DNA from: Thermococcus celericrescens
Lineage (GTDB): Archaea > Methanobacteriota_B > Thermococci > Thermococcales > Thermococcaceae
NCBI RefSeq assembly: GCF_001484195.1
Contig: NZ_LLYW01000001.1
Coordinates: 1-60,104 of the forward strand
DNA: 60,104 bases
Direction of reading: 5' to 3'
Positions 1 to 60,104 of this stretch are shown piece by piece; position 1 is the first letter of the stretch, and each line of letters opens with the position of its first letter. A program made the position numbers and the translations under genes. A model generated the notes under the pieces. It searched no databases and had not been told where the DNA came from. It worked only from the letters and a program-made list of their open reading frames with translations.

Positions 1-1024
1 GGAGCGGTTTGCCGCCGCCGATCGTCGTCGCGAGCTGTGCTATGCTCTTCCCGTAGGCCGTGGTGTCCTCAACCGGCTCGGTCAGCTCTATCCTCGTCAG
101 GAAGGCGAAGTTGGTGTTGTTGCTCTTCTTCTCGTGCATCGAGTGCCCGTTGACGCCGACGTAGGAGTCGTACTTCTCCTCGACGACGAAGCCGTGGGGG
201 TTGGTGCAGAATGTTCTCACGAAGTCGTCGTAGGTGTCGGTGTAGATGTGGAACTTGGGGTCGTGGTTTATGCTCGTTATCGGCTCCATCACTATCGCGG
301 GAACCTCGACGCGGACGCCCACGTCGATTGGCCCGTGCCTCGCCTCAAGCCCTATCCTCTGGGCCACGTCGTGGAACCAGTCCGCTCCGCCTCTCCCGGG
401 GGCGACGATTATGTAGCGGGCGTTGATCGTGAAGATGTTCTTTCCCCTCTTCACCTTCACCCTGCCCGGCCCGAACTCTAGGGCCTTGGTCCAGAGGAGA
501 AACTCGACGCCTTTGCCCTCGAGGTGCCTCTTTATGTCGGCTATGACCTCGGGCGTCCTGTCCGAACCTATGTGGCGCTGGATTATGGGGATGAACTTCA
601 CACCCGCCTGTGCTGCCCTCTGCTCCCAGTATCGGATCTCCTCCGGGTTTCCCCTGAACAGGTTTCTGGGTGACCTGTGGCGCAGGAAAATCCTGTCAAC
701 TTCCCAGACGAGCTGCCAGGCGTAGTTCTCATCGTCGGTCAGCTCGCTCAAATCGCCGCCTATGTCCGGCCTGAGGTTTATCGTGCCGTCGCTCAGTCCC
801 CCCGCACCGCCTACGCCGCTCATTATGTGGCAGGGCTGGCAGCCGATGCAGTAGCCAAGCTCGTACATCGGGCAGATCCTCTGCTCGACGTTGCCGCCTT
901 CCTCTATCACCAGAATCCTAAAATCGCTCTTTTCTGCCAGCTCGTAGGCTGCAAAGAGGCCAGCGGGGCCGGCGCCTATAATCACGACATCGTAGGTCTT
1001 TCCGTTTCCTGCTTCAGAAACCAT
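1..1024 (-). CDS. FAD-dependent dehydrogenase, C-terminus cut by window edge
   Basis: The minus-strand frame opens with ATG at 1024 and runs off the left edge without a stop, so about 341 residues are visible. The N-terminus carries a Rossmann dinucleotide-binding motif, VVIIGAGPAG, at about residues 13-22. It is followed by a conserved acidic strand end (LVIEEGGN) and a cysteine-containing stretch, CPMYELGYCIGCQPC. The later APGRGGADWF segment is typical of FAD-dependent oxidoreductases of the COG2509 kind, common in Thermococcales and of unknown substrate. The ATG is the only good start before the Rossmann fold. The gene is divergent from the CBS gene. The family assignment is good but the reaction is not known. 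Confidence 0.8.
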   Translation of the reverse strand, partial: MVSEAGNGKTYDVVIIGAGPAGLFAAYELAEKSDFRILVIEEGGNVEQRICPMYELGYCIGCQPCHIMSGVGGAGGLSDGTINLRPDIGGDLSELTDDENYAWQLVWEVDRIFLRHRSPRNLFRGNPEEIRYWEQRAAQAGVKFIPIIQRHIGSDRTPEVIADIKRHLEGKGVEFLLWTKALEFGPGRVKVKRGKNIFTINARYIIVAPGRGGADWFHDVAQRIGLEARHGPIDVGVRVEVPAIVMEPITSINHDPKFHIYTDTYDDFVRTFCTNPHGFVVEEKYDSYVGVNGHSMHEKKSNNTNFAFLTRIELTEPVEDTTAYGKSIAQLATTIGGGKPL

Positions 1025-1142
1025 ATTTCCCTTGCCGATGTCTCTGAGTGGCCCCTTAAAAAGTTTTTGGCAAGTTTTTGGTTAACCTGTCGGGGGCGTA
1101 CGATACTTTTGACATGTAACACTCAAAGGAATCTCCGAAATC

Positions 1143-1172
1143 TTTAAACACTTTCGCACATTAGTGTTTAAA
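1143..1172 (+). promoter_or_regulatory. Promoter with perfect 10-bp inverted repeat
   Basis: The sequence TTTAAACACT (1143-1152) is repeated inverted as AGTGTTTAAA (1163-1172) with 10 bp between the arms. The left arm contains a TATA-like TTTAAA about 25-30 bp before the CBS start. The dyad therefore covers the TATA box and start site, which suggests an operator. The binding protein is unknown. Confidence 0.45.
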
Positions 1173-1182
1173 CGTGGGGCGT

Positions 1183-1740
1183 ATGGACACTTTGAATGCC
1201 GGGGAAAAATCCCACGAGGCCAAAGCGAAGAAGATACGAATAATCCACAGCAAAAGGAGGCTTCTCCAGCTCCAGCGCAAGGAAGAGCTTAGCCACAACA
1301 TCAGGTACGTTTCCAAGGTCCCCGTGAGGCTGGTCATGGACCGCGACTACCTCGTCGTTCACCCTCACGACTCCATGGCAACTCTCATCGAGAGCATGGG
1401 CGAGGAGGAAAGCTCCGCTATCGTCGTTGATTCCGATGGAAAACTCGTCGGATTCGTCACGATGAAGGACATACTCCACCTCTTCGACGTCCCCCGGAGG
1501 CACTCCATAGTGGGCTTCGGCCTGCTGAAGAGGTACTCCGTCACGAGGGCGACGAGGGTGGAGGACATAATGGTCACCAAGCCGGTAACCGTGAACATCA
1601 ACGACGAGCTGGGGCACGCCATAAGGATAATGCTCGAAACCGGAAAGCACCACCTTCCCGTGGTGGACGACGGTGGCAGGGCCCACGGCCTGCTGGAGGT
1701 TAAGGACATAATACGCCTCATACGCCTCGTCTCCCTCTGA
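1183..1740 (+). CDS. CBS-domain pair protein
   Basis: The protein is 185 residues from ATG 1183; an in-frame GTG at 1174 would add three. A basic N-terminal segment of about 40 residues precedes two CBS repeats. The first is near residues 45-105 (VMDRDYLVVHP through GFVTMKDIL) and the second near 120-185 (VEDIMVTKPV through GLLEVKDII). CBS pairs bind adenosyl ligands and sense energy state, and often regulate partner enzymes or transporters. The gene lies 21 bp upstream of the cation/proton antiporter in the same direction, so it may be co-transcribed with it and modulate it; that link is inference. No DNA-binding domain is evident. Confidence 0.85.
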   Translation: MDTLNAGEKSHEAKAKKIRIIHSKRRLLQLQRKEELSHNIRYVSKVPVRLVMDRDYLVVHPHDSMATLIESMGEEESSAIVVDSDGKLVGFVTMKDILHLFDVPRRHSIVGFGLLKRYSVTRATRVEDIMVTKPVTVNINDELGHAIRIMLETGKHHLPVVDDGGRAHGLLEVKDIIRLIRLVSL

Positions 1741-1761
1741 CCACTAAAATCGGGTGTTACC

Positions 1762-2904
1762 ATGGACGTCTTCCTGGAGCTGGCGGTCATACTGATTACG
1801 GCCAAGCTGATGGGCTACCTAAGCTCGAGGCTCGGCTTTCCCGCGGCCTTGGGTCAGATAATAGGGGGAATAATCCTCGGTCCGTCCCTTCTGAACTTCG
1901 TGGCCTACGGCGAGGGCGTTCGGCTCATCTCCGAGCTGGGCGTCATAATGCTCCTCTTTCTGGCCGGTCTCGAAACGGACATGGAGGAGTTCAAGCGCGT
2001 CGGCCTCCCGGCCTTCCTCATAGCCTCCCTGGGTGTTGCTGTTCCCTTCATCTTCGGCTACGCTGTGGCACTCAGGTGGGGCTACCCGGGAATGGAGGCC
2101 CTCTTCCTCGGCGGCGTCATGACGGCGACGAGCGTCAGTTTAACCGCGAGCGTTCTCATGGAGATGAAGCGCCTCAGGACGAGGGTCGGTGCGGCTATCC
2201 TGGCCGCCGCCGTGGTGGACGACGTCCTGGGCATAATAATCCTTACCATTCTCGTGGCCATGAACACCAAGGGAACGGTTTACGTAGGGGATATAGCGGT
2301 GCTTCTCGTTGAAATCGCCGCTTTCTTCCTCCTCAGCTACCTCATAGGCAGGGGAATCGTCAAGAAGGTCCTCCGCTCCTCCCACAGGATAAATCTCCCC
2401 GAAACCGTCACCACGGTCTCGATAGTCGTGATGCTCATCTTCGCCTACCTCGCCGAGTACTTCCAGATAGCGGCCATAACCGGTGCCTACCTGGCGGGAA
2501 TACTCGTCGCCGGGAGCGATGACGCGAGGAAGATAACCGACAAGATAATCACCCTCGGCTACGCCTTCTTCATTCCCGTCTTCCTCGTCGGCGTCGGCGC
2601 CGAAACCGATGCCCACGTGGTCCTCGCGGCGGGGGCCTTCGCGCTGGTTTACTCACTCCTCGCCATAGTCGGGAAGGTCATCGGCTGTGGAATCGGCGGA
2701 ATCCTCTCGAAGTTCAGCCCCATGGAGTCCCTCCAGATAGGCGTTGGAATGATTCCGAGAATGGAAGTGGGCCTTATAATGGCCAACATAGGCCTTTCCG
2801 AGGGAATCCTGACGAACGAGAGCTTTTCCATAGCCATCGCAATGGTCATGGCGACGACGCTGGTCACGCCGCCGCTCCTCAAGCTGGCCTTCTCGAGGCG
2901 TTAG
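1762..2904 (+). CDS. CPA2-family Na+(K+)/H+ antiporter
   Basis: This 380-residue, highly hydrophobic protein has about 12-13 membrane segments along its whole length. The start region carries the family motif LGFPAALGQIIGGIILGP (about residues 24-41), followed by LFLAGLETDMEEFK. The ion-binding pair VVDD lies at about residues 151-154; two adjacent Asp residues are typical of electrogenic NapA/NhaA-like members rather than KefC-like Asn-Asp members. There is no C-terminal TrkA-N domain, so any regulation must come from elsewhere, perhaps the CBS protein just upstream. The product acts in the cytoplasmic membrane in pH and sodium homeostasis. Confidence 0.88.
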   Translation: MDVFLELAVILITAKLMGYLSSRLGFPAALGQIIGGIILGPSLLNFVAYGEGVRLISELGVIMLLFLAGLETDMEEFKRVGLPAFLIASLGVAVPFIFGYAVALRWGYPGMEALFLGGVMTATSVSLTASVLMEMKRLRTRVGAAILAAAVVDDVLGIIILTILVAMNTKGTVYVGDIAVLLVEIAAFFLLSYLIGRGIVKKVLRSSHRINLPETVTTVSIVVMLIFAYLAEYFQIAAITGAYLAGILVAGSDDARKITDKIITLGYAFFIPVFLVGVGAETDAHVVLAAGAFALVYSLLAIVGKVIGCGIGGILSKFSPMESLQIGVGMIPRMEVGLIMANIGLSEGILTNESFSIAIAMVMATTLVTPPLLKLAFSRR

Positions 2905-2905
2905 C

Positions 2906-2960
2906 TCGGCCAACCGAGTGCTCATCACACCTCAGCCAGTGCCGGTCTCGTCATCGCCAA
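2906..2960 (-). ncRNA. Candidate C/D box sRNA (weaker of two)
   Basis: On the minus strand the order is C-like ATGACGA (2954-2948), 12 nt, D' CTGA (2935-2932), 3 nt, C' GTGATGA (2928-2922), 12 nt, D-like CCGA (2909-2906). The two 12-nt guide spacings and 3-nt D'/C' gap are right for archaeal C/D sRNAs. A TTTATAAAA box at about 2980-2989 is correctly placed for a start near 2960. Against it, the terminal C and D boxes each have one mismatch and no good terminal stem is seen. The gene sits directly after the antiporter stop, on the opposite strand. Confidence 0.35.
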
Positions 2961-2979
2961 GGTACACTTCCGGGCATAG

Positions 2980-2990
2980 GTTTATAAAAC
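2980..2990. promoter_or_regulatory. TATA box between sRNA candidate and marC
   Basis: The near-symmetrical GTTTATAAAAC is about 25 bp before the marC ATG at 3010, predicting a nearly leaderless mRNA. It could also serve the minus-strand sRNA candidate. Confidence 0.5.
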
Positions 2991-3009
2991 CCTCACCGCA
3001 GTGGGGAGC

Positions 3010-3624
3010 ATGAGCGAGTGGCTTTCGATACTAAGCTCTGCACTCTTCATGCTCATCATGATAGACCCGAGCGACAAGATACTCCTGGTCAGCCTCCTGA
3101 GGGAGGACTTCCATATAGAGGACATAAGGACGCTTATCGTCAGGGCAAACCTGATAGGCTTCCTCCTCCTGTTCCTCTTTGCGGTTTCGGGCCAGATAAT
3201 TCTTCAGGACATATTCCACATCGACATAAACGCCCTCCGCGTTGCCGGGGGATTCGTCCTCTTCAAGATAGGTCTAGAGGCCCTCGAAAGCGGCGGAATG
3301 ATGACCCTCAAAAAGGAGAAGAACATACTCGCCCTTGCCGCCGTCCCCGTTGCGACGCCCCTGATAGCCGGCCCCGCCGCGATAACCACCGCGATAACCC
3401 TCACCGCCGAAAAGGGCCTCTACCACGCCACCGCGGCGGTGTTCCTTGCCATCCTGATGACGGCCCTCGTCATGTTCGTGACGCTGTACCTGATCAAGAA
3501 CGTCAGCAAAACGACCCTGGGGGTCTTCATAAGGATAATCGGTATGTTCACGATGGCGATAGGGGCCCAGATGATGGTTCAGGGCGTCGTCGGGATATAC
3601 CTCCTGATGACGTCCGCTGGATGA
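3010..3624 (+). CDS. MarC-family integral membrane protein
   Basis: The protein is 204 residues from ATG 3010; a GTG at 3001 is in frame but the TATA spacing favours the ATG. It has six predicted membrane helices. The family signature is a half-helix [13 protein letters not shown] at about residues 117-129, with the N-terminal [10 protein letters not shown] as the matching first repeat. MarC/UPF0056 proteins are conserved membrane proteins whose substrate has not been settled; the old link to multiple antibiotic resistance is not supported. It appears monocistronic, with a 98-bp gap to hisS. Confidence 0.85.
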
Positions 3625-3722
3625 CAACCCTTCGGCCTACTGCCCGGAGAACGGGCCAAGGCCAAAACTCTTGGGCTAACCTTTTAACCCCCTGCACTTT
3701 TTCCAGGAAAGGAGGGTTGAGA

Positions 3723-5036
3723 ATGAGGGTAAGGCTTGAAAAAGTTAAGGGAACGCGAGACCTGCTCCCGGAGGAGATGGCGAAGAGGAGATGGGTTTTC
3801 GAGAGAATCCGCGAGGTCTTTGAGCGGTATAACTTTCACGAGGTTCTCACGCCCACCTTTGAGTACACCGAGCTCTTCAAGCTGAGGAGCGGTGAGGAGG
3901 TGGTCGAGCAGCTCTACGCCTTCGACGACAAGGGCGGACGGAACCTCTCGCTCAGACCCGACATGACGTCCAGCGTCGCGAGGCTCTACGTCAACGGCTT
4001 CCAGAACGCCCCGAAGCCCGTTAAATGGTACTACATGGCCAACATGTTCCGCTATGAGGAACCCCAGAGCGGCCGTTACCGCGAGTTCTGGCAGGCGGGG
4101 GTAGAGCTCCTCGGGAGCGATAAAGTTGAGGCAGATGCGGAGGTCATAGCCCTCTTCGTTGAGAGCTACCTCGCCACCGGCCTCGAGGACTTCACCGTGA
4201 ACATAGGCGACCGCGTTCTCCTCGACGAGTTCGCAAAGATGCTCGGCGTTGAGGACGACGTAGGCCTGATGAGGCTCATAGACAAGAAGGACAAGATGAG
4301 CAGGGAGGACTTCGCCGGCGCCCTGAGGGAGTTCGGGCTGGACGATGATGGCGTCGAGAAAGTCCTGGCGCTGGTGGAGATAAAGGGCCTCCCTGAAGAG
4401 GTTCTTCCGAAGGCGGAGGGGCTCTTCACGGGCGAGAAAGCTAAGGAGGAAATCAAGCGCCTCTACGAGCTGGTCGATTTGCTCGATGCCTACGGCGTCT
4501 CGAAGTGGATAAGGATAGACCTTGGCATAGCGAGGGGCTTCGACTACTACACGAGCATAGTCTTTGAAGCCATCGCCCCCAACGACCTCGGCATAGGCTC
4601 GATAGGCGGCGGCGGCCGCTACGACAACCTTATCTCCGTCTTCGGCGGAAAGCCGACCCCGGCGACGGGCTTTGCCATTGGAATCGAGCGCCTCATTCCG
4701 ATACTCGAGTGGAAGGGGCTCATCCCGGAGCCGAAGCTCAGGCCCGACGTCTACGTCGTGCCCATAGGGAAGGACGTCGAGCTGAGGAGGGCCGCCGTTG
4801 AGATAACGAGCGCCCTGAGGGCCGTGGGCGTCAAAACCGACTGCGAGCTAACTGGAAGAAAGCTCAGGAAGGCACTCGATTACGCGGGAAAGCTCGGAGT
4901 TCCGTACGTCGTCCTCGTTGGGAAGAAGGACCTGGCGGAAGGAAAGGTCACGGTAAGGGATATGGAGAGCGGCGAGCAGAGAACCGTCGAGAAGGCTCGG
5001 GTCGCGGAGGCCGTGGTTGGGTTATTGGAGGGCTGA
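3723..5036 (+). CDS. hisS: Histidyl-tRNA synthetase
   Basis: This 437-residue class II synthetase charges tRNA-His. ATG 3723 follows a strong GGAGG site at 3711-3715; the open frame continues far upstream but is unlike any HisRS. The first residues (KVKGTRDLLPEE) are the family start. Motif 2 (FRYEEPQSGRYREF) is near residue 110, the His-specific RGFDYYTS near 270, GGGGRYDNL near 295, and motif 3 (TGFAIGIERL) near 315. A C-terminal anticodon-binding domain follows (DVYVVPIGKDVE onward). It lies 1.7 kb upstream of the gene for its own tRNA. Confidence 0.96.
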   Translation: MRVRLEKVKGTRDLLPEEMAKRRWVFERIREVFERYNFHEVLTPTFEYTELFKLRSGEEVVEQLYAFDDKGGRNLSLRPDMTSSVARLYVNGFQNAPKPVKWYYMANMFRYEEPQSGRYREFWQAGVELLGSDKVEADAEVIALFVESYLATGLEDFTVNIGDRVLLDEFAKMLGVEDDVGLMRLIDKKDKMSREDFAGALREFGLDDDGVEKVLALVEIKGLPEEVLPKAEGLFTGEKAKEEIKRLYELVDLLDAYGVSKWIRIDLGIARGFDYYTSIVFEAIAPNDLGIGSIGGGGRYDNLISVFGGKPTPATGFAIGIERLIPILEWKGLIPEPKLRPDVYVVPIGKDVELRRAAVEITSALRAVGVKTDCELTGRKLRKALDYAGKLGVPYVVLVGKKDLAEGKVTVRDMESGEQRTVEKARVAEAVVGLLEG

Positions 5037-5140
5037 GGGGTTTGCTTTTGTTGTCCCCAGCATTTCTTTGACCTAATTTTGTCGCTTGAAGGCTATCCGG
5101 GCAGGAAATGTCTTTATCGTGGGATTAAAGAGGATGGAAG

Positions 5141-5203
5141 CAGCTCAGTGGTGACCGCTCTCCTCATCGTTACCTCGGAAGGGCTTGGGCGTCATCATCG
5201 CTG
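5141..5203 (-). ncRNA. Candidate C/D box sRNA
   Basis: Minus strand: a canonical C box ATGATGA (5198-5192) and a canonical D box CTGA (5148-5145) are joined by a terminal stem, CAGC (5203-5200) with GCTG (5144-5141). Between them are a D'-like CCGA (5178-5175) and a C'-like ACGATGA (5170-5164), separated by GGTA. Guide intervals are 13 and 12-15 nt. A minus-strand TATA-like GTTAAAAAG at about 5225-5233 is 25 bp upstream. Canonical outer boxes with relaxed inner boxes are the usual archaeal pattern. The product would direct 2'-O-methylation of rRNA or tRNA; targets were not identified. Confidence 0.55.
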
Positions 5204-5243
5204 GGCTTAAAAACACTTCGAACTTTTTAACCCTGGTGGTGCC

Positions 5244-5993
5244 ATGAGGTTCATCCCGCTCATCGTTGCAAGACCCGAGGTCCAGATGGCCATAGACGAG
5301 GCGATAATGAGGGCCAGGATAGAGGGAAAGGTTCCCGACACGGTTAGGCTATATACCTTCTCGCCGAGCTCCGTGACCATAGGCCGCTTCCAGAGCGTCG
5401 TCCACGACGTCAACCTCGACGAGGCGCGGAAGCTCGGAATCCCCGTCGTCCGCAGGGTGACCGGCGGCGGCTCGGTGTTCCACGACGAATACGGTGAGGT
5501 AACCTACTCCGTCGTTGTCGGCGAGGACTACCACCCGATGCTCAGGAACGTTGAGAGCAGCTACCGCTATTTAGCCGGCCCGCTGGTTGATGCGCTGAAA
5601 GAGCTCGGCCTTGAGGCGGGCTTTTCTGGCCTGAACGACATCGTTGCCAACGGGAAAAAAATCAGCGGCTCCGCACAGACGAGGCGGAAGGGGGTCATCC
5701 TGCAGCACGGCACGTTCATGTACTCCACGCGCGTTGAGGTACTCGGAAGGGTTCTCAGGGTCTCCAAGGCCAAGCTCGCCGACAAGGGCGTTTCGAGCAT
5801 CTGGGAGAGGGTAACCACCCTGGAGCGCGAGGGCATAAATCTGAGCCGCTGGGAGGCCTACGAGCTGCTCAAGGAGAGCTTCTTCAGTGCCTTTGAGCCC
5901 GAGGAGGGTGGGCTCACCGACTATGAGCTCGAGCTCGCCGAGAGGCTGGTGGAGGAGAAATATGGAAATCCGGAGTGGAACGAGAGCCGGTGA
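5244..5993 (+). CDS. lplA: Lipoate-protein ligase A family protein
   Basis: This 249-residue protein has the BPL/LPL catalytic fold that attaches lipoyl groups to carrier proteins through lipoyl-AMP. The lipoate-binding loop RRVTGGGSVFHD lies at about residues 67-78. The catalytic Lys lies in NGKKISGSAQ, near residue 138, followed by LQHGTFMYS. The start ATG follows GGTGGTGCC. Archaeal LplA usually needs a small separate LplB partner for activation; none is adjacent here. The preceding 207 bp contain the sRNA candidate on the other strand and a TATA-like TTTTTAACC. Confidence 0.88.
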   Translation: MRFIPLIVARPEVQMAIDEAIMRARIEGKVPDTVRLYTFSPSSVTIGRFQSVVHDVNLDEARKLGIPVVRRVTGGGSVFHDEYGEVTYSVVVGEDYHPMLRNVESSYRYLAGPLVDALKELGLEAGFSGLNDIVANGKKISGSAQTRRKGVILQHGTFMYSTRVEVLGRVLRVSKAKLADKGVSSIWERVTTLEREGINLSRWEAYELLKESFFSAFEPEEGGLTDYELELAERLVEEKYGNPEWNESR

Positions 5994-5994
5994 T

Positions 5995-6633
5995 TTAAGG
6001 TAGCTTCCAGTTTTCTTCTATCATATACCGCTCCGCCAGCTCGTAGAACAGTTCGTCCTCGCCGAGCTCCTCCCTCAGTGCCCTGAATTTCTCCTCGAGC
6101 CGGGGCAGCCGGCCCTTGCTCCGTCTCAGCATATCGTTGCCGAGGTCAACGGCGAAACGGAGGTACTCATCGTCCACGAGTATCCTTCCATCCCTGCCGA
6201 GCGGTGCCGTCAGGTACTCCGTGGCGTTTATCTCCACAAGGTAGCGCTTCGAGACGACCTTGAAGGTGGTGTACTTAAAACCCGAGGCCAAACCGAGCTC
6301 GTGGAGTCTCTTTGCCTTTTCCACGTCCTCGGCGACGATGTGGAATATGGGCGGCTGGCTCTTGAGGAATATGAGGCCCTTCTCGGCGTTTCTCAGGGCC
6401 TCCCTTGCCTCCTCGAACTCCATCGGCCTGTGGACCTTGATCAGCCACCTCGCGAGGGGCTTGGCCCCGAGGTCCGGTTCCTCCATTATGCCGATCCTGC
6501 CGGAGCAGGAGGAGGTCGTGTAGATTCCCCTTATCGAGTTGATGAGCAGGAGGTGATCGATTATATCCGCGTCAACCTTTCCTTCCCTCATAGCCGTGAA
6601 GAGGCTCACAAGGGCTTCGCGTTTGGCTTTCAT
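5995..6633 (-). CDS. taw3: tRNA wybutosine-synthesis methyltransferase Taw3
   Basis: This 212-residue protein is of the TYW3/Taw3 family, which N4-methylates the wyosine intermediate at position 37 of tRNA-Phe. The hallmark TTSSCSGRI is at about residues 38-46, followed by LARWLIKVHRP and the C-terminal SKRYLVEINATE. It converges on lplA with one base between stop codons. The length and motifs match archaeal members. Confidence 0.9.
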   Translation of the reverse strand: MKAKREALVSLFTAMREGKVDADIIDHLLLINSIRGIYTTSSCSGRIGIMEEPDLGAKPLARWLIKVHRPMEFEEAREALRNAEKGLIFLKSQPPIFHIVAEDVEKAKRLHELGLASGFKYTTFKVVSKRYLVEINATEYLTAPLGRDGRILVDDEYLRFAVDLGNDMLRRSKGRLPRLEEKFRALREELGEDELFYELAERYMIEENWKLP

Positions 6634-6739
6634 GTCGAAACCTCCGGACGATTCTTAATTCCCGCGAAAGCGTCGTTAAGCGTGGGTTGGGGTAAGTAAA
6701 AGGTCTCAGCTTCCTCTTTCAGCCCCTTCTGTCGAAAAC

Positions 6740-6747
6740 TTTATAAA
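6740..6747 (+). promoter_or_regulatory. TATA box of tRNA-His
   Basis: TTTATAAA is centred about 31 bp upstream of the mature tRNA 5' end, a normal archaeal tRNA promoter distance. Confidence 0.6.
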
Positions 6748-6748
6748 G

Positions 6749-7060
6749 CTAACCCAAAAGGTTTAGCTGGAAATGGCCAGGGTGGTGTAGCCTGGTTAGC
6801 ACAGGGGACTGTGGATCCCCTAGCCCGGGTTCAAATCCCGGCCCTGGCCCCAGAACCACCCTTCTCCCAGAATAAAACGCTTTTAAAACTTCTTCCAGCA
6901 AACGCGACATGTTAATGCCTTCTCTCTTCGCAAACTCCACCAAATCAGCCCGAATTCTCAACGTAACATTCTTCGTAACTGCACGCTTCTGTACACTGCC
7001 CTTGCAAATGCACGTGCAATTGCCTGTGCACGGTCCCATGGCCTGGCACCTCAGAAACAC
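6749..7060 (-). CDS. Integrase N-terminal fragment int(N)
   Basis: The first 69 residues (GTG start 7060, or ATG 7039) are element-specific. From codon 70 the frame enters the tRNA, encodes GPGPGFEPGLGDPQ, and ends at 6749 in chromosomal sequence. The other half at 37502-36465 begins with the same GPGPGFEPGLGDPQ in the same frame, so excision would rebuild a protein of about 414 residues. The fragment has a Cys-rich start (CTGNCTCICKG) and then a segment resembling a ribbon-helix-helix motif (VTLRIRADLVEFAKREG). The split makes integration stable until another integrase source appears. Confidence 0.85.
   Translation of the reverse strand: MFLRCQAMGPCTGNCTCICKGSVQKRAVTKNVTLRIRADLVEFAKREGINMSRLLEEVLKAFYSGRRVVLGPGPGFEPGLGDPQSPVLTRLHHPGHFQLNLLG
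6775..6852 (+). tRNA. tRNA-His (anticodon GTG)
   Basis: A full cloverleaf is present. The extra G-1 at 6775 opposes C73, which is specific for tRNA-His. The acceptor stem GCCAGGG/CCCTGGC, anticodon stem GGGGA/TCCCC with loop CTGTGGA (anticodon 6811-6813), and T loop GTTCAAATC are all intact. CCA is encoded at 6850-6852. The 3' part is also the attachment site of the integrated element and remains functional after integration. Confidence 0.97.
6809..6852 (+). repeat. attL: 44-bp attachment core in tRNA-His
   Basis: The segment from the anticodon loop to the encoded CCA is repeated exactly at 37458-37501. It marks the left end of the element. The minus strand across it is coding for the integrase. 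Confidence 0.93.
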
Positions 7061-7104
7061 TCAGACAAGCCAACTTAAACAATTTGTGGTAAAAAAGTAA
7101 AAAG

Positions 7105-7507
7105 TCAGTCTGAATTCTCAGACCGCTCAAGAGCGAGTGTAGAGAGAACTTCCAGGCCCAAAGGAGACAACACCACAGCATAATTCCCCGCCAGCTCAAA
7201 GAGGTAGCTTTCAAAAAATTTGATGGACCCAAGCACTTCTTCTCCTACCAATCTCTCCACCTTACCCGCCTCAATAAACTCCTCCATTACCTCTTCAAAG
7301 ATCCTCCTCGCATCAAAAAAACCTCTCCCCTCCCCGGGCACGAAGACGGGAATAAACCCCCATCCAGTATTCCCGGGGTAGATTGAACTCCTTAAAGTAC
7401 TCAATCATTACCTCGGCCATTTTCTTAAGGACGCCCACAAAATCCAACGGACCTGCATCAGTCCATGTAGTTAATACTTGCACTCCTCCATTCATGGCCA
7501 ACACCAA
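7105..7507 (-). pseudogene. Hypothetical protein, apparently frameshifted
   Basis: Two minus-strand frames join near 7375-7385. The first (from 7507) reads to EYFKEFNLPREYW. The second continues with NTGWGFIPVFVPGEG and ends at 7105 with LSPLGLEVLSTLALE. Each half looks like coding amphipathic helix, and neither is complete alone, so one gene of about 134 residues with a single frameshift beside a C4G3 run is the simplest reading. The family is not recognised. A sequencing error in the homopolymer-like run would also explain it. Confidence 0.5.
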
Positions 7508-7598
7508 TGGCCCGAGCGTTAAGACGAGAAATTAAACATAACGGTCAAGACCCAGATAATCCGACCAATTGAAAAACCGAGGAAAGCACCAAAGACAG

Positions 7599-8027
7599 TC
7601 AAAGAAGGCTTTCAATGAGTTTGTAGTCCTCCTCCGGGATTTCCCTCATCGCCTTGCCCATCAAGTGGCCGTTCCACCTCTTCTTGTTGGTGATGAACTT
7701 CAGCTTCGGAATGAGCGGCTTGAAGTCAACCTCTCCAAGCTTGACCGGTTTGATCTTTACTCTCAGCGGGTAAGTCTCGTTTGGCACGTGAGCCTTGAAA
7801 ATCCTGCTTGAATCCTCATAAGGCTCGCTCACGACCTCAAAAATCCCAACGATCTTCGGTTCAAGAACTTCCTTGTTTTCGCGCTCCTGCTTGAGGTAGA
7901 TAACGAGCCTGTCACCGGGCTTGACCTTGGCGATTGTGTTCCTGTGCCTCCTTGGCACGCCCCAAACGTTCTTTTCCTTAATCACCTTCCAGTTCGCACG
8001 GTTGGTAATGCAGAGCCAGTAGGTCAT
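7599..8027 (-). CDS. EVE-domain protein (element copy)
   Basis: This 142-residue protein begins with [11 protein letters not shown] and contains [25 protein letters not shown], the signature of the EVE fold (PUA-like), which is thought to read modified bases in DNA or RNA. Its ATG overlaps the stop of the upstream transglutaminase gene by four bases and has GGTGATC before it, so it ends the long minus-strand operon. A close paralogue lies just outside the right end of the element (37821-38252). The similarity extends into the DNA just after the stop codons. A role beside the restriction cassette is plausible but inferred. Confidence 0.85.
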
Positions 8028-9106
8028 CCAAGATCACCACTCCCTTTTGATCTTTGATTCCCATATCTTTTACGGAATCTGACCACAAGGATTCCAACCA
8101 GAGTACCCAGCAAGGTCAGGAACATCCCCGTGGTCATGTAATCCATTTTGAGTGTAAGAGTCGCATAAGTAGTTGAACCAGCAACGACTTTTCCGGTAGT
8201 TTCCCCCTTCCAGCATATCGGAAACAAACACTTTCTGCCTACAATCTTGTATTCTTTTGGGCCAAGTTTAAACTGGGCCGTTCCATCTTTTCCGGTTGTA
8301 TTAACTACAACAGGTCGCGGTTTTTTGTACCTTTCAGGAAACCGCTCCATAAGATACGTGCTCATTACCTTTACAGTTACACCCGAAACGGGCTTATTGT
8401 TTTTGATTGCATTAACAACAATCATTCCCCTCTCAATATATTCATCCGAAACATCTTCCTTGTGGCCAGGATTCATAAGTTCATAAGCCTCAACATGTGA
8501 GAAATTCTTAAGCTTGCCAAATTGTTTGGGATTCACGATAACTGGATTTCTGGGATTGCTGGGATCGAAGATGATCTTGTACTCTCCAACATAATACTCG
8601 GCCCAACTGTGATCTTCTCCAGGAGCTCTCACGACCCTTGCCTTGAATCCTGCCTCATTCATAAGATAAACAAAAACTTCTGCGTATTCCCTGCAATTTG
8701 CAAGTTTTGAATGAAGAACCCACTCTGGAGGAACAGGAAAAACTCCAAAAGGTCGAAACAATCGAATTTCTCCCTGTTTATTCTGATAAAAGCCAAATCC
8801 TGCAAGTACTCTTTCAGCAAAAGGCAATTTCTCCGGCTCTACAGAATATGGATTCGCGAAGTTCTGCTGTTCCCAAGAGTATATTCTCAAGGCCAGCTCA
8901 TTGGGGTTACTCGCATTGAGGCCAATTTGAGTAGCAACATCATTGGTCACATCCTCTCCCTCGAAAGTACCGTACATATATGGGATGAAGACAATAACGA
9001 TGGAAATCCATAAGAAAAGTAGAATGCCATGAATCATGCCCCTTAAAACCTCTCTCCAAGAGAGGTTATGTCTTTTCGTTTGAATTCTCAACAGGTTTAA
9101 CTTCAT
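8024..9106 (-). CDS. Transglutaminase-like membrane protein
   Basis: This 360-residue protein is best started at ATG 9106, which has GGAGGT 10 bases upstream; the longer frame overlaps the previous gene more. One membrane helix (residues about 24-42, [18 protein letters not shown]) is followed by an extracytoplasmic domain. The domain carries a Cys-His-Asp triad of the transglutaminase-like superfamily: [10 protein letters not shown] (Cys about 138), [10 protein letters not shown] (His about 164) and IIFDPSNP (Asp about 180). An Ig-like segment with Gly/Val repeats and a second helix near the C-terminus follow. It may be a protease or cross-linker acting outside the membrane; the substrate is unknown. 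Confidence 0.75.
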
Positions 9107-9614
9107 TTTTGTCTGGTACCTCCTTTTTGTTTTCTTCTCTTCCCTTACTCTTCTTATTTTGTTTCCACAAAACAGTAAACCCAATTAAATTACCAAGTAG
9201 TGTAAACCCAAGTAGAGTATCAATGCTTATCGAAACCCCAAGAAGCCTTATATAAAGCTTGTTTTCAATATTTTCCAAATGGTACCTGATACTTGAGTTA
9301 AGTTGCTGTATCCTTTGATTGAGAACTGTAATGTTCTGCTTTATCTGGATAAGCTCAAAATTCGTAACGTTTACCGTCATGTTCTCGTAAAGGCCCTTGT
9401 AATAATCTCTTTCCCGTGTAATATTCTCGAGGGTCCGGTTCAATTCCATCAGTTGTTGCTGAAGAATCGATAAGTTCGCTTCACATTCTGCAAGCTTATC
9501 CTCTGGAGTCTGAGAGGCCTGTTGTGGGGAAGTCGTTTGAGGGTCACCTGCCCAAACAAAGGGCACAACAATAAACAAGATCAAAAACATCATGAGTACT
9601 CTCTTCCCTCTCAT
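9066..9614 (-). CDS. Secreted/anchored coiled-coil protein
   Basis: The protein is 182 residues with a signal peptide at the N-terminus (MRGKRVLMMFLILFIVVPF, cleavage likely after VWA). A coiled coil rich in Leu, Glu and Asn-X-Thr sites runs from about residue 40 to 125. A membrane helix (about 130-150, LLGFTLLGNLIGFTVLW) precedes a charged Lys/Glu-rich cytoplasmic tail. It resembles no family I can name. It overlaps the transglutaminase-like gene by 41 bp, and the two probably act together at the cell surface. Confidence 0.7.
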   Translation of the reverse strand: MRGKRVLMMFLILFIVVPFVWAGDPQTTSPQQASQTPEDKLAECEANLSILQQQLMELNRTLENITRERDYYKGLYENMTVNVTNFELIQIKQNITVLNQRIQQLNSSIRYHLENIENKLYIRLLGVSISIDTLLGFTLLGNLIGFTVLWKQNKKSKGREENKKEVPDKNEVKPVENSNEKT

Positions 9615-9623
9615 TCCATCACC

Positions 9624-9941
9624 TCACACCATCCTCCGGTGAAGCTTTGTCATGATGCTGTCCTCCAGTTCTCGGGCCTTATTCTCGGGAAACACCTTTC
9701 CAACTTCCTCCCAGAAAGCGGAGGAGTGATAAGTCGTCTCAGCCTTCAGGTGTGCAAGCTCATGAACGAGCACGTAGAGTATCTCCTCTTCATCCAACTC
9801 CAGCACAGAGGGATCAACCGTAATCGTGCCGTACTTGAATGACACCCTCGCAATGGAAGTCTTCAACGGTCTGACCTTGACTCGTACTTGTCTTTGACAA
9901 CCGAGCAGGTCCTTGGCCTGTTGAAGCAGCTCATCCAACAT
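9624..9941 (-). CDS. YgjP/M48-type zinc metallopeptidase-like protein
   Basis: The protein is 105 residues from ATG 9941, preceded by GAGGTG. The zinc site HELAHLK is at about residues 65-71 and is followed by YHSSAFWEEV, which supplies the third ligand pattern of the YgjP (DUF45/WLM) family. Its start overlaps the hsdR stop by 11 bp. Genes of this family are often found directly downstream of type I hsdR, which fits here, although their job in restriction is not established. It is shorter than free-standing YgjP proteins (about 160-240). Confidence 0.8.
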   Translation of the reverse strand: MLDELLQQAKDLLGCQRQVRVKVRPLKTSIARVSFKYGTITVDPSVLELDEEEILYVLVHELAHLKAETTYHSSAFWEEVGKVFPENKARELEDSIMTKLHRRMV

Positions 9942-12900
9942 GCCTGCGCACCTCTGGGACGATGGACTCCTCCACGAGCTTATCAATCTCTCTTGAGAGC
10001 TCGCGGTACTTCTCAAGCTCATCAAAATCAACCGCCCCGGTGAGGTCATCGAAGAGGGCACTTGAGAGCCGTTTAACAGCCCTTGGATTCAGCTTACGGA
10101 GTCTCTTAAGCTCCCTCTGGAACTTCCGGAGTTCAACGTTCTTGATGCCCAGGTAGTTCTCAACGTAAAATATGACCGATTCAACAAGGGACTCCTGCCA
10201 GCTCCTCCCAGCTTTCTTCTTCTCGTAATCCTCTGACTGCCTCTCAAGGAGTTCCAGCTGCTTCTTAAGGGCCTTAAGATCCAGATTTCTGTTGAGCCAC
10301 TCCTCGAGGAGGCGGTTGAGCCTCTCCAAAATTGCCTTGTAAACAGGATCATGGGCGTTGTCCTCTGCCTGATAATACAGCCTGTAAAACCTTGCAACAA
10401 TCTCAAAAGATGCCTCACTGCCAGAGAGTTCTCCGAGCCTCACCTTCACGAGCTCTCTCATCGGTCCGACTTCCATGTGCTCGTGGACAAACCGAAGTAG
10501 GTCATCCCAGAACTTGTTCTTTTTACCAGTGAAGCCCACAAGCCTCACAAATGTGGAGTAAACAGTCCCCACTGCAATCATGTCATCCATGTAAGCAAGT
10601 CTCGCCGGATGGGCACCGAGGGAGCGATACATTGAAAGGGTCTCCCTGAGCTCATTGAAGAGCCTCACGGCCCTCGGTTCGTTGCCCTTGAAATCAAGGG
10701 CAATCGGTGCGAGGATGTTCCGAATTCTGGCCATTTCGTCCTCAAGTTCCTTCCACCTGCCCTGTTTTCTGAAGGCTTTGATGATATCAACCTCGATTCC
10801 AATCTCCGAAAGCTCCCGTTTAACCTTCTCAAGCTTGTCCTCAAACTCCTTGACCTTCTCCTCAATACTCCTGGCAAAATTGCGCTGGAAGTCTTCCAGG
10901 ACTCTCGGGTCCTGCTTGGCGAGCATTTCGTAAATGCTCTTTACCCTGATAACCGCGGGTAGTAGACCAACACCATCCACAACAAGTCCGCTCTCTTTAC
11001 CTGGATATGGCCTGTTAACTCTCGTAACGGCCTGTAAAAGTCTGTGCTCAAAAATTGGCTTGTAGAGATACATCGTCCGCAGAATTGGAGCGTCAAAGCC
11101 CGTGAGAAGCATATCCGTAACGATGAGAACCTTTGGATAATCCTCCTCCTGGAACCACTCCACGATAAGCTTGTTGATACTGTCGTAATCCTTCTTCTGG
11201 AACTCCCTCCTCGTTTTAAGCCACTTCTTAAACTCCTCAATAACCTCGCTGGTCTCGTTATGCTGGTAAGTCATGACAACCTCTGAGAGCCTTTCCGCGT
11301 TCTGACAGAGCTCCCTGAAGTGCTCCGCAACGTCATGCTTCCCTTCACTCTCAAGAACTTCAATCTGGGAGCAGAAGTAGTTCTTAAACGCCCTGTCAAG
11401 GGCTCTCTTGAAGTGCACACAGGCTTCTCTGTTAACCGCCACAACCATCGCCTTGAACTGGAAGCCCATCGTGTCATCGTAGATTCTCTTGGCAATGTAC
11501 TCAGCAAAGCGTTCAATCTCCTTCGGGCTCTCAAGGAACACCCTTGACTTCCTCAACTCCTCAGCGAGCTCCTTCGAGCTCATCTTCAAGCTTTTCTTTC
11601 GGCCCATCAGGAAGGCTTCAACCTCTTCAGGGTCATTCATCTGGTAGGCATCAATGAATGCCTTCAGCTTGTTCTCATCGAGGGCAATGGACACGTCCTC
11701 CTCTTCAATAACCTCGTGGATAATGTCAAGGGTAAAGCCATCCCTGATTGAGTCGCTGATGAAGTAAACGTCGAGGAAGTACTCACCATCCTCTGGATAC
11801 GCAAACTCCTGGAAGGTGTTTCTGCTACGCTTGAATATCGGCGTCCCAGTGAAACCGAAGAACATTGCCCTCGGGAAGAGGCTCCTCATAACAGCAGCGA
11901 GCCTGCCATACTGCGTTCTGTGAGCTTCGTCAATGAGGAAGAGAACCTCCGGCTTTTTAACGGCCTTCTCTGCCTCAAACCTTTCCTCTCCCCGGACCTT
12001 CTTCACCCTCACGAGGTCCTTAAACTTTCCATACTGGAACTTTTGAATTGTCGTTATGTGCAGGCCAGTTGGAATGACCCTCCCTGTTTCCTCGCTTTTC
12101 ATCATTTCCTCAATGCGTTTCCTCAGCTCACCGATGTTCTTTATGACGTCAAAATGGCTCCGGAACTCGTTGTCCTCAACGGCCTCAAAAACCCCCGAGT
12201 GCTGATCTTTGAGATCAGTCCTGTCAACAACGAAGAAGACGACAGGATTCCTTCCCTTGTACTTATTGAGGAACCAGTTGGCGACGAAGAACATTATAAA
12301 AGTCTTACCGCTTCCCTGCCACTGCCAAACAAGCCCATTCTTCTTGTCGCTCTCCCTCGAGAGGTATTCCTCAATTCTCGCGATTATCCGCCTCGTTGCC
12401 CTGTACTGATTCCACCGGGCGATGACCTTGATTCTTTTGGCCCCTTTCTCGTTCTTCTTGAAGAAGAAGGTATAATACCTCAGCACGTCGAGGAGCCTCA
12501 CGGGGGAGAGCAGGTCGAAGATGTCCGGCTTTTCCTCGTTTGGATACCTCCACTCGAAGGCAGGGGCCCCGCCGGAATCCCTCGGCATCGTTGGAGTGTA
12601 AAGCTGTTTGTCCCCGTAGGCAACCCCAAACTGAACGAACCTGAAAAGGGGCTTTGAGTATCGTTCATACTTCCTTATTTGAGTTAATGCCTCCTCTTCC
12701 GTGCCATGAACCTTTGACCATCTTCTCCACTCAACATCCTCAAGCTCGACGATTCCCTTCGCTTTCGCCTCAATGATGACCACGGGGATTCCATTAATGA
12801 AGAGAGTAAAGTCGGGTTTTATGTTCTCAGGAAAGCCGGGAAACTTGGCCTCGTGAAGGAAAAAGAAGACGTTGTTCGAAGGATTGTCATAATCAACGAG

Positions 12901-13245
12901 GACTACCCGGTCGTGCTTTCCAAGGGCAATAAGCGAGAGGCCATACTTGAGGTATTCAAGCATCTCCACTTCATTCGAAGACTCGAGCTTCTGCTTTATC
13001 TCTTCCCATACTTTACCCTCTTCCTCCTCGGTAAGGTTTGCGAAAAATGCCCTGTTGAGCTCCCGTATCTTCTCCTCCAGCACGTCCCACAGAAGAAGCC
13101 CCCCGATCGAATCCCCCAGCCCGCTGTATTCATCCAACATTTTATGTTCTTCAATCCCAAACTTCTCGTTGCCGTCTTCCCACCCGATTCTCAGAAGGTT
13201 CTCTTTAATCTCCCGATGAACCACTGACTCAGGTATCAGGGCCAT
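9931..13245 (-). CDS. hsdR: Type I restriction enzyme, R (endonuclease/translocase) subunit
   Basis: This 1104-residue subunit cuts unmodified DNA after ATP-driven translocation. The N-terminal nuclease has the PD-(D/E)xK pattern KPDFTLFINGIPVVIIEAK near residues 145-163. The SF2 motor follows: Walker A WQGSGKTF near 315, FLIDEAHRTQYG near 438, GFTGTPIF near 465, LLTGFDAP near 715, and QAVTRVNRP near 740. A helical C-terminal part binds the methylase. The start has GAGGTGAGAGG upstream and overlaps the nucleotidyltransferase stop by 17 bp. It shares an operon with that gene rather than following hsdS directly. Confidence 0.95.
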   Translation of the reverse strand: MALIPESVVHREIKENLLRIGWEDGNEKFGIEEHKMLDEYSGLGDSIGGLLLWDVLEEKIRELNRAFFANLTEEEEGKVWEEIKQKLESSNEVEMLEYLKYGLSLIALGKHDRVVLVDYDNPSNNVFFFLHEAKFPGFPENIKPDFTLFINGIPVVIIEAKAKGIVELEDVEWRRWSKVHGTEEEALTQIRKYERYSKPLFRFVQFGVAYGDKQLYTPTMPRDSGGAPAFEWRYPNEEKPDIFDLLSPVRLLDVLRYYTFFFKKNEKGAKRIKVIARWNQYRATRRIIARIEEYLSRESDKKNGLVWQWQGSGKTFIMFFVANWFLNKYKGRNPVVFFVVDRTDLKDQHSGVFEAVEDNEFRSHFDVIKNIGELRKRIEEMMKSEETGRVIPTGLHITTIQKFQYGKFKDLVRVKKVRGEERFEAEKAVKKPEVLFLIDEAHRTQYGRLAAVMRSLFPRAMFFGFTGTPIFKRSRNTFQEFAYPEDGEYFLDVYFISDSIRDGFTLDIIHEVIEEEDVSIALDENKLKAFIDAYQMNDPEEVEAFLMGRKKSLKMSSKELAEELRKSRVFLESPKEIERFAEYIAKRIYDDTMGFQFKAMVVAVNREACVHFKRALDRAFKNYFCSQIEVLESEGKHDVAEHFRELCQNAERLSEVVMTYQHNETSEVIEEFKKWLKTRREFQKKDYDSINKLIVEWFQEEDYPKVLIVTDMLLTGFDAPILRTMYLYKPIFEHRLLQAVTRVNRPYPGKESGLVVDGVGLLPAVIRVKSIYEMLAKQDPRVLEDFQRNFARSIEEKVKEFEDKLEKVKRELSEIGIEVDIIKAFRKQGRWKELEDEMARIRNILAPIALDFKGNEPRAVRLFNELRETLSMYRSLGAHPARLAYMDDMIAVGTVYSTFVRLVGFTGKKNKFWDDLLRFVHEHMEVGPMRELVKVRLGELSGSEASFEIVARFYRLYYQAEDNAHDPVYKAILERLNRLLEEWLNRNLDLKALKKQLELLERQSEDYEKKKAGRSWQESLVESVIFYVENYLGIKNVELRKFQRELKRLRKLNPRAVKRLSSALFDDLTGAVDFDELEKYRELSREIDKLVEESIVPEVRRHVG

Positions 13246-13987
13246 ACCCTCTCACCTCTGATCCAGATAACAACTCCTCAAGGGAATTAATAAACTTATC
13301 CAACCCGGAACTCCTCAGGCCTCTCTCCTTCAGGATCGCCCGAACGCCCCTCATCTTCTCAAGGAAGAGACCCATAAGGTATTCAAATCTCTCTGACTCG
13401 ATGACTTTCTTCTGGGCTTCAACCTCCTCCAGAACAACATCAAAGTCAATCCCCATCTCAAGGAGCCTCATAATGTCGTCAATGTCCTTCGAACGGCCCA
13501 GAGAGGTTACGCCCTTGAACAGGAAGATATCTTCAGGAGAAACGAGGTGAACCTTAAGCCTCTTCAGCCCTTTGAACTCTTCTGGGATGAAAGCTCTCTC
13601 CATAACCCCCTTCGTGAGGGTTATCCCTCTTAAAACCCTCTTGACGAACACATCAAGGTTGAAATCTCCCAGTTCAGGATCCAGCTTTTTGTAAACTGAA
13701 TAAGCCCCGAGCTTTCTCTGATACTCATGCTCGGCGACCTTAATGTAGATAACCAACCCCTTGCTCGTCCTCAACTCCGGTGATGGATCGGTGAGAACCC
13801 CTTCCAGACGGCTCAAGGCACTGAGGCTCTCAACGACAACATCCACGTCAGCAGTCGCTGGCTTGAGACCCCTTAAAGCGAGATTTCCACCCCCGATTAA
13901 GTAGAGATGAATCTCCCCCGAGCCCATGAGCCGGGCTTTCTCATCAACGAGCCAAAACTCCTCAATCAGTCTTTCCCTCGTTATCAT
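13229..13987 (-). CDS. Nucleotidyltransferase-fold protein (AbiEii/DUF6036-like)
   Basis: The protein is 252 residues from ATG 13987, with GGAGGTC nine bases upstream. Near the N-terminus IHLYLIGGGNLALRG and, about 10 residues on, TADVDVVV form the G-G-N / D-x-D catalytic pattern of the pol-beta-like nucleotidyltransferases of the DUF6036 and AbiEii group. A second acidic stretch (LDVFVKRV) follows. The ATG lies inside the end of the HTH gene, and its own end overlaps hsdR. HTH plus nucleotidyltransferase is the layout of AbiE-type toxin-antitoxin pairs, so this may be the toxin; that role is inference. Confidence 0.7.
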   Translation of the reverse strand: MITRERLIEEFWLVDEKARLMGSGEIHLYLIGGGNLALRGLKPATADVDVVVESLSALSRLEGVLTDPSPELRTSKGLVIYIKVAEHEYQRKLGAYSVYKKLDPELGDFNLDVFVKRVLRGITLTKGVMERAFIPEEFKGLKRLKVHLVSPEDIFLFKGVTSLGRSKDIDDIMRLLEMGIDFDVVLEEVEAQKKVIESERFEYLMGLFLEKMRGVRAILKERGLRSSGLDKFINSLEELLSGSEVRGYGPDT

Positions 13988-14909
13988 CGCATTGACCTCC
14001 AAAATACTCTCTGCAGAGTTCGTTAACCTCTTCACGGGAAGGGAACGGGTACGGCTTGTCTACTCCACCCAGGTATTCAAGAAGGTCCTCAACGAGGGCC
14101 GAGACTCCAAACTTCGCCCCGAGTCTCTTGAACTGTTTTACATCAAAGTGCTGGGCCTTCAGGATAACGAGAGCATAGAGAATTTCCCTTGCCCCTGAAC
14201 CGAGCTTCAGGGCATGAACGACAACCTCCTCAAGAGTCAGAGCCTTTGAAGGCCAGTAATAATGGTAAACGCCCGCAGAGATAAGTGGCAACCCGTAATC
14301 AGAGAAACGAGCGAGACCAGTGAGCTGAAAGTTATCGAAGCTCTTTCCCCTGTAGGAGTCCGTTGCCAGTATAAACTCTCCCACACCGCTCCAGGCTACA
14401 GACGCTTTGGGGTCAAACTCCTTCGCCTTTATCGAGTTCTGAAGGTAAAAGTACTCCTCAGCGAAGGCCTTGAGATCCGCAAAACGTTCGCTCAGGAAGT
14501 AACCTTCTCTCCTTTTCCCCACGATGAGCCGTTCCATAAGCTCGTTAAGAATTCTGTGAAGTGTGGCCCTGCCTACTCTGGCCTTAAGCTGGAGAAGCCA
14601 GGGAGGCTGAGGTTCTCTTACCTCAAGGGCAGCAAGAACTTTGAGGCTGTTCCCGGCCAGCAGAGACTCAATGTTGAGGAAGGAGTACTTCACTTTTATG
14701 CTTCTCAGAAGGTCGTTAACTTTGTTCTCCACCGGTTTGACAACGAGAGGCTTCTTTCCTTCGAACTCAACGAGGCTCTTCTTATTAAGGGAACTGAGGA
14801 GGACTGAGAGCGTGGCCTTGGAGAGGCCGAGTTCCTCAGATAACTCTCTCAATGTTCTGGGTTCATCCAGTGCAAGGAGTACCTTGAGCTCGGCCTTTGT
14901 GAGTGTCAT
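13962..14909 (-). CDS. Winged-HTH protein, probable antitoxin/regulator
   Basis: This 315-residue protein has an N-terminal winged helix (LRELSEELGLSKATLSVLLSS, residues about 17-38). A second HTH-like stretch around residues 110-140 is followed by a C-terminal domain of about 170 residues with no motif I recognise. It overlaps the following nucleotidyltransferase by 26 bp. Its own start lies at the edge of a long inverted repeat (14909-14958), so it probably represses its own promoter. AbiEi antitoxins have the same order and kind of fold, but identity cannot be judged by eye. Confidence 0.68.
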   Translation of the reverse strand: MTLTKAELKVLLALDEPRTLRELSEELGLSKATLSVLLSSLNKKSLVEFEGKKPLVVKPVENKVNDLLRSIKVKYSFLNIESLLAGNSLKVLAALEVREPQPPWLLQLKARVGRATLHRILNELMERLIVGKRREGYFLSERFADLKAFAEEYFYLQNSIKAKEFDPKASVAWSGVGEFILATDSYRGKSFDNFQLTGLARFSDYGLPLISAGVYHYYWPSKALTLEEVVVHALKLGSGAREILYALVILKAQHFDVKQFKRLGAKFGVSALVEDLLEYLGGVDKPYPFPSREEVNELCREYFGGQCDDNEGKTD

Positions 14910-14958
14910 GTCTCAAACTTCCAAACAATTTTATAAAAACGTTTGGATTTTTGAGACA
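14909..14958 (-). promoter_or_regulatory. Operator/promoter with nested inverted repeat
   Basis: TGTCTCAAA (14909-14917) and CCAAAC (14921-14926) are matched by GTTTGG (14941-14946) and TTTGAGACA (14950-14958). A TATA box (TTTTATAAAA, 14929-14938) sits in the centre. The two arms thus flank the TATA box and reach into the start codon of the HTH gene. Confidence 0.65.
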
Positions 14959-15042
14959 GAAAAAGATATTAATATCTCAGCCAACAAACCTTAAAGAGGA
15001 ATGAAGGTGGGGGTCGCCCGGAGGGGACCAGCCACCTGACCT

Positions 15043-16368
15043 TCATCTCACCCTGATCTCCCCCGTGAGGAGCTTCTCCATTACGGCCTTCTTCATGCGC
15101 TCCAGCTTCTCCTTCTTCGCCCTCTTGGCTTCAATGGCTTCGTCAATTGTCCTGAGGATTTCGGCGATTTTCTTCTGCTCTTCGAGAGGTGGGAGTGGAA
15201 GTTTTACCGCCAGAAGATCTGCTTTTCTTATGCCAGCCTGTCCCACATGCCTTATTGCGATCTGCTTGAAATACTTCATCTGCCAAAGGCGAATGAAATT
15301 GTACACCAGCCACTCGGGTATTGTTATGTCTTCTTTGACTCGAATACGGGTTATGTGATTGCTGTAAGTGCAAAAATCACATTCTCCCCTGAAGACGGCA
15401 CTCTTTCCAAGTAAGTCAACACTGTTTGTATTGTTAAACAAAACATCACCTGGCTTCAAAAGATAATCTTCAATGTTTTTGTTCCTGGGTATGGGAACTT
15501 TTAAGTAATGGTCAAGCACAACTCGCCCATCGGTTGTTATGTTGTTCATTCTGAGCTGGATTATTCCATTTTCATCTCTTTTTCCGCTTGCAAAGCCCGG
15601 TTTTGCTTCGATTATAACATCCTCGACTTTCTTAACTTCCCACTCCTCTGGAATCCTGACCTTCCTGCCGTTGAGCTCAACCTCCTTGAAGCGGGTGTGG
15701 TTGATGCCCTGGGTGAGAAGCCTCTCCATTGAGCCCTTCTTGAGCCTCTCAAGCTTCGCGATGCTCTCATCAACGGCCTGGATTGCCTCGTCGATCGTGC
15801 GGAGAACCTCGGCGATTTTCTTCTGTTCGGAGAGTGGTGGGAGGGGGAGTTTTATCTTTGAAAGCTCCTTACGAGAGATCCCCTTTATTGTGGTTCCACG
15901 AGCCGAAGCAATTATTAATCTGGCTACGAGAGGGGATGTTATGACTCTGACAGCGTACTCTGGCTCAATTTTTTCACTTTTCAAGATAATCCCAGTTAAA
16001 TCTTGGTTTATCGCAACATCAATTTTGGTTATCGCGGCCTTTCCAAGTCCAACGCGGGTTGCAACGATAATATGCCCCTTGGGAACAATGTTGGTTGAAC
16101 TGTTCTTAAGGCCAAGCTCTGTGATGTATTTTTCACCCTCAGTAATGTAGTACCCAGAGATTATTGCACTTGTAATCCAAGGAATTTTACCCCCCCAATA
16201 TTCAGGCTTTTTGGTGGAAGGAGTACCTCCCCCAAGGAATTTCTCTGCAACATCCCCAAGCTCGACAACTTCCCACTCCTCCGGAATCCTGACCTTCCTG
16301 CCGTTAAGCTCGACCTCCTTGAACCTCGTCTCCCTGTAAAACTGAAAAGCGGGAAGGGCCTCACTCAT
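15043..16368 (-). CDS. hsdS: Type I restriction-modification specificity subunit
   Basis: The 441-residue subunit starts at ATG 16368, overlapping the hsdM stop by 8 bp. It has the usual two target-recognition domains, each opening with the same block (ELNGRKVRIPEEWEV) and each followed by a conserved helical spacer (LPPLSEQKKIAEVLRTIDEAI and LPPLEEQKKIAEILRTIDEAI). The first domain spans about residues 30-190 and the second about 235-400. It fixes the bipartite DNA sequence for methylation and cutting. The matching nucleotide repeats could allow recombination that swaps half-specificities. Confidence 0.93.
   Translation of the reverse strand: MSEALPAFQFYRETRFKEVELNGRKVRIPEEWEVVELGDVAEKFLGGGTPSTKKPEYWGGKIPWITSAIISGYYITEGEKYITELGLKNSSTNIVPKGHIIVATRVGLGKAAITKIDVAINQDLTGIILKSEKIEPEYAVRVITSPLVARLIIASARGTTIKGISRKELSKIKLPLPPLSEQKKIAEVLRTIDEAIQAVDESIAKLERLKKGSMERLLTQGINHTRFKEVELNGRKVRIPEEWEVKKVEDVIIEAKPGFASGKRDENGIIQLRMNNITTDGRVVLDHYLKVPIPRNKNIEDYLLKPGDVLFNNTNSVDLLGKSAVFRGECDFCTYSNHITRIRVKEDITIPEWLVYNFIRLWQMKYFKQIAIRHVGQAGIRKADLLAVKLPLPPLEEQKKIAEILRTIDEAIEAKRAKKEKLERMKKAVMEKLLTGEIRVR
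15636..15692 (-). repeat. hsdS internal repeat, copy 2
   Basis: About 55 bp encoding the RKVRIPEEWEV block before the second recognition domain. It is nearly identical to 16268-16323. Confidence 0.75.
16268..16323 (-). repeat. hsdS internal repeat, copy 1
   Basis: This is the counterpart of 15636-15692, before the first recognition domain. The copies differ at only a few positions. Confidence 0.75.
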
Positions 16369-18208
16369 TTCCGCCCACCTCCAGAACCCCCTGAATGTAT
16401 GCCTTCGCCCTCTCGACCAGCTCCCTCTCCCTTGCCTCAATCTCCTCGAACTCCTTGAACTCCTTGTTAAGGTCGATGTGCTCCCTCTCGTCCTCTGGAA
16501 AGACGTAAAGGCTGACGTTGAGGTTGTAGTCGTTCTTCCGTACCTCTTCGAGGTCAACAACCCTCGAAAAGCCCTCGATTTCCTTGAACTCACGGTATGC
16601 CTCGACGATCTTCTTTATGTGCTCCGGCCCGAGCTGGTTGAGCTTTCTCACTTCAGGGTGCTTGCGGTACTCTCTGGAAGCGTTGATGAAGAGTATCTTC
16701 CCCTTCCTCTCCTCGGGCTTGTTGGGGTTGAGCACCATTATTATTCCCGGGGCGCCGGTGTTGTAGAAGAGCTTCTCCGGAAGTAGGACAACGGCCTCGA
16801 TGAGGTCGTCCTCGACGATGCCCTGCCTTATGGATTTCTCCGAGCCCCCTCTGAAGAGCGCCCCGCTGTCGAGTACGATACCGACCTTCTTCCTCGCATA
16901 ATACAGCATCAGCTGAACCCACGCCCAATCCGCTGATTGCTTTGACGTGTAGCCGTACTTGTAGATGTGCTTTATTCTCCTGTCGCTCAGCCTTGCCTCG
17001 TCGTAGCCGTCCTGGTTCCACGGTGGGTTTGCGATGACATAATCAACCTTGCCATCCTCAACGCCTTCTCCCCTCAGTACCTCCTCCCAGCGGGGGTTAA
17101 CGAGGCTGTCAAAGCCCTCGAATATCCTGAACTCCTGAATTCCGTGAAGGATGAGGTTGAGCTTTGAGAGTGCCGCCGTCGTCTCGTTGAGCTCCTGGCC
17201 GTAGAGCATTATGGCCGGCTCTCCGCCCTCGAGTTTCTCCTTCACGTAGCGGTAGGACTCGATGAGCATTCCTCCGGAACCGCTTGCCGGGTCGAGGATG
17301 TCGCTCCCATCTTCGATGTCAAGCAGCTCCACGAGGAGCCTTATGACTTCCCTGGGCGTGTAAACTTCTCCTTCCTTGGCCTTCTGTGGGGCGAAGTAGC
17401 TCAGAATCCACTCGTAGGCATCGCCGAGGATGTCGCTGTCAAACTCGGCAAAGTCCACGCGGTTGAATATCTTCACGATCTCCTCAAGCTTGTGAAGGTT
17501 GTCCTCCTTGATAAAGCCGATTAACCCAAGAACCTCGACGAGCTTCTTAAGGTCGGCCAACTCAGGGTTCATCTCGGATATCTTGATGAGGGCGTTGGCC
17601 ATCTCCTTAATGCTCTCCCTCTCTTTAACGACCTCGTGCCAGGTGTAGAGTTTGCCGGTCTCCTCATCGAAGAGGTGGTAGTACGCCCTGTTCACCTGCA
17701 TGTAGGCGGCAATTTGGGGCTTTCCCTCTTTCATGAGGTCCTGGGCTTTTTTCATCCAGCGGTCGCTGATTGCCTTGTAGAAGAGGAACACGAGTAATGA
17801 CTTGTAGTCGAGGCCGCCCCTTATCTGATCTGCTGCAGCTTTGAGGAGCGAGATGAGTTTGTCGCGGGTGATCTTGCTCTCCGTCGGGAACCTCAGGCGG
17901 TAATAAGTTTTCCTGTAGTCATAAACGTCTTTTCTTGCGATTATCAAGCCGGCCCTTCTGAGAATTGAGAGAACTTCCCCGACGTTTTTGGTGGTGAACT
18001 TTGCTTCATCAATCCCCTTTTCCAGGAGTTCCTTTCTCTTTTTCTCAAAGAGTTTTTCAACGTCTTCCTGGGTGAATTCTTTGTCTCTGAACGCTTCTTT
18101 TATGAGAAGGTACCTCTCCCGAACCCAGGGTTGGAGTTCGCTGAGAATTGTCCATTCGTCGGCACCGTTCTTAACACCAGTTTTGGATTTCGCCTTGGAC
18201 CTTGGCAT
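16361..18208 (-). CDS. hsdM: Type I restriction-modification DNA methyltransferase
   Basis: The protein is 615 residues from ATG 18208 (GGTGA 8 bases upstream); an ATG at 18220 would add four. It is an N6-adenine methyltransferase. The SAM-binding motif DPASGSGGMLIES is near residue 300 and the catalytic IANPPW near 390. The N-terminal helical HsdM_N domain and the central coiled region match the family. A minus-strand TATA-like TTTTAAGG is near 18243. It leads the restriction operon, with hsdS overlapping its end. Confidence 0.95.
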   Translation of the reverse strand: MPRSKAKSKTGVKNGADEWTILSELQPWVRERYLLIKEAFRDKEFTQEDVEKLFEKKRKELLEKGIDEAKFTTKNVGEVLSILRRAGLIIARKDVYDYRKTYYRLRFPTESKITRDKLISLLKAAADQIRGGLDYKSLLVFLFYKAISDRWMKKAQDLMKEGKPQIAAYMQVNRAYYHLFDEETGKLYTWHEVVKERESIKEMANALIKISEMNPELADLKKLVEVLGLIGFIKEDNLHKLEEIVKIFNRVDFAEFDSDILGDAYEWILSYFAPQKAKEGEVYTPREVIRLLVELLDIEDGSDILDPASGSGGMLIESYRYVKEKLEGGEPAIMLYGQELNETTAALSKLNLILHGIQEFRIFEGFDSLVNPRWEEVLRGEGVEDGKVDYVIANPPWNQDGYDEARLSDRRIKHIYKYGYTSKQSADWAWVQLMLYYARKKVGIVLDSGALFRGGSEKSIRQGIVEDDLIEAVVLLPEKLFYNTGAPGIIMVLNPNKPEERKGKILFINASREYRKHPEVRKLNQLGPEHIKKIVEAYREFKEIEGFSRVVDLEEVRKNDYNLNVSLYVFPEDEREHIDLNKEFKEFEEIEARERELVERAKAYIQGVLEVGGNE

Positions 18209-18299
18209 GGGGTTCACCATAATCAGTGAAGCACTTTTACCTTAAAAGTTTTGTGGTATTGATTTGGCTTAAAAAATAAGTTAAAATGAAATGACTTAT

Positions 18300-19157
18300 T
18301 TATCCTGAAAACCCCGGTAAGGCGTCCTGCTCATCCATGGGGTAAAGGGTCCAATGGACAACCATGGCCATAAATTGTGGATTGGCCAACAAGTACACGG
18401 CGTTTGCGATATCGGTAAATACGTCCTCAAGCAATTGCGTTGCCCTGTACATTCCTGGAGCGACTTCCTCGAATAAGTAGTCCATAAGATTGTCAAAGAG
18501 TAACTTGGCAATTGGGATGCTTGTTTCGTCTTCAGTTGCTCTGAATTCCCTTGAGATTATGGCGTCAATGTCCGCTTTGGATAACGGCGTTACACGTGCA
18601 TTACAATACAGTTCACTGAAAATCATCTCCCATGCTCTCATGTTTGGAACGTTTATTAAGAGAAGTTTGAGGATTAAGATGCTCTTCGCGTCTTCAGGAA
18701 CGCGGTTCAGCATACGTCTGAAATAGAGTATCTCCGCGTGGGCCCGCCGCATTCTGACCTCTTGGATACCGTAGTAAAGAGCTTCGTATACGTCCATAAA
18801 CAGTGCAGACGGCATGAATGAGTCTTCTGAGCTTCTTGCTACATTCTGAACGAACAGGTCGTCGAAGTATTTCTGGATTACTTCGACTACCAATTGGGCA
18901 GCTTTATCATCTGCCTCCTTGGCAATCGCCTCTCGGAAGAAATTGAGATATTCTTCCATGCTTATGTCGTCGAGATTGAAAATCCGATCGTTGAAGGTGC
19001 TGTGGAACATCTCAAGGACAGTTTCCCAGACTTCTACATCAGGCAAGACCTCCTGAAGTTCCTGGGATATCTTCTGAATCTTCCTCAATGAACCAAGCGC
19101 CTCTTTGGACTCCTTAACAATTTTGGATATCCAGTATGCTCTTTCGACCGCCCTCAT
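18300..19157 (-). CDS. Hypothetical helical protein upstream of hsdM
   Basis: The protein is 285 residues from ATG 19157. A minus-strand TATA (GCATTTAAAC, about 19193-19202) is correctly placed for this start, whereas a longer frame begins upstream of the promoter. The sequence is mostly helix, rich in Glu, Leu and Ala, with no Cys cluster, signal peptide or catalytic motif that I can see. The gene ends 92 bp before hsdM. It has its own promoter and belongs to the element, but its function is unknown. Confidence 0.65.
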   Translation of the reverse strand: MRAVERAYWISKIVKESKEALGSLRKIQKISQELQEVLPDVEVWETVLEMFHSTFNDRIFNLDDISMEEYLNFFREAIAKEADDKAAQLVVEVIQKYFDDLFVQNVARSSEDSFMPSALFMDVYEALYYGIQEVRMRRAHAEILYFRRMLNRVPEDAKSILILKLLLINVPNMRAWEMIFSELYCNARVTPLSKADIDAIISREFRATEDETSIPIAKLLFDNLMDYLFEEVAPGMYRATQLLEDVFTDIANAVYLLANPQFMAMVVHWTLYPMDEQDALPGFSG

Positions 19158-19309
19158 TGAGTACACCCGAAATTTAGTAAGTAAAACCAAGAGTTTAAAT
19201 GCATAACGGTTGGCAATGTAGATACCAATACTGACCAAGATCTCCCCAATTAATGAAACAACAGCTCAGAGAGTTCCAGGAGCCGCAAAGTCTTTGAGAA
19301 TTCAAGAAT

Positions 19310-19759
19310 TCAATCTTTACCGATGCCATGATGTCTGTTGAGCCGGTCCCTCTCAATGTCTGTGAGATAAAGGGCTACCATGTCAATTGGATAATTGGAA
19401 CGAACGAGTACTCTTCGAACCCTTCCATTGTCTTCCTGAATCCGCCTGATTACAATTGGCTCCACAAAGTCCTCATCCTTGTAGATTGATTCCACATCCT
19501 CGAATTCATCATTGAGATATTCTGCCACCTGCCGGATTTCCCGCGAAACAGTGCCCTTATGTACCCGAAGAATCTCCGAGAGGGCCGCAATGCAGAGTTC
19601 TGACTCCATGCAGGGGGCGGAACATTTGGAGCAAACTCCCCCATTCTGTCGCAGATATTGTTTCCACTGAGGCGCATCCTCGAGTACGGTAAGATACCGA
19701 ATGACCTTGTTGGCCTTTGGGGTCACCAGTATTCGCGGGTTAATACGCTCTTTGGCCAT
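19310..19759 (-). CDS. HTH protein with Cys cluster, element regulator
   Basis: The protein is 149 residues from ATG 19759, which has GGTGTG seven bases upstream and a strong BRE/TATA (CCGAAATATTTAA, about 19797-19809) at the right distance. The order is a short basic N-terminus, a cluster CSKCSAPCMESELC at about residues 43-56 that may bind zinc or an Fe-S centre, then a helix-turn-helix (ALSEILRVHKGTVSREIRQVAEYL). The C-terminal part ends with NYPIDMVALYLTDIERDRL. It is a candidate binder of the repeated dyads upstream. A decayed relative of its 3' end lies outside the element at 53575-53690. Confidence 0.65.
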   Translation of the reverse strand: MAKERINPRILVTPKANKVIRYLTVLEDAPQWKQYLRQNGGVCSKCSAPCMESELCIAALSEILRVHKGTVSREIRQVAEYLNDEFEDVESIYKDEDFVEPIVIRRIQEDNGRVRRVLVRSNYPIDMVALYLTDIERDRLNRHHGIGKD

Positions 19760-19878
19760 CGGACACACCGTTTTTATGAGCCGTGGAAGTGGGTGGTTAA
19801 ATATTTCGGTTACCCTCTCTGGGCAGCATGTTCGCGGGAGACTGCCAACCCGAGCATGTTCGTTTTTGTACATCACCT

Positions 19879-19902
19879 CGTGTAAACTTTTTGCTTTACA
19901 CG
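19879..19902. repeat. 24-bp dyad D1
   Basis: CGTGTAAA-N8-TTTACACG, perfect arms. It is 70 bp upstream of the HTH-gene promoter. Confidence 0.85.
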
Positions 19903-20106
19903 GAGAATCACCAGAGTAGTGCGCCAATGCACTGAAATTTTTGAGCATTGGTGCTTTTAATTGTGCATGAATGTAGTCACGAATATTATTCGACCGTGAT
20001 GGTTGTGGAGTGAAGGGGTTTCGGCTTTTTTTGACAAATGTAACCGAAATGGCTGCATATAAGGGGCAAGTTACACACACCCTTAAAGTGCGCAAAAATC
20101 AGGGTA

Positions 20107-20517
20107 GGGTGATATGGGGATATACCTCACAACCGGTTGGAAACTTTTACGCCTGTTCATTACAATACATAAATAATACACTGCTGTCCGAGTTTGAATA
20201 TATCACCATATCACCAAGCTTCGATTTTTTCGCACTTTTCGGGGTGTGACATCTTATGTATATACACGTACAGGACAAGTCTGGGGATAATCATGCACAA
20301 AAATGGCTATCAATGTAATTACTACGGCAAGTTGATATATCACCATATCACCTTACATACGCAAAGACAAACGTTTACAAAGTTGGTGATATATGAAAAA
20401 GCCCTCTCAGGGCTTAAATTTTTTGAAGTAATTCTTTATACTTGAAAGTTGTTTCATTTCATATCACCATACCACTGTCCATTTTTGTCATGCACAAACA
20501 TGGGGAGTGATATGTAT
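20107..20517. repeat. GTGATAT/ATATCAC iteron-like cluster
   Basis: TATATCACCATATCACC occurs exactly at 20199-20215 and 20336-20352. Related motifs are GGTGATATGGGGATATA at about 20108, GGTGATATATG at 20385, ATATCACCATACCAC at 20461 and AGTGATATG near 20506. A 16-bp sequence, TCATGCACAAAMATGG, is repeated near 20291 and 20489. The mixture of direct and inverted 7-8 bp units spaced through 400 bp resembles iterons. Confidence 0.6.
20399..20426 (+). terminator. Hairpin plus T run
   Basis: AAGCCC-TCTCA-GGGCTT is followed by AAATTTTTT. It is the most regular member of a set of similar GGCTTCTCMGGGCTT-T-run segments at about 20540-20566, 20765-20790 and 22006-22034. Confidence 0.45.
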
Positions 20518-20576
20518 TAAATGTATTCATTTGGCCACGAAAAAGAAGGCTTCTCAGGGCTTCTTTTCAGCCCTCT

Positions 20577-20600
20577 CGTGTAAAGCAATTGATTTACACA
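20577..20600. repeat. 24-bp dyad D2
   Basis: CGTGTAAA-N8-TTTACACA, with one arm mismatch at the outer base. Confidence 0.8.
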
Positions 20601-21394
20601 GAGGCTTTTTGATGGGGATGTCAGGGGACACCCCCCATGGATCAGATATCCACAACCGGATACTCCTGAACACTTACAATGTGTTCTTTCCCAATGCCCA
20701 ATTATGTTCGTTGGATAAGTGGCAACCGTGGATTAAACAGAAGAATTATTGAAACCAGGCATGCAAAAAGACGGTTTCTCCAGGCTTTTTTTCACAGTTT
20801 TCGGGGTTTCATTTGTGGCAACCTTCATGATTATGAGCAGCATTGTTGGCGTACAAAGGATAAAACCCCACCAGAGAATAAGATAAAAGGCTTCCCACAC
20901 TTGGCCAATGCACAGTTCTGTACTCTCATAAAATCTTGAGGTGACATTTCGGAGAGTGATTCCTCAGCTCAAAGCCCTCGGGGCCATCACTGAAGATTGA
21001 CTCAAACAAAAGTTCATACAAAATTGTCATCACCACCCCTGAAACTGCACTTGCCCAGTTGAAGTAACGGCGACCATAATCTCATCACAAAAGTCAATCA
21101 CGTCGAGAGTTCTCTCTTTTGCTTGTCCCTGGTAGTGTACTGGAGAGATAACACCGAGAATTATCGAAAACAGATGAATGAAGAGAAGCACTCTGCAGGC
21201 ATTGGTAAGGTCATGGTTTTCAGAGAATAAGGTTCCAAGACACGTGAAGATAAGAAATCTCCAAAATTTGCTCTTAAAAGTAGGCTGTCAAGAAGCAGTT
21301 TTTATCAATTAAGAGCCAAGTATTTGCGTTTTTACTTTTACACGCTTTTTCGGAGAGATTCGACAAAATCGAATGGTGTCCGTGCTCAAAAGGG

Positions 21395-21409
21395 CGAAAT
21401 GTTTAAATA
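21395..21409 (+). promoter_or_regulatory. BRE/TATA promoter of ncRNA candidate
   Basis: CGAAATGTTTAAATA is a strong archaeal BRE plus TATA box. It predicts transcription from about 21431 with no open frame following. Confidence 0.55.
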
Positions 21410-21430
21410 TTCGTGAGTTTAACATACTCT

Positions 21431-21548
21431 CGGATAACCCGGGCATGATTATCACCGGGGGTTTTCCCTCTGCGACCGGGCCCCCCAACCCCGACGGTCG
21501 CAGGGGAGACGACCCATGCATGTACTGTGCTTTCGTTTTTGTTTTTAC
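21431..21548 (+). ncRNA. Candidate structured non-coding RNA
   Basis: About 115 nt of GC-rich sequence sit in AT-rich surroundings, a classic sign of structured RNA in hyperthermophiles. A small stem GATAA/TTATC (21433-21437 with 21449-21453) is followed by a long one, CCCTCTGCGACC (21466-21477) with GGTCGCAGGGG (21496-21506) and one bulge. The transcript would end in a T-rich stretch at 21531-21547. It has its own promoter and lies upstream of the replication genes, so copy-number control is one possibility. No known RNA family was recognised. Confidence 0.5.
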
Positions 21549-21563
21549 GATTATGATTCCACT

Positions 21564-21587
21564 TGTGCAAAGCATTCACTTTACACG
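21564..21587. repeat. 24-bp dyad D3
   Basis: TGTGCAAA-N8-TTTACACG, a degenerate left arm. It begins 16 bp after the T-rich end of the ncRNA candidate. Confidence 0.7.
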
Positions 21588-21946
21588 GAGAGTTGAGAGA
21601 TACCAGACATTCCAAGGTACACAAATGGACTCTCATTATTTATACGCCAGAAGCTTCGGCCATATACTACCAAAGGAGAACTTCCTCTCCCATCCAGGCC
21701 CGCTGGAAAAGGACGAACTTTTTAAAAAAAGCCGTTTTGAGAGGATTTTCCACTCTTTGACAAGCTGGTGAGGGGTTTTGTGGTTTTTTCATGCTTGAGC
21801 AGGTGGCTGGTGTTGGCAGGTTTTTTACGAGACTACGAGTTCTCACGGCCCAGATGAGACTTTTCAATTTTCACCGTGTTTTTTCGCCGAAAACGGGCTT
21901 TTCCGGGCTTTTTTCACCTTTGCCTTCGAGATGAATGTACAAAGTT

Positions 21947-22139
21947 GCGATTTCGTGATTTGGAAAATCGGGTTTAAACGTAAGAATTAATGAAAATGGG
22001 TGGGTGAAAAGGAGCGTTCTCCGGGCTTCTTTTTATCTGTGATTTTCCAAAATGAAAAATCGAGGGGGTGTTTTTGGGTTCACGATTTCGTGATTTGGAA
22101 AATCGTGAGTGCTCTCGATTTCGCGTTACGGAAAATCGG
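21947..22139. repeat. CGATTTCGTGATTTGGAAAATCG dyad family
   Basis: Copies are at 21947-21970, 22082-22106 (CACGATTT and AAATCGTG arms, the most perfect) and 22113-22139. A partial inverted copy (GATTTTCC...AAAATCGAG) is near 22041-22062. The family is distinct from the 24-bp dyads and confined to about 200 bp. Confidence 0.6.
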
Positions 22140-22228
22140 ACTCATGGCACATAACGGGAGCATTTTTTACTCATGATCTGTGCTGGTAAGAGGCGTAAGA
22201 GGCTGTTGAAAGTCTTTGTTGCGGAGTT

Positions 22229-22252
22229 CGTGTCAATGAAAACGTTGACACG
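22229..22252. repeat. 24-bp dyad D4
   Basis: CGTGTCAA-N8-TTGACACG. Both arms carry the A-to-C / T-to-G variant, so symmetry is kept. Confidence 0.85.
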
Positions 22253-22270
22253 AAGATACAATTCTGTTGG

Positions 22271-22510
22271 GTAAAATGGTTGTCGAAAGGCCACTTTTTG
22301 GTAGCGCGTGTAAACTGGGAAGTTTACACGGAGCACATCAGGACGTGTGTTAACAAGAACACCCTCTGCTCAAGTACGAGGGTTGTCAAAATTCTTCTGT
22401 TTCACATTTGTGAACAACTTATTCAAGTAAAGCGGTTGTCAAAGGGCGGCTTTTTGAGACCGGTTTTTAACGAGAGGGAGTAAAAGGGTTGTCGAAATTC
22501 TTCTTTTTGA
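22271..22510 (+). repeat. GGTTGTCRAA direct repeats (4 copies)
   Basis: GGTTGTCGAAAGGCCACTTT starts at about 22278. GGTTGTCAAAATTCTTCTG (22381), GGTTGTCAAAGGGCGGCTTT (about 22434) and GGTTGTCGAAATTCTTCTTT (about 22488) follow. They alternate two endings, CTTTTTG after GGC-type and TTCTTC-type cores. Confidence 0.6.
22307..22330. repeat. 24-bp dyad D5
   Basis: CGTGTAAA-N8-TTTACACG, perfect. It lies between two GGTTGTC repeats. Confidence 0.85.
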
Positions 22511-22517
22511 ACGGGTT

Positions 22518-22541
22518 GGTGTAAAGTGATTGCTTTACACG
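22518..22541. repeat. 24-bp dyad D6
   Basis: GGTGTAAA-N8-TTTACACG. It precedes copy A of the 42-bp module. Confidence 0.82.
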
Positions 22542-22558
22542 AAGGCTTACGACCCCGG

Positions 22559-22600
22559 CACCATCGGGGGGTCTCGTCTTTCTGGGTATTGTTCAGAGGG
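22559..22600 (+). repeat. 42-bp module, copy A
   Basis: CACCATCGG, then CTCGTC-TTTCTGGGTATTG and TTCAGAGG. It is flanked by dyads D6 and D7. GACCCC/GGGGTC at its left edge can form a hairpin. Confidence 0.7.
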
Positions 22601-22601
22601 T

Positions 22602-22626
22602 CGTGTAAAGAGCATTGGATTACATG
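22602..22626. repeat. Dyad D7 (9-bp spacer)
   Basis: CGTGTAAA-N9-ATTACATG, with two mismatches in the right arm. It is the only copy with a 9-bp spacer. Confidence 0.6.
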
Positions 22627-22630
22627 TCCT

Positions 22631-22654
22631 CGTGTAAACCTTTTGATTGACACG
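22631..22654. repeat. 24-bp dyad D8
   Basis: CGTGTAAA-N8-TTGACACG. It starts four bases after D7. Confidence 0.82.
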
Positions 22655-22718
22655 AGCTGCTGGGGTGTGAGCACTCCACTACTTATTACCTCGGGTTTTC
22701 CCCACCATATAACGGGCG

Positions 22719-22752
22719 GTTGCTGGTTGCCAAGGTTGCAAAGGTTGCCAGC
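22719..22752 (+). repeat. 9-bp tandem array, left (GTTGC orientation)
   Basis: GTTGC recurs at 22719, 22726, 22735 and 22744 with 7-, 9- and 9-bp steps. The units read GTTGCCAAG and GTTGCAAAG. Confidence 0.65.
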
Positions 22753-22866
22753 ACTTTTCCAAGAGTGGGGGCATGAGTCAGTAATGGGAATATGGTGAAG
22801 GTCCGAGGAATGGTTATTTCGGCGGATAAGGGATCTCCGAGGGGATTATACGGGAGTTGTTTTTGG

Positions 22867-22928
22867 TGGGACAACTTTGGCAACTGCGACAACCTCAGCA
22901 ACCGTGGCAACTCTGGCAACCGTGCAAC
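22867..22928 (-). repeat. 9-bp tandem array, right (GCAAC orientation)
   Basis: There are seven consecutive units: TGGGACAAC, TTTGGCAAC, TGCGACAAC, CTCAGCAAC, CGTGGCAAC, TCTGGCAAC and CGTGCAAC. Consensus is NNNGGCAAC. It is the inverted counterpart of 22719-22752 across about 115 bp. Confidence 0.75.
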
Positions 22929-22989
22929 TCATGAGCTCAAAAACTCAAAGAGATCATGGATTTTTCAATTCTTATGAGTAACAAGCCCG

Positions 22990-23235
22990 CTTTTATTCTT
23001 AATTCCGCACCATGACTGGGGTAAGAGACACTTCGGGATTTCCAAAAAAGCGATAACGATTACATATATGGTGAGAGGGATTGAGAGTGTGCTTGTCTCG
23101 GATTTTATCTCCACCCCAGCCCTCAACCCCCAGCTCGGCAGGATTGTTTTTATTCCCACACCATGAGAGGAGTTGAGTACTCTTCCGGAGTTCCCCCGAG
23201 AAGTAAACAACGGTTTCTTATATGATGTGCTCCCC
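22990..23235 (+). repeat. Diverged 85-bp duplication
   Basis: Copy 1 runs from about 22991 to 23072 and copy 2 from about 23148 to 23227. They share TTTTATTC, CACCATGA, a GG-GT stretch, TTC-GGA-TTCC and a TATATG-TG end, with scattered differences between. They may be duplicated promoter regions. Confidence 0.4.
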
Positions 23236-23248
23236 CTGAGCGAGATCT

Positions 23249-23271
23249 CGTGTAAAGGGGAGGTTTACACA
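23249..23271. repeat. Dyad D9 (7-bp spacer)
   Basis: CGTGTAAA-N7-TTTACACA. It is one base shorter than the consensus. Confidence 0.7.
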
Positions 23272-23342
23272 CAAAGTGCCGTTTTCCAACAACCTTTTCC
23301 TCCCAGGGTAATGCTTCGGAAGCATTTCTCGCCCTCGTTCGC

Positions 23343-23366
23343 CGTGTCAACCAGTCAGTTTACACG
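23343..23366. repeat. 24-bp dyad D10
   Basis: CGTGTCAA-N8-TTTACACG, asymmetric variant. It lies about 40 bp upstream of the replication-operon TATA box. Confidence 0.82.
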
Positions 23367-23404
23367 AAGAAATTTACGGATAAATACGATGACACAGAGA
23401 TATG

Positions 23405-23412
23405 TTTATATT
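23405..23412 (+). promoter_or_regulatory. TATA box of the replication operon
   Basis: TTTATATT lies about 40 bp before the first ATG of the three overlapping replication-region genes. No other TATA is close. Confidence 0.5.
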
Positions 23413-23446
23413 GTCGCATAATGGGGGCCCCCTTTTGTGGTGTGGT

Positions 23447-23809
23447 ATGATGTTGGATGGAATGAATGCTTCAAGTATGGGTGTTCTGGCTCAGGCCAGG
23501 GTGGATGGTAAGGTCTGCAGGGAAAGACGAGGTAGTGCCAATAAAGTGCCATCCTCAATCTCCATCAACTTCTCACGAGAGGTGGAAAGCCTGGTAGGTG
23601 GTCTGATTTCAATGAACATCCTTCCAGTAAGTGCCTCAAGAGCCACCTTCGGCAGAGATGCGGTCGTATTTGCTCTCGGAAGTTATGATGATGCAATCAG
23701 ACTCTACGAGGATGTTGCGGACGGTCGTAGAGCTTACTCAGGCAAAGTGTTGAAGGTGGAGAATCTTGACCCGGTTTACTACAGTAGAACCGGGGGTGAA
23801 GCCAGATGA
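23447..23809 (+). CDS. Small hypothetical protein, first gene of replication operon
   Basis: The protein is 120 residues from ATG 23447 (a second ATG at 23450), with GGTG a few bases upstream. The middle segment SISINFSREVESLVGGLIS and later VVFALGSYDDAIRLYEDVADG look like a small alpha/beta domain. It overlaps the primase/polymerase start by four bases, so the two are translationally coupled. The family is not recognised. A regulator or accessory factor of replication is a guess from position only. Confidence 0.6.
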   Translation: MMLDGMNASSMGVLAQARVDGKVCRERRGSANKVPSSISINFSREVESLVGGLISMNILPVSASRATFGRDAVVFALGSYDDAIRLYEDVADGRRAYSGKVLKVENLDPVYYSRTGGEAR

Positions 23810-26547
23810 GTGAACTCACCCCGGGAAAAGTTCTCGCTGATGTTTACAAAGTTATCCAAGACCACCCGGAGGCTGGCAGGCTCGCGATTGAGCTGAGGTT
23901 CTACCCGGTGATTAAGTCCGAGTGGGTGCTCTTGAACGACATTGAGGACAAGGCTCGGGACATTGATAAGGTTCTGGCCAAGAAGAACATTATTAATGGT
24001 AAGGAAGCGTATGTGTCAATGGCGATCCACGATTTTGGGGCGGTTAAGAAGAAGTTGGAGAAGCTCAGGGAGAAGGCGGAGGGGGAGCGAGCTCGTAGGA
24101 TTGGGCTTGAGAACGTTCAGGGCGAGGCAAAGGGCAAGGTTCACCCGACGGTGAGCAACTACACGCTTGCGTTGGTCGTGGATATAGATATTGAGGAGGT
24201 TCACAAGTCGAGGGTTGTTGAGGACGTTGAGGCGGTGTTTGAGAGGGCGAAGAAGGGTTGGCTTGCTCTCCGGCCCGTGTTTGAGGAGCTTGGAGTGTTG
24301 CCGAGGTATGTGTTCTTCACGGGCGGTGGTCTTCAGATTTGGTTTGTTGCTCCGGAGCTTGAGGATATTGCGGTGATTGACAGGGCGTCGGGTATTGTTC
24401 CAGGCGTGCTGAATGCTTTGCTTCCAGAGGGCTTTGTCGTGGACAATATCTTCGACAGGGCGAGGATTGTCAGGGCTCCGCTGACGGTGAACCACAAGTA
24501 CAAGGCTCCGAACGGGGCGGGGCTTGGTGTTAAGGGCAGGCTCATTGAGTTCAATGACGTGAGAGTGTCCCTTTCAGAGGTCCTTGATAAGCTTGAGGCG
24601 TATGCAAAGGAGAAGGGTATTCAGTTGGGTGGTCAGGAGAGGGCGAGCGGTGTTCGTGTGTTCGGAAAGGTCAGGTATGAGGTTAAGAAGGAGAGGCTGG
24701 AGACGTTGGCCCTGAACCTTGCTGACGAGCTTGCTCCGTGGTTCAAGAAGGTTAAGGAGAGGGGCGGATCTTGGCATCACTTGGTCAATGCCATCGGGGC
24801 GTATATTGTCAGGAACACGAACCTTTCGCTTGAGGACCTTATTGGGAAGGACAACCCGGACGGCACTCACGTGGTTGGGCTTTGGGAGCTGGTGTTTCAG
24901 AGGCTCGTGGAGAAGGGTGCTGAGGACCCGAGTGATTGGTTGAACAGGCGGAATACGATAAAGGATGTTTACGAGAAGCACATTGCGGGCAAGCCGCTCG
25001 GCACGAGGGCTTATCTCAAGAAGTATCTCCCGGTGAGTGATGAGGAAGTTGTTGAGATTTTGATGGCCGCCAGGCGGGCCTTACTACCGTTTTTGAAGGG
25101 GGTTAAGAGGGCTGGTTCCTCGGGGTTTGGTGTTTTCCCGTATAAGGACACGGCCCCGAGGAGTTGGAATGAGGTGGAGGCGGAGCGGAAGAGGGCTACG
25201 GGTCTCTGGTATGTGTGGAGTCTGGCGTTCAGCACGGCGGAATACATTTTCACGGACGAGCTCTCCAAGGCGGGCACGTTTTTCATTTTGGTGAAGGAGG
25301 GCAAGAGTATAAAGAGCGTCTTCAACGAGACGCTCTTCAGGTCGTTCATTGAGGAAGGGCTCGGTTACAAGTATGGGATGCCGGTGAGGAGGGACGAGCT
25401 CTTCGAGAGGCTCGTGGAAGTGTTCAACATTACCGACGAGGAGGTCAGAGGGGTTTACATTGACGCGGCTCTTTCACTCCTCTCTCCAGTAGGCATGAGG
25501 ACGCCGCCGTGCATTGAGGAGTTCATAATGGAGTTCGCGGCGAACGGCAATCTTCCAGAGGATAAGGTTCGCCACCTCGCCCGGTGGATTAAGTTGTATG
25601 CCAAACCGCTCAAGCACTCAACGACTACGACGAAGCTTGTGGGTGCGGGGTATAATGTTGATATGAGGATGGCAGTTTGGGCGAAGCTGGTCGAGTTCTT
25701 TGCAGAGGACGATGAGGTGGCTGGAGAGCTGGTGAGGATTTTCAAGGAGGAGTATAAGGAGGCAGAGCCGCCGTTCACGTGCATTGGAGCAAGGACTTGC
25801 CCGTTCTACCTTAAGGACGATGTGGCAAAGATGTGCCCGTTCATCTTCCCGAAGGAGAAGGAAATTCTCGCGGTGAGCCTCATTGACGTGCAGAGGCACG
25901 AGTCCGACGGTATTGTCATTCTCGTCGGCGGGGCCAGAGAGGTCAGGACTTTCATTAAGAAGGGCAAGGTCGAGTGGGTAAAAAGGACGAAAAAGACGGA
26001 GAAGTATCCAATTGCGGAGTGGTTCATTGACGTGTTCGCTACGGAGTATCTCGGCGTCCCCCCGGACAACCTCGACTTTGACTTGAAGGATGTTACGGGT
26101 ATTTTGAAGAGTAGGGAAAGGGTGGTTCCGAGCCAGCTCAACGAGGTCGAGGACTGGTATGAGAAGTTCGTCGAGTGGTTGAAGAGGGAGAACGAGGTAA
26201 GGGGCGTGCTCCCCTACAAGAAGGCGGATGTCCACCATTTATTCATAAAGGATAATATGATTGGCATCCCGCCAGCACTCGCGGAAGAGTTCTACCGCTA
26301 CGAGGCGAACATTAAACCCTCGGAGTTCAGGGAGATGCTTGAGGTAAAGCTGAGCATCCACTACAAGAAGAAGGCCGTAAAGCTGAGTGTGGGTGAGAAG
26401 AAGGACGTAAGGCGGTGTTATCTCGTAAGCTTGGAGTGGTTCAGGAAGGTGGTGGGAGAGCCGAATGTGAAGGATGTGGTCATGGCAGGTGATATTGCCC
26501 TCAGCGGGCTGGTCTATTATGAGAGCGGCGAGGAGGTGGTTGAATGA
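23806..26547 (+). CDS. Plasmid primase/polymerase, PriS-PriL fusion (PolpTN2-like)
   Basis: The protein is 913 residues. The N-terminal part shows archaeo-eukaryotic primase motifs: the metal-binding pair in LVVDIDIEE near residues 124-132, a glycine-rich TGGGLQIWF near 172, and RARIVRAPLTVNHKY near 220-234. In most of this superfamily the glycine motif carries a His (S-x-H); here it reads Gln. The C-terminal part resembles PriL with four Cys (TPPCIEEF; FTCIGARTCPFYL; KMCPF) suited to an Fe-S cluster. The size and two-part layout match the replication protein of Thermococcus plasmid pTN2, which primes and extends DNA. It overlaps its neighbours by four bases on each side. Confidence 0.82.
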   Translation: MSELTPGKVLADVYKVIQDHPEAGRLAIELRFYPVIKSEWVLLNDIEDKARDIDKVLAKKNIINGKEAYVSMAIHDFGAVKKKLEKLREKAEGERARRIGLENVQGEAKGKVHPTVSNYTLALVVDIDIEEVHKSRVVEDVEAVFERAKKGWLALRPVFEELGVLPRYVFFTGGGLQIWFVAPELEDIAVIDRASGIVPGVLNALLPEGFVVDNIFDRARIVRAPLTVNHKYKAPNGAGLGVKGRLIEFNDVRVSLSEVLDKLEAYAKEKGIQLGGQERASGVRVFGKVRYEVKKERLETLALNLADELAPWFKKVKERGGSWHHLVNAIGAYIVRNTNLSLEDLIGKDNPDGTHVVGLWELVFQRLVEKGAEDPSDWLNRRNTIKDVYEKHIAGKPLGTRAYLKKYLPVSDEEVVEILMAARRALLPFLKGVKRAGSSGFGVFPYKDTAPRSWNEVEAERKRATGLWYVWSLAFSTAEYIFTDELSKAGTFFILVKEGKSIKSVFNETLFRSFIEEGLGYKYGMPVRRDELFERLVEVFNITDEEVRGVYIDAALSLLSPVGMRTPPCIEEFIMEFAANGNLPEDKVRHLARWIKLYAKPLKHSTTTTKLVGAGYNVDMRMAVWAKLVEFFAEDDEVAGELVRIFKEEYKEAEPPFTCIGARTCPFYLKDDVAKMCPFIFPKEKEILAVSLIDVQRHESDGIVILVGGAREVRTFIKKGKVEWVKRTKKTEKYPIAEWFIDVFATEYLGVPPDNLDFDLKDVTGILKSRERVVPSQLNEVEDWYEKFVEWLKRENEVRGVLPYKKADVHHLFIKDNMIGIPPALAEEFYRYEANIKPSEFREMLEVKLSIHYKKKAVKLSVGEKKDVRRCYLVSLEWFRKVVGEPNVKDVVMAGDIALSGLVYYESGEEVVE

Positions 26548-28259
26548 CTGCCTCGGCTCTCACTTCTACTCCGTATGTTGTCAAGATTTATGGCCCGCCA
26601 GGGACTGGCAAGACGAGAGCTCTTAAGAACCTTGTTGAGTGGATGACAGGAATTAATCCAGAGGTTAAGGAGGAACTGATGGAGAAGGGCTTTCCAGAGG
26701 AGTTCTTGGAAAGTGTGTTCGGGAAGTATGATGTTTCAGAGATTGCGTTCGTTACGTTCCAGAATTCAGCCCTTAAGGAGTTTGTCGAAGAGAGAATCAA
26801 TATGAGCCTTGAGGAAGACAGGAGGGCCGGAAAGCCGTTGAGGTATTTCAGGACGGTGCACGGGCTTTGCCAGACGCTCCTTACAGATTTCGAGGTGAGC
26901 GATTGGAAGGTGATTTCGAGGCGCATGGGTGGACTCGGCCCGGAGAGGTGGTTCCAGATTTTCGCGGCCCAGCAGAGGAAGAAGGACCCGAGCTTCAGGT
27001 TCGACCCGGACGCGATGGGGGCGGCGAACCCGTTTGAGAAGGCGAATTATCTCTGGCAGGTGAAGAGTAGGGTAATAAACAGAGAGTACCACAAGCTCGA
27101 GGGAGAGAAGATTCATCTGAGGATTTTGGACGAGCTTCCACCGAGTTTGCACGACCATTATTTCGACTGGTTGATGTTCAAGAAGGAGAAGAGGATAAAG
27201 GACTTCGATGATATGCTGATGGACGCTTATGACGCCCTCAAGGCGGGAGAGATTTATCTCCCGACCAAAGTCCTCATCGTGGACGAGTTTCAGGATTTAA
27301 GCCCGCTCCAGTTCGAGATTTTCAAGATGTTGGCAAGGGATAAGGAGTTGGTGGTCATTGCAGGCGATGATTGGCAGACCATTTTCACATGGATGGGTGC
27401 AAGCCCAGAGTTCCTCATTAATTACCCAGCGGATCTGGAGCTTATGTTAAAGCGGACGTTCAGGTTGCCCGAGAGGGTGCTCAAAAAGGCTCTCAGTTAT
27501 GCAAAGGAGAAGCTCAGAAACGGTGTTTACAAGGAGATGGTGAGCACAGGAAAGAGGGGTGCAGTAGGCGTCCTTTATCGGGTTTCGACGAAGAAAGAGG
27601 CCGACTTGGACTTGTTGGCAGGGGTAATTATTGGCGAGTTGAAGAGAGGTCACTCGGTCTTTGTTCTCACGAGGACGAATGCTCAGGCGTTGCACTTTTT
27701 CGGTGAACTTTACAAGAGGGGGTTCAAGCCGAAGACCCTTAAGAGGTCTTCCCGATGGAAGAAAAGAGTCTCAAAGGTTGGGGATTTCTTTGACGTGATC
27801 CATTCAATTATTGAGGTAGAAAGCGGGTCCCCAACGAGGGAGGATTTCAAGAGAGTGGCGTGGGTTACAGGTCTTATCTCAGAAGAGGAGTTCGACGAAG
27901 ACTTGCCGCTCGTAGAGTATATCAGACCTAATTGGAAGGGGAATATTCAGTTGGATAAAGTTCAGGAGATTTGGGGCAGATTGGCGAAGCGGTTCCTTGA
28001 GAAGATCATCAATGACGGCATAAAGCCGATGGAGGGCATTCCAGAGGATTACGAGCTTTACGTGGACACAATTCACGCCAGTAAGGGTCGTGAAGCGGAT
28101 GTAGTATTCCTCATTAATGAGATGCCCACCCGGAACTGGAGAAAGTATCTCCGGACGCCAGAGGAGGTTGAAGCGGAAGCTCGCGTATGGTTCGTGGGGA
28201 TGACGAGAGCCCGGAAGGGGTTACTTATTATCAACACGGACAAGCCGTTCACTCTTTGA
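26544..28259 (+). CDS. SF1 (UvrD/Rep-like) DNA helicase
   Basis: The 571-residue helicase has Walker A YGPPGTGKT at about residues 14-22, Walker B IVDEFQDLSP near 246, motif III AGDDWQTIF near 274, motif IV RTFRLPERVL near 308, and TIHASKGREADVVF plus VGMTRARKGL (motifs V-VI) near the C-terminus. It overlaps the primase/polymerase by four bases, and the pair forms the pTN2-type replication module. It is expected to unwind plasmid DNA during replication. It lacks the large insertions of chromosomal UvrD. Confidence 0.92.
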   Translation: MTASALTSTPYVVKIYGPPGTGKTRALKNLVEWMTGINPEVKEELMEKGFPEEFLESVFGKYDVSEIAFVTFQNSALKEFVEERINMSLEEDRRAGKPLRYFRTVHGLCQTLLTDFEVSDWKVISRRMGGLGPERWFQIFAAQQRKKDPSFRFDPDAMGAANPFEKANYLWQVKSRVINREYHKLEGEKIHLRILDELPPSLHDHYFDWLMFKKEKRIKDFDDMLMDAYDALKAGEIYLPTKVLIVDEFQDLSPLQFEIFKMLARDKELVVIAGDDWQTIFTWMGASPEFLINYPADLELMLKRTFRLPERVLKKALSYAKEKLRNGVYKEMVSTGKRGAVGVLYRVSTKKEADLDLLAGVIIGELKRGHSVFVLTRTNAQALHFFGELYKRGFKPKTLKRSSRWKKRVSKVGDFFDVIHSIIEVESGSPTREDFKRVAWVTGLISEEEFDEDLPLVEYIRPNWKGNIQLDKVQEIWGRLAKRFLEKIINDGIKPMEGIPEDYELYVDTIHASKGREADVVFLINEMPTRNWRKYLRTPEEVEAEARVWFVGMTRARKGLLIINTDKPFTL

Positions 28260-28308
28260 TCTTTTCTCCCACGTTTTGTCCCGATTCTCCAACTCCCTCT
28301 GGGGATTG

Positions 28309-28332
28309 CGTGTAAAGGCAAACGTTTACACG
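28309..28332. repeat. 24-bp dyad D11
   Basis: CGTGTAAA-N8-TTTACACG, perfect arms. It lies 50 bp after the helicase stop. Confidence 0.85.
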
Positions 28333-28347
28333 TGTACCGGCACGGTT

Positions 28348-28371
28348 CGTGTCAATCGATTGGTTTACACG
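28348..28371. repeat. 24-bp dyad D12
   Basis: CGTGTCAA-N8-TTTACACG. It precedes module copy B. Confidence 0.83.
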
Positions 28372-28400
28372 CAGAAGTGTTATTTTCTCTCCCCCAGGAG

Positions 28401-28442
28401 CACCATCGGATGGCCCAGTCTTTTCTGGGTGTTGTCCGGAGG
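28401..28442 (+). repeat. 42-bp module, copy B
   Basis: CACCATCGG-ATGGCCCAGTC-TTTTCTGGGTGTTG-TCCGGAGG. It lies between dyads D12 and D13, the same arrangement as copy A. Confidence 0.7.
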
Positions 28443-28444
28443 CT

Positions 28445-28468
28445 CGTGTAAAGGCAAAGGTTGACACG
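28445..28468. repeat. 24-bp dyad D13
   Basis: CGTGTAAA-N8-TTGACACG. It is four bases from D14. Confidence 0.83.
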
Positions 28469-28472
28469 AGCC

Positions 28473-28496
28473 CGTGTCAATCAATCAGTTGACACG
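28473..28496. repeat. 24-bp dyad D14
   Basis: CGTGTCAA-N8-TTGACACG, symmetric C/G variant like D4. Confidence 0.85.
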
Positions 28497-28550
28497 CACC
28501 AGCTGGGGCGCTTCATGTTATTATCACACTCAAGCTCCAGGTGGGCGGTT

Positions 28551-28574
28551 CGTGTAAAGGCATTGGTTGACACG
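28551..28574. repeat. 24-bp dyad D15
   Basis: CGTGTAAA-N8-TTGACACG. It precedes module copy C. Confidence 0.83.
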
Positions 28575-28588
28575 ACAACTCCCCCATG

Positions 28589-28630
28589 CACCATCGGTGG
28601 ACCTCGTCCTCTCTGGGTATTGTTCGGAAG
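28589..28630 (+). repeat. 42-bp module, copy C
   Basis: CACCATCGG-TGGACCTCGTC-CTCTCTGGGTATTG-TTCGGAAG. It is preceded by D15 but not followed by a dyad. Confidence 0.68.
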
Positions 28631-28653
28631 AAGAAAAAAGAACTCGATGAAAG

Positions 28654-29022
28654 TCATATTTCCCTGGCGGTTTTCCCGATAAGGGCCAGGGTTTTCTCCA
28701 GCATTACCGTCAGCTTTCGAGTAAATTCGTCGCTGAGAATGAACGAGCCTTCTTTCCCACGTCCGAGAATACCAAGGGCGAGGAGCTTCTTCAGGGTCCT
28801 GTAGTAGTTCTTCTTCTCAGCGGGGCTTTTGTTTGGGCAGAAGAGAACCCAATCGCTGGGCCAGAGCCGGCCGTTCTCCTTGATGTGGGTGATGATTTGC
28901 TCGGCAATCTCGGCCTCTTTTGGAGTGAGTAAAACCTCAAGGATTGGTTTTTCGTAGAGTTCTACGATGTCTTTGGGGATTTGGATGTTTACGTGGTCCG
29001 GGAGCTTCGCCCTTCGGCCCAT
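28654..29022 (-). CDS. Winged-helix DNA-binding protein
   Basis: The protein is 122 residues from ATG 29022, with GGTGG before it. The N-terminus is basic (GRRAKLPDHVNIQIPKD). The centre has a winged-helix pattern (AEIAEQIITHIKENG through YYRTLKKLLALGILGRGKEGSFILSDE). Its promoter contains a 20-bp dyad over the TATA box, so autoregulation is likely. It is a further candidate binder of the 24-bp dyads, because it is encoded right beside the D11-D15 cluster. Confidence 0.7.
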   Translation of the reverse strand: MGRRAKLPDHVNIQIPKDIVELYEKPILEVLLTPKEAEIAEQIITHIKENGRLWPSDWVLFCPNKSPAEKKNYYRTLKKLLALGILGRGKEGSFILSDEFTRKLTVMLEKTLALIGKTAREI

Positions 29023-29063
29023 TGGAACCACCTTTTCATGTTTGTTACCTCTTTGGGTAGATT

Positions 29064-29083
29064 ATATACTTGCATGAGTATAT
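29064..29083 (-). promoter_or_regulatory. Dyad operator on the winged-helix gene promoter
   Basis: ATATACT (29064-29070) and AGTATAT (29077-29083) flank TGCATG. The minus-strand TATA box CTTATATAC (about 29078-29086) overlaps the right arm, and the ATG lies 42 bp further down. Confidence 0.6.
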
Positions 29084-29330
29084 AAGTGTTGCTGGGTGGT
29101 TGGTCTTGGATGGGGTGTAGATACCTTGGTGGGTAGATATTGGGGGGCGTATGCAGTTTGGGCCAGCCCACACACCAAAGCCAATCCAAAAAGAATTTTT
29201 TCCACCCCCACAGGTAGATAACCCCAACATGTTCCCATGCACTTAAGCTCCAGCAAGAATCACAAATAAGACAGCCTCAGAGAAAAAGAAAGAGATGAAT
29301 TCAGAAGCTACAAGTGTCAGTTCGTCGTGC

Positions 29331-29591
29331 TCACTCAAGGAACCTGTCAAGGTAGCTGCTCGGGAGTCCTTTTTCCTGAGCTTCTTTCTCAAGCATTGAC
29401 AGAGCCTTCGCCCAATCGCCCCTCTGCCCTTCAAGACCATACCTCTTGATGAGCTGGTCGTAATACTGCCTCTGCTGAATCTCGAACTCGATGGCTTCCT
29501 TGATACCATCGTGAACCCACTTAAAGAAGCTGAAGAGGGCCTTGACCGGGTATGAGGCGAGCCTTATCATGCTCGGAGTCCACCTCATCAT
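29331..29591 (-). CDS. Small hypothetical protein
   Basis: The protein is 86 residues. It opens MRWTPSMIRLASYPVKALFS, which could form an amphipathic or membrane-contacting helix. It continues as charged helix (EAIEFEIQQRQYYDQLIKRYG) and ends in DRFLE. Its ATG overlaps the stop of the upstream 162-residue gene, so they form a two-gene unit. The family is not recognised. The 29087-29330 gap before the wHTH promoter contains only scattered GTAGATA motifs. Confidence 0.55.
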   Translation of the reverse strand: MMRWTPSMIRLASYPVKALFSFFKWVHDGIKEAIEFEIQQRQYYDQLIKRYGLEGQRGDWAKALSMLEKEAQEKGLPSSYLDRFLE

Positions 29592-30076
29592 CCAACACCA
29601 CCTCCTTTCTCATTGTTTTTTGATGAGTCAGCGTCAAGGACGATTAAGCCCCTCTCACCATAAGAGTCCAAAAACGCCTTAACGGCACTCAAAAGGACGT
29701 TGATAAACCACTCTTCGGGCACAACGTAGGTGGATACGAAAATGTCCTTGCCGTTAAACTTGCCGGTTAAAACCGCGTAGTTCTCCGCAGCCCTCTTCAC
29801 CATCACATCCGCGAGAATCCCTCTTTTGTGGCTCTTATCCAGGAGCTCCCTGGTTACGGGCATGAAACCCTTGACCCAGTAAAACTCCTGGCCTTCTGCG
29901 GTGGAAACTTTGAGAACCTTAACCTTGCGAATATCCACGCCAACCATAAGATCCGGCGTAAAATACCGGTCGGCAATGGCATCCAGGCCCAGCTCTTCAA
30001 AAGACACTTCGGCAAGAGCATAATTTTCCATCCCCGAGACAATCCTTGACCACGTTGAAGCATCACTTGGTGTCAT
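29588..30076 (-). CDS. Hypothetical protein
   Basis: The protein is 162 residues from ATG 30076, which has GAGGTG seven bases upstream; the longer frame to 30151 lacks a site. The fold looks alpha/beta, with LMVGVDIRKVKVLKVSTAEG and FYWVKGFMPVTRELLDKS in the centre and a near C-terminal LIVLDADSSKNNEKGG. No catalytic motif is certain. The gene runs in the same direction as, and overlaps, the 86-residue gene. Confidence 0.6.
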   Translation of the reverse strand: MTPSDASTWSRIVSGMENYALAEVSFEELGLDAIADRYFTPDLMVGVDIRKVKVLKVSTAEGQEFYWVKGFMPVTRELLDKSHKRGILADVMVKRAAENYAVLTGKFNGKDIFVSTYVVPEEWFINVLLSAVKAFLDSYGERGLIVLDADSSKNNEKGGGVG

Positions 30077-30380
30077 TTCAACACACCTCATCTTGACCCA
30101 GGCATTTCCAAAATAACATAATGGGCACGCCGAGGTTAAAAATGTTTTCATGAAAATTTTTTCTTACCTTACAAAGGTACCAATTATCTATAAAAAAATC
30201 ATTACAATAAGTTATGAGATACTTGCCAATAATTCAGAAGAACGAAGAGGCAGTTGTTACTTAAAAGAATAATTTTATATGAAAACCAAAACAAATGTAG
30301 AAATTTATACGAAAAAGTTATAAAATCCGTGATTTGTAATTTCTGGAGACATTAATTAACCAGCAGGGGGTGAGATATGA
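30077..30380. other. AT-rich divergent intergenic region
   Basis: Promoter DNA between divergent genes. TTATAAAA (about 30319-30326) suits the plus-strand membrane gene, and a minus-strand TTTTTAAC near 30140 suits the 162-residue gene. No repeat or RNA was seen. Confidence 0.4.
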
Positions 30381-31010
30381 ATGCAAATGGGAACCCACAC
30401 GAACATTGGAAGTGTCACAATGAATAAAACCTGGATGAAAATTATAATTGGAATCGGAGGAATTCTTTCCGGTCCATTGTTTATCTGGGGAGCAGGTGGG
30501 TCAGGTACAAGTCCGGCATTGGCTCTGGGAGTATCTGCGATATCTGCCGTAATGATGTCATTTTTGCTGGAGTACCTTGATCTAAAGCCAACGCTCAAAG
30601 TTCAAGTTGCCAGAATATTCTCCTTATTGTTTGCAGGTTTGTGGATATGGGAGTGGATAAGTCTTGTAAGGGACCCCTCTGAACACCTCCCTGCAGGATG
30701 GACAACCCAAGATGCTCTTTGGATATTTGTATTACCGATCTTTATTATTGGCATATACCTACGGTATAAAGTGTACCCGGAGGGCGCTAAAACGTCCTCC
30801 ATACTGCGGTGGGTATGGGGGAGATACCAAAATGCTATAAGAATGGCAAAAAGTGCTACTGAAGGGTGGATTGCAACGCCTGCATTCCACATACTTATAA
30901 GAATCGCTGCAGTGATAATGTGGATTATCTCAGTATTCCTCATATGGACCATAATTGAACCAATTGCATGGCTTATTTGGACAGCAACATATCGCAAAAC
31001 TACATCGTAA
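30381..31010 (+). CDS. Multi-pass membrane protein of unknown function
   Basis: The 209-residue protein has about five hydrophobic helices, near residues 20-38, 44-64, 75-92, 108-126 and 170-200. ATG 30381 follows GGGGTGAG. It is Trp- and Ile-rich with a small basic loop before the last helix pair. Its codon use is much more AT-rich than the chromosomal genes. The next gene starts 38 bp after its stop. Confidence 0.65.
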   Translation: MQMGTHTNIGSVTMNKTWMKIIIGIGGILSGPLFIWGAGGSGTSPALALGVSAISAVMMSFLLEYLDLKPTLKVQVARIFSLLFAGLWIWEWISLVRDPSEHLPAGWTTQDALWIFVLPIFIIGIYLRYKVYPEGAKTSSILRWVWGRYQNAIRMAKSATEGWIATPAFHILIRIAAVIMWIISVFLIWTIIEPIAWLIWTATYRKTTS

Positions 31011-31048
31011 TTTTTTCTTTACTACTTATTATCAAAGGGGGTAATAAT

Positions 31049-31564
31049 ATGGGGATAAAGGATAATATTAAGAACAAGATCCGCACTTGGAACGAGAAAA
31101 ATACTGTCAAAAACATTGTTGCAAATGCAATGTATAATTCATTAAAAAATGCTCTGGTGGACTACTACATGCAAAATCTCGTCACAACCCCCGTTGTGTA
31201 TTATTATCCAAATCCAGAATACATTAAATGGAAAATACAACATATCGAAAGGTCACAAAACAACGCAAACGTGTATTTCGCGACTGTAAAGGTAAGCCTT
31301 CCAACTCATATCGAAACCCACACACATTTCAAGAATTCAAATCGACTCATTCTTGGAACAGACCTAACAATTGATTATACTGTAGTGCTTGGGGTTAATA
31401 TAACAACGAAGAAAATAAAAATTGTGAAATACGTTGACATAAACGATTACATCGAGGGACGTACGTATATTGAATTGAGAAATGCCAAAAATGAAGTAAT
31501 ATGGGAACGAACCTGGCAAGATTGGTATAATGCCGGATATGACGACGTTATTTGCCCGTGTTAA
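31049..31564 (+). CDS. Hypothetical protein, AT-rich gene
   Basis: The protein is 171 residues from ATG 31049, with GGGGGT ten bases upstream; the longer frame overlaps the membrane gene and lacks a site. It starts with a basic helix (IKDNIKNKIRTWNEKN) and continues with mainly beta sequence (VYFATVKVSLPTHIETHTHF, LTIDYTVVLGVNITTKKIKI). It ends DDVICPC, a Cys pair that could be modified or bind metal. No family is recognised. Confidence 0.55.
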   Translation: MGIKDNIKNKIRTWNEKNTVKNIVANAMYNSLKNALVDYYMQNLVTTPVVYYYPNPEYIKWKIQHIERSQNNANVYFATVKVSLPTHIETHTHFKNSNRLILGTDLTIDYTVVLGVNITTKKIKIVKYVDINDYIEGRTYIELRNAKNEVIWERTWQDWYNAGYDDVICPC

Positions 31565-31697
31565 TTTTCTTATTCGAGAATTAAAACTACTGGGGACATA
31601 CATAACTCATCCCTCATAACAATATGTCATCCCACGATCACAACTCAGAAAATGAAGCCCCAAATGTTACTTGAGAATATATTTTCAATCAAAGGCT

Positions 31698-31721
31698 CGT
31701 GTAAAGTTATTGCTTTACACG
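31698..31721. repeat. 24-bp dyad D16
   Basis: CGTGTAAA-N8-TTTACACG, perfect. It lies seven bases upstream of the GTTATAAAG TATA box of the DUF302 gene, so here it could act as an operator. Confidence 0.85.
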
Positions 31722-31804
31722 AAAAAGTTATAAAGTTCACAATTGGTACTTTTTGTGCCTCTTCCCTTCGAATACAGAACAGTTGAAGCCAGAGGTGCCG
31801 TGAA

Positions 31805-32188
31805 ATGATTGAGGAGAAGTTCGTGTTCGAGGGCAACTTTGAGGAGGCTGAGGCAAAGGTCAAGGAAGCCATGCCAAAGGCCGGGTTTGGAGTCGTCTGG
31901 GAGCAGAACTTCACTGAAGTCGTCAGAAACAAGCTCGGTATTGAAATGCCAAAGTACAAGACTCTCGGCCTCTGCAACGCAAAGGTATTCTACGACCTCT
32001 ACCAGAGGAACAAAACCATCGGCGTCGTTGCCCCCTGCCACCTGCTCCTCTACGAGGATGACGGCAAAGTCCGTGCCGTCCTCGGAGTTCCCGAAGAATA
32101 CTGGGACGAGGAGGTCATGGCCGAACCGTTTAAGAAAGTCATTGAAATCCTCCACGAGATTGGATTCAAACCGCCCACTGCAATGTAA
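31805..32188 (+). CDS. DUF302-family protein
   Basis: The 127-residue protein has the DUF302 pattern: an opening strand/helix (FEEAEAKVKEAMPKAGFGVVWEQNF), then YKTLGLCNAKVFYDLYQRNKTIGVVAPCHLLLYED. The Cys in LGLCNA and the Cys in APCHLL are the usual conserved positions. GAGGTG precedes the ATG. DUF302 proteins are small cytosolic proteins, in some cases haem- or thiol-linked; the function here is unknown. Dyad D16 lies at its promoter. Confidence 0.85.
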   Translation: MIEEKFVFEGNFEEAEAKVKEAMPKAGFGVVWEQNFTEVVRNKLGIEMPKYKTLGLCNAKVFYDLYQRNKTIGVVAPCHLLLYEDDGKVRAVLGVPEEYWDEEVMAEPFKKVIEILHEIGFKPPTAM

Positions 32189-32243
32189 GGCCGCGTTTTC
32201 CTTTCTTTTTCCCGGATTTAAAGAAGGACAGACGGGTGGTTGA

Positions 32244-32564
32244 ATGTTTTTGCATATTGAAACTGGGCTGGCAAGTAAGGATTATGACATTCTCACGAGG
32301 GAAGTTCGCAAGAGGTTGGGTGACATATCAGACAAAATGCTCGGGCTGGGGTTTTCTGAGGACCTCACGATTGACGCCCTGATTTTCAAAGTCCCGGATT
32401 CTGCAAGGTATTACTGCAAGCTTTGTCTGGAGACTTTCGAGAGGGAGGACGAGGCGAGAGAGCACGCTTTTAACACTCATTCTCCCGAGGACGCCCCTAA
32501 ACTTCGCAATGTCCCAATGGAGAAGAGATTTGATTATGTGATTGGAAGGATTAATATTATTTGA
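32244..32564 (+). CDS. C2H2 zinc-finger protein
   Basis: The 106-residue protein carries one classic finger, C-X2-C-X12-H-X4-H, in YYCKLCLETFEREDEAREHAF and the following NTH (about residues 57-80). The flanking segments are helical and charged. Small single-finger proteins are common on archaeal viruses and plasmids and often regulate copy number or transcription. ATG 32244 follows GGGTGG. Confidence 0.8.
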   Translation: MFLHIETGLASKDYDILTREVRKRLGDISDKMLGLGFSEDLTIDALIFKVPDSARYYCKLCLETFEREDEAREHAFNTHSPEDAPKLRNVPMEKRFDYVIGRINII

Positions 32565-32690
32565 ACTGAGGTTTTCTCTCAGAGCTTTTGTGATTCTGTT
32601 GACCAAGGCTCTGTTTTGAGTGGCGCAACCCATACTGAACCGTTACATTTAATTGACTTTATTTCGGCTCAGGGAGATTCGGTGGTGCCA

Positions 32691-33155
32691 ATGAGTGCAA
32701 GATTCATCAACCAAATTGGTTCCCTGGCAATATGGCCCTTCCCCGAATTCAGAGCAGTACCAATGTCCCCGAGGATGGACTACCCAGATGACCTCTTGCC
32801 GCCAGAAGCTCTCGAAAAGAAGTTGTTCTTTGAAGGGGCTACATCTCTCAACTTTCCACCGGGAGCTGTCTCAGCAATGGTCACAGGCCTGAGCACCCCC
32901 ACAATTCCGGGAAGCATTGAGACCCTGAACATACTGGCTGCCCCTGAAAGGCTCAGGGATACAATCAAACTTAATGTCTGGAAGATCACCAGCTTGTCCG
33001 CAGGGGGTTCTTCAAGGAATATACTCCGCCTCTACCCAGAGCCTCGTAAGGAGGTATTGATAACGCTCCACCTCACAAGTTGGGAAAAAGCAGCAGTAAG
33101 GGCGGAACTCACCAAACACATATCGACGGGGCTGGAAATCCCAATAATCTACTGA
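32691..33155 (+). CDS. Hypothetical protein
   Basis: The protein is 154 residues from ATG 32691 (GGTGGTG ahead); the frame extends to 32616 without a good site. It has several Pro-rich stretches (AIWPFPEFRAVPMSPRMDYP) and ends with helix VRAELTKHISTGLEIPIIY. No domain is recognised. It lies between the finger protein and the second recombinase, all in one direction, but with gaps of 92-126 bp. Confidence 0.5.
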   Translation: MSARFINQIGSLAIWPFPEFRAVPMSPRMDYPDDLLPPEALEKKLFFEGATSLNFPPGAVSAMVTGLSTPTIPGSIETLNILAAPERLRDTIKLNVWKITSLSAGGSSRNILRLYPEPRKEVLITLHLTSWEKAAVRAELTKHISTGLEIPIIY

Positions 33156-33247
33156 TTCCAAGCTCTTTTTCTTTTTACATTTTTTGGTGGTCTGGGGGAG
33201 TTATATTTAATTAACGTTTTCCAACTTGGTATTTTGGGTGGATCAGT

Positions 33248-34429
33248 ATGAGAGAGGCGGTAAGCAGTTTGAATGCAAATCTTGATCAGATCAAAATTGT
33301 CAGGAGGACACGCGGAGGCACCTACGGGATTCCAATCAGCGAAGTCGAGATGTACATCTCCGAACTGAAGTCCAAGGACGTCAGCAAAAAGCACAAACAG
33401 AAGCAGATCAAATGGATACAGGAATTCCTTCGAATACTACCCACTACCGGTGGGGACTCAGAGCCACTGTACGTGGAGAACCCAGAGCCAACGTACGTGG
33501 TCAGTGCCAGAATTATCGAGGATTACTTGGAGCACCTGGACTCACTCAAGGGGAGGTATGGCCAGAACCTCGGATACAAGGCCAAAATGGACAGAATCTC
33601 AACGGTCAGAAGATTCTTAAGAGAGCTGGGAGTTGACGACCGGGAAATCATTGGCAGACTCAAAATGCTGGAAGATGAACTACGACGAAAATGGAAGACT
33701 CACATCGCAATGAACCCCAAAACCGTCACAAAAGAAGACGTTGACAGCCTCTTCAATGCGCTCGAAGCCGCATATGAAGATGAAGAGATTGGGGAAGAAC
33801 AGTACTGCAAGGCCCTTGCATTTTTGCTACTGCTGGCAACAACGGGGCGCAGAAAGGAGGAAATCGCACGGGCTCACATTGAATGGTTCGATTTCGAGGC
33901 CAACATAATGAAGCTCCCACACAGCGTTACCAAGGTCGGACGACAGCTGAAGGAGACTGAAGGCTTTGAGGTGATTCCACTCCACCCTGAAACAGCAGCC
34001 TGCCTTAAGATGTACGCCAGGAAGTTTGGGCACTTAATTAAAGCAAACGACGGCTACCTCTTTGCAGTACCTACAAGGAAAGCAGAGAATCCAACGTTTT
34101 GGGATGCGATGATTAAGAAGCATCCGCGTCTCAGAGTCCAGCTCCGCTACAGCCCGGGAACTCTCACGCCAAAGTTGCTGAGAAAGTTCTTCATCCAGCA
34201 CTGGTACGAAAAGAACGGCAATGAGCTTATCCTCAAGAAGATCGTTGGTCACTCCCCCACAGTGGTTCACGATCTTCATTATGCCAGAGGGATTCGTCCA
34301 GAGAAGGTCATCGAGGAGTATCAGAAGGTTCTTGGGAAGACGAGCTTCCTCACGAAGAAGCAACGGGCAATGGTCGCCAGGTATCTTCCAAGGAAGCGTG
34401 GAAAGAAACGTCGCAAAAGGAGGAAATGA
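33248..34429 (+). CDS. Second tyrosine recombinase of the element
   Basis: The 393-residue protein has an N-terminal SAM-like domain (about residues 25-130). The catalytic domain shows the first Arg in TGRRKEEIARAH, then LLRKFFIQHW with Arg, GHSPTVVHDLHY with His and the likely Tyr nucleophile, and a basic tail ending in a KKRRKRR-type stretch. The His of the usual H-x-x-R is replaced by Leu (LLRK). A TATA-like TTATATTTAA lies upstream at about 33203-33212. It is unrelated in sequence to the split integrase and may resolve multimers or invert DNA; the target is unknown. Confidence 0.85.
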   Translation: MREAVSSLNANLDQIKIVRRTRGGTYGIPISEVEMYISELKSKDVSKKHKQKQIKWIQEFLRILPTTGGDSEPLYVENPEPTYVVSARIIEDYLEHLDSLKGRYGQNLGYKAKMDRISTVRRFLRELGVDDREIIGRLKMLEDELRRKWKTHIAMNPKTVTKEDVDSLFNALEAAYEDEEIGEEQYCKALAFLLLLATTGRRKEEIARAHIEWFDFEANIMKLPHSVTKVGRQLKETEGFEVIPLHPETAACLKMYARKFGHLIKANDGYLFAVPTRKAENPTFWDAMIKKHPRLRVQLRYSPGTLTPKLLRKFFIQHWYEKNGNELILKKIVGHSPTVVHDLHYARGIRPEKVIEEYQKVLGKTSFLTKKQRAMVARYLPRKRGKKRRKRRK

Positions 34430-34554
34430 CTTCCGGTGACTCTTTTTATTTTTTGCTGCTTTTTATGTGATGGTCAAACAGGGTTTGATTAATTTCGTTA
34501 TATTTGGGAAACAAATTTAAACATTGGTTGCGAAAATATTCAAGGTGGTTCCCC

Positions 34555-36293
34555 ATGAAGATCTTTCTCAAGCCAGAAGTGTGGCCAATCCAGCAATTTA
34601 TTGAGAACATAACTGAGAGAGACAATTATTATCTCCCATCTTTCCAGAGGGATTATGTCTGGGACGAAGACGATGTAAAGTCCCTTATTGATTCAATAAT
34701 CCGAGGATACCCGATTGGTGCAATAATATTATGGAAGCCATCAGATAAAGAGTTCATTAAAGGTGATCCTTTCTCCATTCCACTTATTGATACGGATGGA
34801 GACAATGGTGGTGATTACTACTACGTTATTGATGGACAGCAGAGGTTAACGTCATTGTTACTACTTTTTAATGAGTGGAAGATTCAGAGAAACGGAGAAG
34901 AGATATCTCTCGAACCAATTTCACTTTATCCAACCCCCCATGGCGGTTACAGATTGTACAAAAGCGACAAACGTGGGATTGATATTTCTCTTTTACTCAA
35001 AGTCTTTGCAGAGCCTGGAATGAGCTCCTTGCAGATCTACAATAAGCTTATTGCCAGATACAGTGAAGACTACATCAAAAAAGCGGAACCAATTATCAAG
35101 CGGATTCTTGAATACAAGATTCCAGTCTACATCATGAGTACGACCAGAGAAGACCCAGAAACTGTAATGGAAATGGCTCAGGCCTTCATACGAATAAATA
35201 AGGAAGGAGTACGCATTGGAAACGTCGAGCTCATGCTTTCCCTTCTTGCTGGAAAAATGGGTGGGCTGATACGGGATACCATATACACGAGCTACAAGGA
35301 AATAAGAGATACTGGCTTTGAGATTCAAATTCAGCCACTTATCAGACTGGTTCTCTCAAACTTTGGTTTTGGTCAGTCCCAAATCTCTCATGTTGAAAGA
35401 TTTGCCTCAAGTCTTGACACACTCGCCAAGTATCCAGCCGATCAAATAAAACCAACACTGGACAAGTCGGTTAATGCGTTTAAACTTGCAGTCAGATTTA
35501 TACAGAGAGAACTGCCACTACCAAGTGCCCAGCTCCTTCCATCCCAACAAACACTGGTCCCACTCGCAAAGTACTTTTACACTGAAAACATCACCGAGTT
35601 TAACAATCTGTCCCCTGAGGAGATTGACAAGATAAAACACTGGTTCATTCTGTTAAACTTCATCGGATACTACTCCACCAGTCCCGACTCAAAACTTGAA
35701 GCAGACTTGAGGGTAATCACTGAAAGTAGTGGCTATTTCCATATCACGAACTCTTAAGGAATGTTGAACAGAGGAAATACCCGACAAAAATTAAGAAAGA
35801 CCACTTTATGAGGGGCCGCAATGTGAATGTGTTGAAGAGAAGCGGAAGGCAGTATCTGTTCATTCTTTATCTCCTCATGGCTCAGAATGGCGCCGATGAT
35901 TGGGCCGGCCACCCAATTACAAGAGTTCCTTACAAGGACCTTGCCCGCCACCATATATTCCCGAAGGAATTCCTTAACCAGAATCTGGTGATTGATGATC
36001 CAACAGACAAGGAGATTGCAATAAACAATCTGGGCAATATAACCCTCATTGACAAACACATGAACTCTGAAATTGGTGATCTACCTCTTCACAATGAAGA
36101 CGCACAGAGATACTCCGGAGAAGACAGAGGATACATATCAAAAATCGGTCTGAGCGAGAGCACCCTGGAGAAACACTTCATCCCCCTGGATCCAGACCTC
36201 TGGAAACTGGAGAATTATGAAGAATTCCTGAGAGAAAGAATGGAATTAATATACTCCGCTCTGAAGAGAACATACCCCAGGATTACTGGATGA
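34555..36293 (+). pseudogene. DUF262/HNH (GmrSD-like) nuclease with a frameshift
   Basis: Two frames encode one protein. The first (ATG 34555, GGTGG ahead, to 35757) has the DUF262 motifs LPSFQRDYVWDEDDVKSLID and VIDGQQRLTSLLL. The second (from CTC at 35751, minus-one frame) has the C-terminal HNH region RHHIFPKEFLNQ and NNLGNITLIDKHMN. Joining them at about 35750 restores an unbroken LLRNVEQRKYP, so the full protein is about 579 residues. This family cuts modified DNA. The break is in TCTTAAGG, not a typical slippery site, so it is likely inactivated or a sequencing error. Confidence 0.75.
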
Positions 36294-36464
36294 GTTATTG
36301 AGGATACTCTCTTGTTTTATATTTTCTCAAAAATGAACAAAACGGAGATTTGCAGTAATCCAGGCTTTTCAGTTATCTGGCGCTTTACCAAAGTGATGAT
36401 CCACCACTTGTGAGGGGTTGTTCACTACGGTTTCAACATTGATAAAGAAAAAGTCAAAGAGGGC

Positions 36465-37502
36465 CTACAAAAGCTTCACATTGAATTTTAATTTCCCAAA
36501 GACCTTGTCATAAACCCTTTGAAGGCTCTCTGGCGTGTGGTGGGAGTAGTGAAGAGCATTTATGTCTCCTCGTATGGAGTGGCCCATGAGGAGTTTTTTG
36601 ACCGTTGCGTTGCCGTTTCGTCTGTCCCACTCCTGTGAGAAGAACTTTCTCATGTGTTTCGGCCGGATTGGCTGATTTGCAAGCTCCTGTTTTCGGATAA
36701 ATGGCTTTTCAAGGCTGAAGTAAGATATGACCGGCTCATTGGGGTTTGGCTCGTATTTTTTAACGTATTTTCTCAGGAGTGCTTGAACTTCGGGAGTGAT
36801 GAAGGTCATCCGCGGTTGGCCGGTCTTGGCGACTTCCGGTGGAACACTTATTGTGCGCTTGGTAATGTCAATGTAGGAGAGGGGCAAGCTCGTAAGTTCG
36901 TACACTCTTAAACCGCCTGTTGCCATTATCAAAAGTCCGAGAATCATTTTGTTGGCGATCAAGTCTGAGAGCTCTGGATCTCTCGCCAGCTGAAGTTTCT
37001 GGATTGTTTTCGTCAAATTTTGAACGTCTCTTAATGTAATGACTGTCATGTCAACGCCGATGTATCGGGGAGTCTTGAGATGGTTCTCGAGAGGAATGCC
37101 TGCAATCCTGAAGAGCTTTTTGAGGTACGTCACATTTTTTCGGTAGAATGATGGCGAATATTGTTTTTGAATCTTCTGAAGGTGCGAAATTAAGTCTTCG
37201 ACGGTGAAAGACCAGTATTCGCCGTGATTTGTTGTATTGTCAAGGAATCTTTGTATCGTTCTTGTTACAAAGTTCAGATGGTGCTGAGCGACGTTGTTTG
37301 CTTTTAATTCCAGTAACAAAAGGTCCACGTGCTTTTTTGTGATGATGTATCTGTCAGACTCGTTGGAATTTCCTTGTATTGTTGCAGGAAGGGAATTCTT
37401 TGTTTTTTGGTTTTGTGGCTTTTGGAACGCCTGTTGCCCGAATAAAGCATTCTGAGGCTGTGGATCCCCTAGCCCGGGTTCAAATCCCGGCCCTGGCCCC
37501 AT
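36465..37502 (-). CDS. Integrase C-terminal fragment int(C), tyrosine recombinase
   Basis: The fragment has 345 residues, starting with ATG at 37502 formed by chance at the att junction. It carries the same GPGPGFEPGLGDPQ as int(N), then an SAM-like core-binding domain (about 55-150) and the catalytic domain: TGGLRVYELTSL (Arg), KHMRKFF (His/Arg), MGHSIRGD (His) and LHYSHHTPE (Tyr). Joined to int(N) it gives an SSV-type integrase of about 414 residues. The catalytic residues are all here, so this fragment might retain activity. Confidence 0.92.
   Translation of the reverse strand: MGPGPGFEPGLGDPQPQNALFGQQAFQKPQNQKTKNSLPATIQGNSNESDRYIITKKHVDLLLLELKANNVAQHHLNFVTRTIQRFLDNTTNHGEYWSFTVEDLISHLQKIQKQYSPSFYRKNVTYLKKLFRIAGIPLENHLKTPRYIGVDMTVITLRDVQNLTKTIQKLQLARDPELSDLIANKMILGLLIMATGGLRVYELTSLPLSYIDITKRTISVPPEVAKTGQPRMTFITPEVQALLRKYVKKYEPNPNEPVISYFSLEKPFIRKQELANQPIRPKHMRKFFSQEWDRRNGNATVKKLLMGHSIRGDINALHYSHHTPESLQRVYDKVFGKLKFNVKLL
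37458..37501 (+). repeat. attR: 44-bp tRNA-His 3' remnant
   Basis: An exact copy of 6809-6852, with no 5' half, so it is not a functional tRNA. It marks the right end of the element. Confidence 0.93.
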
Positions 37503-37820
37503 AACAGCCCTTTGCTCCGCAAAGCGCTGGCGGAATGTTGTTGACCGTTTTTAACTGGCTTGCTTTTAAGTGAATGTCTTTTCGTACTCAGCCCGGTTTT
37601 TATTGGATTCTAGTCAAATGTCTGCTTTCAATGGGTTTACTCGTAGTATAACGCCCGAAGGGCGTTAAAAGAGAAGGAAACCCGCATTATTTTTGCCACC
37701 TTGAAGGAAAATCCTAATCATCACTAGGCAAACTATCCGAGGACATTCAAACTTTTGAAAAAGCTTCCTGTACATTCAACTTCTGAAACGGAAGGCAACA
37801 ACTACAAAATCAAAAATAAA
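37502..37820. other. Intergenic region with a perfect short hairpin
   Basis: AACGCCC-GAA-GGGCGTT (37650-37666) is a perfect 7-bp stem with a tight loop. No T run follows on either strand, so a terminator is uncertain. Nothing else is recognised in the 319 bp. A partly similar TAACGCCCGAAG occurs at about 48599. Confidence 0.4.
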
Positions 37821-38252
37821 TCAAAGCAGGCTTTCGATGAGTTTGTAGTCCTCTTCCGGAATTTCCCTCATCGCCTTGCCCATCAAGTGGCCGCTCCACT
37901 TCTTCTTGTTCGTGATGAACTTCAGCTTTGGAATGAGCGGCTTGAAGCCAACTTCTCCGAGCTTTATTGGCTTAATCTTCACCCTGAGCGGGTAAGTCTC
38001 GTTAAGGTGGGAAGGACTCTTGAAGATTCTGCTCGAGTCAGTGTAATGTTCGCTCACGACTTCAAAGATGCCCACAATCTTTGGTTCGAGAACTTCTTTG
38101 TCCTTCCGCTCCTGCTTGACGTAAAAGACGAGCTTATCCCGGGGCTTGACCTTGGCAATGGTGTTTTTGTGCCTCTTCGCGACTCCCCAGACGTTCTTCT
38201 TTTTGACAACCTCCCAGTTGTCGCGATTGGTGATGCAGAGCCAGTACTTCAT
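37821..38252 (-). CDS. EVE-domain protein (chromosomal copy)
   Basis: The 143-residue protein differs from the element copy at 7599-8027 mainly by conservative changes and one inserted segment (SPSHLNE against AHVPNE). Core motifs are [11 protein letters not shown] and [15 protein letters not shown]. The ATG follows GGTGG. It stands next to the Hma-like operon, so both EVE genes neighbour a methylase-containing defence locus. A sensor of modified bases is the likely role. Confidence 0.85.
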
Positions 38253-38518
38253 TTCAAACCACCGCTCTTACTGTTGTCTTTGATACACATATCTTTTGTG
38301 GATCCCAACAACAAAAACGATCAGGTTGTAATACCAAAAACCAGCCCAGATACCTGGCCAAAAAAGGGTACCACCAGTTCTCGAAGCGTGATACGCCCCA
38401 AAGTACTTCGGGGGGTATTGTCAAGTGCCCTCGAATGTCTCGAAAATTCAGACGTTTTTATAAAATCGTTCGGAATTTTAGGATAAGAATCAGGGGAGAT
38501 AAAAGGAAATGCAGTAAA

Positions 38519-41500
38519 TTACCCCACCGAGAGCACCTTTCGAATCTTGTTCTTAATGTTGATGCTGACCTTTCCGGTAATCTCGACTTCCTTCCCGTCT
38601 TCGAGGACCGCATAAACCCTGGCATCCCTCTCAAAAGGCCTGAAAACCTTCAATATGACCGGCTTTTTCTTTCCGAGGTTTGCGACGATATAAATCCAGT
38701 ACTTATCAACGTTTTTGGAGTCCGTCGCGAATTCATACTCCGCGGGCGTGACCTCTGCAGTAAGCAGAAGTGGCTTATGGCCCTTAACCTCAATGTACCT
38801 CTCTCCATTCGGCTCAACGACCTTGATGTCATAATGTTCCTTCAATGAGACGTCTTTGACTTCCCAGCCTCCACCGGGGCCATACTTCTTTTCCAACCTT
38901 TTCTTCTCAAGCTCCATGACGATCTCCATCGCCTTCCGTTCGCTCTTCAGGATATCCTCCAGGGGCACGAAGTTCCTCTCGGTTATGCGCTTGTATTCAT
39001 CGGTGGGCGGTTCCACGTCTTTCTCCGAGAGCCCATAAACGTCGAGAATCCCGCTGGGAACATACTTTAGTATGTTGAACCTCTCCTCGCTGATGCCCTC
39101 GATCCTCAATACTTCATTTGTCTCAATTTTCGTGTTCTTGAAGAGGCGCCCCTTCTTCAGCTTACCCCTTGAAAATGCCCGCTCGTAATTTCTGTACTTT
39201 GTCCTGGGCCTGTAAAACCCGTCCCTTGCGAGCGTCCTGAGCTGGGAAGATATTAAATGCTCCTCCATGGTGGGTTCGGGCCGGCCAATAACAACGAACT
39301 CCTGCGAGAGTATCTCAATAAGGTGCTTCAACAGGTCAACGCCATAAAGGAACTCAAGCTTCCCACCGTTCCTCATTACGAGGACAGGATAACGATGGAA
39401 CTCCCGGTTATTTTTCTCGTCAACTAACCTTACAAAATAGAGGTATTCAACGCCATCCCTGCCCTTAACACCAATCTTCATTGGCCTTAGGCTTGAGGGG
39501 CCTTCCTTAACGACACCATGAAGAATCGGGGAAATTTCGGGAATGTTCCTCTTCCCGAGAACCTCAGTGAGATAAGCCCTCAGCACTTCGAAGACCGCCT
39601 CCATGTCAAAGTCTCTCGGAGTGAGTATATGCTCAAGCTCCTCCTGAACCTGCTTTGCTGTGTCAGAGGGAATCATCTTTTCGATGTTCTGTCGGAGACT
39701 CTTCAGGGTATGTATTATGGCCCCCGCGTAACCTGTAAGTTCCCTCCTTATTGACGCAATCACAAGGTCGTACTCTGAAGGCTGTTCTCCCTTGGCACCC
39801 TCTTCGGAGGCTTCTTCCTTCCACAGTGCCTCGAAATCCCCAGAGAACATTTGTTTTCCGAAAACAGGTTTGCCAAGGCGCGGACCACTCCCAATGGCTT
39901 CAGTTATGTTCATAATCTTTTGGTAAAGGTTCTCCAGAACGTAGAGGTCTGTCTCTGCCGCCAGGAACAGGGTGTAAGCGGTTGTCTCCCTTGGCTGACT
40001 GAGCCTCCATATCCTCCCGACCCTCTGTTCGAGCTTTATCGGACTCCAGGGAGCCTCGTAATTTATGACAACACTGGCAATCTGAAGGTTCAAACCCTCG
40101 GAGGCAACGTCGGTTGAGATCAAAAGCTTTCCGTACCTCTCAAACCAGGCCATCTGTTCTTCCACTTCCCTGCTCGACATTCCCCCGTAAAGGAGGGAAA
40201 TCTCACGGCCTTCCAACCTAACGCCGTGCTCGTCGACCAGAATCTTGGGAAGCTTTCGTTTTATGTACTCCAGCGTGTCCTTGAACTCCGTGAAGATTAT
40301 CACCTTCTCCCCTTGCTTTATATGGTACGCGGCAATCTCCGCCACCATTTGGAGCTTACTGTCCCTCTCTTTGATTTGCTTTGCTAATTCAAGAAGTCCC
40401 CTGAATGACTCCACCTGTTTCCTGTCGAGCAGGGGGGAATACTCCTCGATTATCTTCTCAACAGCATCGTCAAGCTCGTTGAAGTCCTCCAGCTCAATCT
40501 CATCATAACCGAGGCCAAAGAGACTTTTAATGTATTTGCTAACCTTTTCTGCCTTCCCGCTCCCTTCAGAGTTTGTACTCTCAGCAATCTTACTGATTGT
40601 CTTTACCGCCGCCTCATAACTCGATGAAGCCCTCTTCTTGACAAGAACCGCGAGAAGGGCCTCCGGAGAGTTCTCCCCGGCACCTTTTATCATCTCGAAG
40701 AGTGCTTTGTCGAGCTTATCGAAAAAGGCCCTTTCAGCGTCGCTTATCTCAACGACAACTGCCCCAAAATAACACTTCTTGAAGACCTCCCTGCCCTCAA
40801 GTTCGTTGACGACCTTTTTGGTCCTTCTCATGACGAGCGTATCCCGAGTTTTGCTGTAAAAACCGGGCTTGTCAAGTTTCTGATACTGGTCGGTAAGGGT
40901 CGGGTCAAGGAGGGCAATCCTTGCGAGATAATCCTTGGAATTGCCCCGGTGGGGAGTCGCGGAAAGGAAAATCAGGTTGAGATCCCCTCCGCCCTTCTCA
41001 ACAAGGGCCTTAAGAAACTCATACCTCTGGGTACCGAGGGTAACGTTGTGAACCTCATCAACGATTATCAAATCCCACTTAATATCGAGGAACCTCTCGC
41101 GATGGGGAGACCTCTTGGCGAGATCAATTGAGACGACCGTGTATCCGTACGTGTTCCTCAGCTTGCTCTCGACCTCACGGCCGTTCTCGATTACGGTTGG
41201 AAAGCTCCCAACCCTTCTTATCTCCTGCTTCCACTGCTCACGGAGAATCTTTGGCACGAGGACAAGGATTCTCTTAGCCTCGCCCCTCAGCTGAAGATAC
41301 CTCGCAATGGCCAGCGCCTGGACGGTCTTCCCCAGTCCAATTTCGTCGGCGATGAGTATCCTCACCGGCTGGGAAATCATGGCATGATAAAGGGGCTGGA
41401 ACTGATGCCTGAACGGGGTTATTGGCCTTCTTGCCGGAGCGGTTAGAGCTGTGTAAAATAGTGCAGGGCTGTGGAGGAGAACGTCCCCCAGAATGGCCCC

Positions 41501-41524
41501 CTTAATGCCCTCGCTCAAATCCAC
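38519..41524 (-). CDS. SNF2-family helicase with C-terminal DUF3883
   Basis: This 1001-residue motor starts at GTG 41524 (GGAGGTG ahead). SF2 motifs are IADEIGLGKTVQAL (about residues 59-72), LIIVDEVHNV (about 150), FLSATPHRG (about 180), and STDVASEGLNLQ plus QRVGRIWRL (about 470-510). The final 100 residues contain IKVVEPNGERYIEVKG, the DUF3883 nuclease-like core found in defence proteins. It overlaps the preceding gene by ten bases and closes a four-gene operon of helicase, ATPase and methylase, the Hma-type set. Similar motors occur in DISARM (DrmD). Confidence 0.88.
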   Translation of the reverse strand: MDLSEGIKGAILGDVLLHSPALFYTALTAPARRPITPFRHQFQPLYHAMISQPVRILIADEIGLGKTVQALAIARYLQLRGEAKRILVLVPKILREQWKQEIRRVGSFPTVIENGREVESKLRNTYGYTVVSIDLAKRSPHRERFLDIKWDLIIVDEVHNVTLGTQRYEFLKALVEKGGGDLNLIFLSATPHRGNSKDYLARIALLDPTLTDQYQKLDKPGFYSKTRDTLVMRRTKKVVNELEGREVFKKCYFGAVVVEISDAERAFFDKLDKALFEMIKGAGENSPEALLAVLVKKRASSSYEAAVKTISKIAESTNSEGSGKAEKVSKYIKSLFGLGYDEIELEDFNELDDAVEKIIEEYSPLLDRKQVESFRGLLELAKQIKERDSKLQMVAEIAAYHIKQGEKVIIFTEFKDTLEYIKRKLPKILVDEHGVRLEGREISLLYGGMSSREVEEQMAWFERYGKLLISTDVASEGLNLQIASVVINYEAPWSPIKLEQRVGRIWRLSQPRETTAYTLFLAAETDLYVLENLYQKIMNITEAIGSGPRLGKPVFGKQMFSGDFEALWKEEASEEGAKGEQPSEYDLVIASIRRELTGYAGAIIHTLKSLRQNIEKMIPSDTAKQVQEELEHILTPRDFDMEAVFEVLRAYLTEVLGKRNIPEISPILHGVVKEGPSSLRPMKIGVKGRDGVEYLYFVRLVDEKNNREFHRYPVLVMRNGGKLEFLYGVDLLKHLIEILSQEFVVIGRPEPTMEEHLISSQLRTLARDGFYRPRTKYRNYERAFSRGKLKKGRLFKNTKIETNEVLRIEGISEERFNILKYVPSGILDVYGLSEKDVEPPTDEYKRITERNFVPLEDILKSERKAMEIVMELEKKRLEKKYGPGGGWEVKDVSLKEHYDIKVVEPNGERYIEVKGHKPLLLTAEVTPAEYEFATDSKNVDKYWIYIVANLGKKKPVILKVFRPFERDARVYAVLEDGKEVEITGKVSINIKNKIRKVLSVG

Positions 41525-42045
41525 TCCACCTCCAGGAAGCGTCTTGCGAGATAATCAAGCTTCCTCCGATTCTTGTACTTCCAATAAGTGTTTTTGAATC
41601 TCGAAGCCCAGAAGCGAAGCTGTATCGGTTCCATTGAGAGCACGTATTCCTCAAGCTGGCCCCACTCCGCAGGCGTCTTAAGAACCGCCATGACGACGCC
41701 ATAAACCATCAGGCGAAGGTAAGCATAATCATCGCTGGTTCTCAGGATTATCCGCTTGTTTCCGCTGTACTCCAGCCGTTCCCTCTTTGACGGTGGCAGG
41801 TTCAGCCACTTGAGGAGACTCTCGTTCGCCTCGACCTTAAACCCCAGTTTCTTGGCAAAATTGAGAAATTCGGGGAGGTACACCCTCGCCCTCGCCTCGA
41901 CTTTTCCCGGGACTTTTTTCTGCTCCCCCGCACCCATAACGTTGAACACCGGTACGAATTCGGCGAGCTTCTGCTCCCGCGTTACTGGGAGGAATGCCTT
42001 CTTGATGTACTTTAGGTTCACCTGGTACTCGACGCTGCCCTCCAT
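41515..42045 (-). CDS. Small protein of the Hma-like operon
   Basis: The protein is 176 residues from ATG 42045, seven bases from GGAGG (ATG 42051 would be only one base away). It is basic, with beta-rich NLKYIKKAFLPVTREQK at the start and a C-terminal helical part, FWASRFKNTYWKYKNRRKLDYLARRF. It overlaps both neighbours, so it is likely made in step with them and part of their complex. I do not recognise the family; DUF3780, which accompanies related operons, is a possibility to test. Confidence 0.65.
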   Translation of the reverse strand: MEGSVEYQVNLKYIKKAFLPVTREQKLAEFVPVFNVMGAGEQKKVPGKVEARARVYLPEFLNFAKKLGFKVEANESLLKWLNLPPSKRERLEYSGNKRIILRTSDDYAYLRLMVYGVVMAVLKTPAEWGQLEEYVLSMEPIQLRFWASRFKNTYWKYKNRRKLDYLARRFLEVEWI

Positions 42046-45000
42046 CAGCATTCCTCCTTCCTGAGCCTGAACCGAACCTTTCCATTGAGAGGCCTGAGCT
42101 TTTCGAAGAGGAGGTCATCAATTACCACTTCTTCCGGGAGACTGAGGTCCACGTCAAGATTGGCCCTGCCCTCGAGGAGCTCCTCCATCTCCCTCACGAG
42201 ATATGCCAGCACTTCCCTATCCACACCCTCAAAGCGGCCCTCCCACAGCGGCTTGTCAATCCTCAGGCTCCCGCTTACGATGCCCTTAACGTTCTCGGGG
42301 ATGAGGCCAAGCGTCTCAACGTCCTCAATGTCGAGGATTGAAGTCAGGAACATGCCCTTGTGCTCTCCTTTAAGGGTATCCGTTTCAACGATTTCCGTGC
42401 CGAGGTCAGGGATTAAACTCACGTCCCTGTAACGCGTTCTCTTGGGGCTCCGCCCTTCAATCGTTGCGATTGTCCTCGTCTCTGGCATGATTATTGTCCA
42501 TGTAACCCCAACCGGTTTTCCGTCTTCAAGCCTAACCTCGTAAGAGTCGAGCTCCCCATGATCCACCGACAGCTCCACCGTGAAAGAGTCTCTTCCGAGG
42601 GGCACAACCCTTACCTCAATCTGCACCGGCTTCCCAGGCTTCTCCTTCACTTGGGGCACTTCAATTTCAAGCTCGAATTCACCCTCGGTTATCGGGGTCT
42701 CTTCTCTCATCTCAACAATGTGGCCCCAGAGAACCATGTCGAGGTACTCGTTCTTTACCCTGCAGTCCTCCCCTCCAGTCACGAGGCTCTTCAACGGAAT
42801 TCCAATCTCCGATGATGGTGAATAAACCTCGTACCACGTCTTCACTCTGAAGTCCTTGTCTCCCTTGGGCACGATTAAATCCTTCTCCTTCTTCAGCAGA
42901 TTGCAGACCTGCCTGTGGAGGGCAGTCCCCCTCGGCAGGATTAGGTCCCTATGCTTAACGGCACTGGGCGGGTTACCCTCCTCCTCGGAGCTTGGAACCT
43001 CCTTGTGAACCTTCTTGAAGAACACTTCCCCCTCGCGCTCAAGGCCAATCCTCAAGTCGAGAACGGCGTTCTTTATGGCCTCGCTAATGTGGCCGTCCTC
43101 AATCATCGGCAGGCGTGTGTTCGTTCTTATTATGGCGATGAGCTCCGAGACCCGGTACCCTTCGGGCCTCAGAACTTCCACACCGATATCCTTGAGAGTC
43201 TCCACGAGCCAGTCAAAGTCGAACTCGTCCACGATTTTGCCCTTGCTGAGCAGGGCCGAGTAAACGTTCTCAACGACCGACTTTGAGCTGGACGGGGCCT
43301 TGGTGACGCGAACCTCGTCTTCCTCTGGATAAGCCACCTGCCTGAAGGAGTTCACAATCTGGGTCTCAAGGTCTTCGAGGGCCTTGCCCCTAATGTCCTT
43401 CACCATGTTCATCTGTATCTTGACGACTTCCTCACCGAACTGGCCGTATTTGACCTCGATGTCCCTGATGACCTCATCGCACGCCATTATCCTAGCCGTC
43501 GTCTCAAGGAGGGGTTTAAAGCTCCCCTCAACTGGGTAACAGACGACGACCGTGTTCCTGTACGTCCTCGTACCTGTTCCATAGGCGTAAATCAGCTTCC
43601 TCAAAGTTCTCTCATCAACGTCGTCCCTCACGAGCACCTGGAGCTTGTAATCAGGAGTGTCGTGGAATTCCTGCGGGTCCTTCGCCACGATGATGTACTG
43701 CTCCCTAAAGAACGTCACGTGGTCCTCAATCTTTGCCCCCTTCCCCCTCGTTGAGGTGAGGCTCTTTCTCTCCTTGACCATCCTGTTCACGTACTTGACG
43801 AGTTCGTTCCACACCTCGCCGAGCCTTGTTTCAAGGAGCTCCCTGGCCTTGCTGTCCACCATCTGGGCCACGTTGGCGACGCGCCAGAACCAGAGGACTT
43901 TGTCCTTCTTGTTGAGGTATACAAAGCGGACGCTCGCGGTTATCTCCTCAAAGGTGTCTCTAATGTCCGTTGGGAGCCACCCGTTGGCGTCAAACTCGTT
44001 CGGCTCGTAAACACCCCTCGCGATTGAGTCGGCCGTTGGGAAACCCGGCAGGGGAACAGGCGAGTCAAAGGGATACGTCCTTAAGAAGACGTACTTGAGA
44101 ATTATCTCCGCGAGTCCCGGCTTGGTGAAGTCCTTGAACTTCTCCCTCTTAATGTCGGTGTCAACGATGGTGGCGTAATCCATGAAAGCTTCGCTCTTGC
44201 CGAACAGCATGCCCCTCAGCTTCTCGTGTTTGAGGTCAATGTGGTGGGGCATTATCATCGAGGGGGCAAAGCCCGTCTCGGCGTATCTCCTGACCAATTC
44301 CCTAACAACGATCCTCGTGATTCTGAGCATGTCCCTCGTTCTCTGAAGGCCGGTCCTCTCGATTATCGTTCTGAGGACGTCCACGTACTCCGGGTGGAAC
44401 GGGTAACTCCTCCTGAGCTCGTCCTCAAGGTTATGCGCATGGCCGAAGACGTCGGTGTTGCTAAGCTCCGAGCGCATTCTGGTCAGGGTCTTGACCCTCT
44501 CCTCGTCGTCAATCCCTTTAAAGATCCTCTTTTTGAGCACCTCGACAAGCTCGTTGCCCGCTCCAGAAGTCCTCAGCGGGGAGTAAAGCTCGGAGCCACC
44601 GACCCTGTTAACGGCGTCCCTTATGGCCATCACAACTTCCCTGTTGTACTCCTTCTCGACCTCGAACATGCCCTCCTTCTTCTCCATTGGGAGCGTCATG
44701 ACCATCGCGCTTCCGGAGCCGAGCAGGGCCGTGGAAAGCCTGTCAAAGAAGTTGTCCACGTTTTTGGCATAACGCCTGTCGTCCTCGCTTCCAGAGTTGT
44801 AAAGGTTGTCGAAGTAATCCACGATCTCCTCAACGAGGAGGATAACCCTCTCTCCCCTGAAAATCTCCCTCAGGGTGTCAATCTCCGGGACTGTGGCGTT
44901 CTGGTCGTCCCTCTCGACGATGTAATACCTCCCGAGGGCGTGGGCGATGTAACCCCAGACGGTTCTTACCTTATACGGCCCAACCTCAAGGGGCTTGCTC

Positions 45001-45431
45001 GGCTGGCCAAGCCTGCCCTTGCCGTAAACAGGGACGATTTTAACACCGCCGAGGGCCTTTATCCTCTCCGCGAGATCCTTGATCTTCTCCCTCTTCTCAG
45101 GGTCGTGGCCGGCCAGAATCTCCGGGTCAAGCATGGCGTCCGGCTCTCTGAAGGCGTGATAAAGGGTGAGGAGCGTGTGGGTCTTACCGCCGCCGAAGAG
45201 GGAGTAAATGAGGAAGATGTTGTGCCTCTCGCCGCCTTCGAGGGTCTCGACGAGCCTGCCGATGATCTCGAGCATCGAGTCCGTGAAGTAAGTCCTCCTG
45301 AAGAACTCCCTCGAATCGGTGTATATCTCGGGGGCGTTGCCGCTCACAACGTCCCCAAGCTCCGGGGCAACCTGCTTGTCGAAGGTCTCATCCATAACGT
45401 CGTCCCAGATTTCAAAGGAACCGAGCCTCAT
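42045..45431 (-). CDS. DUF499-family ATPase of the Hma-like operon
   Basis: The 1128-residue protein has Walker A LFGGGKTHTLL near residue 80 and Walker B ILLVEEIVDYFDN near 200. The opening region SFEIWDDVMDETFDKQVAPELGDV is typical of the DUF499 family. Around residue 580-880 is a region with no motif I recognise, and the C-terminal part contains beta-rich segments (VPQVKEKPGKPVQIEVRVV). It starts four bases inside the DUF1156 methylase stop. DUF499 ATPases recur beside DUF1156 methylases in defence islands. Confidence 0.85.
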   Translation of the reverse strand: MRLGSFEIWDDVMDETFDKQVAPELGDVVSGNAPEIYTDSREFFRRTYFTDSMLEIIGRLVETLEGGERHNIFLIYSLFGGGKTHTLLTLYHAFREPDAMLDPEILAGHDPEKREKIKDLAERIKALGGVKIVPVYGKGRLGQPSKPLEVGPYKVRTVWGYIAHALGRYYIVERDDQNATVPEIDTLREIFRGERVILLVEEIVDYFDNLYNSGSEDDRRYAKNVDNFFDRLSTALLGSGSAMVMTLPMEKKEGMFEVEKEYNREVVMAIRDAVNRVGGSELYSPLRTSGAGNELVEVLKKRIFKGIDDEERVKTLTRMRSELSNTDVFGHAHNLEDELRRSYPFHPEYVDVLRTIIERTGLQRTRDMLRITRIVVRELVRRYAETGFAPSMIMPHHIDLKHEKLRGMLFGKSEAFMDYATIVDTDIKREKFKDFTKPGLAEIILKYVFLRTYPFDSPVPLPGFPTADSIARGVYEPNEFDANGWLPTDIRDTFEEITASVRFVYLNKKDKVLWFWRVANVAQMVDSKARELLETRLGEVWNELVKYVNRMVKERKSLTSTRGKGAKIEDHVTFFREQYIIVAKDPQEFHDTPDYKLQVLVRDDVDERTLRKLIYAYGTGTRTYRNTVVVCYPVEGSFKPLLETTARIMACDEVIRDIEVKYGQFGEEVVKIQMNMVKDIRGKALEDLETQIVNSFRQVAYPEEDEVRVTKAPSSSKSVVENVYSALLSKGKIVDEFDFDWLVETLKDIGVEVLRPEGYRVSELIAIIRTNTRLPMIEDGHISEAIKNAVLDLRIGLEREGEVFFKKVHKEVPSSEEEGNPPSAVKHRDLILPRGTALHRQVCNLLKKEKDLIVPKGDKDFRVKTWYEVYSPSSEIGIPLKSLVTGGEDCRVKNEYLDMVLWGHIVEMREETPITEGEFELEIEVPQVKEKPGKPVQIEVRVVPLGRDSFTVELSVDHGELDSYEVRLEDGKPVGVTWTIIMPETRTIATIEGRSPKRTRYRDVSLIPDLGTEIVETDTLKGEHKGMFLTSILDIEDVETLGLIPENVKGIVSGSLRIDKPLWEGRFEGVDREVLAYLVREMEELLEGRANLDVDLSLPEEVVIDDLLFEKLRPLNGKVRFRLRKEEC

Positions 45432-48400
45432 AGTCCCTCACCCCCAATGCTCCTGACGAGCCTCCTCATGAGGAGAACCTCAAAGTGGCCGTCCTTTTCG
45501 AGTTCCTTCTCAATAGTCCTTTCATCGGCCTTTATCTTACCTCCCAACGGGGCCAGGAGCTGGCCGTAAACGGCGGTGTAATACTCGCTCACGAGCCTCG
45601 CAATCGCGAGGGCCTCCTCGACCTCTGCGCTCCACTTCCTCCTGAGCTTTTCGATAACCTCCTCAAGGCGGGATTTTCCGAGCAATGCATAGTACTCGAG
45701 GAGCTGGAGGACGTCAATCGCGTTCCTGGGTTCAGGCTCAAGCGGGTTGATGCCCTTCTCGTAAAGGAACTTCTGGAATTCCTTGGCATCGAGGGCCTTC
45801 TTCCCGAGGAGGTCAACGCTGTAAAGTGTGAACTCCTTCTTGCTGGCCGAGCCTTTCTGCTTCAGCACTCCCTCCTTGATGAGGCCGTTGGAGTCGGTGA
45901 AGGTCGCGAGGTTGAGGAGGATTATGTCGTTGGGCTTGAGGCTCTTGTTGCCGAAGAGCACCTTGTAAGCGGTGTAAAAGACCGCCTCGTTCGATGTTAC
46001 TGTTTGCCCCTCCTCGATTTCTGCGATGGCCTCGATGATGCCCCTTATCGTTGCAGGGTAAACGTAATCGTTGAGGAGTTCCTTCGTCGGGATCGGACCC
46101 TTGGGCGAGAGCACCTCACCGTACTTCGTTACTTCTTCGAGCACAGCGGCCATGACGCCGTAGAGCAGGTCGAGGCCGGCGTAACCGTACTTGATGAACT
46201 CCCTGGCGGAGTCCTTAGCCTTCCACTCCATCTCGCCCCTCAGGACGGAGATTTGAACCTGTTTCCTCTCTCCGCCGGTTTTTCTCCAGACCGCGACAAT
46301 TGAGGTATCGAGGCTGAGCTTGCCCCTGCTAACTATGCTTGTCGCGGACTCGGTGTTAACCGGTATCGCCCTCGTTATCTGGAGCTTTGCTCTCCTCCAG
46401 CCTGCCTCGATGAGGTTCGCCCAGCTTTCGGGATCAGTGTGGGCGTAGTAGGTGACGAGTAGGCCGTCGTCTTTGAGGTGCTCCATCATGGCCACGAAGG
46501 CCTGGCTGAAGAGGTTTTCAAAGTGTTGCTGTGCGATTTCTTTTGCTTCTTTTCCTGATTTGTTTCCAAAACGGGCGGGATACATTGAAATCTCTTTCTT
46601 CGCAAACTCCTGCCACTGGGCTTTGATTTCAACCCACTTGGGGCCGATTTTCTTGAAGAAGGCCGTCCTGTGGAACCTCGGAATCAGCTTTCTCTCGTCG
46701 GAGTCGCTCAATGCCCTCTTGAGCCAGACGTAGTAAAAGTCGCTCAGCTCTGTGTAGGCGACATCATCGGCGTACGGCGGGTCTGTTACGATGACGTCGA
46801 ACTTCTCGCCGAGGTTGAGAGAGGTCGCGTCGCCCTGGAGAACTTTGATGGAGTTTCCCGTAAAGTCCGTGAGGGTCTTCTGGGTTGAGGGAGCGAGGGC
46901 GGAGGTGAGATAGTCAAGGGCTCTTACAACGTTTGTTATGGCTTTTGTTAATGTGTAAGTATCTTGAATTATGCCACTGATTCTTGTAACTCTCGAAATT
47001 GGACTATTATCACCCCAGGTAAATTGCATTGATATTCCCCTGTTGCTTAAAGTATGAGAGAGCTTTATTCCCCAAGGATTTCCCGCGTCAACGAGAGTAC
47101 ATACGTTAGTGTAATCGGCATACCTACCTAACCCAATGCTCAAATACGTCGCCACGGCCTCGGCGTACTCGAAGGCCCTCTCCTCGTCCCAGCCTTCCTT
47201 GAGCTTCTCCTCCTCGACCTTCTTGCCGGCCTCGCGGATGAGTCTTACAATCTTAATCAACGTGAGGAGCTGGCGGGGATTGAAGAGGTTGTTCCAGCTG
47301 ATGAACACCTTGTAAATATCTCCAAGAGTTGCTCCTCCGTAAGGTTGCATTTTCTCAGTCGGCACGTCCGGGTCTCTCCTTTCAAGCATCTCCCTGACCT
47401 TCTCCTTCGCCTTCCAGAGCTTTTCATTGTCTTCCTTTGTTGCGGGCTCGAAGATTAAGTCCCTGCCCTTGACCTTCACCTTCACGAGCAGCCTCTGCCT
47501 TGTAAAGCGCTCGTCGCCCTCGTGGTACTTCCTCAGCGCGAACTTCACGTAAAACTCATTTGGCATTCCCTTCTTCCGTTCGGTGTAGTGCCTGCCATTC
47601 TCGTCGGCGTACTTTATGGCATTGCCACAAAGCAAGCACCTCAATTGTTTCTGTTGATTGCTGATATTTGCCTCTGGAACCCTGAAGACCACCCTGTTCC
47701 CGCTTATCCTCACGTCGTCCTCCTTCAGCCTTCCGGCCCTTATTGCCTCCTCGACCTTCCGCACGTAGGCCTCGCCCTCGAAGGTAATCTCCCCTGCTTT
47801 TGTGTCAACCTTCGCCTTCGAAACATCGCCGAGTATCTCGTTGAGGTCAACCACCCTTATCTCAACCTCATCGCCGTTCCTCTCGGGCTTCATGTAGGCG
47901 AGCCGCTTGTAGCCCTTGCCGTCCTTAACCCTTGCCAGCCAGTAGTTGCCGATTGCTGGGGTCCATCTTCCACAGTGGGGACACTTGACCTCCCACGTGC
48001 CGATGTACACAGCCACGTCCTCATCGTAAAGCTCCCTGATTTCAGGGTCGTTCTTGAGCTGCTCGGTTATCCAATTGCCCCACCTCTCAACGTCCTTCAC
48101 GAGGGGCTTTCCGAACTTTTTCGGGTAATCGAGGACGGCCTTGAGGAAAACGTAGGTAGTGGGCAGGAGTTCAACCGCCGTAACGTCCAGCCCAAGGCGG
48201 AGGCCTTCGAGGGGTATTGAACCAAAGCCCGCGAAGGGGTCGAGGAGCTTTTTGCCCCTGAAGTACTTCTCCCATTCGGGCGGAATCTTTGGATTAACGC
48301 GATGGGGAGTGTTTTCATTCAATCCAATCATGGTTTTGAAGCGGTTTTCGTCAATATCTTCGGGAAGAAGTGCTCCAGCTATGACGGCCCTCGCTCCGAT

Positions 48401-48529
48401 GAGGGGCTTCCTCGTCCAGTAAAAGACCATTTCCCAGTACGGGGGCCTCGCGGGGCCTTTTTCTTTTGAACTCTTCAAATTAACCTCCCAGATTGGGAAC
48501 CTGGGACTTTCGATAAATCTCCTCTCCAT
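45428..48529 (-). CDS. DUF1156 DNA methyltransferase of the Hma-like operon
   Basis: The protein is 1033 residues from ATG 48529 (GGGTGTGACC ahead). The N-terminal DUF1156 block runs ERRFIESPRFPIWEVN to YWTRKPLIGARAV. The SAM motif is LLDPFAGFGSIPLEGL near residue 128 and the catalytic VTDPPYADDV near 590, an N6-adenine or N4-cytosine type. A zinc-binding pair CPHCGRW appears near 220 and CLLCGN near 330. It leads the four-gene operon and presumably marks self DNA. Its ORF extends upstream in a non-conserved stretch that I exclude. Confidence 0.9.
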   Translation of the reverse strand: MERRFIESPRFPIWEVNLKSSKEKGPARPPYWEMVFYWTRKPLIGARAVIAGALLPEDIDENRFKTMIGLNENTPHRVNPKIPPEWEKYFRGKKLLDPFAGFGSIPLEGLRLGLDVTAVELLPTTYVFLKAVLDYPKKFGKPLVKDVERWGNWITEQLKNDPEIRELYDEDVAVYIGTWEVKCPHCGRWTPAIGNYWLARVKDGKGYKRLAYMKPERNGDEVEIRVVDLNEILGDVSKAKVDTKAGEITFEGEAYVRKVEEAIRAGRLKEDDVRISGNRVVFRVPEANISNQQKQLRCLLCGNAIKYADENGRHYTERKKGMPNEFYVKFALRKYHEGDERFTRQRLLVKVKVKGRDLIFEPATKEDNEKLWKAKEKVREMLERRDPDVPTEKMQPYGGATLGDIYKVFISWNNLFNPRQLLTLIKIVRLIREAGKKVEEEKLKEGWDEERAFEYAEAVATYLSIGLGRYADYTNVCTLVDAGNPWGIKLSHTLSNRGISMQFTWGDNSPISRVTRISGIIQDTYTLTKAITNVVRALDYLTSALAPSTQKTLTDFTGNSIKVLQGDATSLNLGEKFDVIVTDPPYADDVAYTELSDFYYVWLKRALSDSDERKLIPRFHRTAFFKKIGPKWVEIKAQWQEFAKKEISMYPARFGNKSGKEAKEIAQQHFENLFSQAFVAMMEHLKDDGLLVTYYAHTDPESWANLIEAGWRRAKLQITRAIPVNTESATSIVSRGKLSLDTSIVAVWRKTGGERKQVQISVLRGEMEWKAKDSAREFIKYGYAGLDLLYGVMAAVLEEVTKYGEVLSPKGPIPTKELLNDYVYPATIRGIIEAIAEIEEGQTVTSNEAVFYTAYKVLFGNKSLKPNDIILLNLATFTDSNGLIKEGVLKQKGSASKKEFTLYSVDLLGKKALDAKEFQKFLYEKGINPLEPEPRNAIDVLQLLEYYALLGKSRLEEVIEKLRRKWSAEVEEALAIARLVSEYYTAVYGQLLAPLGGKIKADERTIEKELEKDGHFEVLLMRRLVRSIGGEGL

Positions 48530-48634
48530 GTTGGTCACACCCTTGATGTTTAACACGGCCCGCAATAAATACCTTTTGATGACGGGCGATACATGGTGTA
48601 ACGCCCGAAGTCCAGCATAAAATTCATCAGGCGA

Positions 48635-48785
48635 AATGCTTATTAAGGAAAGTGGCAGAGATAACATTGGTAATATTAACAACATTAACAAAACAAACTC
48701 TCTCGCCTGTTCCCCGTTCACGACCCCGGAATGGGGTGTGAAGGGACGGCGGAGCAGGCGGTTTCTGGTGTTTTTAATGTTTTCT
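48635..48785 (+). ncRNA. Candidate GC-rich structured RNA
   Basis: A promoter-like CGAAATGCTTATTAAG (48632-48647) lies about 25 bp before an AT-rich leader. A long imperfect stem follows: CGCCTG (48704-48709) pairs with CAGGCG (48755-48760), and TTCACGACCCC (48717-48726) pairs with GGGGTGTGAA (48733-48742). A T-rich run (48770-48783) follows the stem. The arrangement is like the element's candidate at 21431-21548. A bare terminator hairpin is the alternative. Confidence 0.35.
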
Positions 48786-49349
48786 GTTCTTCTGTCTGCG
48801 TATGGGGCCAATACCACGCTTTTTCAAGTGGAGGTAATTGTCGGCGATCGTTATTAAGATGCGTCTCCTTCTTTCGATTTTTAGCTCTCTCATGATTTCA
48901 TCTTCTTCCAATGTGTCTTTCCTCCGCTTTGCTTCCCTGAGTCTTTTCTTGAGCTCTCGAATGCGCTTTCTTATCTCTCCCTCTTTAACAAGTGATACTT
49001 GAGTACCCCCGAACCTGTCCTTCACGGCTGTCCACAGGCCGTCGTCCACGATGAGTTCGAGTCCCCACTTGGAGAGATATTCAAGGTCCTCCCAGAAGTA
49101 ATGGTCGACCTTGAGGTAATACCTGATCTCAATGGGATACTTGTCCAGAACTTTTTCCAGAATGGGTTTGAAGTACTCCTTCAGGTATTTGTCCCTGTTG
49201 CCCTCCATCTCTTTTATGTGTTTGATTTCAGAGAACTCGTCCGTGACTTTATCGAGGTATTGGTACGGCACACTAATTATTGCGACGGCTGAAACTTCTT
49301 TGTCAATGGCAATTATTAGGGTTCCCTGTCCCACTGTGGCAAACCCCAA
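48774..49349 (-). CDS. Hypothetical protein with charged coiled C-terminus
   Basis: The protein is 191 residues if it starts at TTG 49349; a GTG 15 bases further in is also possible. It opens with beta-rich GTLIIAIDKEVSAVAIISVPYQYLDK. A middle segment, YYLKVDHYFWEDLEYLSKWG and LIVDDGLW, is followed by a Lys/Arg/Glu-rich helix and TIADNYLHLKKRG. The strand-loop-Asp opening and late Asp hint at an RNase H-like fold, but this is uncertain. It diverges from the DUF365 gene. Confidence 0.5.
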   Translation of the reverse strand: MGFATVGQGTLIIAIDKEVSAVAIISVPYQYLDKVTDEFSEIKHIKEMEGNRDKYLKEYFKPILEKVLDKYPIEIRYYLKVDHYFWEDLEYLSKWGLELIVDDGLWTAVKDRFGGTQVSLVKEGEIRKRIRELKKRLREAKRRKDTLEEDEIMRELKIERRRRILITIADNYLHLKKRGIGPIRRQKNRKH

Positions 49350-49439
49350 TTCCTCTTCTCCCGCGTCTTTTTAACGTTACGACTCATTTGGGCAGTAAAT
49401 CCCTTAAGGATTAGGGCTGAAGTACCTTCGGTGAAAACG

Positions 49440-49892
49440 ATGACAAGGAGTGAAGATGTCATCGGTGCAACCTTCCCCGTGCCAAAACCGCTTTTGGGAA
49501 GGATACTCGATGAGGGAAAGACTGTCTTCGTCAAGCCCTCGACGCTCAGGCTCAAACCGGGCATGAAGCTGGTCTTTTACGCCTCCCACGAGGATCAGGG
49601 CTGGCACGGTGAGGCTGAGGTCGAGAGCGTCGAGCACTTCACGAATGTTGAGGATATTATCAAGAAGTACAAAGACGAGCTTTTCCTCACTCCAGAGGAG
49701 CTCAGAAAGTACGAGCGCGACAGGGCGAAGTGGCACTCAAGGGGAAGAAGGCCAAGGCCGTGGATGGTGGTCAGGCTGAAGAACGTTCGCAAGTACCCGA
49801 AGGTCGTCAAGCCGAAGCGGTTCATCGCGGTCTCGGGAAGGTATGTCAAGGAGGACGAGTACGGGGAGATTTTGAAGAGGGCAGGAATCTGA
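49440..49892 (+). CDS. DUF365-like protein
   Basis: The protein is 150 residues from ATG 49440; a GTG at 49431 is in frame, with GGTG. The opening VIGATFPVPKPLLGRILDEGKTVFVKP and LRLKPGMKLVFYASHEDQGWHGEAEVESVEHF fit the archaeal DUF365 family. It ends VKEDEYGEILKRAGI. A PUA-like fold has been suggested for such proteins, which would match the EVE genes nearby, but I am not sure. A decayed relative of its last 20 codons lies at 54950-55013. Confidence 0.65.
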   Translation: MTRSEDVIGATFPVPKPLLGRILDEGKTVFVKPSTLRLKPGMKLVFYASHEDQGWHGEAEVESVEHFTNVEDIIKKYKDELFLTPEELRKYERDRAKWHSRGRRPRPWMVVRLKNVRKYPKVVKPKRFIAVSGRYVKEDEYGEILKRAGI

Positions 49893-50001
49893 AGCATGCT
49901 TACGGTCTTGTGACACTGATGCATTGCTTCAGTAACTTTCAAAAAATTTAAATCAGAGATTGAGCGATTGTCTTAATGTGTCGTTGTTGCGGGTGGAGGA
50001 A

Positions 50002-50625
50002 ATGTCCCAGGAGTTTCACGACGAGAATGACCTCAAAACCATTGAATACCTAATCTTGCTTATCCTGGGGAAGGCTGGTGGCGAGATTAGCGTTCTCCAC
50101 CTGCAGAAGATATTCTTCTTCCTCTGGAAGTTCCATCCGGAGGTAAGACGGCTTGTGGAGTTCGTGCCCCATCTGAAAGGGCCGTTCTCTGATGACTTGG
50201 ACGATGCAATAAAAAATCCCCTTTACGTTGTGGACTGCTGGGAGTACCGCCCCCCGAGAAACAAGTCAAAGGCCGAGAAGGCCAAAGGTGGATACATCGT
50301 AATTACCGATAAGGGTAAGAGGGCCTATGGAAAGCTTATTGAAGGGTTGAAAAGAAAGGCCCAGGAAGACAAAGACGCCCTCGCCCTTCTCTCCGCAGTT
50401 GAGCTTATAGTTCCGCTTTACACTAAGCTTTCGTGGGATGAACTCCTTTTCCTGCTTTACACTGACGAGACCAACAAGGAGTATTCGATCAAATCTGAGT
50501 TATCTCGCGATGTCTTGGAGAATGCCGAGAGCATCGTTAATCGCCTCGTCAGGAAGGGCATAATAACTGAAGACATGAAGGCGGCCCTCCTCCATAGAGC
50601 AAAGAGTGCAGGGTGGATAATATGA
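50002..50625 (+). CDS. Panacea/YwgA-like protein, probable antitoxin
   Basis: The protein is 207 residues from ATG 50002 (GGAGG ahead). A winged-helix-like N-terminus, LILLILGKAGGEISVLHLQKIFFFL, leads to FVPHLKGPFSDDLDDAI, which resembles the KLLFF...YGPFS pattern of the Panacea/DUF4065 and YwgA groups. The rest is helical (ELIVPLYTKLSWDELLFLLY). It overlaps the PIN gene by four bases. Panacea domains commonly neutralise neighbouring toxins, so a toxin-antitoxin pair is likely; the domain assignment is by eye. Confidence 0.6.
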   Translation: MSQEFHDENDLKTIEYLILLILGKAGGEISVLHLQKIFFFLWKFHPEVRRLVEFVPHLKGPFSDDLDDAIKNPLYVVDCWEYRPPRNKSKAEKAKGGYIVITDKGKRAYGKLIEGLKRKAQEDKDALALLSAVELIVPLYTKLSWDELLFLLYTDETNKEYSIKSELSRDVLENAESIVNRLVRKGIITEDMKAALLHRAKSAGWII

Positions 50626-51203
50626 GTCGAAGGGAGTCTGTGGTGGGGGACAGCTCGTTTTACATTGCGTTTTTAGCTGAGAATGAAATCAACGACGGAA
50701 TGTTCTTAGCAAACCTCCTGAGGAAATATAACTTCATCATGGGCCGGGTGGTTTATGATGAGATCTCGCGGAAAAATCGGGCGGAGATTGAAAGAATTGG
50801 ATTGAGTGAGTTGGTGGAATTCGCAGACGAGTATGATTATGCTGCGTTGCTCAGTATAATCGGGGATAAGGTTTTTGAGAAAGGGGAATACGAGAGTGTG
50901 GCAATTGCTTATACCAAGTACGTTGAGGGGAGTCTCCACTCTCTTATCATGGACGACCGAAAGGCCCGGAAGTGGGTCGAGCAGAACTTTTCAGAGCTGA
51001 AGAAGTTCCTCCGGTACAGCCTCAGGTTTTTGGTGAACGCATACAAGGTGGATAAGCGACTCACGAAGGATGAAGTCCTTCACGTTCTTTCCAGGGTCAT
51101 TGATTCGATTGAAAGGGGAGGTCGGCCGTTTAATCTGGGCAAAACCGGAATAACACTTGTTGAACAGCTCCTTGAAGAGGTGGAGCGAAGTGGTGAAAAT
51201 TGA
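50622..51203 (+). CDS. PIN-domain protein, probable toxin
   Basis: The 193-residue protein begins VVGDSSFYIAFL, with the first conserved Asp, then VVYDEIS (Glu) and, past the middle, EYESVAIAY and LIMDDRKARKW, giving the acidic set of a PIN ribonuclease. The C-terminal third is helical (FLVNAYKVDKRLTKDEVLHV) and longer than in VapC (about 130). It follows the Panacea-like gene and overlaps the next gene by 14 bp. Confidence 0.72.
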   Translation: MSRRESVVGDSSFYIAFLAENEINDGMFLANLLRKYNFIMGRVVYDEISRKNRAEIERIGLSELVEFADEYDYAALLSIIGDKVFEKGEYESVAIAYTKYVEGSLHSLIMDDRKARKWVEQNFSELKKFLRYSLRFLVNAYKVDKRLTKDEVLHVLSRVIDSIERGGRPFNLGKTGITLVEQLLEEVERSGEN

Positions 51204-52521
51204 ATTGCATACTGAGGTTGAGGAGAGCGTTCCAGCGGAGGATGTTCCTGGGTTTGTCATTAAAAAGATTGATCTCGGAGGAATTCATCTTGAAACTCCA
51301 GTAAGAACTCTTTATTTGGGTACTGACGTATCTGCTCGTGCTCGCAGTAAGATTCTTGACTTGAAAGAGCGAAAAGCGACACTCTTCGAGGTTAACAGGA
51401 CGATTTACTTGAATAAAAGTTATGACTCAATAATCAAAGCAATCAAAGAAAGTGACGATGACAATATCAGAGACACATTTAAGCTGAGTGAAAAACTGGC
51501 CAATTACAATATTGCTCTTCCGATTTCATTTTCCAAGTTCCCCCAGAAGGTCTTTGGAATGGAGTACTTTGAGAGGTTCCTGGATTATCTTCATGAATAC
51601 TCAACCGTACTGTTCGTTCCACATGTAAGATTTGCCCGTGAGACCAGTGCAACCGCCGTAAATTATGATGCTCAATCTTTTGTAAGATACGTTGATGGAG
51701 CCGTTGAAGTATTGAACGAGTGGAATACCAAGCCAATCTTTGTTCCTCTTGACATCGATTACCCCGCAGAAACTACAAAGGAAATCATTTCACATTATGC
51801 CAAAAGGGGATATACCAACATTTGGGTGGACTTCAAAGGCCACACATTCACCAAGAGCCGCTCAGGAAGAATGAGATCTCTTAAAAGACTTATTGATGAT
51901 CTTTTCGGAGAGGAAAGCAAAAATGTCATCATTTACATCTCAAACATCAAAAAGACACAGAGAGAACATCCAAAGGAAGTTAAACTCAAGCCATCAGATA
52001 TCTTCGGTACCTTCGTATATGGGGATATTGTAGGTATCCCATGGAAGGGAATTGTATGGCCACCCAAAGAATCAGATGCCAACACTGAGGAATATTGGAT
52101 CAAAAAAGGTTTTCCAAGCAAGGAGGAGTATGAAGAAGCAGTGTTCAAGCGAGATACCGGCATCTTCGATACAAATTCATATTATTACCTGCATCCAGAT
52201 AAAATAAATCTCCACGATTCGATCTTGGACAGACTCAGGGAAGAGGTCCTTTCGATGAATATCAGACAAAAATCTGTAGCTGAGAAGATAAGCCATTCAA
52301 TAAGCAATGCCATAACACTCCGAGAGCTCAACAGACTCAAGAGTAAAGTCCTGTCTGAGGGAACAATTCAAGATTATTTGGAGAGCAGAGAATACTTTGC
52401 CACAGCAGGCAAAACAATGCTGGCAAGTATAAGCACCAAGCCAAGGGGACACAAAACAAGTAAAAAGAAAACACTTGAGAAACCCAGAAAAAATCTGTTT
52501 GATTTCATGGACTCCCCGTAA
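51190..52521 (+). CDS. Large uncharacterised protein in defence cluster
   Basis: The protein is 443 residues from GTG 51190, behind GAGGTGG, inside the PIN gene's end. An opening of about 100 residues is followed by alternating strands and helices (VLFVPHVRFARE, KPIFVPLDIDYPAETTKEII, GYTNIWVDFKG, NVIIYISNIKKTQRE, DIFGTFVYGDIVGIPW). These fit a TIM-barrel pattern, perhaps distantly like tRNA-guanine transglycosylase-type enzymes. The C-terminal part is helical and Lys-rich. I cannot name a family. Overlap with the PIN gene says they are coupled. Confidence 0.55.
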   Translation: MVKIELHTEVEESVPAEDVPGFVIKKIDLGGIHLETPVRTLYLGTDVSARARSKILDLKERKATLFEVNRTIYLNKSYDSIIKAIKESDDDNIRDTFKLSEKLANYNIALPISFSKFPQKVFGMEYFERFLDYLHEYSTVLFVPHVRFARETSATAVNYDAQSFVRYVDGAVEVLNEWNTKPIFVPLDIDYPAETTKEIISHYAKRGYTNIWVDFKGHTFTKSRSGRMRSLKRLIDDLFGEESKNVIIYISNIKKTQREHPKEVKLKPSDIFGTFVYGDIVGIPWKGIVWPPKESDANTEEYWIKKGFPSKEEYEEAVFKRDTGIFDTNSYYYLHPDKINLHDSILDRLREEVLSMNIRQKSVAEKISHSISNAITLRELNRLKSKVLSEGTIQDYLESREYFATAGKTMLASISTKPRGHKTSKKKTLEKPRKNLFDFMDSP

Positions 52522-52554
52522 CGAACCAAAATTTATTATCTGGGGGGAAGTCTC

Positions 52555-53574
52555 ATGCTCCGTTGGAATACTGTAAAGGATGTTATTAATCACATCAAAA
52601 CCATCCAGAATAAAATCCCAAACGAAGAGTCCACAAAGCAACATTTGGTGCTGCCGATTCTTATGGCCCTCAGCTGGGATGTCTTTAACCCGGATGAAGT
52701 TATGCCAGAGGAAAACACCGGCGAAGGCCGGCCAGACTACACTCTTAAGCTGAATGGCAAGACAATCGCATTCCTCGAGGTGAAGAGTGCATTGACATGG
52801 ATTTTGAAGGGAGATGAAATCAACATGGATCCCCTCAGACAACTTGCACGTTATTGTTTTGACCGCGGGGTCCCCGTGGGAATTCTTACAAATGGCCTCC
52901 AGTGGGTGATGATAAAATCTTTTGAGCCTGAGAAAAGCCTCGAAGAGCGTGTTATTCTTGCCGTTGATTTGAGTGCACAAGAGCCTTCACAGGCGGCCGA
53001 GAGATTAAAGTGGCTGTCAAAAGAGAAAATCAGCCAATACAATGAAATCCCGACAGAATACAGAAAAATACCTTTCCAGAAACCTCCAGTAAGTAGCGAG
53101 CCTCTCCACCCAACAGGGGAGACGAATAAATCAAGCACAGGAACCACAAAGTTCAGAACATTGTACGTTACTGCTTGGGAAGTGGATTTACCGTCCTCTG
53201 CGATTGATGTTGACCAGCTGATTGGAAAAGATCTAAAAGGATACGTTCCTTCCCGCCTCTTCGTGAATTTCAGAGGAAAATGGTATGAGATTTCAATTTC
53301 TCATGCTGAAAACTGGCCAGGAGCAAGGATTGCATGGAGTAGCATAACTACAATGGCAGTAAGGTTCCTTTATGATCAGGGCATCAGGGACTTTCCTCAC
53401 GTGGGAAGGTACATCTCAAGGACATCTCGCTCTGGAAAGGCCATGTATGTAGACAAGATTGGCGAATGGTACCTTGAGGGAGCCCCCGGAGGACGTCAGG
53501 CTGTCGAAACCCTTTATAAACTCGCAAAACACACTGGGACAAAAATCGCAATTGAGATACAAAAGATCCGGTAA
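52555..53574 (+). CDS. HSDR_N-type nuclease-domain protein
   Basis: The 339-residue protein follows GGGGGGAAG. It has the N-terminal HSDR_N nuclease pattern: ESTKQHLVLPILMALSWDV, then GRPDYTLKLNGKTIAFLEVKS (D-x15-ExK, about residues 60-82) and RQLARYCFDRGVPVGILTNG. The last 130 residues are an unrecognised domain with FRGKWYEISISHAENWPG and GKAMYVDKIGEWYLEG. It could cut or grip DNA. It lies 33 bp after the large unknown gene, in the same direction. Confidence 0.75.
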   Translation: MLRWNTVKDVINHIKTIQNKIPNEESTKQHLVLPILMALSWDVFNPDEVMPEENTGEGRPDYTLKLNGKTIAFLEVKSALTWILKGDEINMDPLRQLARYCFDRGVPVGILTNGLQWVMIKSFEPEKSLEERVILAVDLSAQEPSQAAERLKWLSKEKISQYNEIPTEYRKIPFQKPPVSSEPLHPTGETNKSSTGTTKFRTLYVTAWEVDLPSSAIDVDQLIGKDLKGYVPSRLFVNFRGKWYEISISHAENWPGARIAWSSITTMAVRFLYDQGIRDFPHVGRYISRTSRSGKAMYVDKIGEWYLEGAPGGRQAVETLYKLAKHTGTKIAIEIQKIR

Positions 53575-53852
53575 CTACTCCAGCCGATGTTTTTCCTTCA
53601 GCCGTTCCCTCCCAATGTCTGCAAGATAATGGGCTACAATATCAATTGGGTAATTTGAACGAACGAGCACTCTTCGGACTCATCGTGATAAACCACACCC
53701 TTGGAATCAACCGGCGGTACAAGCGGTGCTTCAAAAAAGCGGCCAGGCACGCCCTCAAAGAGTTCTCTCAGAAGTTCAATGAATGCCGTTTTGGTTAATT
53801 TCAATTGTTTTAATGGAGCCATCTTAGCGTTTTTGATGCATCCAGCCCTCAA
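53575..53852 (-). pseudogene. Decayed relative of the element HTH gene
   Basis: Reading minus, 53690-53575 encodes VLVRSNYPIDIVAHYLADIGRERL to a stop, close to the end of the 19310-19759 gene. Upstream the sequence continues only in a shifted frame (53852, MAPLKQLKLTKTAFIELLRE). The conserved HTH and Cys cluster are absent. It is a truncated, frameshifted remnant sited outside the element. Confidence 0.7.
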
Positions 53853-53879
53853 CGGGCTGGAGAGAGTGGTGTTAATAAG

Positions 53880-54524
53880 CTAAAACGTATAAAACAGGTC
53901 CGCCCCTTTAAGGACTGTAAAGGCCTCGTACTTAACCCCCCACAGCCCGAGGAACTCCCTAAAGCGGTACGTGTACTGGATGGGCACTGCCACCACCCAC
54001 GCTCCCCACTGCTCACCGTTGAGCTCCTTCAGCAGACCGCTTCTCATGTCCCTTCCCTTCAGCGCGTACTGGAAGCGCACCCTGTCCTTCCTCGGAAGCC
54101 CCTCCAAAGTAAAGCGGAAGATGGTGTAGGCTTTCCCGTTCATCAGCTCCGCGAGGTTTTTACCGTGGCGGAGGGAGTAGCCCTCAACCAATACTCCAAG
54201 GCTCGCGAGGTTGTTGGGGTCGAAGAGCTCCTCCGGGCTCATGGCCCTAACGTCGAGTTTTTCCCGAGGGATTGCTGTGGAGAGGATCCCCTTCAGCTGG
54301 AGGATCAGTTCCCGGAGCTTCAGGGGGGGAAGTTTTCTTTTGGTGAGTATCATCAGGTCTATGTCGTTTGGTTTCTCCTTTCCCAGAACTGTTGAGCCGT
54401 AGAGGACTACATCGAAGACTTCCTCGTGGCTTTTGAGGAAGTCCTTTACTGTATCCCTAAGGTGCCAGAAGGAGGGAAATGAGAAAGGAGTGTCAGATTT
54501 TGGTGTAGAGTCCGTGGACGTCAT
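53880..54524 (-). CDS. MNT-type nucleotidyltransferase, HEPN partner
   Basis: The 214-residue protein carries the minimal nucleotidyltransferase signature VLYGSTVLGKEKPNDIDLMI at about residues 40-59: GS, then DxD. A third acidic position may be LDVRAMSPEE. It extends further than minimal MNT proteins (about 100-140) with a C-terminal domain, LNGEQWGAWVVAVPIQYTYRF. It overlaps the HEPN gene by 32 bp. In HEPN-MNT pairs the MNT protein inactivates the HEPN toxin by adding AMP. Confidence 0.82.
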   Translation of the reverse strand: MTSTDSTPKSDTPFSFPSFWHLRDTVKDFLKSHEEVFDVVLYGSTVLGKEKPNDIDLMILTKRKLPPLKLRELILQLKGILSTAIPREKLDVRAMSPEELFDPNNLASLGVLVEGYSLRHGKNLAELMNGKAYTIFRFTLEGLPRKDRVRFQYALKGRDMRSGLLKELNGEQWGAWVVAVPIQYTYRFREFLGLWGVKYEAFTVLKGADLFYTF

Positions 54525-54822
54525 TCTTTAGCACCTCTACCCATTCCTTTGTGGCTCTCATGAGGTATGCTCTGCGGTAGTTGTTGAAGTGGAAGTCCAC
54601 AACCTCATAGATCTCTGGGTACTTGGCCTCCAGAATCCTGAAACGTTCAGTGTGGTTTCTTGGGAGTTTTCCGGTATCCCTGAGGATGATGTAGTCGCAA
54701 ATTGCCACGAGGGCCTTGAAGTAAAGGTTTAAAGCCGAGTTATAGTGGCCTTTGTTGAACAAGTGGTCCGCATCCTCAAGGTATTCTTTGGCGTTGGCCT
54801 TGAGTTCATGAAGGCTAACCAT
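54493..54822 (-). CDS. HEPN-domain protein, probable toxin of a HEPN-MNT pair
   Basis: The protein is 109 residues from ATG 54822, placed about ten bases after the likely transcription start. The helix series HELKANAKEYLEDADHLFNKGHYNSALNLYFKAL is typical of HEPN proteins, followed by FHFNNYRRAYLMRATKEWVEVL. The usual catalytic R-x4-6-H is not clear here: YRRAYLMRA has Arg but no His, so RNase activity needs checking. Its promoter holds three palindromes. Confidence 0.72.
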   Translation of the reverse strand: MVSLHELKANAKEYLEDADHLFNKGHYNSALNLYFKALVAICDYIILRDTGKLPRNHTERFRILEAKYPEIYEVVDFHFNNYRRAYLMRATKEWVEVLKNDVHGLYTKI

Positions 54823-54832
54823 CCGATTCCCC

Positions 54833-54846
54833 GTTGTCATGATAAC
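54833..54846. promoter_or_regulatory. Operator copy 1 at HEPN promoter
   Basis: GTTGTCATGATAAC, one mismatch from a perfect palindrome. It lies near the likely transcription start. Confidence 0.75.
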
Positions 54847-54853
54847 CAATAGC

Positions 54854-54864
54854 ATATATATAAA
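54854..54864 (-). promoter_or_regulatory. TATA box of the HEPN-MNT operon
   Basis: CTTTATATATA on the minus strand, between operator copies 1 and 2. Confidence 0.6.
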
Positions 54865-54871
54865 GCTTTTT

Positions 54872-54885
54872 GTTATCATGATAAC
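54872..54885. promoter_or_regulatory. Operator copy 2 at HEPN promoter
   Basis: GTTATCATGATAAC, a perfect 14-bp palindrome. It starts 39 bp after copy 1. Confidence 0.78.
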
Positions 54886-54910
54886 AATTTCCGATGTTTC
54901 CGTGTTTTTT

Positions 54911-54924
54911 ATTATCATGATAAC
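54911..54924. promoter_or_regulatory. Operator copy 3 at HEPN promoter
   Basis: ATTATCATGATAAC. It starts 39 bp after copy 2. Confidence 0.75.
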
Positions 54925-54949
54925 CTAGATAGGCAAAACATATCACAGG

Positions 54950-55013
54950 AGAAAACTCTGGAAGACGTCACGGAGAGGGAGTACAGGGAAATTCTAAGGA
55001 AGGCGGGGGTTTA
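54950..55013 (+). pseudogene. Remnant of a DUF365-like gene 3' end
   Basis: The last codons read EDVTEREYREILRKAGV then stop, matching the end of the intact gene at 49440-49892 (VKEDEYGEILKRAGI). No upstream part survives. Confidence 0.45.
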
Positions 55014-55095
55014 ACTCTTCTCTCCTTTTGTTAATAGTTTAAAAGTCATCCAAACCCCTAAAAACCCTGGCGATTATATCCATCCGGTGAAGAAT

Positions 55096-55623
55096 ATGTC
55101 CTGGAAAGAAAAACTCGGCCTGGTTCATATCTACACCGGCAACGGGAAGGGAAAGACGACGGCCGCCCTCGGCCTCGCGGTCAGGATGCTCGGCTCCGGT
55201 GGGAGGGTGATAGTCCTCCAGTTCATGAAGGCCCCGGATGTGTACGGCGAGCAGAAGAAGATAAAGGAATGCGGTGCTGTGATAGAATCCTTCGGCCTTC
55301 CAAAGTTCGTCCACGGGAAGCCGGAGCCAGAGGATATCGAGGCCGCCAAAAAAGCCCTCCAGCGGGCCAGAGAAGTCGTCTCAAGCGGAGAGTGGGATTT
55401 GGTTATCCTCGACGAGATATGCGTCGCCCTCGGCTTCAAGATGCTGGGCGTCGAGGAGGTGAAGGAGCTCATCGAAAACAAAGCCGAGAACACAGAACTC
55501 GTTCTTACCGGCCGCTACTGCCCGGAGGAACTCTTTGAGCTGGCGGACTACGTGACCGAGATGCGCGAGGTGAAACATCCCTACCAGAAGGGCGTCCTCG
55601 CCAGGAGGGGCGTGGAGTTCTGA
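55096..55623 (+). CDS. cobO: Cob(I)yrinic acid a,c-diamide adenosyltransferase
   Basis: The protein is 175 residues from ATG 55096 (GGTGA upstream; a GTG at 55087 is in frame). It is a P-loop enzyme of the CobA/CobO/BtuR type, which transfers the adenosyl group from ATP to cobalt(I) corrinoids. The P-loop YTGNGKGKTTAALGLA is at about residues 14-29, followed by VIVLQFMK and LVILDEICVAL. The end HPYQKGVLARRGVEF is the family's usual finish. It restores the core chromosome after the island. Confidence 0.92.
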   Translation: MSWKEKLGLVHIYTGNGKGKTTAALGLAVRMLGSGGRVIVLQFMKAPDVYGEQKKIKECGAVIESFGLPKFVHGKPEPEDIEAAKKALQRAREVVSSGEWDLVILDEICVALGFKMLGVEEVKELIENKAENTELVLTGRYCPEELFELADYVTEMREVKHPYQKGVLARRGVEF

Positions 55624-55741
55624 CTTCACCCTTTTCTTTCTAGAGAAGTTTCGACGTTAACCGAAAAGTTTTTTAGTTAGGAAAGCTTAAGATAAGCCGA
55701 GGAGATTTTAGTAACAATTCTTTAGAAAAGGGGGTGATAGA

Positions 55742-55993
55742 ATGAGCGAGCTCATCGGCCAGATCGTGCAGGTTCTCAAGGAGCAGGTCGTTCAGGACAC
55801 CGTTGTTCCCAGGAACATAAGGCGCGCCGCAGAGCAGGCCATCGAGGCCCTCCTGGACGAGAGCAAGGAGCCGGCCGTCAGGGCGGCGGATGCGATAGCC
55901 ATCCTCGAGGAGATAAGCGAGGACCCGAACATGCCGATGCACACGAGGACGATCATCTGGGAGGTCCTCGGTGCCCTTGAGCAGGTCAAGTGA
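55742..55993 (+). CDS. UPF0147-family protein
   Basis: The 83-residue, mostly helical protein ([28 protein letters not shown] and [15 protein letters not shown]) fits the archaeal UPF0147 family in size and sequence. GGGGGTG precedes the ATG, and a TTTTTTAG box lies near 55670. The function is unknown. Confidence 0.9.
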
Positions 55994-56052
55994 GCGTTTT
56001 CTTTTTACGCTCATTTCCCTGCGTTTTCTGACGGAATAAATGAACGGCAGGC

Positions 56053-56613
56053 TCACACTTTTCTGCCCATGTACCAGAGCTTCGCGCTCTCCTCGACGAG
56101 TTCGGCCTTGTAGAACGCCTCCCTGAGGGTTTTCCCCACGGTCACTATGCCGTGCTTGGCCATTATTGCTGCGTCTGAGTTCTGGAGGGCCCCTGAGGTG
56201 ACCTCCGCCAGCTCTTCCGTCCCAGCGGGTCTGAACGGGGCTATCGGGATTCTTTTGAGGTATATCTCGGCCTCGGGGGTTATTATCGGCAGTTCGCCCT
56301 CCACCAGCGTCGAGGCGACGATGGAATACGGCGGGTGCAGATGAGCGATGGCCCTGACGTCGGGCCTCGTTCTGTAAACCGCGAGGTGAAGCCTGTACTC
56401 CGACGATGGCCTCACCCCGGAGACCTGCCTTCCGCTCATGTCGATTACGGCGACCTGTTCTGCCGTCATGTCGTCCATCACCGCCCCGGTGGCCTTGATG
56501 AATACGAGGTTTCCCCTCCTGATGCTCAGGTTTCCACCAAAGGCGGCAGTGAGTCCCCTCTCGTGGGCCAGCCTGGAGTACTTCATCAGTTGGGTTTTGA
56601 TTGTCCTGCTCAT
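56053..56613 (-). CDS. Class II aldolase/adducin-family protein
   Basis: The protein is 186 residues from ATG 56613, which overlaps the end of the upstream gene. It has the substrate loop AAFGGNLSIR near residue 25, the metal-binding HLHPPYS near 90 and the third ligand in KHGIV near 150. These define the zinc-dependent fuculose-phosphate aldolase-like group, which cleaves sugar phosphates; the substrate is not predictable. Confidence 0.88.
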   Translation of the reverse strand: MSRTIKTQLMKYSRLAHERGLTAAFGGNLSIRRGNLVFIKATGAVMDDMTAEQVAVIDMSGRQVSGVRPSSEYRLHLAVYRTRPDVRAIAHLHPPYSIVASTLVEGELPIITPEAEIYLKRIPIAPFRPAGTEELAEVTSGALQNSDAAIMAKHGIVTVGKTLREAFYKAELVEESAKLWYMGRKV

Positions 56614-57191
56614 TTTTTCACCACCCTCACGCCGTAGCCGCAGTCCCGGCAGTAGGCTTTCTCCCCCTTCCAGGCGAGCTCTCCGCCGCATATCGGGCAG
56701 GTGTGGGGGTCGCCGTTTTCCCTCCACCTCGAGTAGGTCTCGCGGTCTATGACGAGGAAGAGCCCCTCTGAATCCTCCTCGAAGTGGCCGAGAACGGGGT
56801 TGCTCTCTGGCTCGAGGGTCTTTTCGTCTATGATTATCGGTTCTATCCCGATGTTGCCCTCGTACTCGAGGTCATTGGCGGGCAGTATCTCCACGACGAA
56901 GGCACCCAGCTCCCTGTCCCTGTACGCTATGACCTCGAGGGCGTCGCTCAGCTCTCCGCTGGATGATATAACATCGATGACAACGTTCTCTCGGCGCGGG
57001 AACGCGAGGACGACCAGGAACTTTGTCCTGTATATCGCCATCCCCCTGTCGAGACAGCTCTCCTCGAGACCGAACTCCCTCATGAATTCCCTGATTTCGT
57101 CCCCCTCTGGAAGGCGGCCCTTCTCAAGTATAAGCTCGCCGATCCTCTTCGCAATGGGCATCGCGAGCGTGATCGGTTCGTACAGCTTCAT
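56610..57191 (-). CDS. Hypothetical archaeal protein with C-terminal zinc ribbon
   Basis: The 193-residue protein ends with a zinc ribbon, CPICGGELAWKGEKAYCRDCG, at about residues 168-188. The N-terminal part is helical, and a beta-rich centre includes LVVLAFPRRENVVIDVISSS. A TATA-like TTTATAAA lies just upstream, shared with the divergent tRNA. It overlaps the aldolase by four bases, suggesting a two-gene operon. Confidence 0.72.
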   Translation of the reverse strand: MKLYEPITLAMPIAKRIGELILEKGRLPEGDEIREFMREFGLEESCLDRGMAIYRTKFLVVLAFPRRENVVIDVISSSGELSDALEVIAYRDRELGAFVVEILPANDLEYEGNIGIEPIIIDEKTLEPESNPVLGHFEEDSEGLFLVIDRETYSRWRENGDPHTCPICGGELAWKGEKAYCRDCGYGVRVVKK

Positions 57192-57217
57192 GCTCCCACC
57201 CCCACTAAATCAGGAGA

Positions 57218-57232
57218 AAAATTTATAAACCT
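57218..57232 (+). promoter_or_regulatory. TATA box of tRNA-Tyr
   Basis: AAAATTTATAAACC is about 35 bp upstream of the tRNA and may also serve the divergent gene. Confidence 0.5.
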
Positions 57233-57261
57233 ACCCGGGGCACTATGGAACGGGCAGAGGT

Positions 57262-57339
57262 CCCGCGGTAGCCTAGCCTGGGAGCGGCGGCGGACTGTAG
57301 ATCCGCAGGTCCCCGGTTCAAATCCGGGCCGCGGGACCA
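57262..57339 (+). tRNA. tRNA-Tyr (anticodon GTA)
   Basis: Acceptor stem CCCGCGG/CCGCGGG, anticodon stem GCGGA/TCCGC with loop CTGTAGA (anticodon 57297-57299) and T loop GTTCAAATC are all present. CCA is encoded at 57337-57339. The C1-G72 pair is the archaeal tRNA-Tyr identity element. Confidence 0.96.
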
Positions 57340-57502
57340 CCAGAAACCTTCTCCTGTTCTGGAAGTTCTGAACTGCGGCGTTCTCCCTACCGCACTCGAT
57401 TTTGAGCGGGTGGTTTTCCAGGGTATCTTTTCGGGGTATCCAGTTAGGGGTATCGAGAAAAACTTTTAACCTTTGGCGTGTTGTTAAACTCTGGTGTTTA
57501 AA

Positions 57503-57946
57503 ATGGGGAAGGGGAGCTTTCTAACCGAGCAGCAGATTAAAATTCTCAGGCTCCGCGCCAGGGGCCTCAAACAGAGCGAGATAGCCGAGATGCTCGGAAC
57601 GAGCCGGGCCAACATAAGCATCCTTGAGAGGCGCGCACTTGACAAGATCGAGAAGGCCAGAAACACCCTCCTGATATGGGAGCAGATAAACTCCAAGATA
57701 AGCGTCGAGGTGAGGAAGGGGGAGGACATCTTCAACGTTCCGGAGAGGCTCTTCCTGAAGGCCGACGAGCTGGGGGTGAAGGTGCCGTACAGCACAGCGG
57801 AGATAATAGCCTTTCTCGTGGAGCACGCCCCGATAAGCGACAGGATAGCGAAGCGTGACTTCACGCTCTTCCTTGACGCCAAGGACAGGCTCAGGATAAG
57901 CGAGTGCCTACTTGAGGACTTCGATAAGGTGGGGAAGCAGGAGTGA
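57503..57946 (+). CDS. Tfx-family DNA-binding protein
   Basis: The protein is 147 residues from ATG 57503 (ATG 57494 adds three). The N-terminal HTH, LTEQQIKILRLRARGLKQSE followed by IAEMLGTSRANISILERRAL, is the Tfx signature, like the sigma-region-4/LuxR type. The C-terminal domain is the family's small alpha/beta part (ELGVKVPYSTAEIIAFLVEH). It is probably a transcription regulator. Its last 39 bases overlap the end of the convergent lrgB gene. Confidence 0.88.
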   Translation: MGKGSFLTEQQIKILRLRARGLKQSEIAEMLGTSRANISILERRALDKIEKARNTLLIWEQINSKISVEVRKGEDIFNVPERLFLKADELGVKVPYSTAEIIAFLVEHAPISDRIAKRDFTLFLDAKDRLRISECLLEDFDKVGKQE

Positions 57947-58582
57947 CGTGAAGACGCCGTTCAGGGCCATCGCAAGGCCGCTCACCGCCCCCGCGAGCTC
58001 ATCGTCCAGTATTATCCTCGCCGTTCCAAGGCCGTGGGAGCCCACGCCCATCGCCAGACCGCGTGCTATTCTGTCCCGTACCCCCGTCGCGCTCAGCAGC
58101 TCCGGCCCGACCGCGTTCCCCATTATCCCGGTGAGTATCACGAGGACCGCGGTTAAAGCTGGAATGCCCCCTATCTTCTCGCTTATGCCGATTGCTATGG
58201 CCGTGGTAACGCTCTTTGGGGCTATGCTGAGGAGGACCTCCTCGCTACCGCCGAGGAGCTGCGCGATGTAGAAGGCGCTCAGGATTGCAACCGTTCCGCC
58301 GACGGCTACTCCGAGCGCTATCTCCCTCGCGTAGGCCTTTATGGTCTCCCTGCCCTTGTAAACCGGAACGGCCAAACTCACCACCGCCGGCCCGAGGAGG
58401 AACTTGAGTATAACCGCGCTATCCATGTAGCTCCCGTAGGGGATTCCGAACCACTTAAGGATGACCGCTATCGTGATTATGGAGAGGAGAACCGGGTTGG
58501 TATAGAAGGCCCTTTTCCTGGCGTGAAGCTCCGAGAACAGGTAGAAGACCACCAGGGTGAGGGTTATTCCGAGCGGGTTCAT
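57908..58582 (-). CDS. lrgB: LrgB-family membrane protein
   Basis: The 224-residue, multi-pass protein has the LrgB motifs FLLGPAVVSLAVPVYKGRETI, ISIAPKSVTTAIA-type (SIAPKSVTTAIAIGISEKIGG) and VGSHGLGTARII. LrgA/LrgB pairs act in the membrane in holin-like or pyruvate-transport roles. It starts four bases inside the lrgA stop. Confidence 0.9.
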   Translation of the reverse strand: MNPLGITLTLVVFYLFSELHARKRAFYTNPVLLSIITIAVILKWFGIPYGSYMDSAVILKFLLGPAVVSLAVPVYKGRETIKAYAREIALGVAVGGTVAILSAFYIAQLLGGSEEVLLSIAPKSVTTAIAIGISEKIGGIPALTAVLVILTGIMGNAVGPELLSATGVRDRIARGLAMGVGSHGLGTARIILDDELAGAVSGLAMALNGVFTSLLLPHLIEVLK

Positions 58583-58926
58583 TTCTCCTCCCTCCTGAGG
58601 AGTTCAACCGTCTTCGCGGTGACGACCAGCGTAACCAGGAAGCTCAGTATCAAGGCGACGGATATCGGCACCACTTGGCTCTTTATCAGGCCGAGGTAGG
58701 TGACTATCCCGACGCCGGGAGGGATGAACATGACGCTCATGTTCCTGACGAACAGCTCTGCCTCGCCCTCCACCCACTCCAGTTTGATGGCACCTGTGAG
58801 CAGCGCTCCCAGGAGGAAGAGCATGCCGAGCACGCTCCCCGGAATCGTCAGGTTGAGGACATAGGTTGTGAACTCACCCAGAGCGTAGAAGCCGAATATT
58901 ATCGCCAGTCCGCGGTAGGGCCTCAT
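58579..58926 (-). CDS. lrgA: LrgA/CidA-family membrane protein
   Basis: The protein is 115 residues from ATG 58926. A minus-strand TATA (TTTTATATG, about 58946-58954) predicts a nearly leaderless start there, so the longer frame to 58959 is excluded. Four membrane helices and the motif LTIPGSVLGMLFLLGALLTG identify the LrgA/CidA family. It pairs with lrgB. Confidence 0.85.
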   Translation of the reverse strand: MRPYRGLAIIFGFYALGEFTTYVLNLTIPGSVLGMLFLLGALLTGAIKLEWVEGEAELFVRNMSVMFIPPGVGIVTYLGLIKSQVVPISVALILSFLVTLVVTAKTVELLRREEK

Positions 58927-59015
58927 GCTCCAATCTAGGGTACCCACATATAAAAGCATCCCGGGTGATGCGAAAGACCAATAAGCCCCTGCCGCGTAAC
59001 ACCACTGGTGATACC

Positions 59016-60104
59016 ATGCTCATGAGGAACTATCGTTTTCCGGGTCGCTACGGTCCAGAATGGGGCAGCGGGGGAATATTCGGGCTGAAATATCACAACG
59101 GGATGCTCTACTTCACGCTGGCCTTTGAGGCGGAGGCGCACTTCATAGACGTGAAGAGCGGGGAGGAAAAGACCTACGACTTCACCCTCCTCGGAGACGC
59201 CCCGACCAGCGGTGGCGACACCTACAACGCGGTCGAGACCGTTGACGAGTTCATATACTTCGGCGGCTGGGTTCACGCACCTGCAGTTTACAGGGAGGAC
59301 AGGAGGATACTCTTCCACAACAAGTACTCCCACGTTCACGTTTACGACACCGAGAACGACTCCATAAGGTTGCTCTGGAAGGATTCCATCCACCACGAGA
59401 CCGACTGGGCGGGAGAGGTGAGCGATATACTCTACGACCCCTACGGCGACAGGCTTCTCCTCGCGAGGGAGGACGGCCACGCCAACCTCGGCGTCTACGC
59501 CCTCGACAGGAGAACCGGAAAGGCCGAGGCGCTTATTCACGAGCCGGCCCCCAAGGGAACCACGGTTCACGATGCCGCCTTTTTCGGCGTTGGGAACAAC
59601 TTCACCGGCGGTCTGAGGGAATTCAGGGCCCTCGACCTAGTGGAGGGGAGATGGGAGACGTTCAAGCCCGGTGGAAGCGCTGACGGGCGGCCGTACATAA
59701 GGCCTGAGCTCGGGGCCATGGCCTCGGCGTACAACAGGGCCTTCGCCTTCGTCAGGGGAGGGGTTCTGGCAGGGAATCCCCTCATGGGCGAGGAGTTCAG
59801 GTTCTTCAGGCTCTTCGACTTCTACACCTTCTACGCCCCATTCAGGGTGAACGCGATAAACGTCGGCGGGGGCATTCTGACGGCATTCAACGCGCACCAC
59901 GACGCGGTTTACAGGCCGGGTTCCCAGGATGCCGGAATCGAGTGGGCCGCCACCAACACCGTCGTCGGGCCGAGCGTCCTCGTTTACGTTGCCCCGCCGA
60001 TGGTCAGGATAGTCGGGGCATTCGGCGCCAGGGTGACGAGCATCGAGAAAGTCGGCGGAAGGCTCCTCGTTGCCACCAACACCGCCCCCAACACGGGCGC
60101 GACG
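59016..60104 (+). CDS. DUF2139-like protein, C-terminus cut by window edge
   Basis: The frame opens at ATG 59016 after GGTGATACC and runs through the right edge, giving 363 residues without a stop. The sequence has repeated beta strands with Trp, Gly and Asp turns (YNAVETVDEFIYFGGWVHAP, DILYDPYGDRLLLARE, VHDAAFFGVGNNFTGG), suggesting a beta-propeller. It lacks a signal peptide. I recall DUF2139 as an archaeal family of this kind; function unknown. Confidence 0.7.
   Translation, partial: MLMRNYRFPGRYGPEWGSGGIFGLKYHNGMLYFTLAFEAEAHFIDVKSGEEKTYDFTLLGDAPTSGGDTYNAVETVDEFIYFGGWVHAPAVYREDRRILFHNKYSHVHVYDTENDSIRLLWKDSIHHETDWAGEVSDILYDPYGDRLLLAREDGHANLGVYALDRRTGKAEALIHEPAPKGTTVHDAAFFGVGNNFTGGLREFRALDLVEGRWETFKPGGSADGRPYIRPELGAMASAYNRAFAFVRGGVLAGNPLMGEEFRFFRLFDFYTFYAPFRVNAINVGGGILTAFNAHHDAVYRPGSQDAGIEWAATNTVVGPSVLVYVAPPMVRIVGAFGARVTSIEKVGGRLLVATNTAPNTGAT

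Follow-up and report, generated by a model that had tools for sequence, protein, structure and literature searches.

The window analysed here, i.e. the whole 60,104-nt stretch of Thermococcus celericrescens DNA (from assembly G000, family Thermococcaceae, 2.34 Mb in 73 contigs), carries an integrated element, in whose predicted origin region lies a locus that is probably a small autonomous transcription unit, specific to this element and giving rise to an untranslated RNA of ~105–115 nt. The predicted non-coding transcript extends over 21432–21546 on the plus strand, its start being set by the 23-nt median TATA-to-start distance of T. kodakarensis (PMC4247193) and its end by a T-tract. Transcription of the locus, both termini of the RNA and its stability are inferred; our best guess for the product is a lineage-specific orphan sRNA, either trans-acting or without a selected function. 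In the proposed mechanism, TBP and TFB would bind the BRE/TATA sequence at 21394–21409, RNA polymerase would initiate near G21432, and the GC-rich hairpin would be transcribed before a stop in the T-tract at 21536–21546. The unit would be an accessory one, resembling a phage ‘moron’, and would sit in a tolerant intergenic site outside the replication machinery.

The integrated element and its predicted origin region

The 3′ end of tRNA-His is directly repeated in the window (attL and attR, 6809–6852 and 37458–37501; 44 nt, exact), with attR contained in a tyrosine integrase gene (36465–37502), and these repeats evidently bound an integrated pTN2-family element of ~30.7 kb in tRNA-His. Its replication genes show the arrangement that defines the family, i.e. 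a PolpTN2-type primase followed by a Superfamily 1 helicase, with a large intergenic region on the 5′ side. The primase-polymerase (23806–26547, plus strand) is 52–58% identical over 99–100% of its length to those of pCIR10, pP12-1 and pTN2, and the helicase (26544–28259, plus strand) is of the UvrD/Rep kind (PF00580, E 2.7e-23). A search of viral and genome contigs with short peptide patterns confirmed no further relatives of the primase. Among 94 Thermococcaceae genomes, a closely related rep module was found only in G027, where the primase is 86% identical at the amino acid level and the module DNA 93% identical, the flanks of the candidate being conserved as well.

The non-coding 3.1 kb upstream of the rep operon (20300–23400) is the predicted origin region. 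As in the origins of pTN2-like plasmids, for several of which ori has been predicted at the same location (PMC3543421), a long, repeat-rich intergenic region precedes the primase-helicase operon and holds a GC-skew minimum; the cumulative G-C minimum of the element lies at 21129, within 350 bp of the candidate, the sign change at this point being partly confounded with divergent gene orientation. The origins of pTN2, pP12-1 and pCIR10, in contrast, showed neither a comparable RNA candidate nor the palindrome family described below.

Two further gene groups were seen in the window. A second tyrosine recombinase (33248–34429; 393 aa, PF00589) has 70% identical relatives in three other genomes of the family and more distant ones in ten. 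Adjoining attR, at 38519–48817, are genes for a helicase, a DUF499 ATPase and a DUF1156 methyltransferase, a cluster resembling Hma-type or DISARM-like defence (PADLOC matches to HmaA, HmaC, HmaB and DrmD).

Promoter, hairpin and T-tract of the candidate

The candidate promoter consists of a BRE (GCGAAATG, 21394–21401) and a TATA element (TTTAAATA, 21402–21409) on the plus strand, spaced as expected for a start in an intergenic region. The preliminary description had spoken of a textbook BRE/TATA box, and the combined motif GAAANNTTTAWATA is indeed matched perfectly (21396–21409) and only once within 6.9–54 kb (shuffled mean 0.0, 30 shuffles). Genome-wide, the exact motif occurs 18 times and the reversed motif not at all, the other exact copies lying mostly 19–70 nt upstream of gene-like ORFs, among them two archaeal histone genes. 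These two observations, the excess over the reversed motif and the position just 5′ of genes, support the candidate promoter. With one mismatch, the motif is also present 42–46 nt upstream of tRNA-His and tRNA-Tyr in the window.

Downstream, the GC content per 80 nt reaches 69% (around 21440), compared with 56% for the runner-up and a mean of 44% in the 3.1-kb non-coding region, while the host chromosome within the window has ~59% GC. This island contains a hairpin at 21467–21506 (plus strand), seen in both RNA and DNA folds, in which the 11 pairs described earlier form the outer stem (21467–21477 with 21496–21506) and are joined by three inner pairs. The T-rich end reported with it is the strongest T-tract of the region, TTTTTGTTTTT at 21536–21546 (plus strand), which is likely the terminator; no other 11-mer in 20300–23400, whichever strand is read, contains 10 or more T. 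Three regional extremes, i.e. promoter, GC island and T-tract, thus follow each other on one strand in the expected order within 150 bp. The sequence gives good support to the proposal of a short RNA with its own promoter in the replication region.

The feature was chosen by eye and post hoc, and its fold is a weaker point. Compared with shuffled sequences, the full predicted transcript folds mildly but not significantly better (z -1.7 to -1.8, p ~0.06), with z values equal to those of both tRNAs in the window; a 59-nt core reaches z -4.3, although this core was picked after the fact. Windows on the candidate rank 5th and 6th of 1526 by minimum energy, a ranking of energies and not of z-scores.

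Hyperthermophile GC-rich RNAs of the Hgc/SscA type are structured GC-rich islands in lower-GC DNA, and the candidate is an island of this kind, but it differs from them in having no Rfam match and in a host chromosome that has ~59% GC in the window. The preliminary description went further and took GC-rich islands as a reliable sign of structured RNA. An island is present here, but the rule is doubtful as such, because just 30% of the T. kodakarensis ncRNAs exceed 50% GC (PMC4247193) and a control island from the origin region of pCIR10 (L017:8440–8560), likewise GC-rich, gives no fold signal (z -0.09) and looks like a decayed coding piece.

The absence of an open frame, also part of that description, does not hold literally. 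Three ORFs cross the site, i.e. 21373–21771 on the plus strand (132 aa) and 21309–21575 (88 aa) and 21403–21636 (77 aa) on the minus strand, but none is gene-like. Codon scores are negative in all candidate frames (-0.22 to -1.00 versus +0.31 and +0.46 bits/codon for control genes), no frame of the crossing ORFs gave a Pfam, PHROG or plasmid match, and no protein relatives were found except in the G027 flank. These open ORFs on both strands would be expected if the locus encoded a small protein, either starting at ATG 21445 (108 aa) or lying on the minus strand; the codon scores and the missing relatives argue against such a gene, as does the breaking of the frame downstream in the G027 sequence, and we regard it as very improbable. 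An orphan sRNA would have no translated ORF, and the frames here have neither coding signal nor relatives. Rfam gave no gathering-level match for the candidate (best permissive match E 1.2). A C/D or H/ACA guide RNA was rejected, since the plus strand lacks both D box and ACA motif and Rfam gave no match.

Comparison with G027 and alternative readings

In G027, 9 bp stand in place of the 457-bp block (21108–21564) that holds both promoter and hairpin, position 1044803 joining window position 21107 and position 1044813 joining 21565. No comparable BRE/TATA was found on either strand of the G027 non-coding region. Since G027 keeps its rep module without the block, the replication module does not require the unit; at the least, the G027 module would have persisted in evolution without the candidate, although this copy may itself be inactive. 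The difference may reflect either a gain in this element or a loss in G027. Searches of 115 genomes of the phylum, of plasmids and of phages gave no homologue of the candidate, with nothing similar in pTN2, pP12-1 and pCIR10. Among IMG/VR contigs, searched with hairpin patterns only, there were 29 loose-pattern matches, with extended similarity limited to 38 nt in one contig (L033); one 20-nt exact match in a contig of 67% GC was taken as chance.

These comparisons bear on the suggestion, made at the outset, that the RNA serves the replicon in an antisense or copy-control role. The location within the predicted origin, with the rep genes following 2.3 kb downstream, and the presence of promoter and hairpin speak for such a role, and the candidate resembles plasmid antisense copy-control RNAs such as ColE1 RNAI and R1 CopA, which are short structured RNAs near an origin. 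Those RNAs, however, have an overlapping target, whereas the candidate has none and is not common to the relative that keeps the rep module. An antisense copy-control RNA would be transcribed opposite its target and conserved with the rep module, and neither is the case here. The opposite-strand ORFs at 21431–21546 lack homology and coding signal, nowhere else does the window contain a complement of the hairpin loop, and G027 retains the module without promoter or hairpin. The suggestion thus finds no support, and we consider this role improbable.

The same relative bears on a function of the hairpin as DNA, i.e. as a cruciform or single-strand hairpin for origin firing or priming. Such an element would fit the nearby G-C minimum and the fold of the candidate as single-stranded DNA (z -3.1), but the sign change tracks divergent gene orientation equally well, and G027 has its own minimum (1044949) in the same module with the hairpin absent. 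An origin role as DNA is possible but not needed to account for the hairpin, and we give it very little weight.

The main rival, unlikely but to be taken more seriously, is a fossil: a gene now lost would have left behind its 5′ leader and its promoter, which is or once was a real one, with the hairpin formed by chance and the block consisting of decaying DNA. In pCIR10 and pP12-1, a comparably strong BRE/TATA lies 45–60 nt before the regulatory ribbon-helix-helix gene that heads the rep operon, and coding-like tails that have no homologues are present at 20941–20999 (codon score +0.18) and 21099–21227 (+0.04); the pCIR10 GC island, likewise resembling coding scrap and without a fold signal, points in the same direction. 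On the other hand, no recognisable gene is left in any frame, and T-tract and hairpin are regional extremes in the order of an RNA gene. A separate 104-bp block at ~20939–21044, of which G027 lacks 20940–21043, reads VTFRRVIPQLKALGAITED-stop on the plus strand, resembles a winged-helix tail and is a probable gene fossil.

As to a trans-acting function of the putative sRNA, the 3′ stem (21503–21519) is perfectly complementary over 17 nt to a phosphate-permease-like coding region (G000:C53:8768–8784), a match at chance level (E ~0.1). It is a highly speculative idea that a stable sRNA might act in trans on the host phosphate-permease mRNA, by which the integrated plasmid could tune phosphate uptake. 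A phosphate-permease-like gene (L002:950–2027) changes frame where six G follow one another and is thereby divided in two, due either to a homopolymer assembly error or to a real frameshift.

Palindromes of the replication module and meaning of the candidate

Around the rep genes, a 24-bp palindrome, CGTGTMAA-N8-TTKACACG, occurs in 14 copies between 19879 and 31721, which start at 19879, 20577, 21564, 22229, 22307, 22518, 22631, 23343, 28309, 28348, 28445, 28473, 28551 and 31698; the copy at 21564–21587, with two mismatches, marks the right edge of the 457-bp block. The rest of the genome contains one additional poor match at up to two mismatches. In G027, nine exact copies and a tenth that has one mismatch lie within the matching module, while in the other 92 genomes of the family a single exact copy was found in one genome only, and pTN2, pP12-1 and pCIR10 have none even at three mismatches.

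Two copies are placed as operators would be, i.e. one ~5 nt before the start of a conserved minus-strand gene (G027 site 1044363; ORF L020:11801–12358) and one (23343–23366) 36 nt upstream of the ORF that opens the rep operon (23402). The latter copy also lies at a rearrangement, as the segment 22631–23366 is inverted relative to G027 and ends in the palindromes 22631–22654 and 23343–23366. Further synteny breaks relative to G027 fall within palindrome copies at 19902, 21565 and 28469, a coincidence somewhat inflated because BLAST extends into shared repeats. The palindromes are likely to be operator or iteron-like sites and may also act as recombination hot spots. The simple version of a pairing with the second tyrosine recombinase as the palindrome-acting enzyme was rejected, because G027 has palindromes without this gene and the three genomes with the 70% identical recombinases have no palindromes.

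Considering the genus, an orphan sRNA would be no exception: 55 new orphan sRNAs have been described in T. kodakarensis, 26% of them conserved (PMC4247193), and poorly conserved sRNAs are thus usual in Thermococcus, which fits our preferred reading of the locus as an orphan sRNA unit. Like those RNAs, the candidate is intergenic, has its own BRE/TATA and no meaningful ORF, and has few or no relatives; unlike them, it is GC-rich, lies on an integrated plasmid and is known from its sequence alone, whereas the T. kodakarensis RNAs were detected by dRNA-seq and are mostly not GC-rich. ncRNA units of this kind are already common in Thermococcus transcriptomes.

For the biology of these plasmids, a strong promoter and a GC island near an archaeal origin do not allow copy control to be inferred when the closest relative lacks both, and the palindrome family, confined to the replication module and found where it is rearranged, offers a lead on the regulation of the module that can be tested more readily. 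If transcribed, the candidate would represent an orphan sRNA with its own promoter, predicted from the sequence of a Thermococcales plasmid. It would also show that accessory RNA units occur on elements of this type in the way that morons occur on phages.
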